Source: Candidatus Nitrosopumilus sp. (GTDB taxonomy: Archaea; Thermoproteota; Nitrososphaeria; Nitrososphaerales; Nitrosopumilaceae). Taken from it: 55,471 bases of DNA. Positions 1 to 55,471 of this stretch are shown here, piece after piece. Position 1 is the stretch's first letter. Each line of letters starts with the position of its first letter. The notes below the pieces were generated by a model. The model was not told the origin of the DNA and did not search any database. It worked only from the letters and a program-made list of their open reading frames with translations. A program made the translations under genes and the position numbers. The stretch spans positions 1 through 55,471 of the forward strand of contig JAOMJV010000005.1 of the NCBI GenBank assembly GCA_028351415.1. The letters run 5' to 3'.

Positions 1-1
1 T

Positions 2-649
2 CAAATAAGTAATTCCAAATTAATTGACAAAGTAATTATTGCAACTACTAATGAATCTGAGGATGATGTAATTGTTGAATTTGCTAAAAAAAGGAATTTA
101 GATTATTTTCGTGGAAATACCAACGATGTTTTAGACCGATATTATCAGTGTGCAAAAAAATTTAATTTACAAACTATTGTTAGAGTTACATCGGATTGCC
201 CATTAACTGATCCTGTAATAATTGATCATATAATTAAATTATTTTTTTCTAATGAATGTGATTACTCAACAAATAAACTACCTATAAATTCTCCAAAATG
301 TCCTCAAGGAGTTGAAGTTGAAGTATTTTCATATCAAACTTTAGAAAAAATTTGGAATGATGCTCAACTTGCATCTGAAAGAGAACATGTAACCCCACAT
401 ATCTATAATAATCCTAAAAAATTTAGAATTATTTCTAATAGTCATTATGCTGAAATTTGTAATTTACGATATACTATTGATAAAAATAATGATCTAAAAT
501 TAGTAAGAACACTGATCAAAAAAATTCAAAATCGTCCAATTTTAACTTCTGACATTATATTGATTTTTAAAAATGAACCTACTTTATTCAATATTAATGC
601 ACATTACATACGTAATGAAGGATATTTCAAATCTACTTCTAAAAATTAA
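2..649 (+). CDS. Cytidylyltransferase, SpsF-like (5' truncated by window edge)
   Basis: The frame is open from the left edge of the window to TAA at 647-649, about 215 residues, so the N-terminus with the nucleotide-binding signature lies outside. Visible family signs are the stretch around GNTNDVLDRYY, the RVTSDCPLTDP motif and EREHVTPHIY. These match the cytidylyltransferase family that includes SpsF and NeuA/KdsB relatives, which activate a sugar acid or alditol phosphate with CTP. The substrate cannot be told from this fragment. It ends just before a converging KpsC/S-like gene at the start of a glycan gene island, which fits a role in sugar activation. Confidence 0.85.
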   Translation, partial: QISNSKLIDKVIIATTNESEDDVIVEFAKKRNLDYFRGNTNDVLDRYYQCAKKFNLQTIVRVTSDCPLTDPVIIDHIIKLFFSNECDYSTNKLPINSPKCPQGVEVEVFSYQTLEKIWNDAQLASEREHVTPHIYNNPKKFRIISNSHYAEICNLRYTIDKNNDLKLVRTLIKKIQNRPILTSDIILIFKNEPTLFNINAHYIRNEGYFKSTSKN

Positions 650-651
650 TT

Positions 652-2163
652 TTACCCTCTATCCATTTTTTCAATAAATTTTTTTGCTAATTCTTCAAAT
701 TGTAAGTGATTTTCTTCTAAAAATTCATTCATATCTGAATTTAATATTTTAGTATTAAACAAATACCCATCATAAAAGAATTTTTTATACATTAGTAAAT
801 TTAGTCCAGATTGATCGTGTTCAAAAGAATTTGATTCTATTTTAAAAATAAATTTTTTTACATCATCCATTGAAACATCTGTTTTTAGTGCAGTTTGAAT
901 AATTTGTGGTAATTGTTCTATAGTAGTAATTTTAAACACTGAAGGTAATTCTGAATAAATAGTATCTGCAAAAACTATTGATGGTTTTTTATTGATTGCT
1001 GCTTCCAAACCAGAAGTTCCTGTAATTGTTGCCACAATAGAACATTTTTTGATCATTTCTTCATTTTCTATATGTGGATGAACAAATTCTACATTTGGTA
1101 AATTTTTAATTTCTTTGTAAAATGAGATAGGTCTCCACCCTCTAACTCTTTGTAATGGATGTTCTTTTACAATTAATTTATAGTTGACAGGTAATGATTT
1201 TGCAATATTGATAATTACATCTTTTTGAATTGAAAAAAATGGAGCAGGAATAAGAATTGTTCGTTCTGGATCTAATTGAAGAGGAAAATATACAAATTTC
1301 CAATTTTGAGGAATTTTTTTTATTAAATTTTTTTCTATGAATGAAAATCTTTTTTTTGCATTTATGACGAAAGAAATTTCATTAAAAACAGTATTCCATA
1401 TAGAATGTCCATAAAACATATAATATTTTATATGATTTGAATTTAAAGTTAATTTTAAATATTTTAAACCAGCTATAAACCAATTAATTTTTGAATTTTG
1501 AAATTTTTTCTTAAACTCTTTTTGTTTTATAGAATACTGTGAAACATATTTTTTTACATCTTCAAATGACTCAATTTTATTAATTTGTTTTTTAGATAGT
1601 GATTCATTTTTATCAAATTGTTTTTGATTTAAATCTAAAGTATCATATTCTTGAGAAATATTTGCTCTAATTCCAAGTCTTGTAAATCCTAATGTTAGTA
1701 CATTAATTTTTTTTGATTTACATATTTTTTGTAAAATTTGTGTATGGCTTCTATCTGTAAATCTCATAACTAAATATTCTGGATTAATCTCATCAATAAT
1801 TTTTTCAAAATACTTACATTCTAATTCTAGAATTTTTAAAATTTCTAATTTTGAAAATTTATAATATTTGTTATATTGATTAAATGTAATATCGCTAAAA
1901 ATTATTTGCCATAAATTAATGTCATATTTTTTTTCAAAATTTTTAAGATATTCTAAATTTGGTTTAAAATTTAAATTAGTAAAACAATCTCTAAAATACC
2001 ACGTTTTTTTAAATGATACAAATTCTTGATTCTCAAAAAATTCTCTTCCATTCCCAATTTCAATAATTGCAAATTTTTCATAGTCCTTTTGCGTTTCAAT
2101 ACTTTTTGCTACACAAAAATCAATTAAACCTTCATCAATCCAAAAAAGAATCTTCTCTTCCAT
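652..2163 (-). CDS. Capsule polysaccharide biosynthesis (KpsC/KpsS-like) protein
   Basis: 503 residues from an ATG, soluble, rich in Lys, Asn and Phe. The C-terminal half carries the pattern of the Capsule_synth/surface-carbohydrate family: IPAPFFSIQKD, KEHPLQRVRGW, then a TGTSGLEAAINKKPSIVF block that resembles the nucleotide-sugar site of GT-B glycosyltransferases. Bacterial KpsC/KpsS members are Kdo transferases; here the sugar is unknown. The gene converges on the truncated cytidylyltransferase with two bases between stops, and a CMP-sugar made by that enzyme is a reasonable donor, but that link is inference. Confidence 0.7.
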   Translation of the reverse strand: MEEKILFWIDEGLIDFCVAKSIETQKDYEKFAIIEIGNGREFFENQEFVSFKKTWYFRDCFTNLNFKPNLEYLKNFEKKYDINLWQIIFSDITFNQYNKYYKFSKLEILKILELECKYFEKIIDEINPEYLVMRFTDRSHTQILQKICKSKKINVLTLGFTRLGIRANISQEYDTLDLNQKQFDKNESLSKKQINKIESFEDVKKYVSQYSIKQKEFKKKFQNSKINWFIAGLKYLKLTLNSNHIKYYMFYGHSIWNTVFNEISFVINAKKRFSFIEKNLIKKIPQNWKFVYFPLQLDPERTILIPAPFFSIQKDVIINIAKSLPVNYKLIVKEHPLQRVRGWRPISFYKEIKNLPNVEFVHPHIENEEMIKKCSIVATITGTSGLEAAINKKPSIVFADTIYSELPSVFKITTIEQLPQIIQTALKTDVSMDDVKKFIFKIESNSFEHDQSGLNLLMYKKFFYDGYLFNTKILNSDMNEFLEENHLQFEELAKKFIEKMDRG

Positions 2164-2237
2164 TTTCTAGTTTTTAATCAATTTGTTGTTATGAGTGTTT
2201 TAGATTTATTTTAATAGCATTTTAATTTTTTACAATA

Positions 2238-2246
2238 ATATATAAG
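2238..2246 (+). promoter_or_regulatory. TATA-like box of the 2268 epimerase operon
   Basis: The sequence atatataag is centred 26 bases before the ATG at 2268. That is the usual distance from an archaeal TATA box to the transcription start, so the mRNA would be leaderless. It probably drives the five-gene rightward run 2268-6439, at least as far as 5035. Confidence 0.5.
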
Positions 2247-2267
2247 TAAAATCATTTTTTTTTCAAT

Positions 2268-3287
2268 ATGAATACAATTTTAGTTACAGGCGGTGCTGGA
2301 TATGTTGGTTCAGTATTAATTCCAAGTTTGATTGATAAAGATTATAACGTAAAATGTTTAGACCGATTTTTTTTTGGTAAAGACTTTTTCTCAAAAAATA
2401 ACTTCCCAAACAATTTAGAATTAATTCAAGATGATATTCGCTGGTTTGATCCAAAAATTCTTGATGATGTAGATGTTGTTTTAGATTTAGCTGCATTATC
2501 AAATGATCCTGTAGGTGATTTAGCACCTGAAAAAACTTTTGAAATTAATCATAAAGGAAGAACAAGAGTGGCAAAATTGAGTAAAGAACATGGAGTAAAG
2601 CAATATGTTTTAGCTTCAAGTGCTAGTATTTATGGTCAACAAAAAGATATTGCAACTGAAAATTCTACTGTACATCCTTTAACCTCTTATTCAAAAGCTA
2701 ACAATAAAGCTGAAATAGATAATTTACCATTAAATGATGATAGTTTTACAGTTACTGCATTAAGATTTTCTAGTATTTATGGTATATCTCCTAGAATGAG
2801 ATTTGATACTGCAGTAAATTGTATGGTTTTAGATTTATTTAAAAATAAAAAAATTAATGTAAATGGAAAAGAAAATAGACGACCATTTATTTTTACCAAG
2901 GATGTTGTAAAAGCATACATTACAATCATCAATGCATCCAAAGAAAAAATTGGAGGTCAAATTTTTAATGTTGGATCCAATGAACAAAATGTAACAATGG
3001 ACGAATTAGCAAATAAAATAGTTGATTCAATAAATGAACCATGTGAAATTTCCATAAATGATACAAATGATCATAGATCTTATTTTGCTTCTTTTAAAAA
3101 AATTGAAGATATACTTGGATTTACTACTGATTATAGTATAAAAGATGGAGCAGTAGAAATTTACAATGCATTAAAAACTAATCAAGTTTCTGATGATATT
3201 AAAACTAAAACTGTTGAATGGTATAAGTATCTATTAAAAAATCCTGAATCTGCAAAAGATTTAATGATAAATAACACATTACTGTAA
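2268..3287 (+). CDS. NAD-dependent epimerase/dehydratase (extended SDR)
   Basis: 339 residues. The Rossmann motif TGGAGYVG is at residues 7-14, LAALSNDP follows strand 4, and the active-site strand reads ASSASIYG. Tyr141 lies in SYSKANNKAE; the position four residues on, normally the catalytic Lys, is Asn145. I recall an SDR subfamily in glycan loci with the same Y-x-K-A-N pattern, so this may be natural for the group. The later RFSSIYGISPRMRFD is also typical of it. It probably acts on an NDP-sugar as 2- or 4-epimerase or reductase. The next gene starts one base after its stop, so the two are co-transcribed. Confidence 0.85.
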   Translation: MNTILVTGGAGYVGSVLIPSLIDKDYNVKCLDRFFFGKDFFSKNNFPNNLELIQDDIRWFDPKILDDVDVVLDLAALSNDPVGDLAPEKTFEINHKGRTRVAKLSKEHGVKQYVLASSASIYGQQKDIATENSTVHPLTSYSKANNKAEIDNLPLNDDSFTVTALRFSSIYGISPRMRFDTAVNCMVLDLFKNKKINVNGKENRRPFIFTKDVVKAYITIINASKEKIGGQIFNVGSNEQNVTMDELANKIVDSINEPCEISINDTNDHRSYFASFKKIEDILGFTTDYSIKDGAVEIYNALKTNQVSDDIKTKTVEWYKYLLKNPESAKDLMINNTLL

Positions 3288-3288
3288 A

Positions 3289-4227
3289 ATGAAAGTAATT
3301 CTTTTAGCTGCAGGAATTGGAACTCGATTACTTCCAATTACTGAATCATTACCAAAATCTATGATAGAGATTGCAGGAAAACCTATTTTGGAATATATTT
3401 TAGATGATCTAATTATTTCTGGATTTGATGATTTTTGTATTGTTGTAGGACATCATGCCAATCAAATTAAAAATTATTTTAAAAATTGGAATAAATCTGG
3501 AATTAAAATTACTTTTGTTACACAAAATAGTCTATCTGGTACTGCTGATGCAGTTAATTGTGCTAAAAATTTTGTTCATAATGAAAAATTTTTAGTGTAT
3601 CTTTCAGATACATTAATTCCTAATTTACCAAATATTTTGAAAATGATAAAAAATAATGATGGTGATGTTTCATTAATCTCTTCTCAAAATTATAGTAATC
3701 CTAGTAACAGTATAGGTAATATTGTAACTAGTGATAATATTGTTACACATATTTCAGAAAAATCTAATATTTCTAATTCTGTTTTAGCATGGGCTGGAAT
3801 TGCATCCTTCAATGATAATTCTATATTTAAAATAATTAAAAAATTGAATTTATCTAAAACTGGTGAATATGATATTACTGAAGCATTGAATTTGATGTTA
3901 AAAAATGAAAAAACAATTCAGAATTTTACATGTGATAAATTCATAGATTGTGGAACTTTAGATGGACTTTTGAATGGGTTGTCTTTTATTATTTCAAAAA
4001 TTTCAAATGATTCAAAAATCCAAAATTTATCCTATGTTTCTAATGATTGTATTTTAGGAACAAATGTTACTATTGAACAAAATGTTTCAATTGGTAAAAA
4101 TTGTAGTATTGGAAATAACGTAAGTTTATCTGATTGCATAATTTTGAGTAATACTTCTATTGGTAATGACAAAAAAATAAAACATAAAGTAATTGGAGGT
4201 GCTAAAATTCTAAATGACTGCTCCTGA
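3289..4227 (+). CDS. Sugar-phosphate nucleotidyltransferase with left-handed beta-helix tail
   Basis: 312 residues. The N-terminal NTP-transferase domain starts with LLAAGIGTRLLP and the catalytic-loop Lys23 in LPKSM; Asp pairs for metal are seen at YLSDT and in IDCGT. The last 70 residues are hexapeptide repeats (NVTIEQNVSIGKNCSIGNNV) of a left-handed beta-helix. This resembles archaeal GlmU/RmlA-type enzymes that join a sugar-1-phosphate to an NTP. With gmhB, gmhA and hddA nearby but no separate hddC, it is a candidate guanylyltransferase for heptose-1-phosphate; this is inference. Its 3' end overlaps the next gene by 14 bases. Confidence 0.82.
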   Translation: MKVILLAAGIGTRLLPITESLPKSMIEIAGKPILEYILDDLIISGFDDFCIVVGHHANQIKNYFKNWNKSGIKITFVTQNSLSGTADAVNCAKNFVHNEKFLVYLSDTLIPNLPNILKMIKNNDGDVSLISSQNYSNPSNSIGNIVTSDNIVTHISEKSNISNSVLAWAGIASFNDNSIFKIIKKLNLSKTGEYDITEALNLMLKNEKTIQNFTCDKFIDCGTLDGLLNGLSFIISKISNDSKIQNLSYVSNDCILGTNVTIEQNVSIGKNCSIGNNVSLSDCIILSNTSIGNDKKIKHKVIGGAKILNDCS

Positions 4228-5035
4228 TAGACAAAATCTACTTCGTTTTGAACTATATCTAATTAAAAAAACATACCAATTATTTGGATTTAAAAAAATG
4301 TTAATGTTCATTATTGGTTTACCAACTGTATTATTTACAAAAAGAAATAGATCCGCATATAATTTTCTTGGAAAATGTATAATGACAATTAATAATAGAA
4401 AAATTACATGGAAACATACTGATATTGGATTTATTGATGAATTAATTCTAGATAAAATTTACATGCCTAATGATTCATTCCAAATAAAAGATGATTATGT
4501 TGTAGTTGATGCGGGTGCAAATGTTGGTGTATTTTCTCTTTTTGCGGCTTCATATGCAACTAATGGTAAAATAATTTCTATTGAAGCTGACAAGTATGAT
4601 TATAAAAGATTACAAGAGAATATTTCTGAAAATAATTTTAAAAATATTTTTTCAATTAATAAAGCATTAACTGATGAATCTGGTTATGTTTATCTTTCTG
4701 ATTCGGTTGTTCGAGAACCTTCAAATAAAAATTTTCATAAGGATAACTATATTTTTGAGGGTAAAGTTGAATCCATTTCTCCCGATGATTTAATAAAACA
4801 ATTTAAATTGAATCGAATTGATTTCTTAAAGTTAGATATTGAAGGGTCTGAATTCAAAATTTTTTCTAATCCGAATTGGCTAAAAATTGTTAGAATTATT
4901 TCTATGGAATTACATGCTGAATCAAATGATCCAAAAACATTAGAAATAAAAAAAACATTAGAAATTTTTAATTTTTCTGTGAATTTAATTAAAGATGGAA
5001 AAATCACTTATTGTTTTGCAATAAAACATGAATAA
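4214..5035 (+). CDS. FkbM family methyltransferase
   Basis: 273 residues, ATG start inside the previous gene (14-base overlap, likely translational coupling). The SAM-binding motif is VVDAGANVGVFSLFAA followed by ISIEAD, and the FkbM signature FLKLDIEGSEFKIF lies near residue 208. FkbM enzymes O-methylate small molecules and sugars; in glycan loci they usually methylate sugar hydroxyls. A short hydrophobic stretch near residues 28-42 (MLMFIIGLPTVLF) could bring it to the membrane. A second FkbM gene sits at 9686-10474. Confidence 0.85.
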   Translation: MTAPDRQNLLRFELYLIKKTYQLFGFKKMLMFIIGLPTVLFTKRNRSAYNFLGKCIMTINNRKITWKHTDIGFIDELILDKIYMPNDSFQIKDDYVVVDAGANVGVFSLFAASYATNGKIISIEADKYDYKRLQENISENNFKNIFSINKALTDESGYVYLSDSVVREPSNKNFHKDNYIFEGKVESISPDDLIKQFKLNRIDFLKLDIEGSEFKIFSNPNWLKIVRIISMELHAESNDPKTLEIKKTLEIFNFSVNLIKDGKITYCFAIKHE

Positions 5036-5052
5036 TTATGAAAAATAAAATA

Positions 5053-5061
5053 ACTAAATAC
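5053..5061 (+). promoter_or_regulatory. TATA-like box before the cupin gene
   Basis: The sequence actaaatac is centred 25 bases before ATG 5082, giving a leaderless start for the cupin and the reductase behind it. Confidence 0.4.
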
Positions 5062-5081
5062 ACCTAAACATTAGTTTTTTT

Positions 5082-5534
5082 ATGGTTGATTCAGAAATAA
5101 GATCTCACAAGCTAGAAGTACATCAAACTAAAGATATTTTGGATAAACATGTTAATGGATTCATGATTCCTGTTTGGAGAGATTGGGACAAAACAATTTC
5201 AGTCAAGCCTGAAATGGTGTATATGACAAGTGTTAATCCTGGAGAACGTAAAGGTCCTCACCTTCACAAAATCCGACACAGCTATTATGTTTGTATTAAA
5301 GGTAAAGTTGTATTTATTGCTAAAGATAATTCTGGTAATTATTTAGAAATTGAATCAAGTGAAAATAATCCTATACTAGTTGAAATTCCTAAAAATTATT
5401 CATCTGCACACATTAACCTATCAAAAGAACCAAGTATTATTATGGCATTAGTAAACCCATCATGGAAACCTGATAATCGTGATGAACATAATGTAACTTA
5501 TGATGATTATGATTGGACAAAATGGGACAAATAG
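5082..5534 (+). CDS. RmlC-like cupin, sugar epimerase/isomerase (WxcM/FdtA type)
   Basis: 150 residues forming a single cupin. The metal/substrate motif GERKGPHLHKIRHSYY and the second motif HINLSKEP are visible, and the C-terminus NPSWKPDNRDEHNV is typical of dTDP-4-dehydrorhamnose 3,5-epimerase-like cupins. Such proteins epimerise C3/C5 or isomerise a 4-keto sugar nucleotide. It precedes a reductase of the RmlD class by a few bases, so the two probably act in sequence on a 4-keto sugar. A true RmlC is encoded separately at 28876-29436, so this one likely serves another sugar. Confidence 0.75.
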   Translation: MVDSEIRSHKLEVHQTKDILDKHVNGFMIPVWRDWDKTISVKPEMVYMTSVNPGERKGPHLHKIRHSYYVCIKGKVVFIAKDNSGNYLEIESSENNPILVEIPKNYSSAHINLSKEPSIIMALVNPSWKPDNRDEHNVTYDDYDWTKWDK

Positions 5535-5539
5535 ATTTA

Positions 5540-6439
5540 ATGAAAAAAAAACTTTTAATTATTGGCGGTGCAAGCTTAATTGGTTCTACCATAATTAATG
5601 AATTCAAAAATGATTATGATATTCATTTAACTTACAATAAAACTCCAGTGAATTCTAATTTTTCTCAAACTAAATTAAATTTATTAGATGAACGCAATCA
5701 AATTTCTTCAGTAATAAGTAATCTTAATCCTGATGTTGTAGTAAATACTGTAGCTTATCCAAATGTTGATTTTTGTGAAACACATCATGATGAAGCAAAT
5801 TTGTTACATGTTTCAATTACTGATGATCTGGTTTCAGTATGTAGTGATATTTCATCTCCTTTAGTTTATTTTTCTACTGACGCAGTATTTGATGGAACCA
5901 AATCTATAAAATATACTGAAGATGATATTACATCTCCATTAAGCTACTATGGAAAAACTAAACGTGATGCTGAAAAAATAATTTTAAACATAAATGAAAA
6001 TATTGTTTTGAGAACTACTGTTGTTTATGATTGGCATATTAGATCCAGATTTACCAATTGGGTTTTAAAAAATTTAAAACAAGGAAGTAAAATTACTGCT
6101 TTTACTGATCAATCAAACACTGCTACCCTTGCAGGTGATATTTCTCATTCTCTTTTCTGTCTTTTAGACCAACATCATTCTGGTTTATTTCATTGTGCTG
6201 GTAAAACATGCCTTTCTAGGTATGATTTTGCTATAAAATTAGCTGATTATTTTGGATATGATAAAAAATTGATAATTCCTACAATTTCTAAAAATACACA
6301 GTCTGCATCAAGACCAGAAAATGGTTGTCTTGATTCATCAAAACTAGAAGAATTAATTAATTTTAAATTATCTAATATTGATCAAGGAATAACATCCATG
6401 ATAAATTCATCAAAAACTATTCCAGATATTTTTCTATAA
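5540..6439 (+). CDS. RmlD-like 4-keto-sugar nucleotide reductase
   Basis: About 299 residues from ATG 5540; an in-frame ATG at 5513 would add nine residues but overlaps the cupin gene, and the later start puts the Rossmann strand (KKLLIIGGASLIGS) at the N-terminus as expected. The SDR catalytic set is FSTDAVFDG and YYGKTKRDAE (Tyr-x3-Lys). The family reduces 4-keto groups, as RmlD does for dTDP-rhamnose. Its 3' end overlaps the convergent gmhB gene by 23 bases. Together with the cupin it could finish a 6-deoxy sugar or 6-deoxyheptose. A nine-A run directly follows the start codon. Confidence 0.8.
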   Translation: MKKKLLIIGGASLIGSTIINEFKNDYDIHLTYNKTPVNSNFSQTKLNLLDERNQISSVISNLNPDVVVNTVAYPNVDFCETHHDEANLLHVSITDDLVSVCSDISSPLVYFSTDAVFDGTKSIKYTEDDITSPLSYYGKTKRDAEKIILNINENIVLRTTVVYDWHIRSRFTNWVLKNLKQGSKITAFTDQSNTATLAGDISHSLFCLLDQHHSGLFHCAGKTCLSRYDFAIKLADYFGYDKKLIIPTISKNTQSASRPENGCLDSSKLEELINFKLSNIDQGITSMINSSKTIPDIFL

Positions 6440-6899
6440 TTTTTTTAATAGAATCTGATTTCTTAACTAATACTCCCGTACATCCTGCATGATTTGCTGC
6501 TTCGATATCTGTATCTGAATCCCCAAACATAATACTTTTTTTTAAATCAATTTGAAATTCTTTTGCTGCCTTTAATATCATTCCTGCTTTAGGTTTTCTA
6601 CATTCACAATTTTCATCTGGTCTGTGTGGACAAAAATAAATTCTGTCTATTTTTGCATTTTGTTTTTTAGCTTCTTTGATAAGATGATTATGAATTTCAC
6701 TTAATTTATTTTCTGTAATAATTTTTCTATTGATTGCAGATTGATTTGTAATTACTATGACTAGATACCCTTTTGAATTAATAATTTTTATTGTATCAAA
6801 AATTTCATTAATTAAAATAAATTCTTCAATTGTTTTCACATAATCTTTTCTTTCTACATTGATTATTCCATCTCGATCTAAAAAAATAGCTTTATTCAT
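6417..6899 (-). CDS. gmhB: D,D-heptose 1,7-bisphosphate 7-phosphatase (HAD-IIIA)
   Basis: About 160 residues if started at ATG 6899, which puts AIFLDRDG (nucleophile and acid/base Asp) at residues 4-11; an upstream in-frame ATG at 6926 would overlap gmhA. Thr/Ser motif VITNQS, the zinc loop CPHRPDENCECRKPK (Cys-x-His, Cys-x-Cys) and MFGDSDTDIEAA complete the GmhB signature. The enzyme removes the C7 phosphate of heptose-1,7-bisphosphate in the cytoplasm. It follows gmhA with one base between, after hddA, giving three consecutive heptose steps in one leftward operon. Confidence 0.85.
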   Translation of the reverse strand: MNKAIFLDRDGIINVERKDYVKTIEEFILINEIFDTIKIINSKGYLVIVITNQSAINRKIITENKLSEIHNHLIKEAKKQNAKIDRIYFCPHRPDENCECRKPKAGMILKAAKEFQIDLKKSIMFGDSDTDIEAANHAGCTGVLVKKSDSIKKIIEKYLE

Positions 6900-6900
6900 T

Positions 6901-7485
6901 TTAATATTCAAACATTGGTTTGCCATTTGATCTAATCAAAGTAGTTAGTAGATGACAAATTAACAAATGACCTGTTTCGATTGTCAACATATCATTATCA
7001 TCAATATTCAAATTATATTTTGAAATTTTAGCTAATTTACCCCCACTTCCACCAGTAAAGCTAATTGTAGTTGAATCTACTTTATTTGCAAATTCAAATG
7101 CTTTGATCACATTTTTTGAATTACCACTACCGCTGAATCCAATTACGATATCCCCTTTTTTTAGTGAATTTTTTAATTGACCTAAGAAAATATTTTCATA
7201 ACCTTCGTCATTTGCCCATGCTAAAATCACTGGTATATTGTCTGTAAGTGAATAAGCACTAAACCTATTTTCATTTTCTACTATGCTAGTTTTTAACAAA
7301 TCTGCTGTAAAATGGGATGCTGTTGATGCACTCCCACCATTACCCATTAAGAAAATATTCTTTTTTAAATTTCTTGCATTAAGTAAATTATTGTATATTT
7401 GATTTATCTTGTCAGTTGATTCATTCAAAGATTCAATGAAATTTATTTGCTTATCTAAATAATTTTGAATTTTAGATTTATCCAT
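6901..7485 (-). CDS. gmhA: Phosphoheptose isomerase (sedoheptulose-7-phosphate isomerase)
   Basis: 194 residues, single SIS domain, full GmhA length. MGNGGSASTASHF at residues 47-59 and GFSGSGNSKNV are the phosphate-binding loops, and ETGHLLICHLL carries the conserved His residues. The enzyme turns sedoheptulose-7-phosphate into heptose-7-phosphate, the first step of nucleotide-activated heptose synthesis. It lies between hddA and gmhB in the order of the pathway. DnaA-initiator-associating DiaA and other SIS proteins are alternatives, but the operon partners argue strongly for GmhA. Confidence 0.88.
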   Translation of the reverse strand: MDKSKIQNYLDKQINFIESLNESTDKINQIYNNLLNARNLKKNIFLMGNGGSASTASHFTADLLKTSIVENENRFSAYSLTDNIPVILAWANDEGYENIFLGQLKNSLKKGDIVIGFSGSGNSKNVIKAFEFANKVDSTTISFTGGSGGKLAKISKYNLNIDDNDMLTIETGHLLICHLLTTLIRSNGKPMFEY

Positions 7486-7505
7486 AATTTATCAAATTTT
7501 ACTAT

Positions 7506-8516
7506 CTATAAATTACTTACATCAAATGTTTGAGCCCCATGATTAGTATACTCAAATTCTACATTACGTAATCCTAATTTTGATATTTTATCAAGAATTT
7601 TTTTATGTTTATTTTTTGGTGCAAAAACATAGATGTGACCTCCTCCGCCTGCACCTGTAACTTTAAATGATTCAGCACCATAATTTTTTAATTTTTTTGT
7701 GATATTTTCTATTCGATCATTTGTAACTCCTTTAGTAAATTTCTTTTTTGTTTCCCATCCTTCATTTAATATGTCAGAAAAATTTGATAAATCATTTTGG
7801 CGAAGTGCATCATATAACATTAAAGTTAATTCTTTTGCATGATGTAATGCATCAATAGTATTTTTTTTTGATTGATTTATTGCACTAATTTGTCTATTCA
7901 GAATTTTTTCTGAATGTTTTCTATCTCCTAAATATAATAACATTGAATTTTCAAGTAATTCATTATTTGTTGATTTTGTTAATTTAATTTTTTTAACCGT
8001 TACTTTTTCTTTTGTAAATTTATAGAGATTTAATCCTCCATAAACTGATGCAAATTCATCTTGTTTCCCTACACCCCATTTTAAAATATCATGACCTATA
8101 TGGTATGCTTTTTCAGCTATTTCATTTGATGTAAGTTTATTTTTTTGTAATGTTGATACAACTTTTACGATATTACTTGTTAGTGATGATGATGCCCCTA
8201 ATCCTGAATTAGGAGGAACATCGGTACTAAGATAAATATCTACACCTTTTTTAAATTTTAATTCTTTTAAACTTTGAATTACAATTTCATGTCCTTGTAT
8301 TGAATTAGTTTTTCTATATTCCGTTGGTGGTAAATATGATGCAAAATCCGGTGAAAATCCTTGTAATTTTTTATCTTGTCTTAGTTTTGCCATTACATAT
8401 GTAAATTTGTTAATTGTTGATGATATTGAATATCCAGTATATTTTGAATGATATTCTTCTAAATCTGTTCCCCCTCCAGAAAAACTAATTCTTAGTGGTG
8501 CCCTTCCAATAATCAT
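7506..8516 (-). CDS. hddA: D,D-heptose 7-phosphate kinase (GHMP family)
   Basis: 336 residues. The N-terminal APLRISFSGGGTDLEEY is the HddA/FKP-type GHMP opening; the ATP loop is PPNSGLGASSSL near residue 102, and the C-terminal motif is VTGAGGGGHIYVF. HddA-type kinases phosphorylate the anomeric C1 of heptose-7-phosphate for the GDP-heptose branch, unlike HldE of the ADP-heptose branch. Other sugar kinases of this family (fucokinase, mevalonate-like) are possible, but gmhA and gmhB follow directly. It is the first gene of the leftward operon; ttatat-like DNA lies about 24 bases upstream of its ATG. Confidence 0.85.
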   Translation of the reverse strand: MIIGRAPLRISFSGGGTDLEEYHSKYTGYSISSTINKFTYVMAKLRQDKKLQGFSPDFASYLPPTEYRKTNSIQGHEIVIQSLKELKFKKGVDIYLSTDVPPNSGLGASSSLTSNIVKVVSTLQKNKLTSNEIAEKAYHIGHDILKWGVGKQDEFASVYGGLNLYKFTKEKVTVKKIKLTKSTNNELLENSMLLYLGDRKHSEKILNRQISAINQSKKNTIDALHHAKELTLMLYDALRQNDLSNFSDILNEGWETKKKFTKGVTNDRIENITKKLKNYGAESFKVTGAGGGGHIYVFAPKNKHKKILDKISKLGLRNVEFEYTNHGAQTFDVSNL

Positions 8517-8627
8517 AACAATATTGATTTTTTAGAATATAATAATCATTTATTTTAATTATTTTAGAAGTTTTTATCATTATTTTTAATCACATAAGTT
8601 GATATCTTCTAAAATGTAATATTTGAT

Positions 8628-9677
8628 ATGGGAAATATTTCAGATACAAAATTTGAAAATTTTGTAAGTATTGTAATTATGAATTATAATGGACTAGATT
8701 ATATCTTAAATTGTTTAGACTCTGTATTTAAAACAAAGGGCTGTAGATTTGAAGTTATTTTAATAGATAATAATTCTAATGACAATAGTCACAGAATTTG
8801 TAAAGAAAATTTTTCGGAAATTCGCCTTTTTGAAAATAAAGAAAATTTAGCAATGGCAGCTCGAAATATTGGAATTAATAACGCTAAAGGCGAATTTATT
8901 GTATTTTTGGACTCTGATGCTACAGTTGATCCAAATTGGTTACAACATTTAGTATTAAGATATCAAAATAATGGTGAAGGATTGTATCAAGGCAAAATTT
9001 TAGAACAAAATAAATCTAATTTTATTGGTAGTTCTGGAAATTTTATGAATATTTTTGGATTAGGATTTGCTCGTGGTAATGGTAAAAAAGATGTAGGTCA
9101 ATTTGAAAAATTTCAACAAATTAGTTTTCCTGTAGGTGCATGTTTGTTTTCTTCTCTTGAAACTATTAAAAAAATTGGATATTTTGATGAATCAAATTTA
9201 CTATACTTAACTTACGATGATGTTGATTATGGATGGAAAGCATTATCATTAGGAATTCATTCATTTTATGAACCAAGATCTATTATTTATCATCCTGAAG
9301 GAACAAGTTCAAAGCTTAATTCCTATAAAATTCATTTAATTGAAAGAAACAGATGGATTTGTCTATTATCATATTACACCCCTAAAACCATTTTAAAATT
9401 ACTTCCTGTATTTTTTCTACTTGAGTTTGGAATATTCTTTTTTTTACTTGTGAAAGGGAATGGAATAGCAAAAATAAAATCACTTTTTTCAATAATTACA
9501 ATGTACAATTCAATTAAAAATAGAAGAATTTTATTAAATAAAAACAAAAAACTTTCTGATCATGAAATGATAGAATCTTTTGTAGATACTATAGAAATTC
9601 CTAGAAATCTAAACTCAGGCTCAGTTTTTAATAATATCATAATAAAACTTAGTAAAATTGCACGCAATTTGATTTAA
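8628..9677 (+). CDS. Family 2 glycosyltransferase (rhamnosyltransferase-like)
   Basis: 349 residues. The GT-A domain begins with VSIVIMNYNGLDYI, continues with LIDNNSNDNS and has the DxD metal site in FLDSDATVD; the acceptor-side motif YLTYDDVDYGWKA and the HPEGTSS end of the domain are typical of the WcaA/RfbF-like group. A hydrophobic segment at about residues 258-278 (LLPVFFLLEFGIFFFLLV) would anchor it to the membrane facing the cytoplasm. Donor and acceptor are unknown. It is divergently arranged with hddA and converges on the second FkbM gene. Confidence 0.88.
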   Translation: MGNISDTKFENFVSIVIMNYNGLDYILNCLDSVFKTKGCRFEVILIDNNSNDNSHRICKENFSEIRLFENKENLAMAARNIGINNAKGEFIVFLDSDATVDPNWLQHLVLRYQNNGEGLYQGKILEQNKSNFIGSSGNFMNIFGLGFARGNGKKDVGQFEKFQQISFPVGACLFSSLETIKKIGYFDESNLLYLTYDDVDYGWKALSLGIHSFYEPRSIIYHPEGTSSKLNSYKIHLIERNRWICLLSYYTPKTILKLLPVFFLLEFGIFFFLLVKGNGIAKIKSLFSIITMYNSIKNRRILLNKNKKLSDHEMIESFVDTIEIPRNLNSGSVFNNIIIKLSKIARNLI

Positions 9678-9685
9678 TTTTAAAT

Positions 9686-10474
9686 TTAATTTTGATTTTT
9701 TGCGTATAACATTGGCCAACTTGTATCTGATTGTCCTAACAAGTACTCTGTTTTAACTTGAAAATTATTTTCTAGCAAAAATTTTTCAATATCTTTTATG
9801 TCAAAATTATCTATTTTATGAACTTCCATAGAGATCCTTTTTATTTTATTTAGAATATTTATTGGTAATTTTAAAATTATTTCATATTCCGCTCCTTCAC
9901 AATCTAATTTTAAGAGATCAATTGATTTTATATTATATTTTTTTATTATTTCTGTAATTGATGTTACTTGAACATTTTCTTTAATTAAATTTTTATCATT
10001 ACTAAACATGGAATTTCCAATTTCATTATCCCTATCTACATAAAGTATAGAATTTCCGGTCTCATTTCTAACACCAATATTTTCTATATTGACATTTTGT
10101 ATGTTATTGATTTTTAGATTATTTTTTAATACCTTGAAAGATTCTTTTGATGGTTCAAAGGATATTACTTTGCCTTTTTTGGCTTTTTTTGCAGCATAAA
10201 TTGTAAAATAACCTATATGCGCACCTATGTCAATCACAGTATCATTTTCTTTTATCATAAATCCTTCTACACGATCATAGCTATCCAGAAAAAAATTCTC
10301 TAAAAAAACTACTGTGTCGCTTCTATTTCTAATTATACATTTAATTCCATTTCTAAATTCTGCTACACATTCATTATTTTTTAAATTAAAATAATGAAAA
10401 ATTGGGCATGTCCAATTTTTTAGTTTAAATATAATTTTAATTAATATCATAAATTTTGTTAATATGAGCAACAT
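9686..10474 (-). CDS. FkbM family methyltransferase
   Basis: 262 residues. A hydrophobic N-terminal stretch (MLLILTKFMILIKIIF) precedes the catalytic domain. VIDIGAHIGYFTIYAA is the SAM-binding loop, VISFEPSKESF the acidic loop, and LLKLDCEGAEYEIIL the FkbM signature. It is a paralogue of the protein at 4214-5035 and probably O-methylates a sugar of the same glycan. The last residues (WPMLYAKNQ) are typical of the family. It stands alone on the minus strand, convergent with the preceding glycosyltransferase gene. Confidence 0.83.
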   Translation of the reverse strand: MLLILTKFMILIKIIFKLKNWTCPIFHYFNLKNNECVAEFRNGIKCIIRNRSDTVVFLENFFLDSYDRVEGFMIKENDTVIDIGAHIGYFTIYAAKKAKKGKVISFEPSKESFKVLKNNLKINNIQNVNIENIGVRNETGNSILYVDRDNEIGNSMFSNDKNLIKENVQVTSITEIIKKYNIKSIDLLKLDCEGAEYEIILKLPINILNKIKRISMEVHKIDNFDIKDIEKFLLENNFQVKTEYLLGQSDTSWPMLYAKNQN

Positions 10475-10580
10475 TTGATATTCATATTAATTTAATTGAC
10501 TATTTATTTCTCATTATACTTTTACATTTTAACTATTTTACATAGATTTTAGTTTAAACTAGATCTTGCTGTACAATCCA

Positions 10581-10588
10581 CTTAAATT
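10581..10588 (+). promoter_or_regulatory. TATA-like box that supports the ATG at 10611
   Basis: The sequence cttaaatt is centred 26 bases before ATG 10611 but only 17 before the in-frame TTG at 10602, so it favours the ATG as a leaderless start. Confidence 0.4.
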
Positions 10589-10610
10589 ATTACTATATTG
10601 ATTGTCTCCT

Positions 10611-12161
10611 ATGGTACTATCTGGCAAAGAAAAAATTTTTTTTATTTTGTTATGTCTTTTGTCATTTACAGTTTTTGTTCTTACTAGTGATGGACATCGT
10701 TTTACATTTGATGAAGATGTTACTCAACAACAAAGTATGTGGATTGCAACAATGACTCCACACCCTATGTTTGTACTTGGTGAGTCACGAGAACTATTTC
10801 AATTCCCTGAATACTTTCCAAATAATGATAGACCAATATGTAAAATTGGAATATTATGTTCACAGGTTCCAATTGGCGCCTCATTAACCCAAGTTCCGTT
10901 TCTTATATTAAATCAAAATTTTAATTTTATCACTCAAAATACTGTTGAATTTACAACTGATGATTTTAATGATGCACATTATGTTTATTGGAGAAATTCT
11001 TTAGACTCTGATTTTACTTTTCTAGAATTATTTTATGGCCCTGTTTTTATGTCTCTCTCAGTAGGGGTATTTTTTTTAGTATCTAGAACATACTCATTTT
11101 CTACAAAAACATCTACTATGCTTTCATTATTATTTGGATTTACTACATCTATTTGGGCATATTCTCAAACATCATTAAATATTGTACCGGCCACTTTCTT
11201 TATTTTATTAGGATTCTACTTTTTTAGAAAATTTCTTTTAACTACATCATATTACGGACTTCTTTTTTCAGGAATTGTATTAGGATTTGGATTTTTAGTA
11301 AGAAATGATACTGTTCTTTTCATAATCCCAATGTTTGGATTTTTAATTTTTAATTGGTTAAAGAATTCAAATAAAATTAGAAATGCACTATCTATTATGT
11401 TGTTATTTGCATTACCGTTAACTATATCCTATATCATACGACATCAACTAAGAGTTTTAGTATCTTCCGATTCTTCTCTCGGATATAATGCCACTGCTCA
11501 ATTTGCAAAAAACCAACCCGTATTACTTAATGCCTTTGGTATGTTATTTTCACCTGGTGTGGGGTTACTAATTTTTTGTCCAATTTTACTTACTATCTTT
11601 TTTTCCTATTATGATTTTTTTAAAAAAAATAAACCTGAATGTATTTTATTTATTTCGTTCATTTTGATATGGTTATTTGTACATGGAACTACTGACTCGT
11701 GGCATGGTTTGAATGGTTGGTCAGAAAGATATTTGACTATGTTAATTCCATTCTTACTACTTCCATTAGGATTTAGTATTGAAAAACGAGCTAGTAAAAA
11801 ATTCTATTCTATCTTAATTGGTTTAGCATCATTAGGAGTAATTTTCAATCTTGCCTATCTTCTAACTGATGTAAGTTGGTTTATTTGGGGAATTATGGGT
11901 TCTGGTAAGGGTTTGTATGAGTTAGGACACATAACACAACATATTTGGGTTCATCCGTTGGTGTTGTGGACATTTGATTATAGTCAATTAACACATGCAA
12001 TTAGATATGCACTTATTGATTTACATCCTGATATTTTCTTATTAAAAATATGGGGATTAGCATTTTATAGTATTTTCTCAATTATTTCTATTAGTTTGAT
12101 GACTCTTTATTTGATTTATTTGAATAAAAATTCTGTCAAAAGTTTAAACAAATTATCTTAA
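10611..12161 (+). CDS. Multi-spanning membrane protein, GT-C glycosyltransferase-like
   Basis: About 516 residues with roughly ten hydrophobic segments, the first at residues 8-26. After it comes HRFTFDEDVTQQQSMWIATM; an acidic pair (Asp-Glu) in the first extracytoplasmic loop is the hallmark of GT-C enzymes that use polyprenyl-phosphate sugars, such as ArnT and PMT. I see no WWD-type motif of an AglB oligosaccharyltransferase. A likely role is addition of a sugar from a lipid donor on the outer face of the membrane. An O-antigen polymerase-like function is a weaker alternative. The start was chosen from the TATA spacing. Confidence 0.6.
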   Translation: MVLSGKEKIFFILLCLLSFTVFVLTSDGHRFTFDEDVTQQQSMWIATMTPHPMFVLGESRELFQFPEYFPNNDRPICKIGILCSQVPIGASLTQVPFLILNQNFNFITQNTVEFTTDDFNDAHYVYWRNSLDSDFTFLELFYGPVFMSLSVGVFFLVSRTYSFSTKTSTMLSLLFGFTTSIWAYSQTSLNIVPATFFILLGFYFFRKFLLTTSYYGLLFSGIVLGFGFLVRNDTVLFIIPMFGFLIFNWLKNSNKIRNALSIMLLFALPLTISYIIRHQLRVLVSSDSSLGYNATAQFAKNQPVLLNAFGMLFSPGVGLLIFCPILLTIFFSYYDFFKKNKPECILFISFILIWLFVHGTTDSWHGLNGWSERYLTMLIPFLLLPLGFSIEKRASKKFYSILIGLASLGVIFNLAYLLTDVSWFIWGIMGSGKGLYELGHITQHIWVHPLVLWTFDYSQLTHAIRYALIDLHPDIFLLKIWGLAFYSIFSIISISLMTLYLIYLNKNSVKSLNKLS

Positions 12162-12222
12162 TTGTTATTTTGTAAATATAATTAAGAGATATTATAACCA
12201 ACAAATTTAATTATTTAATATC

Positions 12223-13041
12223 ATGAAAAATATACTATCTATTGATTTAGAGGATTATTTTTGTGATCTTCCATTTTCTTCATGGTCAAATTATACTAGT
12301 CGCGTAGTACCAACTACAGAAATCATATTGGAACTTTTAACGAAATACAAAGTTAGCGCTACATTTTTTACATTAGGTTCCATTGCTGAACAATTTCCTG
12401 AACTTATTGAAAAAATTGTTTCACTTGGACATGAAATTGCTAGTCATGGTTATTCTCATCTAGATCTTAGAAAAATTAACAAAGATATTTTAGAAAATGA
12501 AATAAAAAAATCTATTATTTTACTAGAAAAAATTAGTGGTGAAAAAATTAATGGTTTTCGAGCTCCATTTTTTTCTATTTCACGGAATAATTTGGATAGT
12601 TTTGATATAATTCAAAAATACTTCAAATATGATTCTAGCATTTTTCCTGCAAAAACTCCTTTGTATGGTATTCCTAGTGCACCTAGATTTCCTTATAGAT
12701 TTTCATCAAATCATCCATTAGAAAAAAATCCAAATGGTAAATTGTTGGAACTACCTCCTGCAACTCTAAAAATACCTCTTTATGGAAATCTCCCTATTGC
12801 TGGTGGTTTTTATCTACGATTTTTACCTTTATCACTAATTAAATATGGAATCAACAAATTAAATAAAATTGAAGAATCTGCAATGTTCTACATTCATCCA
12901 AAAGATTTAGATGTTAACATGCCTAAAATTGATTCATACAGCTGGCACTACTATTATAATTTAAAAAATGGCAAGAAAAAATTTGAATCTCTTCTAAAAA
13001 ATTTTAAATTTTCCTCGGTTCGAGACACATATTTGTTTTAA
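12223..13041 (+). CDS. Polysaccharide deacetylase (NodB homology domain)
   Basis: 272 residues. LSIDLEDYF gives the catalytic/metal Asp pair, ATFFTLGSIAE and the HxxxH motif in ASHGYSHLDLR give the metal histidines, and GFRAPFFSIS supplies the conserved Arg. The extended C-terminus with GGFYLRFLPLSLIKYGI and FYIHPKDLD resembles the DUF3473-bearing deacetylases of exopolysaccharide loci. The enzyme removes N-acetyl groups from amino sugars in an oligosaccharide or lipid-linked precursor. There is no signal peptide, so it acts in the cytoplasm. Confidence 0.88.
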   Translation: MKNILSIDLEDYFCDLPFSSWSNYTSRVVPTTEIILELLTKYKVSATFFTLGSIAEQFPELIEKIVSLGHEIASHGYSHLDLRKINKDILENEIKKSIILLEKISGEKINGFRAPFFSISRNNLDSFDIIQKYFKYDSSIFPAKTPLYGIPSAPRFPYRFSSNHPLEKNPNGKLLELPPATLKIPLYGNLPIAGGFYLRFLPLSLIKYGINKLNKIEESAMFYIHPKDLDVNMPKIDSYSWHYYYNLKNGKKKFESLLKNFKFSSVRDTYLF

Positions 13042-13062
13042 TCAAAACATTTGATCTAAACG

Positions 13063-13071
13063 TATTAAAAA
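13063..13071 (+). promoter_or_regulatory. TATA-like box before the 13094 methyltransferase
   Basis: The sequence tattaaaaa is centred 27 bases before ATG 13094, consistent with a leaderless mRNA. Confidence 0.45.
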
Positions 13072-13093
13072 GAACATACACAAAAAAATTCTA

Positions 13094-13705
13094 ATGTACA
13101 ATGAATATTCTGGATTTTTTAAAAATCAAAGAGATAAATATTTTAAAAACATTTTATCCAATCATTTTCAAAATACCTCATTAGTAGTTGATATTGGCTG
13201 TGGTCAAGGTGATTTTTTGACCCAAGCTAAAGAATTGGGGATTAATGCTGAGGGTGTTGACGATAAAGATTTTTGGATTAATCATTGTACAAAAAATAAT
13301 CTTAATGTAAAAAAAGGCTCAATTTTTGAATTACCTTATGAAAAGAATTCTCTTGATGGTATATTTTTACAATCTGTTTTAGAACACGTTGATCCTGTTA
13401 AAGCTATGACTGAAATTTCCCGTGTGGTTAAGAGTGATGGAATAGTTGCAATCTCTTGCCCTACCCCTGAAAAACATTTTTGGGATGATCCAACACATGT
13501 TCGTCCCCACACAATTAAATCATTAAGTACACTCTTTGAAATGTTTGGCTATGATGTAATTCATAAAAATTATGTTTTTGCAGAGTTGATAGGAATTACT
13601 GTTACTTGGAATGGTTTGTTTAAATGGCTAAATTTGATTCCCGGTAGTATAGGTAGTAACGTTATTGTAATTGGTAAAAAGAAAGAAATTTCTTCTATTT
13701 CTTGA
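13094..13705 (+). CDS. SAM-dependent methyltransferase, type 11 (class I)
   Basis: 203 residues. LVVDIGCGQGDFLTQA is motif I, GVDDKDFW the acidic loop, and IFLQSVLEHVDPVKAM the post-II motif; the sequence VAISCPTPEKHFWDDPTHVRP is common in methyltransferases of polysaccharide clusters. The target is unknown, probably a sugar or lipid-linked intermediate. Its stop is one base from the stop of the convergent acpS gene. Confidence 0.83.
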   Translation: MYNEYSGFFKNQRDKYFKNILSNHFQNTSLVVDIGCGQGDFLTQAKELGINAEGVDDKDFWINHCTKNNLNVKKGSIFELPYEKNSLDGIFLQSVLEHVDPVKAMTEISRVVKSDGIVAISCPTPEKHFWDDPTHVRPHTIKSLSTLFEMFGYDVIHKNYVFAELIGITVTWNGLFKWLNLIPGSIGSNVIVIGKKKEISSIS

Positions 13706-13706
13706 A

Positions 13707-14051
13707 TTACCAAATTATGGTTGTTGTTGCAACAGAATAACTCTTTTCATGAGAAATTGATATTTCAATTTTTTTACATTTAATTTTTTTACAAGTTAAT
13801 ATTGGTTCTCCTAAATCACCATGATTTGTATGAATTTCTATCATGGGGATTAATTTTCGTGAAGCTTTTTGAAATGATTCTTTGACAGCAAATTTTCCTG
13901 CAAAATGTGGATATGGATCTTTAAATTTTAAACAATATTCAATTTCTTTAGAATTAAAATTTTTTTTATAAAAATAATTTTCATCATCATATGGAATATC
14001 TCTAAACCGTTTAACTTCTACGATATCTATTCCTGTTGTTATGGAAACCAA
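13707..14051 (-). CDS. acpS: Holo-[acyl-carrier-protein] synthase (4'-phosphopantetheinyl transferase)
   Basis: 114 residues from a TTG at 14049-14051; no in-frame ATG precedes the first conserved residues. TTGIDIVEVKRF supplies the metal-binding Asp, and KFAVKESFQKA is the AcpS Lys-Glu motif. The size suits the homotrimeric AcpS class, a little short at the C-terminus. The enzyme moves phosphopantetheine from CoA onto the Ser of an acyl carrier protein, and the only ACP in view is the divergent neighbour starting 52 bases away. Archaea normally lack ACP-based fatty acid synthesis, which makes the pair unusual. Confidence 0.85.
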   Translation of the reverse strand: MVSITTGIDIVEVKRFRDIPYDDENYFYKKNFNSKEIEYCLKFKDPYPHFAGKFAVKESFQKASRKLIPMIEIHTNHGDLGEPILTCKKIKCKKIEISISHEKSYSVATTTIIW

Positions 14052-14102
14052 TCATCTTATTTTTTTTACTTTCATAATAAAATTTATGTATACAATCAAA
14101 AG

Positions 14103-14360
14103 ATGCTTTTTATGGATACATCTCAAGTTGATGAGCAATTAAAAGCAATTTTTCTTGATGTTTTTCAAGCAGAGCTCTCTGAAATTACATTTGATTGGGA
14201 AAAACAACAAAATGACTATGAAAATTGGGATTCTTTTGGTCATTTACGAATTGTTTCTGAAATTGAAGAAAAATTTGGAATAAAATTGGATATTGATGAT
14301 GTTATTTACATTACTAGCGCTTCGGGATTCCTTAAAATAATAAAAGATAAGATCAACTGA
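14103..14360 (+). CDS. Acyl carrier protein
   Basis: 85 residues (82 if started at the second ATG, 14112; a tttatgta box about 25 bases upstream of 14112 favours the shorter form). The phosphopantetheine site is Ser44 in ENWDSFGHLRIV, followed by EIEEKFGIKLDIDDV, the acidic helix that partners recognise. It is an ACP of the polyketide/peptidyl-carrier style rather than a fatty acid synthase AcpP, since the motif is DSF instead of DSL. It heads the ligase/LuxE/LuxC run and shares a short divergent promoter region with acpS, so its likely job is to hold an acyl or aminoacyl group made by the next gene. Confidence 0.88.
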   Translation: MLFMDTSQVDEQLKAIFLDVFQAELSEITFDWEKQQNDYENWDSFGHLRIVSEIEEKFGIKLDIDDVIYITSASGFLKIIKDKIN

Positions 14361-14363
14361 TAA

Positions 14364-15827
14364 ATGAAATCAATACATGAAATTCTTAATAATTCTGCAA
14401 AAGCCTTTCCTGACAAACCTGCAATAATATTTGAAAATAAACGATATTCTTATGATGAACTTTTTAACAAATCTCAATCTTTATCTAATTTTATTCAAGA
14501 AAAAACTACACCTGGAGATGTTGTATCAATTTTATATGAAAATTCTCCTTTTTTTATCATTTCTTATTTTTCTATTTTAAAATCTGGATGTATAGCTCAC
14601 ATTATTCCACCTGCAATATCTGACTTTAATTTAAAAGAACAAATCAAAGAAAGTAATCCTCAAATAATTTTAACTAATCATAATTTTGAACAAAAATTAA
14701 AGCGAACTCAACTCATTGAAAAAGCATTTTTTGTCGAAAGTGATTCTGATGTATTTAAATCCAATCATGATAATCTTTTTGAAGAAAAATTTTATGAAGT
14801 ATGCTCAATAATCTTTACCTCTGGAACTACATCGAAACCTAAAGGTGTAAAATTAACACATAAAAATATTCTAACTGCTACATCAAATATTGTAAAAATG
14901 ATTGATATACAAACAAATGATGTTGAAATAAATTCATTATCATTATCCCATTCATTTGGTTTAGGTTGTTTACATGCTATTTTCTTACAAAGTGCTACAG
15001 TCTTAATTTTTAAAAATACAATTAATCTCAAAGAAATTTTAAAATGTGGAAAAGAAGAAAATGCAACTGGTTTTGTTGGAGTTCCTGCAACTTTTTACCA
15101 AATAATAAATTCATTTACTGAATCACTTTCATCAATACAATCAATTCGTTATTTTTTAACAAACACAGCTCCAATGAAAAAAGAATCTATTTTAAAAATA
15201 ATTAATTTTTTTCCCAAATCAAATTTTTATACATATTATGGACTTACTGAAGCCTCACGTTCAACATTTTTATTATTTAATGATAATCTTGAAAAATTAG
15301 AATCTGTTGGTAAAACTCCATCTGGGGTAGAAATAAAAATTTTGGATGATGCTGGAAAAATTCTTGTTAATGATCAACTAGGAGAAATTTATATCAAAGG
15401 TGATCATGTAGTAGAAAATTATTGGAATAATGTAAAAGCAGACAAATCCATAGTAAATGGATGGCTTAAAACTGGTGATCTTGGATATTTTGATTCAGAT
15501 GGGTTTCTTTTCTTAAAAAGTAGAAAAGATGATTTGATTAATGTCGCCGGAGAAAAATTTGTTCCTGAAGAAGTTGAATTAGTAATAAAAGAAATTTCAG
15601 AAATTTCAGAAGCTGCAGTAATTGGTATTCCCAATGAACTTTTTGGTCAATTACCAATTGCATTTGTAGAAAAAAATAATGAAATTACGTCTAGTTTTAT
15701 TCTTAATTACTGCATTCAAAAATTAGAGAGATATAAAATTCCAACTAAAATCATATTTTTAGATGAAATTCCAAAAACTGATTCTGGAAAAATTAAAAGA
15801 AATATTTTAAAATCTAAATTTTCTTAA
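14364..15827 (+). CDS. AMP-dependent acyl/aminoacyl ligase (ANL superfamily)
   Basis: 487 residues, begins three bases after the ACP stop. The ANL core motifs are all present: IIFTSGTTSKPKGVKL (A3), YYGLTEASRS (A5), WLKTGDLGYFD (A7), KSRKDDLINVAGEK (A8) and the catalytic Lys in KTDSGKIKRNIL (A10). It activates a carboxylic acid as the adenylate and probably loads it on the adjacent ACP; CoA is the alternative acceptor. The substrate-binding pocket cannot be read reliably by eye. Length and motif spacing resemble the stand-alone ligases that pair with ACPs in polyketide or surface-glycan modification clusters. Confidence 0.88.
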   Translation: MKSIHEILNNSAKAFPDKPAIIFENKRYSYDELFNKSQSLSNFIQEKTTPGDVVSILYENSPFFIISYFSILKSGCIAHIIPPAISDFNLKEQIKESNPQIILTNHNFEQKLKRTQLIEKAFFVESDSDVFKSNHDNLFEEKFYEVCSIIFTSGTTSKPKGVKLTHKNILTATSNIVKMIDIQTNDVEINSLSLSHSFGLGCLHAIFLQSATVLIFKNTINLKEILKCGKEENATGFVGVPATFYQIINSFTESLSSIQSIRYFLTNTAPMKKESILKIINFFPKSNFYTYYGLTEASRSTFLLFNDNLEKLESVGKTPSGVEIKILDDAGKILVNDQLGEIYIKGDHVVENYWNNVKADKSIVNGWLKTGDLGYFDSDGFLFLKSRKDDLINVAGEKFVPEEVELVIKEISEISEAAVIGIPNELFGQLPIAFVEKNNEITSSFILNYCIQKLERYKIPTKIIFLDEIPKTDSGKIKRNILKSKFS

Positions 15828-15842
15828 GATACGTCTACAATT

Positions 15843-15851
15843 TTTAATACC
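15843..15851 (+). promoter_or_regulatory. TATA-like box before the LuxE-like gene
   Basis: The sequence tttaatacc is centred 27 bases before ATG 15874. LuxE- and LuxC-like genes may therefore be transcribed separately from, as well as together with, the ACP and ligase genes. Confidence 0.4.
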
Positions 15852-15873
15852 CTGAATAATAACAAGAAATAGA

Positions 15874-16968
15874 ATGAGTGAAAATATTGATAAATTAATA
15901 AAAATTGACCCTTATTCATTAATTCCTGAAGAAAAAAATTCTCTTTTTATAAAATGTATTTCTGAATCCATTAAATTTCATTATGAAAATTGTATTGAAT
16001 ACAAAAATTATTGTAAAAAAAAGAATTTTCATCCTGACAATATTATAGATCTATCTAGTATTCCATATTTACCTGTAGATATTTTTAAAAAAATAACTTT
16101 ACTATCTGTTCCAAAATCTGAAATTATTAAAATACTAAAATCAAGTGCAACTACAAGTAATCTTCCAAGTGTAATTCATTTAGATAAAAAAACTGCAAAT
16201 AGACAAATGATTTCATTAAATTCAATTATTCGTAATTTTTTAGGAGATGAAAAAATGAATTTTATTATTTTAGATAATAAAAAAAGTCTAGAAAGTACTG
16301 ATGGCAATTTATCTTCTCGAGGTTCTGCAATTAGAGGTATGTTAATCTTTGCAAAAAAATTTACATGTATTTTAGATGAAAATTTAAAAATAGATTCAAA
16401 AATTCTTTCTAAATTAGAAAACAATATAGATTCAAAAACATGTATTTTTGGTTTTACATGGGTTATTCATAAAATTTTAACCGAAAATAAAAATAACAAA
16501 ATTGTTAAAAACTTCTTATCCCATCTTTCCCAATCTTCTATCTTACATATTGGAGGCTGGAAAAAACTAACTGATTTATCAATAGATAAAAAACAATTTA
16601 ATTCTGAGTGTTCTAATTTTTTTAATACTGATAAGGACAAAGTAGTTGATCTATATGGAATGACTGAACAATTAGGTATTGTATATCCTGACTGTGAATA
16701 CGGATACAAACATGTTCCGGTTTTTTCAGAAATTTTAATTCGTAATACTCATTCACTTGAGGTTCAAAATGACGGAGAAACTGGATTTATTCAAGTAATT
16801 AGCCCTATTCCAAACAGCTACCCTGGAATTTCTTTACTTACTGATGATCTTGGTGAAATTTTAGGTAGGGATAATTGTCCTTGTGGACGGAAAGGAACTT
16901 ATTTTATTTTTAAGAAAAGATCTGAGATGGCAGATCCAAAAGGATGTGGGGATACTATTGAAATTTAA
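15874..16968 (+). CDS. LuxE-like acyl-protein synthetase
   Basis: 364 residues, about the length of LuxE. The ANL-like features VVDLYGMTEQLGIVYP, the SSATTSNLPS phosphate loop, LLTDDLGEIL and a Cys-x-Cys segment in DNCPCGRKGTYF are typical of acyl-protein synthetases. Cys358 near the C-terminus sits where LuxE of luminous bacteria carries its acyl-cysteine. LuxE activates a fatty acid with ATP and passes it to LuxC. No luxA, luxB or luxD is present, so light production is excluded. Here it may accept the acyl group from the ACP, or activate a second acid. Confidence 0.82.
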   Translation: MSENIDKLIKIDPYSLIPEEKNSLFIKCISESIKFHYENCIEYKNYCKKKNFHPDNIIDLSSIPYLPVDIFKKITLLSVPKSEIIKILKSSATTSNLPSVIHLDKKTANRQMISLNSIIRNFLGDEKMNFIILDNKKSLESTDGNLSSRGSAIRGMLIFAKKFTCILDENLKIDSKILSKLENNIDSKTCIFGFTWVIHKILTENKNNKIVKNFLSHLSQSSILHIGGWKKLTDLSIDKKQFNSECSNFFNTDKDKVVDLYGMTEQLGIVYPDCEYGYKHVPVFSEILIRNTHSLEVQNDGETGFIQVISPIPNSYPGISLLTDDLGEILGRDNCPCGRKGTYFIFKKRSEMADPKGCGDTIEI

Positions 16969-18244
16969 GCATATTTTTTCAGATGGTATATCACATGAAA
17001 ATCTAGAAGATGATTTAGAATCATTAATTGTTAATCTAAAATCCAAAAAGGAATGGCTGCATTCTCAAAAAATCGATGATCTCATAGAATTTTTTGATTC
17101 TTTGGGGACATCTTGGAAAAATTCTAACGAATATTTTGGAAATAATTTAAAACATCTTTCTGAATTTTTGTCTAGAGATAACTTGGAAAAAGAATTAAAA
17201 CTTTCACTTAGAGGAAATTTTTCAGTTCTTGACGAATTTATTCCTCTATTTGATATTCCTGATTCTCTATATCATGCACAACCTAGAGGCATCTCTGTTC
17301 ATTGGATAGCAGGTAATGTGGATATTCTGGGAATTTTTTCAGTGGTTCAATCTTTATTGACAAAAAATCTTTGTCTTATCAAGGCACCTCATGATTATTC
17401 ACTTTTAAAAAAATTACTTTTAAGTTTCAAAGATGTTTCTACTGAAAAAATATCTGGTCAGGATTTATTGAATTGTATTACATTAGTTTATGTTGAACGT
17501 GATGACTTGGTCAACCAAGAGATTTTATCTAAAAATGCTGATATTAGAATAGCTTGGGGAGGAGATGAAGCAGTATCTACAATACTTTCACTAAAAAAGA
17601 ATTTCTTTACTGAGGATATTATTTATGGACCAAAATATTCTTATGCAATTTTAGATTCAGAATTTTTAGAAAATAATCTAAAGAATGCTGCTCAAAGATT
17701 GGCATTTGATGTTAGTATATTTGATCAAAATGCCTGTAATTCTCCACATACAATTTTTGTAGAAAATAATGATTCAGATAATCCCAACCTTGTAAAGGAT
17801 TTTGCTAAAGAACTTTCAAATTCAATGGAAACTGTAAATCGTTTAATGCTTCCTAAATCCGAAATATCTGAAAAAAAATCTATGGACATTTTGTCTCTTA
17901 GAGCTGAATATGATTTTAAAGGTGAAGTTTTTGCACCAAAAAATACTGACTGGACTGTAATTTATTCAGAAGATGAAGGTTTAGCAAATCCTTGCTTTTC
18001 TAGAGTTGTTTTTATAAAACCTATTAAGAATGCCGAAGACATAGGAAAATTTCATAATAGAAAAATTCAATCTATTGGGCTAGGGATTTCAGATCTTGAG
18101 AAACGAAAAAAATTAATTGATTTAGTGACTATGCTTGGTGGAGACAGATGTCCTTCAATAGGAAGTATGAGTAAATTTCAATCCCCTTGGGATGGTATTT
18201 TTGGAATGGATAGAATGGTAAGATGGATTTCTATGACTAGGTAG
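16958..18244 (+). CDS. LuxC-like acyl reductase (acyl-CoA/acyl-protein to aldehyde)
   Basis: About 428 residues from the TTG at 16958, which overlaps the LuxE-like stop by 11 bases. GTG 16946 and ATG 16883 are in-frame alternatives; the ATG would overlap by 86 bases and add a tail that mirrors the antiparallel reading of LuxE, so it is less likely. The LuxC family features are GNVDILGIFSVVQSLL, IRIAWGGDEAV and the catalytic Cys in FDQNACNSPH (about residue 260). LuxC reduces a thioester-bound acyl group with NADPH to an aldehyde. Overlap with the LuxE-like gene implies a working complex, as in bacteria. Confidence 0.83.
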   Translation: MKFKHIFSDGISHENLEDDLESLIVNLKSKKEWLHSQKIDDLIEFFDSLGTSWKNSNEYFGNNLKHLSEFLSRDNLEKELKLSLRGNFSVLDEFIPLFDIPDSLYHAQPRGISVHWIAGNVDILGIFSVVQSLLTKNLCLIKAPHDYSLLKKLLLSFKDVSTEKISGQDLLNCITLVYVERDDLVNQEILSKNADIRIAWGGDEAVSTILSLKKNFFTEDIIYGPKYSYAILDSEFLENNLKNAAQRLAFDVSIFDQNACNSPHTIFVENNDSDNPNLVKDFAKELSNSMETVNRLMLPKSEISEKKSMDILSLRAEYDFKGEVFAPKNTDWTVIYSEDEGLANPCFSRVVFIKPIKNAEDIGKFHNRKIQSIGLGISDLEKRKKLIDLVTMLGGDRCPSIGSMSKFQSPWDGIFGMDRMVRWISMTR

Positions 18245-18288
18245 TATGTGATAATAATTTAAAATAGTTTTAATTACATTTTTTTAAA

Positions 18289-19215
18289 TTATCTAAAAAA
18301 TCCTCGTTTCTTTTTTAATTCTCCTTTGTTGATTCTTTTTTCTAAATCATGTATTAGATCATCTTTATCTTTTATCGTTTTTTTTAAAAATTCATCTTTA
18401 TCTCGAATAACTTGTTCAAGATGTTCATCTTTATCTCGAATAACTTGTTCAAGATGTTCATCTTTATCTTTAATTGTTCCCTGTAATCTTGCAATATCGT
18501 CCTTATTTTGTACTAAAATATCTCTTAGTCTACCTGTAACTCCACTATAAGTAAATGTAGATAACCATTTTCTTAATGTAGAATCAACTGAATTTTTTAA
18601 AATAATTTTAAAAATAAATGTGTGTGTTTCAGATTCTGGTTGAGATAATACAGATTCTACTAATTCAATTGGAAAGCCATAATCTTTTGCATCAATTTTT
18701 TGAGGAAAATTTTTTTGTTTTATTCTCAGTAATTTAGATACTGAAAAATCAATCTCACTTAAAATATTTAGAAAATTTGAAAATACCAAAAAATTTATGC
18801 CTGAATTATCATCGAATTCACATAAATTTAGATTCCCATTTAAAAAATTAATTCTATTTTTTGCATTTGTAATATTTATCATAGAACAAACAATGTAACC
18901 ATTTTCACTTAAAAGTGATGAGATTTTTTTTAAAAATTGTTTTGGATTTAGAGTAAATAGAATATTTTGTACTAGTATTACATCAAATTTTTTATTTTCT
19001 AATTTTTCTAAATCAATTGCATCTAAGCTAAAATTATTTACCTCATCATCATTTTCTAAATTATTTGTATTAAGACTAATTTCAGTAACCTCGCAAGAAT
19101 TTTGCTTTAAATTTTTACATACAATTTCATCACTACCAATTAGTAAAACATTTTTTTCATTTTCAATAAGTGATAAGAACGATTGAATAATTTGTTCTTT
19201 TATTATTTCACTCAT
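18289..19215 (-). CDS. Methyltransferase-like protein with hendecad coiled-coil tail
   Basis: 308 residues. The N-terminal 200 residues look like a class I methyltransferase fold: NVLLIGSDEIVCKNL in place of the glycine-rich loop, FDVILVQNILFTL as post-II motif and LLSENGYIVCSMI. The SAM loop lacks the usual GxGxG, so activity is uncertain. Residues 245-300 are charged helix built from the 11-residue unit DKDEHLEQVIR, repeated almost exactly. The C-terminus is basic (KKKRGFFR). Similar tails occur on glycan-locus methyltransferases and chain-length regulators; a scaffolding or length-control role is speculation. Confidence 0.6.
   Translation of the reverse strand: MSEIIKEQIIQSFLSLIENEKNVLLIGSDEIVCKNLKQNSCEVTEISLNTNNLENDDEVNNFSLDAIDLEKLENKKFDVILVQNILFTLNPKQFLKKISSLLSENGYIVCSMINITNAKNRINFLNGNLNLCEFDDNSGINFLVFSNFLNILSEIDFSVSKLLRIKQKNFPQKIDAKDYGFPIELVESVLSQPESETHTFIFKIILKNSVDSTLRKWLSTFTYSGVTGRLRDILVQNKDDIARLQGTIKDKDEHLEQVIRDKDEHLEQVIRDKDEFLKKTIKDKDDLIHDLEKRINKGELKKKRGFFR
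18391..18471. repeat. 33-bp tandem repeat, about 2.4 copies
   Basis: Two identical 33-base units at 18391-18423 and 18424-18456 are followed by a partial copy from 18457. They encode 11-residue repeats on the minus strand (DKDEHLEQVIR), keep the frame, and fit an 11/3 hendecad coiled coil. Exact DNA identity points to recent duplication or slippage. Confidence 0.9.
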
Positions 19216-19240
19216 TAAAAAATCATTATTCCCGTTTGAT

Positions 19241-19984
19241 TTAAACGTCCACTACTAACTTTTCTGGTAATTCTCTAAATTCCATACCGTTTGGTCCCGA
19301 ACGATATCCTTTTCCAGAAATTATGTAAAGCTGATTTTCTTTTGTTACGTCATAGGGATCATTTGCATTATACAATTTATATTTTCTTTGTCGTGTTTCT
19401 TCTGAATAAAATCCATATTCCAAAATTTTCGCATTACTGACTATTGGTCTGTCCAATCCTTTCATATTGTCCGGTATGTGATTAGCATGTAAATTTCCAG
19501 GGTAAATGCTATTTTTATATTCAGAATTTTTCGTTATGTTTGTGGTTTTAAATAATCTTGGCCTCCACATTGTGTGTAATATTCCATCTCGACGAAATTT
19601 ATTTGGTACATCCCAAATATGCAGACATTGCAATGAAAAAACAATATTTTCTGGATAGAGAATATTTAGTTCTTCAGAAAGAATTTCTTTAGAATTTGGA
19701 GCAAGAATTTCATCACCATCAAATGCAAGAATATATTCCGGTTTTTTCTCCATGGTCATTTTTAGTAATTTTGTATAATCACGTACTTCATCTGTAGGTA
19801 AATTAGTCTGATGTGTTACATCAACTCTATCCATTTTTTGACAAATTTCCAAAGTATTATCTGTAGAACCATCATCTAAAATCACAACTTCAGAACATAC
19901 ATCTAAAACAGATTCTATAGATTTTTTTATCCATCTTTCTTCATTTTTTATTCTATACATTGCAACAATATTTGGCAAATCCAT
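19241..19984 (-). CDS. Family 2 glycosyltransferase
   Basis: 247 residues. IVAMYRIKNEERWIKKSI at the N-terminus, VVILDDGSTDNTLEIC and the metal motif AFDGDEILAPNS define a GT-A fold of the GT2 family (WaaE/KdtX-like, often acting on lipid-linked acceptors). No membrane segment is evident. It is clearly paralogous to the catalytic domain of the protein at 23307-24263: both share YRI+NEERWIKKS, DGDE+LAPNSK and the YPGNLH/YPGNAH segment. It is separated from the next minus-strand gene by 25 bases and is divergent from the radical SAM gene. Confidence 0.88.
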   Translation of the reverse strand: MDLPNIVAMYRIKNEERWIKKSIESVLDVCSEVVILDDGSTDNTLEICQKMDRVDVTHQTNLPTDEVRDYTKLLKMTMEKKPEYILAFDGDEILAPNSKEILSEELNILYPENIVFSLQCLHIWDVPNKFRRDGILHTMWRPRLFKTTNITKNSEYKNSIYPGNLHANHIPDNMKGLDRPIVSNAKILEYGFYSEETRQRKYKLYNANDPYDVTKENQLYIISGKGYRSGPNGMEFRELPEKLVVDV

Positions 19985-20058
19985 TCTTTAGAATTTGTAA
20001 TATTCTTAATACATATTTGAACTTTTTTTGTATGGGCTTCAAATAATTTCTAGAAATT

Positions 20059-20065
20059 CATATAC
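20059..20065 (+). promoter_or_regulatory. TATA-like box before the radical SAM gene
   Basis: The sequence catatac is centred 24 bases before ATG 20086, in the 101-base divergent gap between the GT2 and radical SAM genes. Confidence 0.35.
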
Positions 20066-20085
20066 GACGTTATTTTAATTATTTT

Positions 20086-21522
20086 ATGACTAAAGTATTA
20101 CTAGTGAATCCTCCATTTTATCGTTTTTTAAATTCTCACTATAATGCAAATTCTTTGGGTATTGCTTATGTCGCATCTTACCTTAATTCGCGTGGACATG
20201 ATGCATGGTTGTATAATGCTGATTTCTTAAATAATGAAACTTTTCTTAATCAAAAAAATTTGTTTAAAGGATTTGTTGATTATAAAAAATTTTTTAAAGA
20301 TACAAATCATGAAATTTGGCAAGAAATTGTTGACAAGATAATTGCATTTGAACCTGAATGGGTTGGATACACTTCCTATACTGCAAATATCACTGCAATT
20401 GATATAATTTCAAAAAAAATTAAAAATTTAGATCCTTCTATTAAACAAGTAATTGGAGGTGTACATGCAACTTTAGATCCTTTAATACTGGATAAATTAA
20501 CTTCTATTGATTATAGTGTTCAACGAGAAGGGGAACATGCTATGTCTGATCTTATAGATGGAAAAGATCCAATAAAAATTTCTGGTGTTGTATCTCGAAG
20601 TGAGTCTGGACTAATTAATAATTTTGATGCAGATGTAATACCTGACATAGATAATCTTCCATTTCCTGAAAGAGATAAATTTTGGGGATTATCTGATGAA
20701 GAAAAATTAATGGTTGACGTATCTTACATTTGCAGTATTCGTGGTTGTCCCTATCGATGTAATTACTGTGCTTCTCCTGAACACTGGAAACGAAATAAAA
20801 CACAATATCGTTCTCCAAAATCTCTTGTCAATGAAATGCGCCATGTGAAAGAAAATTATTGGAACCGAAAAAAAGAATTTGATTATAGTGCATCTGCAAA
20901 TACAAAATCAAAAAATGAATTAATAATTAAAGATAATTCAACCGTTTATTTTGTTGATGATATTTTTACTGTACATAAAGAAAGAATTAAAGAAATTTTA
21001 CAAAGAATTATCACTGAAAATTTTGGAATGAAATGGAAATGTGAGGCACGAACTGATCATTTAGATGAAGAAATTTGTCAACTAATGGCTAAAGCTGGAT
21101 GTATTCGTGTAAAAATTGGATTTGAATCTGGGAGTGACAGAATTTTAAAATCAATTCAAAAAGATGAAACAACTGATGATATGCGCAAAGGTGCAAAGAT
21201 GTTAAAAGATGCAGGTGTGCCATTTACTGGCTATTTTATGATTGGATTTCCTGATGAAACTGATGATGATGTACGTGAAACAATCAAATTTGCCAAAGAA
21301 ATTGATGCTGATTACTATTCCTTATCTGTATTAGCTCCATACTTTGGAACTAAAACATATTATGATATGATTGATAAAGGATTTGAATTAGATAAAAAAC
21401 CTTGGGAATATTTTTTTCATCAGACAGGAGATTTGATGGTAAACAAAAATATTTCTGAAAAAGTTTTAGAAGAATATCTTGCTCTAAATGAATTAAACAA
21501 TAATAAAAAAGGATATGTTTAG
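20086..21522 (+). CDS. B12-binding-domain radical SAM protein
   Basis: 478 residues. Residues 1-150 form the cobalamin-binding-like domain (VLLVNPPFYRFL, SLGIAYVASYL, QVIGGVHATLDP); no DxHxxG is seen, so any cobalamin would be bound base-on or not at all. The radical SAM core follows with the iron-sulfur motif CPYRCNYC (Cys-x3-Cys-x2-Cys) in ICSIRGCPYRCNYCASPEHW, then IKIGFESGSDRILKSIQK and GYFMIGFPDETDDD. A Lys/Asn-rich insertion (about residues 265-285) breaks the core between strands. Members of this class methylate or rearrange lipids, sugars and peptides. Its position suggests an unusual C-methylation or epimerisation in the glycan; the reaction is unknown. Confidence 0.85.
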   Translation: MTKVLLVNPPFYRFLNSHYNANSLGIAYVASYLNSRGHDAWLYNADFLNNETFLNQKNLFKGFVDYKKFFKDTNHEIWQEIVDKIIAFEPEWVGYTSYTANITAIDIISKKIKNLDPSIKQVIGGVHATLDPLILDKLTSIDYSVQREGEHAMSDLIDGKDPIKISGVVSRSESGLINNFDADVIPDIDNLPFPERDKFWGLSDEEKLMVDVSYICSIRGCPYRCNYCASPEHWKRNKTQYRSPKSLVNEMRHVKENYWNRKKEFDYSASANTKSKNELIIKDNSTVYFVDDIFTVHKERIKEILQRIITENFGMKWKCEARTDHLDEEICQLMAKAGCIRVKIGFESGSDRILKSIQKDETTDDMRKGAKMLKDAGVPFTGYFMIGFPDETDDDVRETIKFAKEIDADYYSLSVLAPYFGTKTYYDMIDKGFELDKKPWEYFFHQTGDLMVNKNISEKVLEEYLALNELNNNKKGYV

Positions 21523-21555
21523 CATTTACCAAATTCAGTTTTGATTCTATTATAA

Positions 21556-22479
21556 TTAAGATAATTTTTTAAAAAAGTCACCTTGATTTACTTTGCCCTC
21601 ATAATCTGTTATTAGCAATGATCCTTCATTACATTTTACAACTAAATCCCCTGTTGGGAATTTCTCTACAACTTGACCTAATTTTGTATTGGAAAAAATA
21701 ATTTTTGTATCGAATGGCTGTGCTTTCCAGATCATTATTTTCTGTTTATTAATAAATGAGAATGCTCCTGGATATGGTTTGGTTAAAGCTTTCACAAAAT
21801 TATGTATATTTGTAAGTGAATTATCCCAATTAATTTGACCTTCTTCAGGAGTTCTTTTTGGATAAAAAGATGGATCACCTGATTGTGGGATTCTTGAAAA
21901 ATTATTTAAAAATATTGCCGGAATAAGTTCAAGCAATGATTGTTTTAGAACTAATGAAATTTTATAGTAGATAGTTTGACATGTATCCCATTCATTAATA
22001 TCAAAAGTTTGATGAAATATAATGTCACCATCATCTATGCCTGGAGTAAGAAGGAATAATTGTAATATGAATTGTTTTTTGCCTTCAATAATGGACCAAT
22101 TTACTGGAGCTCTACCCCTTCCCTTTGGTAACAATTCAGAACTTCCATGAAAACCAATTCCAGTAATATTTAATGTAGATAAAATTTTTTCAGGAATTAG
22201 ACGTTGCCATCCACAAACAAGTAATAAATCAAATTTTTCCTTCTCAAAAAAATCACTATCTTTCTGGCTTTTCATAGAAAAAAGTTCTGGATAATAAATT
22301 GGAATATTGTATTTTTTAGATAACTCTTCAAATGATTTGTACCCTGAAATTTTTAATTTACTTGCTTGTTCTGGTCTTATGGATATGAAATAAGAAATTT
22401 TGATACCATTAATCAATAGAAAATCAGCAATATCATATCCGGCTTCACTGCAACTACATAAAACAATTTTTTTATTCAT
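21556..22479 (-). CDS. Formyltransferase family protein (probable sugar N-formyltransferase)
   Basis: 307 residues. GFHGSSELLPKGRGRAPVNW contains the formyl-transfer His and the Pro-Lys-Gly-Arg-Gly loop, and LTPGIDDGDIIFHQ provides the catalytic Asp of the Fmt/ArnA fold. A C-terminal OB-like subdomain follows from about residue 220. It uses N10-formyl-tetrahydrofolate. The sequence is shorter and different in context from initiator-tRNA formyltransferase, which archaea do not need. It is co-oriented with and 19 bases downstream of a PIG-L deacetylase gene, so the two probably convert an N-acetyl amino sugar to an N-formyl one. Confidence 0.82.
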   Translation of the reverse strand: MNKKIVLCSCSEAGYDIADFLLINGIKISYFISIRPEQASKLKISGYKSFEELSKKYNIPIYYPELFSMKSQKDSDFFEKEKFDLLLVCGWQRLIPEKILSTLNITGIGFHGSSELLPKGRGRAPVNWSIIEGKKQFILQLFLLTPGIDDGDIIFHQTFDINEWDTCQTIYYKISLVLKQSLLELIPAIFLNNFSRIPQSGDPSFYPKRTPEEGQINWDNSLTNIHNFVKALTKPYPGAFSFINKQKIMIWKAQPFDTKIIFSNTKLGQVVEKFPTGDLVVKCNEGSLLITDYEGKVNQGDFFKKLS

Positions 22480-22498
22480 TTTAGTTCAAAAATATAAT

Positions 22499-23206
22499 TT
22501 ATACATATAATCTATTGATATGATAGGCTTCAGCATATTCTAATCCAATTTCGTTACCTCTTATTTTTGCTAATGAAAACAAACTTTCTCCTCCACGTTG
22601 ACTTTCTCTCATTTGTGTTGAATACATATTCAAAATTTCACTTTTTTTTGTTATTTCATTTTTGTCTAGATTTAGATAAAAGTTTGGTTGAAATCTACCA
22701 AATTCAGAATATGCAGACCAGAAATAATATTCAGGAGATTCATATGATAATATCAATTGTGGCATATGTGTAGTTTTTTGTGGATGTGGTCTTAATGCAG
22801 TTATTGCAATTTTATAAGCAGTTGTATGATCTTGATGTGAAGAAAAAATTGTAGGTATTGCAACTATTGTGGGTTTAATTTTAGCGATTGAAATTTTACT
22901 TTTAGATTCTATATGCTTAATTAATTCTTCTTGAGGTTTTGAGTCAATATGTTGCATTTCATAGTTAGTATATGCAATATCATAATCATCTATTCCCAAA
23001 GCTTGAGAAACTTTAATTAATTCTTGAGTCCACTCTTCTTTTGTTATTCTTTCTCCTTCTATTTTCTCATATCCACCTAATGTCAAAATTTGAACGAATA
23101 CTTTGCCACCATTATCTTTTACTTTTTTTATCAAACCATAACAACCTAAAATTTCATCATCTGCATGAGGTGCAATAATCAATAACGTTTCTTTTTTGAA
23201 TTCCAT
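22499..23206 (-). CDS. PIG-L/LmbE family deacetylase
   Basis: 235 residues. LLIIAPHADDEILGCYG is the zinc-binding AHPDDE-type motif (here PHADDE), with the third ligand in IFSSHQDHTTAYK. The protein is soluble and of typical family length. Family members remove the acetyl group from GlcNAc in GPI, mycothiol and bacillithiol precursors and from antibiotic sugars. Because a formyltransferase gene follows immediately, the free amine is likely formylated next. A role in a thiol cofactor is a less likely alternative, since no mycothiol or bacillithiol partner genes are present. Confidence 0.85.
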   Translation of the reverse strand: MEFKKETLLIIAPHADDEILGCYGLIKKVKDNGGKVFVQILTLGGYEKIEGERITKEEWTQELIKVSQALGIDDYDIAYTNYEMQHIDSKPQEELIKHIESKSKISIAKIKPTIVAIPTIFSSHQDHTTAYKIAITALRPHPQKTTHMPQLILSYESPEYYFWSAYSEFGRFQPNFYLNLDKNEITKKSEILNMYSTQMRESQRGGESLFSLAKIRGNEIGLEYAEAYHINRLYV

Positions 23207-23306
23207 ATTAGTAATTCACTTAATATAAAATAATAAAAGTATATTGCATAACTGATTGAATTTTATATTTTAAGAATTTATAACTAAAAGAAACTATTTT
23301 TTTAAT

Positions 23307-24263
23307 TTACTTAATTTCTTTCCAAAATTTTCCTTCTGGAAGTATTTTTAATTCTAAAACTGATTCATCTACGTCTCCTGATATTAGATCTTTATACCCA
23401 TTAAAGTCAGAACCACCAGGATCAACTCCATGAAAATAGTTGAATTTTCTTTTTCTGATCTTTTTGTCATAAAGAGAATAATGGAGAATTTTTACATCAC
23501 TTCTTACAGGTACATATTTTGTTGGTGGGAGGTGAAGACTATGTGCATTACCTGGATATCCTGATTCTTCAAATTTAAGATCTTTTGTATACTCATTAAT
23601 TCTTATCAGTCTAATATGATAGATATTATCAAACCATGCATCTGTTCTCCATTGATTGGGCTTATCGTAGATATACATCAATTGAAGTGAGAAATTAAGA
23701 TCATTTGGATATAAATTCATTATTTCGTTAAATATAATATCTTTTGAATTTGGAGCAAGAACTTCATCACCATCTAATTTCAAAATAAAATCTGGATTTC
23801 TTTTCATTGCCATTTCCCAAATAATTTTTTTATCTCTCACTTCATTTAGTGGAAGTTCGTCTTTTCTTTCATAAATTTCTACAACACTTGGAAATTTTTT
23901 GCAAATTTCTACTGTTTTATCCGTTGAACAATCATCTAAAATTATTATCTCCTGACAAATTTCTGAAATAGATTCTAGAGATTTTTTTATCCATCTCTCT
24001 TCATTTCTGATTCGATATATTGCAATAATTTTTGGTACTTGAGTCAAATTTTCACTTTGTAATTTTTTTACTGGTAAATTTTTCTTTTGTTTATATCCTA
24101 CAAATTCATCTGAATTAATTAAAATATTTTCTAGTTTTTCTTGATTTAATTCCCCTTTGTTCATTAAATCTGTAAAATAATTTAATCCATCAATATCTGC
24201 TTTCCTTTTTAAAATTTTTAGATAAGAATTATCTATAATTTTTTTAATTTCATCTTCATTCAT
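23307..24263 (-). CDS. Glycosyltransferase family 2 with N-terminal DUF4214-like module
   Basis: 318 residues. Residues 1-60 (IIDNSYLKILKRKADIDGLNYFTDLMN ... LINSDEFVGY, split here for length) show the DUF4214 pattern of a Y-x2-ILxR-x2-D-x2-G-x2-Y helix pair. The GT2 domain follows with AIYRIRNEERWIKKSL, IIILDDCSTDKT and KLDGDEVLAPNS. It is a paralogue of the glycosyltransferase at 19241-19984, which lacks the module. DUF4214 domains are found in surface-layer and glycosyltransferase proteins and may tether a chain; here it could bind the acceptor or partner proteins. The neighbour at 24313 carries the same module. Confidence 0.82.
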   Translation of the reverse strand: MNEDEIKKIIDNSYLKILKRKADIDGLNYFTDLMNKGELNQEKLENILINSDEFVGYKQKKNLPVKKLQSENLTQVPKIIAIYRIRNEERWIKKSLESISEICQEIIILDDCSTDKTVEICKKFPSVVEIYERKDELPLNEVRDKKIIWEMAMKRNPDFILKLDGDEVLAPNSKDIIFNEIMNLYPNDLNFSLQLMYIYDKPNQWRTDAWFDNIYHIRLIRINEYTKDLKFEESGYPGNAHSLHLPPTKYVPVRSDVKILHYSLYDKKIRKRKFNYFHGVDPGGSDFNGYKDLISGDVDESVLELKILPEGKFWKEIK

Positions 24264-24312
24264 TACCTTGTTAAAAATTTCTTATAATAAAAACTATTTT
24301 CAAAAATTTTTC

Positions 24313-25410
24313 TCATTGTTTTGGTTTCCCAACCCCATACCAAAATAGTGTTGGAACTTTACCATTAGAAGAAAATTTATGATCATTTTCAAGCAGGTAT
24401 TCTAACCATTTTTTTGATTCATCTTTATCTTTATCAAATTCTTCTATATTGTTCCAAAGAATCTGGTAGGCTATTCCACCGTTGAAATTTCTTTCGTAAA
24501 CAACATCGAAATATTTTTCAAAAGTTGGTCTTACTAAATCTGAATGAATTGCTTCAGTAGGCTCAATTCTAAAATTCTCTATTGGAGGTCTTAAATGATT
24601 TTTTGATCTAAGTTGTTCTGGTAGATCACTATTGATTTGAATCATCAATTCAAGATGTTCATCACTATATTGATTTTTTGCAGGTCCAACATATTCCTCA
24701 TTAAACATTAGACCTTCTGGTTTTAGACATTCAGATATTTTTTTTAATGCTGCATCAATTTCAGTTGCATGATGTAAAATTGCAAAATTGAATACTGCAT
24801 CATACTTTTTTGATGGAACTTTTTGAAGATCATTAATATCATCAATGAAATATTGAATTGGTCTATCTCCTTTCTCTTTTTCTGCTTCTTGTATGTATTT
24901 TTCAGATATGTCAAATGAATCAAAATGTTTTCCAACTCCTTGATCATATAATCTTCTTTCTAGCCATCCATTTCCACATCCTACAATAAGTACATTTTCA
25001 AATGGAATGTATTTGGAGAACCTATTATGCAGATCATCAATCCAGTGTGTATTTTCATTATCTGTAGTTAATTTATTTATGTACTTTGATACTGTGTTTA
25101 AATTATTCCAATATTTGTCCGTATAGTGAGAAAAATTTGCTATTGATTGCCCTTCTTCAGAATTTAAAAGTGATTTTTTTACATCTTCTAATGACATATT
25201 TTTTAGATCTAGTTTGGTAACAAAATAAAACAGACCTGTTTTATCTGGTTTTCTTTTTAAAATATCTGCATATAATTTAGTTACTTCTTTTACATAATGT
25301 TCATGCATGTGTTTTCCTATGAATTCATAAACTTCTATTCCAAAATCTGTGACCTTGTAACTTCCGTTTTTTACATGTTCAATTAAGCCTAATTTGTAAT
25401 AGTCTTCCAT
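24313..25410 (-). CDS. SAM methyltransferase with winged-helix-like and DUF4214-like N-terminus
   Basis: 365 residues. Residues 1-36 (YYKLGLIEHVKNGSYKVTDF) read like half of a winged helix. Residues 40-90 (LYADILKRKPDKTGLFYFVT, LLNSEEGQ) form a DUF4214-like module. The methyltransferase core follows: VLIVGCGNGWLERRL (motif I), FDISEKYIQEA, and AVFNFAILHHATEIDAAL. The three-part build is unusual. It ends 7 bases before the glycosyltransferase gene at 25417 and precedes the DUF4214-bearing GT2. It probably methylates or otherwise caps a sugar in the glycan. Confidence 0.78.
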   Translation of the reverse strand: MEDYYKLGLIEHVKNGSYKVTDFGIEVYEFIGKHMHEHYVKEVTKLYADILKRKPDKTGLFYFVTKLDLKNMSLEDVKKSLLNSEEGQSIANFSHYTDKYWNNLNTVSKYINKLTTDNENTHWIDDLHNRFSKYIPFENVLIVGCGNGWLERRLYDQGVGKHFDSFDISEKYIQEAEKEKGDRPIQYFIDDINDLQKVPSKKYDAVFNFAILHHATEIDAALKKISECLKPEGLMFNEEYVGPAKNQYSDEHLELMIQINSDLPEQLRSKNHLRPPIENFRIEPTEAIHSDLVRPTFEKYFDVVYERNFNGGIAYQILWNNIEEFDKDKDESKKWLEYLLENDHKFSSNGKVPTLFWYGVGKPKQ

Positions 25411-25416
25411 TTTTAA

Positions 25417-26298
25417 TCACTGTTTATTTTTAATTTGTTTATTAAATGAATATAATAATCCTGACACTAAAATTAATAAAATTCCAAAAGCAAATAATGC
25501 TAATCCAAGCATAGTGAACCCAATTGAAAAATATCTTGTTTCATTGAATATGGTTAAGACATAGATTGATGTCATAATTCCTGAAAATATTAAAATAATT
25601 CCTGGAATTCCTAGAAATTTTAATGGATGATTAATTAGGATTGATTCAACTATTGATGCTACTACACCTGTAGTGTGAGAAATAGGATTTTTCGTGGATG
25701 TACTATAACCCGTATCATACAAAACTGTAACTTTCTCCTCTGTAATTTTTAATTCTTTTTCAAATGCATCAAGTAAGATCTGTGTGTCTGCACCAAATCC
25801 ATCATCTGTAAAAGTAATTGAATGAATTGCTTTTTTTGAATATGCTCGAAATCCACTTTGTGTGTCTCTTACAGGTAATTTTGATGCTAGATTACTGAGA
25901 CGATCAAGCATTTTATTTCCAATTTCTCGATATTTTGGCATTTCATCATTATTATCAAATCTATATCCAACAACCACGTCTTGGTCGTTATCTAAAATTG
26001 GACTACAGAGTTTTAAGATTTCATCAGGTTTGAACTGCCCATCACCATCCATTGTTACGATTGTTTCACAATTATGATATTTTGCATATTTGAATAAAGA
26101 TTGTAATGCAAATCCTTTCCCTTTGTTTTGCAAGTTTTTAATAACATATGCTCCTGCATTTTCAGCAACTTCTGAGGTTTTATCCGTAGAACCGTCATCA
26201 TATACCACAACATTATCTACAAATTTCAAGGATTCTTTTATTACATTTCCAATAACATGTTCTTCATTGAATGCAGGAATACATAGCAAGATTACCAT
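25417..26298 (-). CDS. Dolichol-phosphate-sugar synthase-like glycosyltransferase (GT2)
   Basis: 293 residues. LLCIPAFNEEHVIGNVI, VVVYDDGSTDKTSEVA, TMDGDGQFKPDEI (metal motif) and DTQSGFRAYSKKAI are diagnostic of DPM1/GtrB-type enzymes that put a sugar on polyprenyl phosphate. Two hydrophobic segments at the C-terminus (FLGIPGIILIFSGIMTSIYVL and FTMLGLALFAFGILLILVSG, as GtrB has) anchor it. The protein at 40243-41118 is a paralogue. The lipid-linked sugar could feed the GT-C-like enzymes at 10611 or 41630. Confidence 0.88.
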   Translation of the reverse strand: MVILLCIPAFNEEHVIGNVIKESLKFVDNVVVYDDGSTDKTSEVAENAGAYVIKNLQNKGKGFALQSLFKYAKYHNCETIVTMDGDGQFKPDEILKLCSPILDNDQDVVVGYRFDNNDEMPKYREIGNKMLDRLSNLASKLPVRDTQSGFRAYSKKAIHSITFTDDGFGADTQILLDAFEKELKITEEKVTVLYDTGYSTSTKNPISHTTGVVASIVESILINHPLKFLGIPGIILIFSGIMTSIYVLTIFNETRYFSIGFTMLGLALFAFGILLILVSGLLYSFNKQIKNKQ

Positions 26299-26362
26299 AT
26301 TGTTTTGTTATTCTCTTTCCTATCTAAAATGTTTATCTTGATCTATTTTTCTATTGATATGG

Positions 26363-26896
26363 CTAATGTTCAATTTTTTTTATTATTCTTGCAGGATTTC
26401 CTGCAACTACACAATAATCAGGAATGTCATTAGTAACCACACTGCCAACTGCAACTATTGAATTTTCTCCTATTGTAATTCCTGCTGTAATTATACATCC
26501 TGGATTAATCCATGCTCCAGATTTAATAATTACGGGCTTTACTTGTCGAGGATATTTTTCAGTTTTTAAAAACTCATTTGTTCCAATATTAACATGAGCA
26601 AAGATCATTGTATTACTTCCTATTGCAACATTATCGCCAATAGAAATTTGACCTGGATATAACCAATCAAGCTGAACATATGGTGAAATATGACAATTTT
26701 CTCCTATTTTTATTCCTCTAGCTTTTTGCATAGATATTGTAATCCCTGGATGTGGGGATGAATATGCAATAGAATGTAAAATCCAAGATTTTAATAAATG
26801 AAGTTTTAATTGAAACTTACCAAACCTGCCAGAATATCCATAAAATTCCATTAACTCTTTTTCGTTAACTTCTAGACTATTTTTTTTATTTATCAT
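26363..26896 (-). CDS. Hexapeptide-repeat O-acetyltransferase (left-handed beta-helix)
   Basis: 177 residues. After an N-terminal helix the hexapeptide repeats run from about residue 60 to 150 (KIGENCHISPYVQLDW, ISIGDNVAIGSNTMIF, ITIGENSIVAVGSVVT), ending with DYCVVAGNPARIIKK, the WcaF/maltose acetyltransferase hallmark. Catalytic His is likely in IFAHVNIG. It uses acetyl-CoA to O-acetylate a sugar, probably in the same glycan. It lies between the DPM-like glycosyltransferase and rmlD, transcribed leftward. Confidence 0.85.
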   Translation of the reverse strand: MINKKNSLEVNEKELMEFYGYSGRFGKFQLKLHLLKSWILHSIAYSSPHPGITISMQKARGIKIGENCHISPYVQLDWLYPGQISIGDNVAIGSNTMIFAHVNIGTNEFLKTEKYPRQVKPVIIKSGAWINPGCIITAGITIGENSIVAVGSVVTNDIPDYCVVAGNPARIIKKIEH

Positions 26897-26968
26897 TTTC
26901 AGATTTTTATTTTACTGATTAATGCTTTAATCTTTTGTAAATAATTGAGCCTAAAATAAAAAAATCGA

Positions 26969-27847
26969 TTATTTTTCCAATTCTAAGAGTAACGATCTCA
27001 AACTCTGTTCAATTCCCTGTGGTTTTTCATTAAGAATTTCATTTGCTAATGAAACATCAAGAGAAGAATCCTTTGGTCTCTGAGCATTCCAATTCATTGT
27101 ATTCATTTTTGTAGGAATTAATAATTTTTTATCAAGATTTAATTTTTCTGCAATTAGTTCTGCTAAAGCATATCGTGATATTCTAGTTGCACCAGATACG
27201 TGAATTAATCCTACGATCTGTCTTACTGCTATTTCAATTAACATTTTAGATAAATTTGGAACATATGTTGGTGAAGTAAATTGATCGATTAATACTGGAA
27301 TTTCGTTTTTTACTTCTAATTTTTTTTTTACCCATAATGGAAAACTCTCTTTTTTATGATGAATTCCAAAAGGTGTGCTAGTTCTTGCAATACACCAATC
27401 TGATGTTAGTTTCTTTAAACTAAATTCTGCTTCTAATTTTGATTTACCATAAAATCCTAGAGGATTTGTACTATCTTCTTCTTTTCTCATTCCATCCACC
27501 CCGTCAAATACATAATCTGTTGAAACATAAAGAAAAAAAGTATTTTGTTTTGCTGCTTCCCTTGCAAGAGTTTCAGTGGATTTTGTGTTAATCATTGTGG
27601 CCAGTTCTTTCTCTGTCTCACACAAATCAACACTCGTCATAGCAGCAAGATGGATTATTCTATCAGGTTTTGTTTCTTGTAAAGTTTGTATGATTTGTTT
27701 TTTATCTGAAAGATCAAGGCGTGTTGGAATTCCTTGAAGAGGTTTTTGATCATGATAACAAGAAAAAACTGTATGATTTTGTTGTACCAGATCTTTTACT
27801 ATTTGTGAACCTATCAATCCAGCAGAGCCAGTAACTAGAAATTTCAT
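26969..27847 (-). CDS. rmlD: dTDP-4-dehydrorhamnose reductase
   Basis: 292 residues. FLVTGSAGLIGSQIVKDL is the Rossmann loop, IIHLAAMTSVDLCETE and VSTDYVFDGVDG are typical RmlD segments, and the catalytic Tyr-x3-Lys is FYGKSKLEAEF. It performs the last NADPH-dependent reduction to dTDP-L-rhamnose. The start overlaps the stop of rmlB by four bases. A second, more distant RmlD-like protein is at 5540-6439. The rmlC-rmlB-rmlD order forms one leftward operon; rmlA is apart at 39129. Confidence 0.88.
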   Translation of the reverse strand: MKFLVTGSAGLIGSQIVKDLVQQNHTVFSCYHDQKPLQGIPTRLDLSDKKQIIQTLQETKPDRIIHLAAMTSVDLCETEKELATMINTKSTETLAREAAKQNTFFLYVSTDYVFDGVDGMRKEEDSTNPLGFYGKSKLEAEFSLKKLTSDWCIARTSTPFGIHHKKESFPLWVKKKLEVKNEIPVLIDQFTSPTYVPNLSKMLIEIAVRQIVGLIHVSGATRISRYALAELIAEKLNLDKKLLIPTKMNTMNWNAQRPKDSSLDVSLANEILNEKPQGIEQSLRSLLLELEK

Positions 27848-28845
27848 TTTGAATTAATAGTCCAAGGTTGAGGATGCAAGGTGTCATCATCAATTAATGG
27901 ATCCCACCAGGATTGATTTTCTAAATACCAAGTTACAGTTTGTTTTAATGCATCATCAAAATTGTATTGAGGCTTCCACCCGGTTTGATTTTCGATTTTT
28001 GAGCAGTTAATGGAATATCTTTTATCATGTCCAGGTCTATCTCCAACATACTCTATCATGGAATGAGGTTTTTTCAAAATATCAAGTATTTTCTCTACAA
28101 TAGTTTTGTTTGTGATTTCCTCATATGCTGTAATATTATACACCTCACCAGATTTTCCTTTAGAAATTAGGTTTTCAATTGCCTGAACATGGTCATTTAC
28201 ATAGATCCAGCTTCGAATCTGCATCCCATCACCATATAATGGAACTTTAAGATTTTTTATAGAACGAATTATTGTTTTTGGAATTAGTTTTTCAGGGAAT
28301 TGATTTGGTCCAAAGTTATTTGTGCATCTTGTTGTAATGCAATTAATTCCATAGGTTCTATGGTATGATGATACAAGATGATCTGCTGCTGCTTTTGTTG
28401 CAGCATATGGGTTACTAGGATTTATCTGAGAATTTTCATCAAAAGATAATTTTCCATGAGCATCACCATAAATCTCATCAGTGGAAACATGGATGAACTG
28501 CTTATCATATTTTCGTATACCCTCTAAAATAGAATAGGTTCCAAGAATATTTGTATCAAGAAATGGTTTTGGATTTGCAATACTTCTATCAACATGAGAT
28601 TCAGCTGCAAAATTAATCACTATGTCTACATCTTTTATTAAATTAGACATTACTGATTCATTTCTAATATCTTCTTTTAGAAATTTATAATTTGAATTAT
28701 TTTTTATATTTTCTATATTTTTAATATTAGAACCAATTGTTAGATTATCCAGATTTATAATTTTTGATTTAGGATTTTTCTTGAAATGATTTTTGATAAA
28801 TTCACTACCGATAAACCCCGTACCTCCACAAACTAATATGTTCAT
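27844..28845 (-). CDS. rmlB: dTDP-glucose 4,6-dehydratase
   Basis: 333 residues. ILVCGGTGFIGSEFIKN opens the NAD site; VINFAAESHVDRSI, HVSTDEIYGD (with the catalytic Asp-Glu pair) and PYAATKAAADHLVSSY with the Tyr-x3-Lys are the RmlB signature, followed by NNFGPNQFPEKLIP. The enzyme makes dTDP-4-keto-6-deoxyglucose in the cytoplasm. The gene overlaps rmlD by four bases and is 30 bases from rmlC. Confidence 0.92.
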   Translation of the reverse strand: MNILVCGGTGFIGSEFIKNHFKKNPKSKIINLDNLTIGSNIKNIENIKNNSNYKFLKEDIRNESVMSNLIKDVDIVINFAAESHVDRSIANPKPFLDTNILGTYSILEGIRKYDKQFIHVSTDEIYGDAHGKLSFDENSQINPSNPYAATKAAADHLVSSYHRTYGINCITTRCTNNFGPNQFPEKLIPKTIIRSIKNLKVPLYGDGMQIRSWIYVNDHVQAIENLISKGKSGEVYNITAYEEITNKTIVEKILDILKKPHSMIEYVGDRPGHDKRYSINCSKIENQTGWKPQYNFDDALKQTVTWYLENQSWWDPLIDDDTLHPQPWTINSK

Positions 28846-28875
28846 ATTTTAGAACTTAGAATTTCTTATTTATCT

Positions 28876-29436
28876 TTAGTGTAAATAAATAAAATTATTT
28901 TCTGCATTTTTTAAGGTAGGTAATAGAGAATCTTTTTCATGTAAAATTGGTTTATTTGTTGACCATGTAATGTTTATTTCAGGATCATTCCAAACTATCC
29001 CTCTTTCATCCTCAGGAGAATATTCTTGATTTACTTTGTAAAGTACATCTGCTTCTTCACTTAAAACACAAAAACCATGTGCAAACCCCTCTGGGATATA
29101 TAGTAATTTGTGATTTTTTTCTGAAAGAATTTCACCTACCCACTGCCCAAAAGTTGGAGAATTTTTACGTATATCCACTGCAACATCAAAAATTTCTCCT
29201 TTTAATGCTGTAACCAGTTTAGCTTGTGCCTTTGGATTTTTTTGATAATGTAATCCGCGTAATGCCCCTTTGACTGAATGAGAAAAATTATCTTGCAAAA
29301 ATTTTACATTAATTCCATTTCTAAAAAATTCAGATTCTTTATAACTTTCAAGAAAATACCCTCTTTCATCAACATAGTGTTTTGCTATAATTAATTTTAC
29401 ATCAGGAATTTTTAAATTTAAAAAAGAAAATGTCAT
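28876..29436 (-). CDS. rmlC: dTDP-4-dehydrorhamnose 3,5-epimerase
   Basis: 186 residues. YVDERGYFLESYKESEF, FLQDNFSHSVKGALRGLHYQ (catalytic His in GLHYQ), VAVDIRKNSPTFGQW and IPEGFAHGFCVLSEEADVLY are textbook RmlC segments. It acts between RmlB and RmlD. Upstream is the Wzt gene, so the operon probably continues from the transporter. Length is the usual one for the family. Confidence 0.92.
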   Translation of the reverse strand: MTFSFLNLKIPDVKLIIAKHYVDERGYFLESYKESEFFRNGINVKFLQDNFSHSVKGALRGLHYQKNPKAQAKLVTALKGEIFDVAVDIRKNSPTFGQWVGEILSEKNHKLLYIPEGFAHGFCVLSEEADVLYKVNQEYSPEDERGIVWNDPEINITWSTNKPILHEKDSLLPTLKNAENNFIYLH

Positions 29437-29481
29437 TATTTACTTTAAAAGATATTATGATAAATGTGTTTTAGATTATGT

Positions 29482-30246
29482 CTATTTTTGTTTATCAAGA
29501 AAATCAACATATGATGCTATTACTTCATCTGGAGTGCCGAGTTTACCCACCTTACCGTTCTTTAGAAACATTGCTCTATCACAAAATTTATGAATAGTAT
29601 TCATCTCGTGACTTACCAATATTACTGATTTTCCACGTTTTTTAAAATCCATAATTGCATCAAAAGATTTTTTTTGAAAATTAATATCTCCAACTGCTAA
29701 TATTTCATCCAATATCAAAATATCTGGATTTATTTGTATTGCAGTGGAAAATGCTAATCTCATATGCATACCCGCAGAAAAATTTTTAATTTTTATATCT
29801 GCAAATTTCTCTAACTCTGCAAACTTTATTACACCTTCTACATTTTTTGATATTTCTTTTTTTGAGAGACCTAGCAAAATTCCACTTTGAACAATGTTGG
29901 AAGTTGCGCTAAGCTCGGGATGAAATCCTAACCCTAATGCAAGAAGTGGAATTATAGTGCCTTTAACATCTACTGAACCACTATCTGGTTGGTAGATGTG
30001 AGAAAGAATTTTCAATAATGTTGTTTTACCTCCTCCATTTCGTCCAATGATTCCAAACATTTCCCCTTTTTTCACATTAAATGATATGTCATCAAGTGCA
30101 ATTAGTTGTTCATAGTATTTTTTCCTACTAATACTTCCTATAATTGATTCATACACCGATGTACGTTTTTCATGATATAATCTAAATTTTTTTGAAACAT
30201 GCTTTACGTCTATAGATATATCTTCCAAATTATAACTCCTCGACAA
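29482..30246 (-). CDS. Polysaccharide ABC exporter, ATP-binding protein (Wzt/TagH/KpsT-type)
   Basis: 254 residues, single nucleotide-binding domain without the C-terminal carbohydrate-binding domain found in some Wzt proteins. Walker A is IGRNGGGKTTLLKI, the signature is KNFSAGMHMRLAFS (GM replaces GQ as in this subfamily) and Walker B is ILILDEILAVGD. It pairs with the permease gene, overlapping it by 17 bases. The complex would move a lipid-linked or finished glycan across the cytoplasmic membrane. Upstream residues YHEKRTSVYESIIG are family-typical. Confidence 0.9.
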   Translation of the reverse strand: MSRSYNLEDISIDVKHVSKKFRLYHEKRTSVYESIIGSISRKKYYEQLIALDDISFNVKKGEMFGIIGRNGGGKTTLLKILSHIYQPDSGSVDVKGTIIPLLALGLGFHPELSATSNIVQSGILLGLSKKEISKNVEGVIKFAELEKFADIKIKNFSAGMHMRLAFSTAIQINPDILILDEILAVGDINFQKKSFDAIMDFKKRGKSVILVSHEMNTIHKFCDRAMFLKNGKVGKLGTPDEVIASYVDFLDKQK

Positions 30247-31006
30247 CTCTTGCTTGGAATTTTCTAAATGTTAAATATCCGACTATGGTAATAATTGAAA
30301 CTGAAAATACTGCATATAACATAGAATTTACAGGAGGTAATTCACCATAAAGTGTAACGTGATGTGCCATGGTTACAATTTGCACCATTGGACTGAATTG
30401 TAATATGCTTCTTACTGTTTCTGGAAGCATATCAAATTGATAAATAATTGGTGTTAAAAAAAATCCAGCTTGCAATACTACGCCCCAAATAAATTCCACA
30501 TCTTTAAATTTTGCATTAAGAACTGACAAAGGTAAGGCAATTCCCATTATCAATATTAATTCTAGAAGAAATATTGGTATCAAATAGATGATGGTAAGTG
30601 TTGGAGTAAAATTTAGAACAATCATGAATACTGCTAAAATTACCAGTTCTGTCATTAGTTGTAGGGATGCAGTAAGTCCTGCACTCATTCCAGGAATCGC
30701 TCTTGGAAAATAGATTTGTGAGAGAAATGCAGAACGATTAGTTATACTTCCAAGCGCTATAGACGTTCCATTTTTAAAAAAATTCCAAGTAATGATTCCC
30801 AAGAGTAAATAAATTGGAAAGTTTTCAATATCAAATTTAAAAATTGTAGAAAATACTAATAACAAAACTCCTAAAAGAAGCAGAGGTTCAATTAAACTCC
30901 ATAAAATTCCCAATATGGAATTACGATATTTTACTTTTAGATCAAATATTGCAAAATTAAAGAGAATTCCTTTAGTTTTCCATAATTCCTCTCTTATGGT
31001 AGTCAT
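30230..31006 (-). CDS. Polysaccharide ABC exporter, permease (Wzm/TagG-type)
   Basis: 258 residues with about six membrane segments. The N-terminal amphipathic segment LFNFAIFDLKVKYRNSILGILW and the conserved FLSQIYFPRAIPG (in the cytoplasmic loop) are ABC-2/Wzm features. It forms the membrane channel of the polysaccharide exporter with the Wzt-like protein encoded next, whose start lies 17 bases inside this gene. Its presence implies an export route that does not need a Wzx flippase; none was found in the window. Confidence 0.9.
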   Translation of the reverse strand: MTTIREELWKTKGILFNFAIFDLKVKYRNSILGILWSLIEPLLLLGVLLLVFSTIFKFDIENFPIYLLLGIITWNFFKNGTSIALGSITNRSAFLSQIYFPRAIPGMSAGLTASLQLMTELVILAVFMIVLNFTPTLTIIYLIPIFLLELILIMGIALPLSVLNAKFKDVEFIWGVVLQAGFFLTPIIYQFDMLPETVRSILQFSPMVQIVTMAHHVTLYGELPPVNSMLYAVFSVSIITIVGYLTFRKFQARVVEEL

Positions 31007-31102
31007 ATTGTTTTGCCTAGTTTTGTTGCTATTATGTTCTTCTAAGATTTTCTCCTTTTCTAGTTATTTGTCATAATGTTTGTGCTTAAGATAATTTAAA
31101 AT

Positions 31103-32146
31103 TTAATTAATTTTTCCTGATATACTTATACCACTTTCAATTTCATTCCAATGTATTATTTTTATTTTTGAATCCTTATACCACTTTTTTATTTCATTTG
31201 GTGTATGTCTAAATGCAAATTTTGGAAAGTACCAATCAAAATTTGTTGCTACACTTTGTTCAAATGGTACATCTTTAGACCACCAACATTTAATGAAATT
31301 GTAAAAAATAAATCGTTGAACATCATATGTACCAGCTTTAATTTTTAGTAATGGTATATCGTTAGGAATTTTAATTTTAGTTTTAATATTTGATAAATTT
31401 TTTCCAAGATTAGCTAATTCTTTTGATAACTCCATACATTTTTCTTCTGTCATGTTTATTGACGACTCTCTGATATAATCATCTGTGGATTCTCTTATTG
31501 GGCCTTTTTTCTTGTATACGTAAATTGAAATAATTCCTTTTTTTTCTAAATATCGTGTTAAAATTTTAAATGATTTTTTAGTATTATTTGTATGATGTAA
31601 CACTTGATCAGACAAAATAAAATCAAAAAATTTTTTTTTAAAAGGCATTTTTTGAATATCTGCTTGTAAAAAATGAACATTTTCTAATTTTCCATATTTT
31701 TTATATGCAAATTCAATACTTTCACTAATATCAATTGCAAAAACTTGACTTTCCTTATTTACTGATAATAAAAAGGCAGTATTACCTACTCCTGTACCAG
31801 CTTCTAGTATGTATCTTCTAGATTTTAGAAATTTTTTAAATTCTGAAATATTTTTCCATCCAAATCTGTCTAAAATCCATTTTTTTTCTTTACTTATCCA
31901 TTTTTCACTATGATATGTTTTGTGATATTTTTTCCATTTTACTGAAAAGGCATTTGTAGTTTGAATTACGTTTTTTTGATTAGTAACAACTATTCTTGGA
32001 ATTCCTTTATGGATGTAAAATTTATGATTTTTTATACAACTAATTTCCCCTTCAATGATTTCATCATTTTTTTCAATTTTTACTTTTAAATTAAATGAAT
32101 TTGAACAAATTGGACATATAATAAAATCAATTAAACTCTTTTTCAA
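31103..32146 (-). CDS. Methyltransferase with N-terminal zinc-ribbon (Trm112-like)
   Basis: 347 residues from a TTG at 32144-32146. The N-terminus FIICPICSNSFNLKV, then EISCIKNHKFYIHKGIPRIV, forms a four-residue Cys/His ribbon like Trm112 stubs fused to methyltransferases. The catalytic domain has ILEAGTGVGNTAFLLSV (motif I), VFAIDISESI, and FILSDQVLHHTNNTKKSF. The C-terminal ~100 residues with FNWYFPKFAF-like sequence (FDWYFPKFAFRHTPNEIK) are typical of methyltransferases in polysaccharide clusters. The function is unknown beyond likely glycan methylation. Confidence 0.8.
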   Translation of the reverse strand: MKKSLIDFIICPICSNSFNLKVKIEKNDEIIEGEISCIKNHKFYIHKGIPRIVVTNQKNVIQTTNAFSVKWKKYHKTYHSEKWISKEKKWILDRFGWKNISEFKKFLKSRRYILEAGTGVGNTAFLLSVNKESQVFAIDISESIEFAYKKYGKLENVHFLQADIQKMPFKKKFFDFILSDQVLHHTNNTKKSFKILTRYLEKKGIISIYVYKKKGPIRESTDDYIRESSINMTEEKCMELSKELANLGKNLSNIKTKIKIPNDIPLLKIKAGTYDVQRFIFYNFIKCWWSKDVPFEQSVATNFDWYFPKFAFRHTPNEIKKWYKDSKIKIIHWNEIESGISISGKIN

Positions 32147-32227
32147 CTTTTTTAATTATGTTCTAAGATCATAAAAACATAATGAAATACTCTAATTTTT
32201 TTTTAAATAATTTATTTTTAGATAAAA

Positions 32228-33445
32228 TTAATTAATTTTATCTTTAGGAGACATTTCATTAGTTACAAACAATCTATACCATATTTCAACAGCAAGTAAA
32301 CCTAAAAATTTGTTAACATGTCTAACATCTAGATCATCTCTTTGAATATTTTTTTTGATCCATTCTTTTGAAATCCATTTATTTTTAGCTGCTCTAGAAT
32401 CTAACAAAAAATATGACGAGATATCTCTACCATAATTTTTCCACATTTTTTCTGTATCTACTGAAAATCCATGTTTTTCTTTTTTTAGAAATGGTGTTAA
32501 TTTTAATTTTTTAGATAATTTTTTTAATAGTATTTTTTCTGAATTATTTTTATAATTATATTTGAAATTACTATCTAAATGTGAAGAATACTTAATTAAA
32601 TTTGGAGATAAAATGGGCATAATTTCTTTGATGTTAAATTTTTCATTAATTTTTTTATTTACATAAGTAAAATTGTGACGTAGTTTGCCATTAAAATCTG
32701 CCAGAAAAACTTGATTTAGTGGTGACAAGGAATTATCAAAATATGGATATAATATTTTATAAATTGAATCCCATGAAAAATTAGATTTTTTATCAAAAAC
32801 TTGAGTTTGTTTTGGAATGAAATCTCTATTATGACACTCTAGATATGCTTTAATTTTTTCTAAAGGCGTAGATTTTTTATTTATTAATGATAAAAATTTT
32901 GAATACCTAAAACCATAACCACCAAATAATTCATCACCTCCATTTCCTGAAATAATTTTTTTAGAAAATGTTTGTGCTTTTTTTGCTACATAGAACCAGT
33001 GTGTGTCCCAAAATGGAAGTTTTGTATATGATATTGTTTCAGGTAATGATTCTAAAAAATTATTCACATTTACAATATGATGGTCAATTTGAAAATGTTC
33101 TGCAATTTTTGAAACTTTTACAGATTCATCAACGCTGTCTGAGAATTTAACAGTGATTGCATTTATTTTAATATCTGGAAATCTCTCCTTCACTAATGCC
33201 AGAATTATATTTGAATCTATTCCAGAACTTAATGCTATTGATATTTTCTTTGTAGAATTTGAAATGTTTTCTTCAAGTGATCTTTTTATTTCATTTTCAA
33301 TAAATGCTATAGATGGTTTTTTTATATTTTGAAAATTCTTCCATGTTAATAATGGTAAATCTGATGTAATTGAGGGTTCATACCGTAATGTGAGTATATT
33401 TCTAAGTATTGATGCTGATGTAATTATTTTTTTAGATTTTTCCAC
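32228..33445 (-). CDS. Asparagine-synthase-like amidotransferase lacking the glutaminase domain
   Basis: 405 residues. The ATP-pyrophosphatase loop KISIALSSGIDSNIILALV, AITVKFSDSVDES and SGNGGDELFGGYGFR match the synthetase domain of asparagine synthase B. The family's N-terminal class II glutaminase domain (Cys2) of about 190 residues is absent: only about 65 residues precede the loop. It may use free ammonia, plausible in an ammonia oxidiser, or a partner glutaminase. Its start overlaps the stop of the nucleotide-sugar dehydrogenase gene by 14 bases, so the substrate may be a uronic acid and the product a uronamide. Confidence 0.82.
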   Translation of the reverse strand: MEKSKKIITSASILRNILTLRYEPSITSDLPLLTWKNFQNIKKPSIAFIENEIKRSLEENISNSTKKISIALSSGIDSNIILALVKERFPDIKINAITVKFSDSVDESVKVSKIAEHFQIDHHIVNVNNFLESLPETISYTKLPFWDTHWFYVAKKAQTFSKKIISGNGGDELFGGYGFRYSKFLSLINKKSTPLEKIKAYLECHNRDFIPKQTQVFDKKSNFSWDSIYKILYPYFDNSLSPLNQVFLADFNGKLRHNFTYVNKKINEKFNIKEIMPILSPNLIKYSSHLDSNFKYNYKNNSEKILLKKLSKKLKLTPFLKKEKHGFSVDTEKMWKNYGRDISSYFLLDSRAAKNKWISKEWIKKNIQRDDLDVRHVNKFLGLLAVEIWYRLFVTNEMSPKDKIN

Positions 33446-34790
33446 AACCTATTCCTCTATAGATTAAACCTACTTTCTTTGCAGAATCTTGATTGATTAC
33501 TTGTTTTGAATCAATAATGATTGTTCCTTTCATTTTATTTTTAATAAATTCAGCATCAATATTATGAAATTCTTTATGATCAGTAACTATTACTATTGCA
33601 TCTAATTTTGAAGCTGAACTAAGAAATTCATCATCTGTGTTTATACCAAAAATTATTTGATTTTTAAAATATGGATCATAAATGGAAATATTAGCTTTTA
33701 ATTCCTTTAATTTTGAAATAATGGGCTCGGCTGGACTTATTTGAATATCTTTTACATCTGATTTGTATGACACTCCTAATACAAGAATATTTGAATTTTG
33801 AATATCTTGTTCTTTTTCTTTAAACGCATCTTTTAGTAATTCTATAACATGATCTGGCATTGACTCATTAATTTTTCTAGTAATATCTACCATTTGTAAT
33901 GTCTCAAAACCCCATGTCTTTGCTAAATTGATCATTTGGTATGAATTCACAGGTAAACATGGGCCTCCTACACCTGGACCTGGATAATGGACTTGAAAGT
34001 TATATTTTGTTTTTGCAGCTTTTAAAACATCAGAAATATTAATTCCTACTTTCTCAAATAATATTGCAAGTTCATTAACAAATGCTATATTTAAATCTCG
34101 AAAAACATTTGTTGTTAATTTTACTGCATTTGCTGTTTTACAATCTTTCATTTCTATAATTTCAACTGGAAAAACATGATTGTAAATTTTAGTTATGATT
34201 GTCCTTGTTTTATCATCAAGTGCACCTACTAATCTTGGTAATTTTTCAAAATCATTTTTAATCTGACCTGGATTTGCAGTTTCTGGACAAACACCTAACC
34301 CAAAATTTTTCCCAACAATTTTTTTATTATCTTCACCTTCTAAAATTTTTACAAGAGTATTTTCAATAAAACCTGGTTCAACTGTACTTTCTACAATAAT
34401 TACTGTACCTTCGTCTATTAGATCATGTAATTGTTTTCCTACAGATGTAATGACTGAATAATCTGGAACATTTTCATTATTTATTGGTGTAGGCAGTGTT
34501 AGTACTATTACATCTGATTTTGAAATTACATCATTAAGATTTGTACTAACCATTAATTTTTTTTCTTTAATTATACTTTCAAAAATAAATTCATATCCTG
34601 GTTCATCTTTTAATGGGAAATTATTTGTCTTTATTTTATTAACAAGGTCTAAATCTATATCTATTCCAAATGTATTAAATCCTGCATTAGCAAAAGATAT
34701 GGCTGTCGGTAATCCTATTCTACCTAAACCTATTACACAAACAGAAATTTTTCCTTGTTGAATTAAGTTCATGATTTCTTGTTCAGACAT
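33432..34790 (-). CDS. UDP-sugar 6-dehydrogenase (WecC/UGDH family)
   Basis: About 452 residues from ATG 34790 (MSEQEIMNLIQ, the usual start for the family); in-frame ATGs at 34817 and 34850 are alternatives. The NAD site is CVIGLGRIGLPTAISFANAGF, followed by VESTVEPG and NAVKLTTNVFRDLNIAFVNE; the catalytic Cys lies in GPGVGGPCLPVN, and a C-terminal domain ends the protein. Most similar in pattern to UDP-N-acetylmannosamine or UDP-N-acetylglucosamine 6-dehydrogenases. It makes the uronate that the coupled asparagine-synthase-like gene could amidate. Confidence 0.88.
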   Translation of the reverse strand: MSEQEIMNLIQQGKISVCVIGLGRIGLPTAISFANAGFNTFGIDIDLDLVNKIKTNNFPLKDEPGYEFIFESIIKEKKLMVSTNLNDVISKSDVIVLTLPTPINNENVPDYSVITSVGKQLHDLIDEGTVIIVESTVEPGFIENTLVKILEGEDNKKIVGKNFGLGVCPETANPGQIKNDFEKLPRLVGALDDKTRTIITKIYNHVFPVEIIEMKDCKTANAVKLTTNVFRDLNIAFVNELAILFEKVGINISDVLKAAKTKYNFQVHYPGPGVGGPCLPVNSYQMINLAKTWGFETLQMVDITRKINESMPDHVIELLKDAFKEKEQDIQNSNILVLGVSYKSDVKDIQISPAEPIISKLKELKANISIYDPYFKNQIIFGINTDDEFLSSASKLDAIVIVTDHKEFHNIDAEFIKNKMKGTIIIDSKQVINQDSAKKVGLIYRGIGCGKI

Positions 34791-34885
34791 GTAAAGTATT
34801 TTTGAATTTTTCAGCATTAAAATTCCCCAAAATTTCATTAATTTAGCCATTTAATAATGATTTTAGATTTACTTCAAGATTAATT

Positions 34886-34892
34886 CTTAAAG
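34886..34892 (+). promoter_or_regulatory. TATA-like box before the 34913 epimerase
   Basis: The sequence cttaaag is centred 24 bases before ATG 34913, in the gap shared with the divergent dehydrogenase gene. Confidence 0.35.
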
Positions 34893-34912
34893 ATCTAATA
34901 AAAAATATTTTT

Positions 34913-35812
34913 ATGCATTATGTTGTTACTGGTGGAACTGGTTTTATTGGTAATAATATTGTTAAACTTCTAGTTAATGAAGGTCATTCAGTTACTGTAA
35001 TTGATAATTTACATTCTAGTAAAGTAGAATCTCTTGAATCTATTAACAATAAAATTAAATTTGAAAATGTGGATATTTTAAATTTTGATAAAATGGAATC
35101 TATTTTATCTAATTGTGATGGAATTTTTCATGAAGCTGCTTTAGTATCTGTTACAGAATCATTTGAAAATGAGGAACAATATTTTGATGTGAATGTAAAA
35201 GGAACTAAAAATATTTTTGAAATTGCAACAAAATATCATAAACGAGTAATTTATGCAAGCAGTTCTAGTGTTTATGGAAATCCCAATTACATTCCTATAA
35301 AAGAAAATTCTAATAGAAAAACATTCAATCCATATGCTCTAACAAAATTAAAAGTTGAACTTCTTGCAGAACAATTCACAAAAAATGGATTAGAAGTATT
35401 AGGTCTAAGATATTTCAATGTATATGGAATTGGACAAACATCAACATATGCTGGAGTAATTACACAATTCCTTAGAAATTTAAATAAAAATAGACCACCT
35501 GTTATTAATGGCGATGGTAAACAAATTAGAGATTTTGTTCATGTAAATGATGTTGCTAGAGCAAATTTACTTGCAATGGAATGTAAAATTAAAAATGGAT
35601 TTTTTAATATTGGCAGTGGTCGAGATACATCTATTTTACAATTAGCTAAAATTATGATTGATATTACTGGACTTGATTTGAAATCTGTATTTGCACCTCT
35701 ACCAAATGGCGATGTCAAACTAAGTCAAGCTGACACCAGTTTATCCAAAAAATTATTAGGTTGGGAAAGTTCTATTCCATTCGAAGAAGGGATTAAACAA
35801 TTATTTAATTGA
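34913..35812 (+). CDS. UDP-glucose/GlcNAc 4-epimerase-like SDR
   Basis: 299 residues. HYVVTGGTGFIGNNIVKLL starts the Rossmann fold; IFHEAALVSVTESFE, YASSSSVYGNP and PYALTKLKVELLAE (Tyr-x3-Lys) are the SDR catalytic segments, and GDGKQIRDFVHVNDVA is typical of GalE-like enzymes. It likely interconverts a 4-hydroxyl of UDP-glucose or UDP-GlcNAc for the glycan. Divergent from the dehydrogenase gene, it stands before the GT4 gene with a 128-base AT-rich gap in between. Confidence 0.88.
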   Translation: MHYVVTGGTGFIGNNIVKLLVNEGHSVTVIDNLHSSKVESLESINNKIKFENVDILNFDKMESILSNCDGIFHEAALVSVTESFENEEQYFDVNVKGTKNIFEIATKYHKRVIYASSSSVYGNPNYIPIKENSNRKTFNPYALTKLKVELLAEQFTKNGLEVLGLRYFNVYGIGQTSTYAGVITQFLRNLNKNRPPVINGDGKQIRDFVHVNDVARANLLAMECKIKNGFFNIGSGRDTSILQLAKIMIDITGLDLKSVFAPLPNGDVKLSQADTSLSKKLLGWESSIPFEEGIKQLFN

Positions 35813-35940
35813 ACAAAAATTTTATCTAATTTTTTAATTAGAATTTATCATTTAGATTTATTTTTATTCTGGATTAAATTATATACTTTATCTTGTGATT
35901 TTTCAATAGAATTATGTAGTCATTAAATTTTATAATTTTT

Positions 35941-37257
35941 ATGCGCGTTGCAATGCCCATAAATTGGAATTTAGATGCATCCAGTCTTACAAATATCGCA
36001 AGAAATAATTTTAGAGAACTTGGTAAAATAATGAATGATACTAAATCATTTACACTTGCTGCTATAGGAATCCAGTCAACTGGTTTGGGTGATTTTAATC
36101 AACACTTTGATCTTTTACATATACCAAATATGGGTGGATACAAATTTGCTTTAACTGCTTCTTTTTCTTGCGATAATATTATTTTTGGATGTTCAGGAAT
36201 CGATGAAATTATTTATGGTAAAGAAATCTTGGTGTGGCCTGGCACATGGCGCAATGTAAAAAGACAATCAAAACTAGACATTTCTTATTGGAAAAAATAT
36301 GCTCATAAAATAAAACATATTCACTTACCTGCTAATTCTGAATTAAACGAATTTCATGAGTATTTAGACATACCATATGAAAAAATGTCAGTTATTAATC
36401 ATGGTGTAAATCATGATTTTTTTAAACCAACAAATGATAAAGAAAATACTAGAGAAAAAATTTTATCTAAATTAAAAATTCCCAATGATCCATATTTTCT
36501 ACATATAGGAGAAAATAATTATGTTCGAAAAAATTTAAAGCGTATTGGTGAAGCATATGAGCAAGCAAAATATTCTGATTCAAAAAATAATTTTAAACAT
36601 AATCTGATAATTGCAGGTAAACATTATCCTGCAATTGAAAAAGAACTGTCCCGAATAGGCGGTATATACTTCCTAGATTGGATTACCGATGATGATTTAC
36701 TGCAACTTATTCAAGGATCCGATGCATTTCTTTTACCTTCTATTCATGAGGGATTTGGAATGCCTCTTGTAGAATCCATGGCTTGTGGTGTTCCTTGTAT
36801 GTCCTCAAATCGCCATGCTCCGCCTGAAGTACTTTCAGGCTCTGGTATATTGGTGGATCCACTTGATGTTGATGAAATTACAAACTACATGTTAAAACTA
36901 GATCAAGATAAAAAATTATTAAAAGATTTATCCGAAAAGAGTTTGCTTCGTTCTCAAGATTTTTCGTGGAAGAAAAATGCTGAAGAAATTTTTAAACTAT
37001 ATGAAATTGATTCTTCTAAACCGATGCAAAATTTTGAAAAAGAATATGGGATAGCTGCTTATAGAACATTAAGTAGTATTGCAGATATGTTTCCCACTCC
37101 AAAAGTTGATTTACTGGGTCCACTCATACGTTTTGATTATTCCAAATTATTGGATTGGGCTGTTAATATAGGATTGAAAGATTCTAAGATTAAAGATTTT
37201 CTTCATCCTTTTGCAGATTGGTATAAGTTAAAACTTGAGGAAGTACATCACGAGTAA
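35941..37257 (+). CDS. Family 4 glycosyltransferase (GT-B)
   Basis: 438 residues. The donor-side motif is PSIHEGFGMPLVESMACGVP with the Glu-x7-Glu pair, preceded by ILHI-like FLHIGENNYVRKNLKR and IINHGVNHDFFKP. The N-terminal Rossmann half is shorter (RVAMPINWNLDASSL). Retaining mannosyl-, glucosyl- or GlcNAc-transfer is typical. The final 80 residues extend past the GT domain (RTLSSIADMFPTPKVDLLG). Its stop is five bases before the next gene, giving a two-gene operon. Confidence 0.85.
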   Translation: MRVAMPINWNLDASSLTNIARNNFRELGKIMNDTKSFTLAAIGIQSTGLGDFNQHFDLLHIPNMGGYKFALTASFSCDNIIFGCSGIDEIIYGKEILVWPGTWRNVKRQSKLDISYWKKYAHKIKHIHLPANSELNEFHEYLDIPYEKMSVINHGVNHDFFKPTNDKENTREKILSKLKIPNDPYFLHIGENNYVRKNLKRIGEAYEQAKYSDSKNNFKHNLIIAGKHYPAIEKELSRIGGIYFLDWITDDDLLQLIQGSDAFLLPSIHEGFGMPLVESMACGVPCMSSNRHAPPEVLSGSGILVDPLDVDEITNYMLKLDQDKKLLKDLSEKSLLRSQDFSWKKNAEEIFKLYEIDSSKPMQNFEKEYGIAAYRTLSSIADMFPTPKVDLLGPLIRFDYSKLLDWAVNIGLKDSKIKDFLHPFADWYKLKLEEVHHE

Positions 37258-37262
37258 TTGAT

Positions 37263-39059
37263 ATGTCGTATATAGCTCCAACTAGATCGAAGAAACTCAA
37301 GAAACTGTTCATGATTGCATATTCACTTATTCAGGCCTGGGGATGGAGTTATTTTTTCTATATTGCACGAAAAGAATGGAAAGCTAAAGGATTCACTATT
37401 TTTTATCCTGATCAAAAACCTATAGCCTTATTTGATAGAATTTCATTTCAAGAATCTTATAAAAATTATCTAAATGATATTAAATTTTCCAACATTAAAG
37501 ATTTTTCTAATTCTAATTTACCACAAATTACATTTTTAATTTATTATGATTCTAAAAAACTTAAAAATCTACAAACTATTTTGAAATCTTTTTTAGATCA
37601 ATCATTTGATAAATGGAACTTAGTTTTAATTTCAAAAAATAGCGATGTTGTAGACTCTTCACTCCTTACTCCTGATACGAGAATTTCTCTAATTCCTAAT
37701 TCTGACATTAAATCCATTTCAGATAAAATTAATTCATTAGAATATGACTTTTTAGGTTTAATTGATTCAAATGTGACACTTTCTTCTTATTCATTACTAG
37801 AATTTGTTAAGTTTTTGAAAAAAAACCCTAATTCTGACATTATATATTCTGATCATGATTCTATTGATAAAAATGGTGAAAGACATAATCCATTTTTTAA
37901 ACCTAATTGGAGCTTAATCACTTTTCTTTCATTTGATTATATTTCCTCTTTATGTATTGTGAGAAAAGACATTGTACAAAAAGTTCTTAAAACTAAAATT
38001 TTGAATGATTTTTCATTTGATTTCTTATTACACTGTGTTCATTCAACTAATGAAATTACTCACGTTCCTAGTCCTTTGTATTCTAAAATGGATTCTGATC
38101 CTTTCTTCTCTAAAGAGTACAAAAAAGATATTTTAATAAAATATGTTCAAGAAAATTATATTGATGCAAAAATTGAGAATGGATTATTGCCTGATACTTT
38201 TCGTATGCATTATGATCTAAAATCTCAACCAAAAGTATCTATATTTATCCCCACAAAAAATAATCGACAACTTTTACAAAGATGTATTAATAATATTGAA
38301 AAAAATACTGATTATAAAAATATAGAAATTATAATAATAGATAATCCTGCAAAACCAGATGAAATTTATTTTGATCCTAGATTAAAAAAATATTATGATG
38401 AAATTCCTCATAAAGTAGTAAGTTACGAGGGAAATTTTAATTTTTCAAAAATGAATAATGTGGCAGTAAAAGAATCTACTGGAGATTTATTATTATTTTT
38501 AAATGATGACACTAAAATTTTATCAAAATCAAAAGATTGGTTAGATGAAATGGTAAGTATTTTGCTACAAGATGATGTTGGTGTAGTTGGACCTAAACTA
38601 GTTTTTCGTGATGATACTATACAACATGCTGGAATGACTTTTCTTAAAACAGGTGCAGGCTTTCATCCGTTTATGAAATTAGACGAGGATGCAAAAGGAT
38701 ATCATAATTTTGCAAATATTATGAAAGAATGTTCTGCTGTCACTGGTGCATGTTTACTTACAACACGAGATATTTTTGAACAAATTGGTGAATTTGATGA
38801 GGATTTTGATGTTTATTATGGTGACTCTGATTTATGCCTAAAAATTAGAGATGCTGGTTACAAGGTTGTATACACGCCGTTTTCTGTACTGTTACATGAC
38901 GGTTCACGTACAATTCGAGGTAAATTTAATTTCAATTATTTTGCAGTAGAGTCACATCAAAGATTTCTTGAAAAGTGGCCTGAACTCAAAAATGGTGATC
39001 CATTCTATCATGAAATGTTGGATTGGGATTACTCATTACCCGAAAAATTTGATGCTTGA
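37263..39059 (+). CDS. Tandem-domain family 2 glycosyltransferase
   Basis: 598 residues. An N-terminal hydrophobic helix (AYSLIQAWGWSYFFYIARK) precedes a first, degenerate GT-A-like domain (ITFLIYYDSKKLKNLQTILK, DFLGLIDSNVTLS) in which the usual DxD reads DSN. The second domain has VSIFIPTKNNRQLLQRCI, IIIIDNPAKP, LFLNDDTKIL and the acceptor-site VYYGDSDLCLKI. It resembles processive O-antigen or rhamnan polymerising GT2 proteins. It may add several residues in a row while membrane-attached. Confidence 0.85.
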   Translation: MSYIAPTRSKKLKKLFMIAYSLIQAWGWSYFFYIARKEWKAKGFTIFYPDQKPIALFDRISFQESYKNYLNDIKFSNIKDFSNSNLPQITFLIYYDSKKLKNLQTILKSFLDQSFDKWNLVLISKNSDVVDSSLLTPDTRISLIPNSDIKSISDKINSLEYDFLGLIDSNVTLSSYSLLEFVKFLKKNPNSDIIYSDHDSIDKNGERHNPFFKPNWSLITFLSFDYISSLCIVRKDIVQKVLKTKILNDFSFDFLLHCVHSTNEITHVPSPLYSKMDSDPFFSKEYKKDILIKYVQENYIDAKIENGLLPDTFRMHYDLKSQPKVSIFIPTKNNRQLLQRCINNIEKNTDYKNIEIIIIDNPAKPDEIYFDPRLKKYYDEIPHKVVSYEGNFNFSKMNNVAVKESTGDLLLFLNDDTKILSKSKDWLDEMVSILLQDDVGVVGPKLVFRDDTIQHAGMTFLKTGAGFHPFMKLDEDAKGYHNFANIMKECSAVTGACLLTTRDIFEQIGEFDEDFDVYYGDSDLCLKIRDAGYKVVYTPFSVLLHDGSRTIRGKFNFNYFAVESHQRFLEKWPELKNGDPFYHEMLDWDYSLPEKFDA

Positions 39060-39099
39060 ACATGGATTATGTTTATAGGCTTTTTTGTAATTATTTGAT

Positions 39100-39108
39100 T
39101 TTATATTA
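39100..39108 (+). promoter_or_regulatory. TATA-like box before rmlA
   Basis: The sequence tttatatta is centred 25 bases before ATG 39129, giving a leaderless start. Confidence 0.45.
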
Positions 39109-39128
39109 GATAAATTTATGAATTTTGT

Positions 39129-40202
39129 ATGAAAGGAATTATTTTACACGGTGGTCATGGAACAAGATTAAGACCACTAACTCATACTGGTCCTAAACAA
39201 CTACTTCCAATTGCAAACAAGGCAATGTCTCAGTATGCTCTAGAGGATCTAAAAACTGCAGGGATAACTGACATTGGAATAATTATTGGTGATGTGTACC
39301 CTGAAAAAGTAAAGGAATACTATGGAACGGGAGAAAAGTTTGGTGTAAAAATTACATACATTTACCAAGACAAGCCAAAAGGAATTTCACACGCCATAAG
39401 ACTATGTAAAGATTTTATCGGAACTGACAGATTTATTGTTTATCTTGGTGATAATGTATTAAGAAAAGATCTTACTGATTATACAAAAAAATTTCAAACA
39501 TCAGATTCTGATGCAATGATTTTACTATGTGAAGTTGATGATCCCCCCAGATTTGGTATTGCAGAACTAGACTTAGACAATCCTGGAAAGATTAAAAAAA
39601 TTGTGGAAAAACCAAAGGATCCTCCATCTAATTTAGCAGTAATTGGAATTTACTTTCTAACTCCAAAAATCTTTGACATTATAGATAATCTAAAGCCTTC
39701 TTGGAGAGGCGAGCTTGAAATTACAGAAGCACTAGATCTACTGATGAATCAGGGAAACAAAATTGAATACGATACAGTTACTGGTTGGTGGAAAGATACT
39801 GGAACCCCTGAAGATATTATTCATGCAAATAAACTAGTACTGGATTCCATTGGCACTGAAAATCAATTTTTAATTGACGATGACGCAGAAACTAAAAACA
39901 ATATTGTAATTGGAAAAGGAACTAGCATATCTAGAGACTCATTTGTCACAGGACCTGTAATTATTGGAAAAAACTGTTCAATTGGACCCGGTGTAAGGAT
40001 TGGACCATACGTATCAGTTGGGAATAACTGTAAACTCCAAAGATGTGAGATTGAAAATTCTATAATCATGGCAGATTGCACCATTAACGCAAAGATAGAT
40101 TTTACCTCCAGTATTATAGCTCATGGCTCTGAAATTGAGGATTCTGATGTTACAAAGAAACATCAATTCCTGCTAGGTGAAAGATCTCAGATTAAACTCT
40201 AG
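39129..40202 (+). CDS. rmlA: Glucose-1-phosphate thymidylyltransferase, long archaeal form
   Basis: 357 residues. GIILHGGHGTRLRPLTHTGPKQLLP contains the NTP loop and catalytic Lys (split form of GGxGTRLxPxT); EKPKDPPSNLAVIGIYF and WKDTGTPEDIIHAN are RmlA features. Unlike bacterial RmlA it carries a C-terminal left-handed beta-helix (IVIGKGTSISRDSF, PVIIGKNCSIGPGVRIG), as in the long form common in archaea. It probably provides dTDP-glucose for the rmlBCD set 10 kb away. Codon choice is less AT-extreme than in the genes to its left, suggesting an older, core gene. Confidence 0.85.
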   Translation: MKGIILHGGHGTRLRPLTHTGPKQLLPIANKAMSQYALEDLKTAGITDIGIIIGDVYPEKVKEYYGTGEKFGVKITYIYQDKPKGISHAIRLCKDFIGTDRFIVYLGDNVLRKDLTDYTKKFQTSDSDAMILLCEVDDPPRFGIAELDLDNPGKIKKIVEKPKDPPSNLAVIGIYFLTPKIFDIIDNLKPSWRGELEITEALDLLMNQGNKIEYDTVTGWWKDTGTPEDIIHANKLVLDSIGTENQFLIDDDAETKNNIVIGKGTSISRDSFVTGPVIIGKNCSIGPGVRIGPYVSVGNNCKLQRCEIENSIIMADCTINAKIDFTSSIIAHGSEIEDSDVTKKHQFLLGERSQIKL

Positions 40203-40242
40203 AACTAACTATTTACATATCATATTATTTCAAAAGATTACA

Positions 40243-41118
40243 ATGAAGATAGCTTGTATTCCTGCATATAACGAGGAATCCGATATTGAAAGTTTAGTAA
40301 AATCATCACAGAATTATGTTGACACTGTAATTGTATGTGATGATGCTTCTACAGACAATACCGCATTTATGGCCAAAAAAGCAGGAGCTGTAGTAATTTC
40401 TCACAAAACAAACAAAGGATATGGTGCGGCAATAATATCTCTATTTAATTACGCAAGAGAAAATAATGCAGATGTTATGGTTACACTGGATGGAGATGGA
40501 CAACATGACCCTGATCAGATTCCATTATTACTGAATACAATAACTCAACACAATGTAGATGTTGTAATTGGTTCAAGATTTCTAAATTCTAACACTGAAT
40601 CTCCTGGCTATAGGAAAACAGGAATTAAAATTATAACGTCTGCTGCAAACTATGGTACTGACCTCAAAGTCTCTGACTCTCAATCCGGATTCAGAGTATA
40701 TTCAAAAAATGCAATCAATGAGATTCATCCCACTGAAAATGGTATGTCAGTATCAACTGAAATTCTACTTAAAATTTCTAACAAGAAATTATCACTTGCT
40801 GAAATTCCAATAACTGTATCTTATGATGGTGATACATCTGAACATAACCCCGTTTCTCATGGTGTTTCAGTTCTTGCAAATACAATCAAATACGTATCGA
40901 TAAAACACCCATTACAATTTTATGGATTTCCTGGAATTGTGTTGATAGGTATTGGAATAATTTTGGGTGGAATGTTTTTAGATGCATATCTAAATGAACA
41001 AATTATATTTTACGGTTCATTATTAGGATCCGTCGTACTATTTCTATTGGGATCAATATTATCTGTAACTGCAATTATTTTGTTTTCAATGGCAAATTTG
41101 ATTCGAAATAATAAATAA
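40243..41118 (+). CDS. Dolichol-phosphate-sugar synthase-like glycosyltransferase (GT2)
   Basis: About 291 residues from ATG 40243 (MKIACIPAYNEES), 40 bases after the rmlA stop; an ATG at 40177 would overlap rmlA and add a non-family tail. VIVCDDASTDNT, TLDGDGQHDPDQIP and DSQSGFRVYSKNAI are DPM1/GtrB motifs, and two C-terminal membrane segments (FPGIVLIGIGIILGGMF and SLLGSVVLFLLGSILSV) follow. Paralogue of the protein at 25417-26298; the shared KHPLQFYGFPG / NHPLKFLGIPG segment shows this. It likely charges polyprenyl phosphate with a sugar. Confidence 0.86.
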   Translation: MKIACIPAYNEESDIESLVKSSQNYVDTVIVCDDASTDNTAFMAKKAGAVVISHKTNKGYGAAIISLFNYARENNADVMVTLDGDGQHDPDQIPLLLNTITQHNVDVVIGSRFLNSNTESPGYRKTGIKIITSAANYGTDLKVSDSQSGFRVYSKNAINEIHPTENGMSVSTEILLKISNKKLSLAEIPITVSYDGDTSEHNPVSHGVSVLANTIKYVSIKHPLQFYGFPGIVLIGIGIILGGMFLDAYLNEQIIFYGSLLGSVVLFLLGSILSVTAIILFSMANLIRNNK

Positions 41119-41190
41119 TTATTTTAATTAAATATTTTTACTTTAGAATTTAAAATCTACAATACCACACTATGTTTAATTAATCATTTA

Positions 41191-41649
41191 ATGTATGCAA
41201 GAAAGATGTTCAAACAATTATTATTTTTAGCAGTTTTGATGTTTATTCCGCCATTATCTTTTGCTCAGATTGCAGATCATACATTTGAGACATCCATTGA
41301 GGAAGGTCAAATTTACATTATTGTTCAAATTGAAATTAGAGATTCTAATCAAAATCTTGCAGGTTACATAGAAACTGATCGAATTACAGTCCTAAATTTT
41401 GAGGAACTATCGCTAATTTTAGATGACATGTCTGCAAATTCTGAAAATACCAAAATCATAATAATTGATGATAAAAAATATCAGATAATTACAGGAATTG
41501 GCGATGCCCAATATGCCTCTGATACCACTGTTTCATTATCTGGAATTACCAATGATGGCGAATCTTTGGCCTATGCAAATTATGGTGGATTTCCAGTCAA
41601 ATCAGGTGATTCAGTGTTGACTACTTGGACTATGATTCGTCCTGCTTGA
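41191..41649 (+). CDS. Secreted hypothetical protein
   Basis: 152 residues. A signal peptide (FKQLLFLAVLMFIPPLSFA, start at 41191 or at the in-frame ATG 41206) is followed by a small beta-rich domain (TFETSIEEGQIYIIVQIEIR, DTTVSLSGITNDGE) with no cysteines. I recognise no family. Its 3' end overlaps the convergent membrane-protein gene by 20 bases. It lies at the boundary between the glycan island and the S-layer gene and may be an envelope protein. Confidence 0.7.
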   Translation: MYARKMFKQLLFLAVLMFIPPLSFAQIADHTFETSIEEGQIYIIVQIEIRDSNQNLAGYIETDRITVLNFEELSLILDDMSANSENTKIIIIDDKKYQIITGIGDAQYASDTTVSLSGITNDGESLAYANYGGFPVKSGDSVLTTWTMIRPA

Positions 41650-42874
41650 TTTTTCCTAGTAATGTTGAGACCCCTATTGCAAAAAATACTACTAATGGAA
41701 CCAATCGATACGGCTCGTTTGTCTGCTCTGTAAATATGATTAGAAGCGGAGGTACTAGTAAAAATCCTGAAATTAACACTTGAATTGAATTTGCCTGATG
41801 AAGCCCCTTTAATGATTTTAAAAATAATGCCACAGTTAGAGGCAATAAAAATATTAGAATAATTGGATCAAATCTTAGTTGATAGCTAAATTGTACAAAA
41901 CCTTCAATGAAATTTTCTGGTAGAAATGTGGTATTGGTATCATCAGATAAATTACTTGCAGCAAATAAACCTGCAATTATTAGAACTGTATAAAATATTA
42001 GGACATACATTCGTTTTTTACCGTTTGTATTGTTTAATACAAAAAATATTGTCAATGGTAAAAATACCGAAGATAGTAATTTTGAAAATAATGCTAGTAC
42101 AAATGAAATATGTGAGAACTGCCATTTTTTTAAAACCAAATAAAGTGATAACACGTAAAACAATACCCAGAAATTTGAATACGCAGCAGACGTATCATAA
42201 GTCAAAAATATATTACTTTGTAAAACTAAGAGCATCGCAATAATTCCTGGAACTCTTTTTTTTGTAATTTCTTTTGTAATCAAAAAAGTTGCAACTAGTA
42301 ATGCAATACTTGCAAAAAATGCAACAACTCTATAATCTCCAAATACTTTTTCTGATATTATTAATAACGAATATTTTACATGTGGTTCTATAGCTGAGTA
42401 GTTTAAATTTCCTTCAATTGCATTTTGAATTGTAAATTTACCATTTAGACGTGACTCCTCTAGCCTTTCATCAATTTTATGAAAATCTGGAAACTCTTCT
42501 TCTGTTTCAAATTCTGGAACCGTTGCAACTATGTATGCTGATAAAATTATGATTATTGTGACGGCTGTAATTTTTTTTGATACATCAAAATTAAAAAGAC
42601 GATTTAAGGAGTAATTTTTTTTGTAGTATATTATCCCAATTAATAACACAATTCCGTTAAGTATTAAAAATGGAATTGCCAATACTCCCACTTCAAAAGG
42701 ATCAACCTGCGGGGTGTAAAATGGCAGTTCACTAAACTCTGAAGTAACACTTGAAATTAAAGCTGGAAAAATCACTGACACACAACAAAGTAAAACTATT
42801 GAGATGGAAAATGCAAATACTGCATAACTTAGCATTGATGATTTTGAAATTAGATTTTTATTTGTGTCAAACAA
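41630..42874 (-). CDS. Multi-spanning membrane protein, GT-C-like
   Basis: 414 residues with about ten hydrophobic segments (AVFAFSISIVLLCCVSVIF, VGVLAIPFLILNGIVLLIGI and others). An acidic loop between segments 3 and 4 (EFETEEEFPDFHKIDERLEE) and the following HVKYSLLIISEKVFGDYRV resemble GT-C glycosyltransferases of the PMT/GT39 type, but the match is weak. It may use the lipid-linked sugar made by the GT2 at 40243. No clear catalytic motif could be fixed by eye; polysaccharide polymerase or transporter remain possible. Confidence 0.5.
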   Translation of the reverse strand: MFDTNKNLISKSSMLSYAVFAFSISIVLLCCVSVIFPALISSVTSEFSELPFYTPQVDPFEVGVLAIPFLILNGIVLLIGIIYYKKNYSLNRLFNFDVSKKITAVTIIIILSAYIVATVPEFETEEEFPDFHKIDERLEESRLNGKFTIQNAIEGNLNYSAIEPHVKYSLLIISEKVFGDYRVVAFFASIALLVATFLITKEITKKRVPGIIAMLLVLQSNIFLTYDTSAAYSNFWVLFYVLSLYLVLKKWQFSHISFVLALFSKLLSSVFLPLTIFFVLNNTNGKKRMYVLIFYTVLIIAGLFAASNLSDDTNTTFLPENFIEGFVQFSYQLRFDPIILIFLLPLTVALFLKSLKGLHQANSIQVLISGFLLVPPLLIIFTEQTNEPYRLVPLVVFFAIGVSTLLGKIKQDES

Positions 42875-43080
42875 TTTTTAATTATAAAAAATGAGTTGAT
42901 TCCACCCTAAAAGAGTTAATTTTCATTAAATTATACAAAATTAGCCTCCAGATATTTGATGATTATGACTAATTTTATGTAATATTATTGGATCATTAAT
43001 ATAAAACACAAATAATTATAACTAATACATAGAATATATGTGAAAATAATTAAAAAGTGCAAAAAATTGTGAAATATCTA

Positions 43081-43098
43081 CAAAAAAACACGTTTTTG
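43081..43098. repeat. Inverted repeat upstream of the S-layer-like gene
   Basis: caaaaa (43081-43086) and tttttg (43093-43098) are six-base complementary arms separated by aacacg. The element lies about 20 bases above the TATA-like box and may be a regulator site or simply AT-rich chance pairing. Confidence 0.35.
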
Positions 43099-43102
43099 TG
43101 GA

Positions 43103-43117
43103 CTAATCGTCCATTAG
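43103..43117. promoter_or_regulatory. Palindrome ctaat-N5-attag next to the TATA-like box
   Basis: A perfect five-base inverted repeat around cgtcc lies directly before the ggttaaatac box, where BRE or a transcription factor would bind. It could be an operator; no regulator is known from the sequence. Confidence 0.35.
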
Positions 43118-43118
43118 G

Positions 43119-43127
43119 GTTAAATAC
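43119..43127 (+). promoter_or_regulatory. TATA-like box of the S-layer-like gene
   Basis: The sequence gttaaatac is centred 32 bases before ATG 43155, but only 11 before the in-frame TTG at 43134. Standard archaeal spacing thus supports the ATG, with a very short leader. Confidence 0.5.
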
Positions 43128-43154
43128 TAATTTTTGACAAAAATAACTAATAAC

Positions 43155-46100
43155 ATGAATAACGAAATAGGACGTAAATTAACTAGTCTTACGCTAATGA
43201 CAATTATGTTAGCCGGTGGTATGGTTATTGGTGCACCTTCAATGGTCCCAGAAGCCGCAGCCGCAGGGCAACTATTTGTCTCCGCAGAGAACGCAAATTT
43301 CAACAATTATTTCGCTGGCGTACAAGTCGTCGAAATCATAGTCAAAGATCCAAATGCAAATCAAACTGATGAAGCACAACCTGAACCAACTGTCAAAGTA
43401 GATGAACATCTACTTAGAATGGCACAAGGTTCAGATGGATACTGGTATGCATATATCGGTGACTCCACCAACATCAAAGCTGCATGGGATGCAAACTTAG
43501 TAGCCGACAACAATATCCACTTCGGATTTTTAGTCGATGATGCAACTGGTACACCTGCACAAGGAGATCCTTCTGATGGTGTAGCAAACATTGCAAATAC
43601 TATCTATACATTCTATGAATCATCAATTATCGCAAACCCTCCATCACTCTCCTTAGTTGGAGTTGATGGTGCCGTTACAGCAGCATCTGCATCAGCAGAA
43701 GTTGGACAAATCGGAATTGGGGAAGATAATTGGCCTATGGTCCAGACATTCGACTTTACCATCGAAACATTTGAAATTAAGCTAGAACAACCAGGAGCAG
43801 ATGAAATAGTCGTCTTGACTCACGATAACGATGACATAGACAACTATGCATCAATTGTATTAGACAGAAACGCCGCCACAAACGGTGCTCATGTCCATGC
43901 AACTATCACTGATCAAGCACTAAACATCGATCCAACTTCAGAAGATGTTGTAATGTTTAACGTAACTTCAGGTTCAGAGGGAGTATCTTTCAAAGCTACT
44001 TCAGCTTATACCGTGGCTGACAATACAAGCGCAGTCCCAGGAAATTACACAGCATTCAGCAACTCCTTTGATGATAACGGAAAATTAATCATTAACTATG
44101 GTGCAAACGGTACAGCTGTATTAGAAAACGCTATTACACTTGACGATGCACCATTAGATTCTGATAATGGAAACGCAGCATTTACAGCAGGAGATAAATA
44201 CCTTATCTTCTGGGAGACCGCTGAAAACAGTGGTGTCTTTGTAAATACTGACGATGCCGATTCATCAAATCTGAAAGTATTATCAACAGCATTAAGAGGA
44301 ACAACATCTACAATCGATTATAACGATAGTGCACAATCATTCGTGGTTGCACACGACTTCGCAACAATCGATATGGATGCATCCTCTGTTGGTGATGAAT
44401 GGAACTCCGGTGAAGAAATGACAATTGTACTATACGACCAAGACCTTAACTTGAACACAGCATCAGATGAGGACCTAACAGTATCAGGTGGAACACTAGT
44501 CCCATCTATACAAATTGGTACTCCTTTGATGATGTTAAGTACAGGTGACTTAGAAGACAACGCAGTAACCGTTACATCCTTCAGTAATATCGGTGTTGCA
44601 ACTGTAGCAGATACATCTGGTGCAGTTACAATCGACACAGGTATCGCTGTAACTGATTTGGCAACATTTGTGGGAACAACCGGAGTTGAACACGTATTAT
44701 TTAATTATGATATTAAATCACTCTCAACCGCAACCGCATCCGCTGTCGTAATCACTGATGAAACCACTACCACCCCTGTTAATCTGTCTGACGACTTCCT
44801 TGCATATGCATTAACTGCCAACTCCGGTCAAATCGAAGTTGTAATTGATGCATCACCTGCAACAGTCGCTACGGCAACATTATCAAACGCTGACATTACC
44901 ACGGCTAACGCCTTGACAATTGTCACTGGTGGTACTGGATTTACTAACGGTGAAATCACATTGACTGGTGCTACATCCGGTGTTGTTACAACAACAACCT
45001 TCACGGATACAAGCAGTTCAGAGAACGGAATTATTACAACAACCGAACTCAGAGCAGCTGAAGCAACCGGAATTACCGGAACTTCAACAGGATATACTTC
45101 TGGTGAAACCGTTAATATCACTCAACCGCTAACAGGTACCGTTAACTTGTCCTTTACTGGAACAACTAACGCTGTAGCAGTAGGTGATCAATTTGCTGTC
45201 GACTTTATGTCATTTGGTGATTCTGTAAACAATGCAATCTATAGAATTGAATTAGAAGAAACTGGTGATAACACCGGAACCTTTGAAGGTTCTGCTGAAT
45301 ATGTTATGTTGAATCAAATCAACTATAACTTAGCAGCTACCTACGATGCAGTCAATGCAATCCAAGACGATGTTGACATGATTGTTCATCTCGATATGAC
45401 AGATGAAGACTCAATCAGAGTTAACTATCTAGATCTTGGTGCAGACGGTGTTTCCACACAGATCGCTGATCAACAAGCAGCTCCAACCCACAGTGGTTCA
45501 GCTGACCTTGACTTAGATTCATACAAAATTGCAGATACAGTTGTAGTAACAATTACCGATCAAGATTTGAACACAGACAGTGAACTAATTGATGTATACA
45601 TCACAAATGATGATGACACTAACGGTGACAAAGTTGGTTTAGGTACCGGCGGTAGTCACGTTGCTGACATTACATTTGATGATATAACATGGCAAGATCT
45701 CAGTGAAACTGGATTTACCTTAGTAGAGACTGGAATTGATTCCGGTATCTTCATAGGTTCATTCCAAGTTCCTGAAACTTTCAATAGTACATCAACAGGT
45801 GCTACCGGAACAGATATCGAGGTCAACTACAACGACCATAGAGATAGTTCTGGTAACACTATCGAAGTAGGTGACGGTGCAAGCATTCGTGCAAACACTG
45901 GTTCCGTAAGCTTTGATAGAACTGTCTATCCTGTTCCTTTCGATGCAGATGACTTTAGTGAACACAGCACCGCAAGTGGATCTAACGATCTAGCTGCTGG
46001 TTCTGTAGTTGTTCACATAAGCGTCGAAGAATCTGATGCAGATGTATCAGCCTTCGGTGAAGATAGTATTTCATCCAGCCTAATTGATGTTAAAATTTCC

Positions 46101-47870
46101 AGAGGTTCTTTAATCTCTGCTAACTTAGCATCAACAACAGCAACTATCCTTGAAACTGCACCAAGCTCTGGAATCTTTGAATATGACTTAACATTAGCAT
46201 CCAACGTAATTGATGGATCTGGTACAGGCTCAACTGCCTTTGCTTCAGGTGCAGTAATTAACCAGGGTGATATTATTACAGTCACATACTCAGACCCACA
46301 AGATGCTTCCGGTAAAGCACAAACTGTCACAGACTCTTCTAGCTTTGACCTTAGAAACGGTACATTACAAGCCGATAAATCCGTCTACTTAATTGGTTCA
46401 GATATGATCTTAACCTTAATTGAGCCAGACTTTGACCTTGATAACGATGAAACTGAATCATACACACTCAATTTGATTGAGTGGGATTCCGATGCAGCTG
46501 AAACTGTATTAGGAGCCGGCGGTTCTGCAGCTAATGCAGCCGCATTTGATCCAGAGCCATCCGAGTTCAGAGAAACAGGTGACTCTACTGGAATCTTCCA
46601 AGTAGTCATCGAAATCCCTGACACTTTAGATGGTAATTTGTTGGATAGAGGTGAGAAAATCGACTTAGAATATACTGACTGGGGTCCAGCCGGAGCTGAC
46701 TATGTTGGACAAGAGGATGAAGATATTGGCTTAACTGTCTATACTTCTAACTTTGGTGCAACCATAGAACTCGATCAAAAAGTATACACATGGACTGACA
46801 AAGTCTACATCACAATTGTCGCACCAGACCATAACTTCGACAGTGGTTTAGTTGACGAAATTGGTAACACTGCTAACGACCCAATAAAGGTCTCTACCAG
46901 AGGTAACCAACTAGACACCTACAAACTCGTTGAATCAGGTGCAGACACTGGTATCTTTATCGGTGAGGTAACCCTCGCAGGTATGACACACGATGCAGAC
47001 GGAGACGGTACAAACGATATTGATAATACAGCAGCTAACCTAACCACGGGCTCAGGTCCAACGGAAGGTAAGCTCGCAACAACTGACAATGATGGACTAA
47101 CTGTCTCCTTTGAATTCTCAGAGGATGAAACAGTTGTAGGTTCAGCATTAATCAGATGGAATATCGGTGAAGTACAATGGCTCGAGGCCAGCTATCCAGC
47201 AAGCGGAACAGGTGTTGTAAGAGTAATTGATGCAGATATGAATCTGGATCCAGAATCAGTTGACAACTATTCAGTTGACATCTGGTCTGATTCAGACGCC
47301 GGAGGTATTGACCTTACTGTAACTGAAACTAATGAGGCAACCGGAATTTTCGAAGGAACTGTATTCTTTACAGTCTCTAACGATTCTTCAGGTCACAGAC
47401 TCAGAGTCGCAGAAGGTGACACAGTCACCGCAGAATACGAGGACAATACTTTACCTGAACCATATACTACTGCAGATGAACTTGATATCACAGCCACTAC
47501 ACTAATCGGCACAATTGTACCTCCTCTCGAGAGAGCACCAGCTGCTAACTTGAGAACCGTTGATGCATTCGGTAACAGCTTAAACTCTGTTAGCGTAGAT
47601 CAACAAGTACAAATCAGCGCTGACTTAGCAAACGGTCAAGATAAAGAGCAATCATTCGCATACTTAGTACAAATTCAGGATGGTGACGGTGTAACCGTAT
47701 CACTCGCATGGATTACTGGTTCACTTTCAAGTGGTCAATCATTCAGTCCGGCATTATCATGGATTCCAACCGAATCTGGTAGCTACACAGCAACCGCATT
47801 TGTTTGGGAGTCAGTAGATAATCCAACTGCATTATCACCACCTGTAAGTACAACAATTACAGTACAGTAA
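43155..47870 (+). CDS. Large secreted S-layer-like protein
   Basis: About 1571 residues from ATG 43155; TTG 43134 is an alternative. A signal peptide (RKLTSLTLMTIMLAGGMVIG then PSMVPEAAAA) ends near residue 37. The rest is acidic, Asp/Thr/Ser-rich beta-sandwich sequence without cysteine. Seven units repeat the pattern D-x-D-x-N-x-D ... E-T/S-G-x-x-T/S-G-I-F-x-G, for example near 45558, 46422, 46821 and 47229. A Thr/Gly-rich insertion sits around 44,880-45,160. No C-terminal membrane helix is seen. This resembles the major S-layer protein of Nitrosopumilus. Codon choice (AAC, ATC, GAC, CTC) differs sharply from neighbours, as expected for a highly expressed gene. Confidence 0.85.
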   Translation: MNNEIGRKLTSLTLMTIMLAGGMVIGAPSMVPEAAAAGQLFVSAENANFNNYFAGVQVVEIIVKDPNANQTDEAQPEPTVKVDEHLLRMAQGSDGYWYAYIGDSTNIKAAWDANLVADNNIHFGFLVDDATGTPAQGDPSDGVANIANTIYTFYESSIIANPPSLSLVGVDGAVTAASASAEVGQIGIGEDNWPMVQTFDFTIETFEIKLEQPGADEIVVLTHDNDDIDNYASIVLDRNAATNGAHVHATITDQALNIDPTSEDVVMFNVTSGSEGVSFKATSAYTVADNTSAVPGNYTAFSNSFDDNGKLIINYGANGTAVLENAITLDDAPLDSDNGNAAFTAGDKYLIFWETAENSGVFVNTDDADSSNLKVLSTALRGTTSTIDYNDSAQSFVVAHDFATIDMDASSVGDEWNSGEEMTIVLYDQDLNLNTASDEDLTVSGGTLVPSIQIGTPLMMLSTGDLEDNAVTVTSFSNIGVATVADTSGAVTIDTGIAVTDLATFVGTTGVEHVLFNYDIKSLSTATASAVVITDETTTTPVNLSDDFLAYALTANSGQIEVVIDASPATVATATLSNADITTANALTIVTGGTGFTNGEITLTGATSGVVTTTTFTDTSSSENGIITTTELRAAEATGITGTSTGYTSGETVNITQPLTGTVNLSFTGTTNAVAVGDQFAVDFMSFGDSVNNAIYRIELEETGDNTGTFEGSAEYVMLNQINYNLAATYDAVNAIQDDVDMIVHLDMTDEDSIRVNYLDLGADGVSTQIADQQAAPTHSGSADLDLDSYKIADTVVVTITDQDLNTDSELIDVYITNDDDTNGDKVGLGTGGSHVADITFDDITWQDLSETGFTLVETGIDSGIFIGSFQVPETFNSTSTGATGTDIEVNYNDHRDSSGNTIEVGDGASIRANTGSVSFDRTVYPVPFDADDFSEHSTASGSNDLAAGSVVVHISVEESDADVSAFGEDSISSSLIDVKISRGSLISANLASTTATILETAPSSGIFEYDLTLASNVIDGSGTGSTAFASGAVINQGDIITVTYSDPQDASGKAQTVTDSSSFDLRNGTLQADKSVYLIGSDMILTLIEPDFDLDNDETESYTLNLIEWDSDAAETVLGAGGSAANAAAFDPEPSEFRETGDSTGIFQVVIEIPDTLDGNLLDRGEKIDLEYTDWGPAGADYVGQEDEDIGLTVYTSNFGATIELDQKVYTWTDKVYITIVAPDHNFDSGLVDEIGNTANDPIKVSTRGNQLDTYKLVESGADTGIFIGEVTLAGMTHDADGDGTNDIDNTAANLTTGSGPTEGKLATTDNDGLTVSFEFSEDETVVGSALIRWNIGEVQWLEASYPASGTGVVRVIDADMNLDPESVDNYSVDIWSDSDAGGIDLTVTETNEATGIFEGTVFFTVSNDSSGHRLRVAEGDTVTAEYEDNTLPEPYTTADELDITATTLIGTIVPPLERAPAANLRTVDAFGNSLNSVSVDQQVQISADLANGQDKEQSFAYLVQIQDGDGVTVSLAWITGSLSSGQSFSPALSWIPTESGSYTATAFVWESVDNPTALSPPVSTTITVQ

Positions 47871-47883
47871 GAATAACTAGTTC

Positions 47884-47931
47884 TAATTTTCCTTTTTTTC
47901 TTTTTTTGAATACCTCTTAAGGGAGGTCATG
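47884..47931 (+). terminator. T-rich terminator region after the S-layer-like gene
   Basis: Long pyrimidine runs at 47884-47908 (ttttcctttttttcttttttt) are typical of archaeal intrinsic termination. An imperfect hairpin acctc-N6-gaggt lies at 47912-47927, followed by more T. Together they may end the abundant S-layer transcript. Confidence 0.5.
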
Positions 47932-47981
47932 CACAATTTTTTGAAAAGTAATATCTAGGAGAACATTGGGAATAAATTAAA

Positions 47982-48950
47982 ATGAAATTATTAGTTACAC
48001 TTTCAGTTGTTTTTGTATTTCTGTTAATTCCAATTCAGGATTCTTTCTCAGAATTGGAAATGTCTACAAATTCTCAAGTGTATTCTCCTGAACATACTTT
48101 ACAAGTTTATGGAACTGGCTTACCTGGAGAAAATTTAATTTTAAGATTATTTGGACCTGATGAGTCTATTACAAAATTTGATCAAGTTCAAACAGATTCT
48201 GATGGAAATTTTAATCATCAATTATTAACTTGGCCTGATCCTTCCCATGGCGTTCCTTATGGGACGTATGTAGTTGAAGTCTTAAGTACTGAGCAAAATG
48301 GATTATCCAAAAAAATTGGCATTAATTTTTCATCAACAACAGAATTAGTTTCTGTTTCAATAGAGAGACAAATTGATACTGTTGTTTTTGCACCCGAATC
48401 TGGTGCGTTAAATCAGCCCTTTAGAGTATTTATCCAAACCACTCGTGATGGTTTGAACATTGGAAATGATCCTGTGAAGCTTCTTGAAAATTCTATGGTT
48501 CACTTGCCTGATAGTTCGTCATTATCTCTAAAAAATTACTTTAAGACACTGTATGCTGGAGTTTATTATTTTGATTTTATTCCTCAACAACAGGGAACCC
48601 ACGTTTTTCAAATTTCTGTTTTTAATGAAGGTGTTACATCAAAGGGGTTTGCAGCTACTCATGTGTTGAGTCAAAATCTTGGTGGAATTAATAATGAAAT
48701 AAGTAAATTAAATTCTGTTTTGAATGAAACCTCTAATGAATTAGAGACTTTAAAATCTGAAATTAAAGGATTTGATGAAACTCTATTGATGGCAAGTGAT
48801 AAAATTGGTGAAAGTACTGGAACCATTGCAATATCTGTTGAATCAATCAGTGAAGCTTCTTCTCAACTTAATTCATTGCTGTTTCCAATTATTGCATCTA
48901 TAGGAATCATAGTTGCATTACAAATTACAATTATTGCTAGAAGAAGATAA
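47982..48950 (+). CDS. Secreted, C-terminally membrane-anchored protein with coiled coil
   Basis: 322 residues. A signal peptide (MKLLVTLSVVFVFLLIPIQ) is followed by an Ig-like beta domain at about 27-120 (SPEHTLQVYGTGLPGENLIL, DSDGNFNHQLLTWP), a second at 125-220 and a predicted coiled coil at about 235-285 (LNSVLNETSNELETLKSEIK). It ends in a membrane helix (LLFPIIASIGIIVALQITII) and positive residues ARRR. The topology is outside-in with a short cytoplasmic tail. It follows the S-layer-like gene and could be an anchor or support for the S-layer. The family is not known to me. Confidence 0.75.
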   Translation: MKLLVTLSVVFVFLLIPIQDSFSELEMSTNSQVYSPEHTLQVYGTGLPGENLILRLFGPDESITKFDQVQTDSDGNFNHQLLTWPDPSHGVPYGTYVVEVLSTEQNGLSKKIGINFSSTTELVSVSIERQIDTVVFAPESGALNQPFRVFIQTTRDGLNIGNDPVKLLENSMVHLPDSSSLSLKNYFKTLYAGVYYFDFIPQQQGTHVFQISVFNEGVTSKGFAATHVLSQNLGGINNEISKLNSVLNETSNELETLKSEIKGFDETLLMASDKIGESTGTIAISVESISEASSQLNSLLFPIIASIGIIVALQITIIARRR

Positions 48951-49021
48951 TTATAATTATGCAAGATGGTGGAAAGTAACCAATTTCAAAGCAGTGCTTA
49001 TTCATTTTAACACATTCAAAT

Positions 49022-49285
49022 TTGTTTGCAGATAATTCTACAGATGAATCAATGAGACTTGCAGCAAAATTTACAACTATTTTATCTGAAATTATTGCAG
49101 ATCCTCAAAATAATTTAGAATTAGAATCTATCATCACTGATGATAAATCTGATTTAATCCCTAAACCCAATAACTCTGCCATAATTGTTTCAAAAATTGA
49201 CTGTATTTCTGAATTTGATGTTGAACTTCTAATTGGAATTATTGCTGGAATTATTGCTGAAATTATTGCTGGAATTGCGATCTGA
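49022..49285 (+). CDS. Small hypothetical protein with hydrophobic GIIA repeat tail
   Basis: 87 residues from TTG 49022, or 77 from the in-frame ATG at 49052. The middle is mixed charged and polar (LSEIIADPQNNLELESIITD), and the end is the hydrophobic VELLIGIIAGIIAEIIAGIAI made by 12-base repeats. Codon choice resembles the other AT-rich genes. No family is recognised. It could be a membrane-associated small protein; the lack of ATG near the first residues leaves its start and reality open. Confidence 0.45.
   Translation: MFADNSTDESMRLAAKFTTILSEIIADPQNNLELESIITDDKSDLIPKPNNSAIIVSKIDCISEFDVELLIGIIAGIIAEIIAGIAI
49235..49282. repeat. 12-bp tandem repeat (GIIA-coding)
   Basis: ggaattattgct occurs at 49235-49246 and 49247-49258, then with one change at 49259-49270 (gaaattattgct) and a degraded fourth unit ggaattgcgatc. 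It is in frame with the small plus-strand gene. Confidence 0.75.
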
Positions 49286-49336
49286 GTATCTCTCTTGTTC
49301 ATTTTTAGACAAAAAAATACCCCAAAATCGAACAAG

Positions 49337-49345
49337 GTTTATAAC
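49337..49345 (+). promoter_or_regulatory. TATA-like box before the Rieske gene
   Basis: The sequence gtttataac is centred 30 bases before ATG 49371 and would drive the Rieske/cytochrome b operon. Confidence 0.45.
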
Positions 49346-49370
49346 CAATTTGTCGAGTATTCCAGCTTGA

Positions 49371-49976
49371 ATGCCGGACGTTGAAATAAAAACATCTGAG
49401 GGACTATCTCGTAGAGATTTTCTAAGATTAATGGGTGCTGCAGGCACAGGTTTAGCTTTTGCTCCGTTTATCCCATTTGGTGACTTTATGCCAAACCCTA
49501 ATCAGGCATCATTAGAAAAAGTTCCAGTAATTTTACCTGACGGAAGTCATGCAAATATGAATACATATGAAATTAATTCTGCACAAGTTATCACATATCC
49601 TTCCACAGGTGATGCTGCACTTGATGCAGAAGCATTTCGTAAATGGCAATTCATTAGACTTCCTGAAGAACTAGGTGGCGGTAAAACTGACACTACTGCT
49701 GTTCGTGCATACAGTATGATTTGTCTTCATCTTTGGTGCTTATGGAAATATTGGCCAGAAGATGGAAGAAAAAGAGGCGAATGTCCTTGTCACGGTAGTA
49801 TGTATGATCCAACAACTGGAACTGCATTTGTTGGACCGGCATCAGTACAAGCTTCACCCTCAGACACATTACCTGAACTAACTTTAGAAGTTGATTCTGA
49901 TGGATTTTTATTTATTTTACCACCTAAATTTGACGCAAACAATAATGGAGTAATTGGATATGGCCGTTTCACTTAG
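49371..49976 (+). CDS. Rieske [2Fe-2S] protein of a bc-type complex
   Basis: 201 residues. A Tat-like signal anchor (SRRDFLRLMGAAGTGLAFAP, twin-Arg) leads to the Rieske domain. The cluster motifs are CLHLWC and CPCHGS: Cys-x-His and Cys-x2-His bind iron, and the extra Cys of each motif forms the disulfide known from high-potential bc1 Rieske proteins. The insertion between motifs is WKYWPEDGRKRGE. It transfers electrons from quinol at cytochrome b to a copper protein or c-type acceptor outside the membrane. The gene overlaps cytochrome b (start inside its 3' end) and is followed by a cupredoxin. Confidence 0.93.
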   Translation: MPDVEIKTSEGLSRRDFLRLMGAAGTGLAFAPFIPFGDFMPNPNQASLEKVPVILPDGSHANMNTYEINSAQVITYPSTGDAALDAEAFRKWQFIRLPEELGGGKTDTTAVRAYSMICLHLWCLWKYWPEDGRKRGECPCHGSMYDPTTGTAFVGPASVQASPSDTLPELTLEVDSDGFLFILPPKFDANNNGVIGYGRFT

Positions 49977-51558
49977 TAGAAGAACGGGTATAGTAGCCCT
50001 ACTGTATTGGATTTGGGACGGTGTAGACAGAACTATTTTTACTGCAATTAAATTTTCTTTCCCTGCAAGATTTGTAAGTCCGTTTGGATTTTTAGGAATG
50101 CTTACATTTACTGTGTTTATTATTCTTGGAGTTACAGGAGCTCTGCTAATGTTTTACTATCAACCAATTTTAGATAGGGCATGGGATAGTGTTGAATTCA
50201 TTAATGATGAAGTACCATTTGGTTTTCACATTAGAAATATCCACTATCACGGTTCTAATGCCATGGTACTTCTTGCTGTTCTTCACATGTATTACCAATA
50301 CTTTAGTGGAAGATACAAAATTAGAAATGAAATTTTATGGATGACTGGTGTAATTCTTGGAGTTGTTACAATTCTTGAAGCATTCACTGGTTACGATGTA
50401 ATATTTAGTGAAAGGGCGGAACTTGCGATTAGTATTGCGGCGTCGCTGACAACATCGATTCCTGTCGTAGGGCCGACAATTAGAGACGCGGCGTTGGGCA
50501 GTGGGTTCTCTGACTTTGTATTAAGATTTTATGCACAGCATGTGTTCTTGCTACCTATTGTTATGCTTGGACTGATGGCAGTTCACTTCCCAAGATTCCT
50601 AGTATTTGATGTTCCAATGGTTATGGCGATTGGTGGCGCCATTTTGATCACCGGTGGAGTTTTCCCAATTGACATGGGATTCAAGTTTGAACCTACAGTT
50701 CCTCCTGGAGTAACTGTACCCGAATGGTATCTTACTGGAATTTACGCTTTCATGAGGACTCAATATGACAAGTTTGTTACAGGATTGCTGTGGCCGTTAG
50801 TGTTTATCATATCTCTTGTACTAATTCCATTCCTTGATAGATACAAGAAATTCTCATGGAGAGATCGACCAATGGTTACCGCATTTGGTATTACCAGTCT
50901 TGCACAAATTATGGTCACGACTTACTGGGGATTCTATATTTCTCCAGACGTATCAATTCCATTAGTAGAACGTTTGGTCATTGATCCATTATTCTTCTAT
51001 GGAACTATGATTCTACTTGTTCCATTAGGATTTGGATTTACATACATGATGATTAAACTTGCAAATGAAGCTGAGAGAAAATCAAAACTTGTAAAAAACA
51101 CTGGTCCACAAAAAGTTGCAACTATCAATCTTTCTGAAAAATGGATTAATTGGCTACTTGTTGCACTCTTAGCATTCCAAGTATTCCTCAATATTGCAGC
51201 ATACAATGCAGCTTTAACCGGAATGAAGAATATTTCATTATTCTTAATTGGAATTATCTTACTGGTATTTGCAGCATTCTTCCATATCTACAGATATGCA
51301 ATGAGTCAACAAAAGAATGCACCACCACCTGCACCTGTAAGAATTGTAGAAGACTTGCCTGAATTATCTGAATCAGAAGTAGTTCCAGAAATAACTGGAG
51401 ATTCAACTAGTGCAGCATCAAAGCTTTCAGATGATAACACTTCTGAAGAAAAACCAAAAGAGTTAGCACCTACAGTTCCGACATCAGCAACTAACGCTGA
51501 ATTAGATGTTAAAAATAACGATTCTAATTTGGGTTCTCAAGATATTACAAAACCTTAA
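49960..51558 (+). CDS. Cytochrome b (b6-like) of the quinol-oxidising complex
   Basis: About 532 residues from ATG 49960 (TTG 49954 is in frame but sits two codons earlier). Haem histidines are in HIRNIHYHGSNAMVLLAVLHM and YAQHVFLLPIVMLGLMAVHF; the two pairs are spaced by 13 and 14 residues. VPEWYLTGIY holds the Qo-site PEWY. Eight to nine membrane helices are seen. After residue 450 comes an 85-residue acidic, Pro/Ser/Ala-rich tail (APPPAPVRIVEDLPELSESE) that looks disordered. Its start lies inside the Rieske gene, so the two are coupled. Confidence 0.93.
   Translation: MAVSLSRRTGIVALLYWIWDGVDRTIFTAIKFSFPARFVSPFGFLGMLTFTVFIILGVTGALLMFYYQPILDRAWDSVEFINDEVPFGFHIRNIHYHGSNAMVLLAVLHMYYQYFSGRYKIRNEILWMTGVILGVVTILEAFTGYDVIFSERAELAISIAASLTTSIPVVGPTIRDAALGSGFSDFVLRFYAQHVFLLPIVMLGLMAVHFPRFLVFDVPMVMAIGGAILITGGVFPIDMGFKFEPTVPPGVTVPEWYLTGIYAFMRTQYDKFVTGLLWPLVFIISLVLIPFLDRYKKFSWRDRPMVTAFGITSLAQIMVTTYWGFYISPDVSIPLVERLVIDPLFFYGTMILLVPLGFGFTYMMIKLANEAERKSKLVKNTGPQKVATINLSEKWINWLLVALLAFQVFLNIAAYNAALTGMKNISLFLIGIILLVFAAFFHIYRYAMSQQKNAPPPAPVRIVEDLPELSESEVVPEITGDSTSAASKLSDDNTSEEKPKELAPTVPTSATNAELDVKNNDSNLGSQDITKP
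50410..50509 (+). other. Patch of aberrant GC-rich codons within cytochrome b
   Basis: In about 100 bases the codons gcg (x5), tcg (x2), ccg and ctg cluster, although they are scarce elsewhere in the gene. The protein (ERAELAISIAASLTTSIPVVG region) is ordinary cytochrome b sequence, so only the nucleotide choice is odd. Confidence 0.75.
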
Positions 51559-51578
51559 TCCTGAAAAATCTAAAGAAG

Positions 51579-51587
51579 CTTTATAAG
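51579..51587 (+). promoter_or_regulatory. TATA-like box before the cupredoxin gene
   Basis: The sequence ctttataag is centred 28 bases before ATG 51611, so the copper protein can be transcribed apart from cytochrome b. Confidence 0.5.
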
Positions 51588-51610
51588 AACTTGGAAGATT
51601 TACAAAAATT

Positions 51611-52072
51611 ATGAGTGCTCCTGCATCAAGTCATGCATATGGTATTGGTGTGATTGCATTAATTATTGGCATGGGTGCTGTCATTGTATTTTATACATCA
51701 TTTTGGCTTCCTGAATCTTTAGAAAAACCATCTGTCGATATTCACATTTTGGAACCAACTGATAATTTTATAATTAGTATTGCTGAAGGCGCAGCAACTG
51801 AAGGAAATCCTAGTTATGTTCCAAACAATCCCAAAATAACTTTGACAATAGATAATCGTGTGTTGTGGATGAACGATGATGTAACTCCACACACTGTAAC
51901 TGCAGATCATAGACATATCGATTCATACAGTGGTGAGTTTGGTTCTGCAGGAGTTGTAATGCCTGGGGAATCTTATGAGTTCATATTTACCGAACCTCAA
52001 GAATTGCATTACCACTGTGATCCGCACCCATGGATGGTAGGATCATTAATTGTTGAGAAAAGCAGATTTTAG
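51611..52072 (+). CDS. Type-1 copper (plastocyanin/azurin-like) protein, membrane anchored
   Basis: 153 residues. An N-terminal membrane helix (GIGVIALIIGMGAVIVFYTS) anchors it, and the cupredoxin domain shows the four ligands: His in DVTPHTVTADHRHID, then Cys, His and Met in HYHCDPHPWMVG. It faces the outside and most likely accepts electrons from the Rieske/cytochrome b complex, as copper proteins replace cytochrome c in ammonia-oxidising archaea. The 3' end overlaps by four bases the convergent gene at 52069-52419. Confidence 0.92.
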   Translation: MSAPASSHAYGIGVIALIIGMGAVIVFYTSFWLPESLEKPSVDIHILEPTDNFIISIAEGAATEGNPSYVPNNPKITLTIDNRVLWMNDDVTPHTVTADHRHIDSYSGEFGSAGVVMPGESYEFIFTEPQELHYHCDPHPWMVGSLIVEKSRF

Positions 52073-52419
52073 TTAGAATAACTTGCAAAAATTATTTTAC
52101 TTTCAATTTCCTTATGCTGTTCAATTATTGACACCCTAAATTTTACTTCGTGTTCCTGTTTAGGCTCAAACTCAATTGTTGCTGTAAATTCTGCTTTATT
52201 TTCAGGCATTGTGTCTTTATTGATGAATAATCTCGAAACGTGCTGTGATATCTTTTTTTGATTGTATGATTTGTAGATGATGTGCTCATTTGAATCTGAT
52301 ATTGTTGTATTTACTACTACCCCATCATATCGTCCTGGATATGATACCGTAATTGTTCCAGTAATTTCTGAATTTTGATGAATATCTGTTGAATTTAATT
52401 TGAATTCTAAATCACCCAT
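52069..52419 (-). CDS. Arrestin/Spo0M-like beta-sandwich hypothetical protein
   Basis: 116 residues, no cysteine, no signal peptide. Alternating hydrophobic strands (FKLNSTDIHQNSEITGTITV, EFEPKQEHEVKFRVSIIEQ) suggest an arrestin-like or immunoglobulin-like sandwich of six to seven strands. No function is known to me. It converges on the cupredoxin gene and is followed upstream by the tRNA gene. The aataaataa box centred 27 bases before its ATG supports the start. Confidence 0.65.
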   Translation of the reverse strand: MGDLEFKLNSTDIHQNSEITGTITVSYPGRYDGVVVNTTISDSNEHIIYKSYNQKKISQHVSRLFINKDTMPENKAEFTATIEFEPKQEHEVKFRVSIIEQHKEIESKIIFASYSN

Positions 52420-52441
52420 ACAGCAATCCCTTGTTGTTGCG

Positions 52442-52450
52442 AATAAATAA
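52442..52450 (-). promoter_or_regulatory. TATA-like box (minus) before the arrestin-like gene
   Basis: On the minus strand ttatttatt lies 27 bases upstream of the ATG at 52419, between that gene and the tRNA. Confidence 0.4.
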
Positions 52451-52459
52451 TTTGTTAAG

Positions 52460-52534
52460 TGGGCCCAATGGGCTTCGATCCCATGACTTTTGGATTAGAA
52501 GTCCAACACGCTATCCATGCTGCGCCATAGGCCC
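52460..52534 (-). tRNA. tRNA-Arg (anticodon TCT)
   Basis: 75 bases on the minus strand. The acceptor stem GGGCCTA pairs with TGGGCCC; the anticodon arm is TTGGA-CTTCTAA-TCCAA with anticodon TCT, which reads AGA; the T arm is ATGGG-ATCGAAG-CCCAT. There is no intron, and no CCA is encoded after the discriminator A. The D arm with GCGCAGCATGGATAGC completes the cloverleaf. Confidence 0.95.
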
Positions 52535-52556
52535 AGAGACTTCCAAATTAATTGCT

Positions 52557-52564
52557 GTTTTAAG
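52557..52564 (-). promoter_or_regulatory. TATA-like box (minus) of tRNA-Arg
   Basis: On the minus strand cttaaaac is centred about 26 bases before the tRNA 5' end at 52534, the standard archaeal position. Confidence 0.45.
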
Positions 52565-52567
52565 GGT

Positions 52568-53410
52568 TTACAGCCATTTTTTATTATGACTCTCTCTCTC
52601 CATTTTGAATAAAAATTGCTGAGCATATCCGCAGTATGGGCCAAAATGATTTACAATTTTTTCATGAAGTATTTCGTACTGTTTTTGCGTGATTGTTTTT
52701 GTTTCTATTTGAAATTCATTTGAATAATATTTTTCTAAAATCTTAATCATCCATGTGTCTAACGGAAATGCTTCTAATTTATTCAAAGAAAATAATAATA
52801 TGCAATCTGCTACTTTGTTTCCTACTCCTGGGATCAAACAAATATTTTTTTTTGCTTCTTTGTAATTCAATTTTTCTAAATATTTGAAATCAATTTTTTT
52901 TGAGAAAACCATTTCTGCAGCTTGCTTTATGAATGGGGCTCTGTATCCAACCCCGCACTTTTTAATTTCCTCAATTGACGCATTTGCAAGTTTTTCTGGT
53001 TTAGGAAATAAAAAAAATTCTTTATTTTGTATTTCTACTTTTACTCCAAATTTTTTGGTCATTTTTTCTAGACTATTTTTAATTTTTTGAATATTGGAAT
53101 TTGATGAAATAATAAAAGAAATCATACATTGAAATGGATCTTGTCTAAATATTCTTAGCCCCTCGTATTGATTTATGGCTTGTTTTACTGTTTTATCCTT
53201 CGAAATTGATTTAATTATCTCTTGCATGTTGTCCTTTTTTCTAAAAAAATCTGTCTTTGAATTTTGAATTGATTTGATAACTGCATTTTTATTTATTTTT
53301 AGTATGTCTTCACCGTTTATTCCGTACCAGTCAGATCCACATTTTTCCCAAAGAAAAACCTGACCACTGTTTATTGAATTATCTATATCTATTGAAAATT
53401 GATTTCTCAT
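52568..53410 (-). CDS. ogg: 8-oxoguanine DNA glycosylase/AP lyase (Ogg type, HhH-GPD)
   Basis: 280 residues. The N-terminal domain (SGQVFLWEKCGSDWYGING) and IFRQDPFQCMISFIISSNS are OGG1-like. The helix-hairpin-helix reads LIPGVGNKVADCILLF with the catalytic Lys, and the conserved Asp follows in EAFPLDTWM; YCGYAQQFLFKMER ends the fold. It removes 8-oxoguanine and nicks the strand, protecting against oxidative damage. Its ATG lies one base after the beta-CASP gene's stop, so they form an operon. Confidence 0.88.
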   Translation of the reverse strand: MRNQFSIDIDNSINSGQVFLWEKCGSDWYGINGEDILKINKNAVIKSIQNSKTDFFRKKDNMQEIIKSISKDKTVKQAINQYEGLRIFRQDPFQCMISFIISSNSNIQKIKNSLEKMTKKFGVKVEIQNKEFFLFPKPEKLANASIEEIKKCGVGYRAPFIKQAAEMVFSKKIDFKYLEKLNYKEAKKNICLIPGVGNKVADCILLFSLNKLEAFPLDTWMIKILEKYYSNEFQIETKTITQKQYEILHEKIVNHFGPYCGYAQQFLFKMERESHNKKWL

Positions 53411-53411
53411 C

Positions 53412-54677
53412 TTAGATGGTTATTTTATCATCAACCATTGGTGCATATGTTTCAAAACCAAATTGCTCATGAATTTCTTTGGCAAATATTTGACATGATT
53501 CTGAGTCGCCGTGAACTGTCCATACTTTTGGATTTCCTTTGATTGTTTTCATCATTGCAAACAATTCTTTTTTGTCTGCGTGTCCAGAAAATGAAAATTG
53601 TTTAACTTCTGCTTTTACAGTGAGATCTTTGCCTCTAGTTGCTACTTTACCTGTGTCCAGTAATTTTTTACCTGGTGTGCCTTCGCCTTGGTAAGAAACT
53701 AAAGCAATTCCATTTTTACTATCAAATGATAATTGTTGCAAGTAATACACTGCATTACCGCCAACTAGCATTCCAGCTGGAGATATAACGACACATGGTT
53801 CTCCCATTGCACGTTTTCTTTCTGCATGTTCTCTAATTGCTGTTGAACTTTTAATTGCCTCTGCAAATATTTTAGGATCTCTAAGGTATTCTGGATGCTT
53901 AAACATTATTTCATTAACTTTTAGTGCCATTCCGTCCATTATGATTTTGTGTTTGAAATTTGCACTTCGTAAAATACATGCCATTTCTTGAGAGCGTTCA
54001 ACTGAAAATGATGGGATGAATAAAATTCCTTTTCTATCCATTACTTCGTTTGCAAATTCTATTAATTGATCTTCTGATGTTTTTCTAGGAATTTGTTCTG
54101 TTTTGGCATATGTACTTTCAGTGATTAACATATCAATTTCTCCAATGTCTGTATCCATTTCTTTTAACATTCTTGATCCGTTTGTTTTGATATCGCCCGT
54201 GTAGAATAATTTTTTCTTTTCTGATTCTACTAAAACAGTACTTCCGCCAATCACGTGTCCTGATTCTCTAAATTCAAAAGTTGCATTACCTTTAGTTACT
54301 TTTTGTTTAAAATCAATCTCTTTTGCATTCTTCATCATGTTGTTTAGTTCTGGTAATCCAAACGGATGTGCATTTTTTTCAATTTTTAACATGTCATTAA
54401 TTAATAATTTTGAAAGATCAAATGTTGGTGGAGTTGCATAAACATCTGTATTGCCACTTACAAATAACGATGGAACATTTCCTGAATGGTCTAAATGAGC
54501 GTGAGTAATTATGATTGCATCCAAATCTTTAGGCTTTACGTGTAGAGGATATTTTGGTGGAGAGCCCCTTCTTCCAAACATCACTCCATAATCTAATAAT
54601 AATTTTGTACCGTTACAATTAACTAAAAATCCTGATCTTCCTACTTCGTTTGCAGCACCTAATACTTGAACGTCCAA
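53412..54677 (-). CDS. Beta-CASP metallo-beta-lactamase RNase (archaeal CPSF2/RNase J-like)
   Basis: 421 residues from TTG 54675-54677; the only nearby ATG is followed at once by a stop. The MBL metal site is ITHAHLDHSGNVP, with RESGHVIGGS and FYTGDIK later, and the beta-CASP motifs STYAKTEQ, ISPAGMLVGG and FSFSGHADKKEL. The KH domains of aCPSF1 are absent, so this is the shorter aCPSF2-type protein, a 5'-3' exo- or endonuclease for RNA 3'-end processing or decay. The TATA-like box 27 bases above fits a leaderless TTG start. Confidence 0.88.
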   Translation of the reverse strand: MDVQVLGAANEVGRSGFLVNCNGTKLLLDYGVMFGRRGSPPKYPLHVKPKDLDAIIITHAHLDHSGNVPSLFVSGNTDVYATPPTFDLSKLLINDMLKIEKNAHPFGLPELNNMMKNAKEIDFKQKVTKGNATFEFRESGHVIGGSTVLVESEKKKLFYTGDIKTNGSRMLKEMDTDIGEIDMLITESTYAKTEQIPRKTSEDQLIEFANEVMDRKGILFIPSFSVERSQEMACILRSANFKHKIIMDGMALKVNEIMFKHPEYLRDPKIFAEAIKSSTAIREHAERKRAMGEPCVVISPAGMLVGGNAVYYLQQLSFDSKNGIALVSYQGEGTPGKKLLDTGKVATRGKDLTVKAEVKQFSFSGHADKKELFAMMKTIKGNPKVWTVHGDSESCQIFAKEIHEQFGFETYAPMVDDKITI

Positions 54678-54699
54678 GGATTACATGAATTTTTTCCGA

Positions 54700-54708
54700 C
54701 CTTAAAAC
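54700..54708 (-). promoter_or_regulatory. TATA-like box (minus) of the beta-CASP/ogg operon
   Basis: On the minus strand gttttaagg is centred 27 bases before the TTG at 54677, giving a leaderless start on a non-ATG codon. Confidence 0.5.
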
Positions 54709-54755
54709 CCTTAGTTTCGAGTCGATCATTATTCTTAACATGGAATCGACAAAAG

Positions 54756-54764
54756 CTTTAATTA
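54756..54764 (+). promoter_or_regulatory. TATA-like box before the small helical protein
   Basis: The sequence ctttaatta is centred 28 bases before ATG 54788 and 19 before TTG 54779, which favours the ATG. Confidence 0.4.
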
Positions 54765-54787
54765 GTGTCAGCTAAGATTTGATCCTC

Positions 54788-55000
54788 ATGGGAAGAACCT
54801 ATGATCAATGGATAGCAGAACAAGACCAAGCTGTCGTAGCAAAAACTCGTGCAGGCGATGAAGGAAATAAAGTACTTCTAAACCAGATCAATTGGATTTG
54901 GGTTAACAATCTTATGAACAAGAAAGCAGACCTTAATCCGTCATCAGCAGAATTACTCGATTGGGTAACCTCTGGTCAAATTGATGCAATGAGAAAATAA
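54788..55000 (+). CDS. Small conserved-looking helical protein
   Basis: 70 residues from ATG 54788. It is amphipathic and rich in Trp, Asn and Gln (MGRTYDQWIAEQDQAVVAKT, NQINWIWVNNLMNKK) and probably a small helical bundle. There is no signal peptide, cysteine or known motif. The codon choice (ctt, gca, aac) is that of a well expressed gene. It lies divergent from the beta-CASP gene under its own promoter. The function is unknown. Confidence 0.7.
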   Translation: MGRTYDQWIAEQDQAVVAKTRAGDEGNKVLLNQINWIWVNNLMNKKADLNPSSAELLDWVTSGQIDAMRK

Positions 55001-55001
55001 G

Positions 55002-55041
55002 CGTGCACATCACGTAACTTTTTGTTTTTTAAATTTTTTAA
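55002..55041 (+). terminator. Hairpin plus T-run terminator after 54788 gene
   Basis: cgtg (55002-55005) and cacg (55011-55014) could form a small stem, followed by the T-rich run 55019-55041. It lies directly after the stop of the small helical protein gene. Confidence 0.45.
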
Positions 55042-55107
55042 TTCTATATTCTGCGCATACTTTTTTCTCCGATCATTTCCATAACAGGGTTATGAGATTC
55101 AATCATG

Positions 55108-55116
55108 GTTTAAATA
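55108..55116 (+). promoter_or_regulatory. TATA-like box before the ferredoxin gene
   Basis: The sequence gtttaaata is centred 30 bases before ATG 55142. Confidence 0.5.
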
Positions 55117-55141
55117 CACATATTGACATTTTATCGTTGTA

Positions 55142-55444
55142 ATGCCAATAGCAATACTTCCAGACATTGATGAACAAAGATGTATCGGATGTGCACTATG
55201 TGTAGAAATCTGTACAACACTTGGTCCTGATGTCCTAAGAGTCAAACCTGTTGAAGGCTGGAAAAGAGGAAAAGCATTCGTTTTCTACCCAGAGAGATGT
55301 ATTTCTGATGGTGCATGCATAGGTGTATGCCCAACAAAATCAATCTTTTGGATGAGACCAATGAATTATACTGCTGGACAACCAGTACCTCTACACAAAA
55401 ACGGTGTCTTCATCAACGGTTGGGCTGAAGACGCAGCACTATAA
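55142..55444 (+). CDS. Dicluster ferredoxin with Asp in the second cluster motif
   Basis: 100 residues. The first motif is RCIGCALCVEIC (Cys14, Cys17, Cys20, Cys24). The second reads CISDGACIGVCP (Cys53, Asp56, Cys59, Cys63): Asp56 stands where Cys is usual. With a normal 2x[4Fe-4S] fold this would give one [4Fe-4S] and one [3Fe-4S] or Asp-ligated cluster. A 28-residue spacer (about 25-52) and a C-terminal tail (RPMNYTAGQPVPLHKNGVF) distinguish it from standard small ferredoxins. It is a cytoplasmic electron carrier; partner enzymes are outside the window. Confidence 0.85.
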   Translation: MPIAILPDIDEQRCIGCALCVEICTTLGPDVLRVKPVEGWKRGKAFVFYPERCISDGACIGVCPTKSIFWMRPMNYTAGQPVPLHKNGVFINGWAEDAAL

Positions 55445-55471
55445 CGCTGAATCTTTAAGCAAATTCTTTTT

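Follow-up and report, generated by a model that had tools for sequence, protein, structure and literature searches.

A cassette of five genes in Candidatus Nitrosopumilus sp., an archaeon of the ammonia-oxidiser type, encodes an acyl carrier protein (ACP), its own AcpS-type transferase, an ANL acyl-activating ligase, LuxE and LuxC. It occupies positions 13707-18244 of the window, the whole stretch of 55,471 nucleotides that was analysed, with acpS divergent from acp–ligase–luxE–luxC. We propose, with a probability of roughly 0.55, that the cassette serves a surface-glycan island as its ACP-dependent acyl donor branch, with LuxE and LuxC as a reductive arm making or altering the acyl precursor. 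The proposal builds on the genes and their active-site residues, on the same five-gene arrangement in two genera and on the co-occurrence of acpS with an acyltransferase, all of which were observed.

Genomic context

The genome comprises 1.07 Mb and is 78% complete, and the window is one of its contigs. The cassette lies in a glycan island with heptose-type and dTDP-sugar genes, an O-antigen-type ABC exporter, and numerous glycosyltransferases and methyltransferases, named mostly by inspection. Cassette and island have equal GC contents. A PIG-L-type de-N-acetylase of the island (22499..23206, minus strand; Pfam PIG-L, 62.7 bits) could free an amino group that might then be acylated again. The island adjoins a gene for an S-layer-like protein (43134..47870, plus strand; recognised from its translation by inspection only), a candidate carrier of the glycan, followed by Rieske, cytochrome b and tRNA-Arg genes. 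As these four genes flank the island, contamination is unlikely and we regard the contig as truly archaeal; a bacterial origin of the contig was rejected on the S-layer-like, Rieske and cytochrome b genes together with the archaeal clade of the ligase.

Five adjacent genes had been predicted for this region. All five ORFs were found there, without internal stops, and their families are secure; acpS proved to lie on the opposite strand and luxC to have a more likely start further downstream.

AcpS and ACP

The acpS gene (13707..14051, minus strand, TTG start) encodes 114 aa and is separated by 51 bp from acp. The product is a short single-domain form that scored 41.6 bits against Pfam ACPS (cut-off 25), matched AcpS structures in the PDB and conserves the motifs GIDIV and KFAxKE. 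It is 41% identical to the divergently encoded homologue beside acp in Centralia_MAG_78.

The acp gene (14103..14360, plus strand) encodes 85 aa, with Ser44 in NWDSF as the phosphopantetheine site. Its Pfam PP-binding score of 19.9 bits is slightly below the cut-off of 20.8. The AlphaFold model (mean pLDDT 86) displays the helices of an ACP and places Ser44 where helix 2 begins, and the Geobacter ACP 2lml was the best PDB match both by sequence and by fold (Foldseek on the model). A homologue with 43% identity occupies the same place in the Centralia_MAG_78 cassette. Because of the predicted fold, the 2lml match and this homologue, the identity of the ACP is settled despite the borderline score.

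The original prediction assigned the ACP to a specialised pathway and expected no light production, and both points were supported. A search of the 78% complete genome for ketoacyl-ACP synthase returned only a sub-threshold thiolase-like fragment; no ACP-type fatty-acid synthase was thus found, and type II fatty-acid synthesis was rejected. Light production was likewise rejected, since luxA and luxB were not found in the cassette, luciferase-like proteins being encoded on other contigs only. A search for luxD, run without a positive control, was negative.

Ligase, LuxE and LuxC

The ANL ligase (14364..15827, plus strand, 487 aa) matched Pfam AMP-binding and AMP-binding_C with 217 and 54 bits, respectively. 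In the motif alignment, the FDxS of amino-acid adenylation domains is replaced by SHSFGLGC. Activation of an amino acid is disfavoured by this replacement, and the substrate is therefore probably an acid without an alpha-amino group. In the tree, the archaeal ligases form a clade of their own, apart from the ligases of bacterial cassettes.

The luxE gene (15874..16968, plus strand) encodes an acyl-protein synthetase of 364 aa (Pfam LuxE, 218 bits). Its acyl-transfer residue, Cys358 in KGC, corresponds in the alignment to the KGC cysteine of the LuxE chain 7xc6_E (PDB). The ATP loop reads SSATT in both archaeal proteins, where SSGTT is usual, which makes adenylation by archaeal LuxE uncertain. 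LuxE might then be an ATP-independent shuttle that carries the acyl group from ligase-loaded ACP to LuxC, and this would explain the two activating enzymes in one cassette. The altered loop together with the retained cysteine fits such a role, but a change from Gly to Ala need not abolish adenylation, and bacterial cassettes with the same partners keep SSGTTG. The shuttle is a live rival but improbable.

For luxC, an acyl-thioester reductase of 432 aa (16946..18244, plus strand), the start is more likely GTG 16946 than position 16883 of the longest ORF. With this start, luxC overlaps the luxE stop by 23 nt, and the overlap is 20 nt in Centralia_MAG_78, whose LuxC is 48% identical. The protein scored 255 bits against Pfam LuxC, and its catalytic cysteine in FDQNAC aligns with the DQQAC cysteine of PDB 7xc6_A. 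The active-site residues are thus intact: Ser44 of ACP, Cys358 of LuxE and the cysteine of LuxC in FDQxAC.

LuxE and LuxC are the fatty-aldehyde enzymes of luminous bacteria, and since both archaeal proteins match 7xc6, we considered whether they make a fatty aldehyde, alcohol or wax independently of the glycan island. In the tree, however, archaeal LuxE is sister to LuxE of bacterial glycan cassettes (support 80/86), with which it shares a one-residue insertion at YGMxEQ and a GC[SG]D motif; the archaeal and bacterial glycan-cassette LuxC proteins likewise share a two-residue deletion before DG. Most bacterial relatives with the gene set, like the archaeal copies, stand in glycan loci, and the 78% complete genome yielded no fatty-acid synthase. 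An unrelated aldehyde or wax pathway accordingly has very little probability.

The same cassette in a second archaeon

Of 250 species in the family, only 2 had a homologous LuxE. A draw of 400 genomes from the class gave the same second close LuxC only, and a contig scan with patterns specific to the two archaeal LuxC proteins returned Centralia_MAG_78 alone. Further PF05893 hits within the genus and order were weak (about 18-40 bits) and are probably aldehyde dehydrogenases. No LuxE was found on viral contigs.

Centralia_MAG_78 belongs to another genus. The search for the five-gene neighbourhood recovered the same arrangement there, including the divergent acpS, with 41-52% identity between the proteins (contig JAJPKL010000017.1; locus L029). 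On its upstream side are genes for a Gfo/Idh-type oxidoreductase, assigned by inspection, and a QdtB-like aminotransferase, and a QdtC-like LbH (hexapeptide) acyltransferase gene follows directly after luxC. Because the QdtB-like and QdtC-like genes flank it, this cassette looks as if it sits inside an N-acyl amino-sugar pathway.

The patchy spread would also fit a functionless passenger that the archaeon acquired from bacteria. Against this, the two copies have diverged and have nevertheless kept their frames, active sites and arrangement, which disfavours a recent passenger or pseudogenes; the ligases fall in an archaeal clade, and the cassette does not differ from its island in GC content. 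A functionless passenger is thus highly unlikely.

AcpS modules across the archaeal family

Archaea are held to lack ACP, save for a few transfers from bacteria (PMC3533463), and the original prediction took the ACP as an oddity. This did not hold for the family, as AcpS (PF01648) was found in 43 of the 250 species (about 17%, or roughly one in six). Forty AcpS neighbourhoods were taken, and 41 loci with an acpS ORF, including the window and L029, were compared.

Three main module forms were recognised among these loci. About 30 encode FkbH, ACP, a MaoC dehydratase or VOC protein, and AcpS. Six have a divergent acpS with acp–ligase, although one of these (L094) has no called acp ORF and the contig of another (L098) ends before the ligase. 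The third and rarest form, acpS with acp–ligase and luxE–luxC, is that of the window and L029. Within 5 kb of acpS, an LbH acyltransferase was encoded in 32 of the 41 loci, a GT2 glycosyltransferase in 29 and a polysaccharide deacetylase in 27. The window has a GT2 gene of the subfamily that flanks acpS modules (8628..9677, plus strand) and a polysaccharide deacetylase gene (XrtA-type, DUF3473; 12223..13041, plus strand). Given how often its family lies near acpS, this deacetylase is likely part of the same decoration pathway as the cassette.

The LbH acyltransferase of the window (26363..26896, minus strand) lies 12.6 kb from acpS, and homologues of its subfamily with 56-65% identity occurred in 44 of the 250 species. 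AcpS and this subfamily were found together in 37 genomes, AcpS alone in 6, the LbH subfamily alone in 7 and neither in 200 (Fisher p=8e-31, uncorrected for shared ancestry). The genes of this association recur in several genera, and 30 of the 33 same-contig pairs were within 6 kb. An ABC permease from the same island, used as a control, had no association with AcpS (4 of 22 carriers, p=0.54). Among the six AcpS-positive genomes without the subfamily, three have longer open frames of 238-271 aa, which may be another type of transferase, and Centralia_MAG_78 has its QdtC-like LbH protein instead. The co-occurrence supports the predicted link to glycan acylation.

These data suggest, with about even odds, a general ACP-dependent system of glycan acylation. 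AcpS, ACP, LbH acyltransferase, polysaccharide deacetylase and GT2 would form its constant core, and exchangeable loading heads (FkbH with MaoC or VOC, an ANL ligase, or a ligase with LuxE/LuxC) would give strain-specific acyl groups on surface glycans. If true, carrier-protein chemistry would have a lasting place in archaeal biology beyond the making of lipids. A recurrent ACP module linked to a glycan acyltransferase and carried by about 17% of the family species would give ACP a defined non-lipid role in archaea, and it predicts unusual acyl groups on the surface glycans of this family.

Proposed function of the cassette

The catalytic steps below are all inferred, as are the substrate, the sugar that accepts the acyl group and the point at which the aldehyde is made. 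AcpS would add phosphopantetheine to ACP to give holo-ACP, and the ANL ligase would convert a carboxylic acid, probably one without an alpha-amino group, to acyl-AMP and load it on ACP. From there, an LbH acyltransferase encoded at another place in the island would move the acyl group to a sugar, either as an N-acyl group on an amino sugar freed by a deacetylase or as an O-acyl group. The LbH enzyme, which co-occurs with AcpS, would be a natural acyl-ACP user, as LpxA and LpxD are in bacteria, and the protein encoded at 26363-26896 is the probable user of the ACP-borne acyl group. LuxE would convert an acid to acyl-AMP and then to a thioester at Cys358, and pass the acyl group to the cysteine of LuxC. 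With NADPH, LuxC would reduce it to an aldehyde, which most likely arises on the way to a newly built or altered acyl group.

In the chain first put forward, LuxC reduces the ligase-loaded acyl-ACP itself, and the aldehyde would end up on a sugar, for instance in alkylamine or acetal form. The genes for ligase, ACP and LuxC are adjacent, luxE and luxC overlap, and known LuxC enzymes reduce thioesters. However, this chain gives LuxE nothing to do and would set up competition with the acyltransferase, and the related modules end in an acyltransferase and not in a reductase. Next to the cassette in the window there is no gene for a dedicated enzyme, aminotransferase or imine reductase, that would use an aldehyde. 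We consider direct reduction of acyl-ACP unlikely, and a role of LuxE/LuxC in making or altering the acyl precursor is favoured because it keeps LuxE at work and avoids this competition. Since most acpS modules lack LuxE/LuxC, acylation accounts for ACP and the ligase but not directly for the reductase pair. The distance of 12.6 kb between acpS and the acyltransferase of the window also weighs against the proposal.

Comparison with known systems

The gene set had been put forward as an undescribed system, which has to be revised: similar sets occur in bacterial flagellin glycosylation islands and on Deinococcus and Ponticoccus plasmids, a precedent taken from two papers and from plasmid records. 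Aeromonas Group II flagellin glycosylation islands carry acp, 3-oxoacyl-ACP reductase, AMP synthetase, luxE and luxC (PMC7874193), and related genes occur in enterobacterial islands (PMC4875605); both papers suggest a liposugar. As in the archaeon, ACP, ligase, LuxE and LuxC families stand in a variable surface-glycan island. The archaeal form differs in having its own acpS, an S-layer context and no SDR reductase, and the functions are putative in both. A FabG-like SDR was absent among the cassette ORFs of the window, and PF13561-family SDRs are encoded on other contigs of the genome. No paper joining ACP to Nitrosopumilus S-layer glycosylation was found in a partial coverage of the literature.

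In the plasmid exopolysaccharide locus of Deinococcus sp. NW-56 (L123), acp–SDR–ligase–luxE–luxC–acetyltransferase follows sugar transferase genes. The order acp, ligase, luxE, luxC is common to this locus, the window and L029, and an LbH acyltransferase gene comes right after luxC in both L123 and L029. The Deinococcus locus differs in the SDR between acp and the ligase and in lacking acpS, and its ligase belongs to another clade, distant from the archaeal ligase (90 bits). A Ponticoccus plasmid carries acp–SDR–ligase–luxE with luxC two genes further on, and a Rhizobium plasmid carries a rearranged set with an LbH acyltransferase gene next to acp.

The fatty acid reductase of luxCDABE (LuxC–LuxE complex, PDB 7xc6) shares the LuxC and LuxE families and their catalytic cysteines with the archaeal cassette, whereas the latter adds ACP, AcpS and an ANL ligase, has low identity and places its LuxE on another branch of the tree. 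Among solved ACPs, GmACP3 of Geobacter metallireducens (PDB 2lml) comes nearest in both sequence and fold and is likewise specialised, but it is bacterial and has low identity (about 23%) to the ACP of the window; a putative role in LPS biosynthesis is given for it (Ramelot 2011, cited in PMC4847154).

The FkbH–ACP–MaoC/VOC–AcpS modules of the archaeal family share AcpS, ACP, LbH acyltransferase, polysaccharide deacetylase and GT2 with the window. They differ in lacking the ligase, LuxE and LuxC, and acyl loading would be by FkbH, presumably with glyceryl-type chemistry. The archaeal modules would be a workable starting point for finding out what the uncharacterised ACP/LuxE/LuxC sets of bacterial flagellin and exopolysaccharide islands do. 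The ACP–ligase–LuxE–LuxC set is thus already known from bacteria, and the archaeal form is an SDR-less variant with its own acpS; new here are the AcpS modules of the archaeal family, in three forms and nearly one-to-one with one LbH subfamily.

Further Genes in the Window

A heptose-type gene set was recognized by inspection at 3289–8516, encoding a nucleotidyltransferase, a GmhB-like HAD protein, a GmhA-like isomerase and an HddA-like GHMP kinase; this set suggests the presence of NDP-heptose in an archaeal glycan. The glycan island also encoded a B12-binding radical SAM protein (20086–21522). Because a formyltransferase gene adjoined a PIG-L de-N-acetylase gene at 21556–23206, deacetylation followed by N-formylation is suggested.

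Related Genes in Other Genomes

LuxC-family reductases were found in loci L026 (1207–2664) and L027 (1153–2619), both at 108–117 bits, and in L028, all from hosts of a different family in the same class as the window archaeon. Adjoining ORFs of 307 and 388 aa had no match in Pfam. Locus L044 (6563–12321), from Salmonella plasmid CP054717.1, consecutively encoded LuxE, a LuxC-matching protein of 802 aa that carries an AMP-binding annotation, a PaaK-like ligase and an acetyltransferase of the GNAT type.

Within the family of the window archaeon, an NAD-synthase-like ATP pyrophosphatase was encoded near the ligase-type acp modules of L089, L093, L094, L098, L100 and L107. Among the acpS neighbourhoods L083–L120, FkbH–ACP–MaoC or VOC–AcpS modules occurred in about 30 species, adjoined by an LbH acyltransferase, a polysaccharide deacetylase and a GT2 glycosyltransferase. 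This arrangement is apparently a hitherto undescribed archaeal carrier-protein module.
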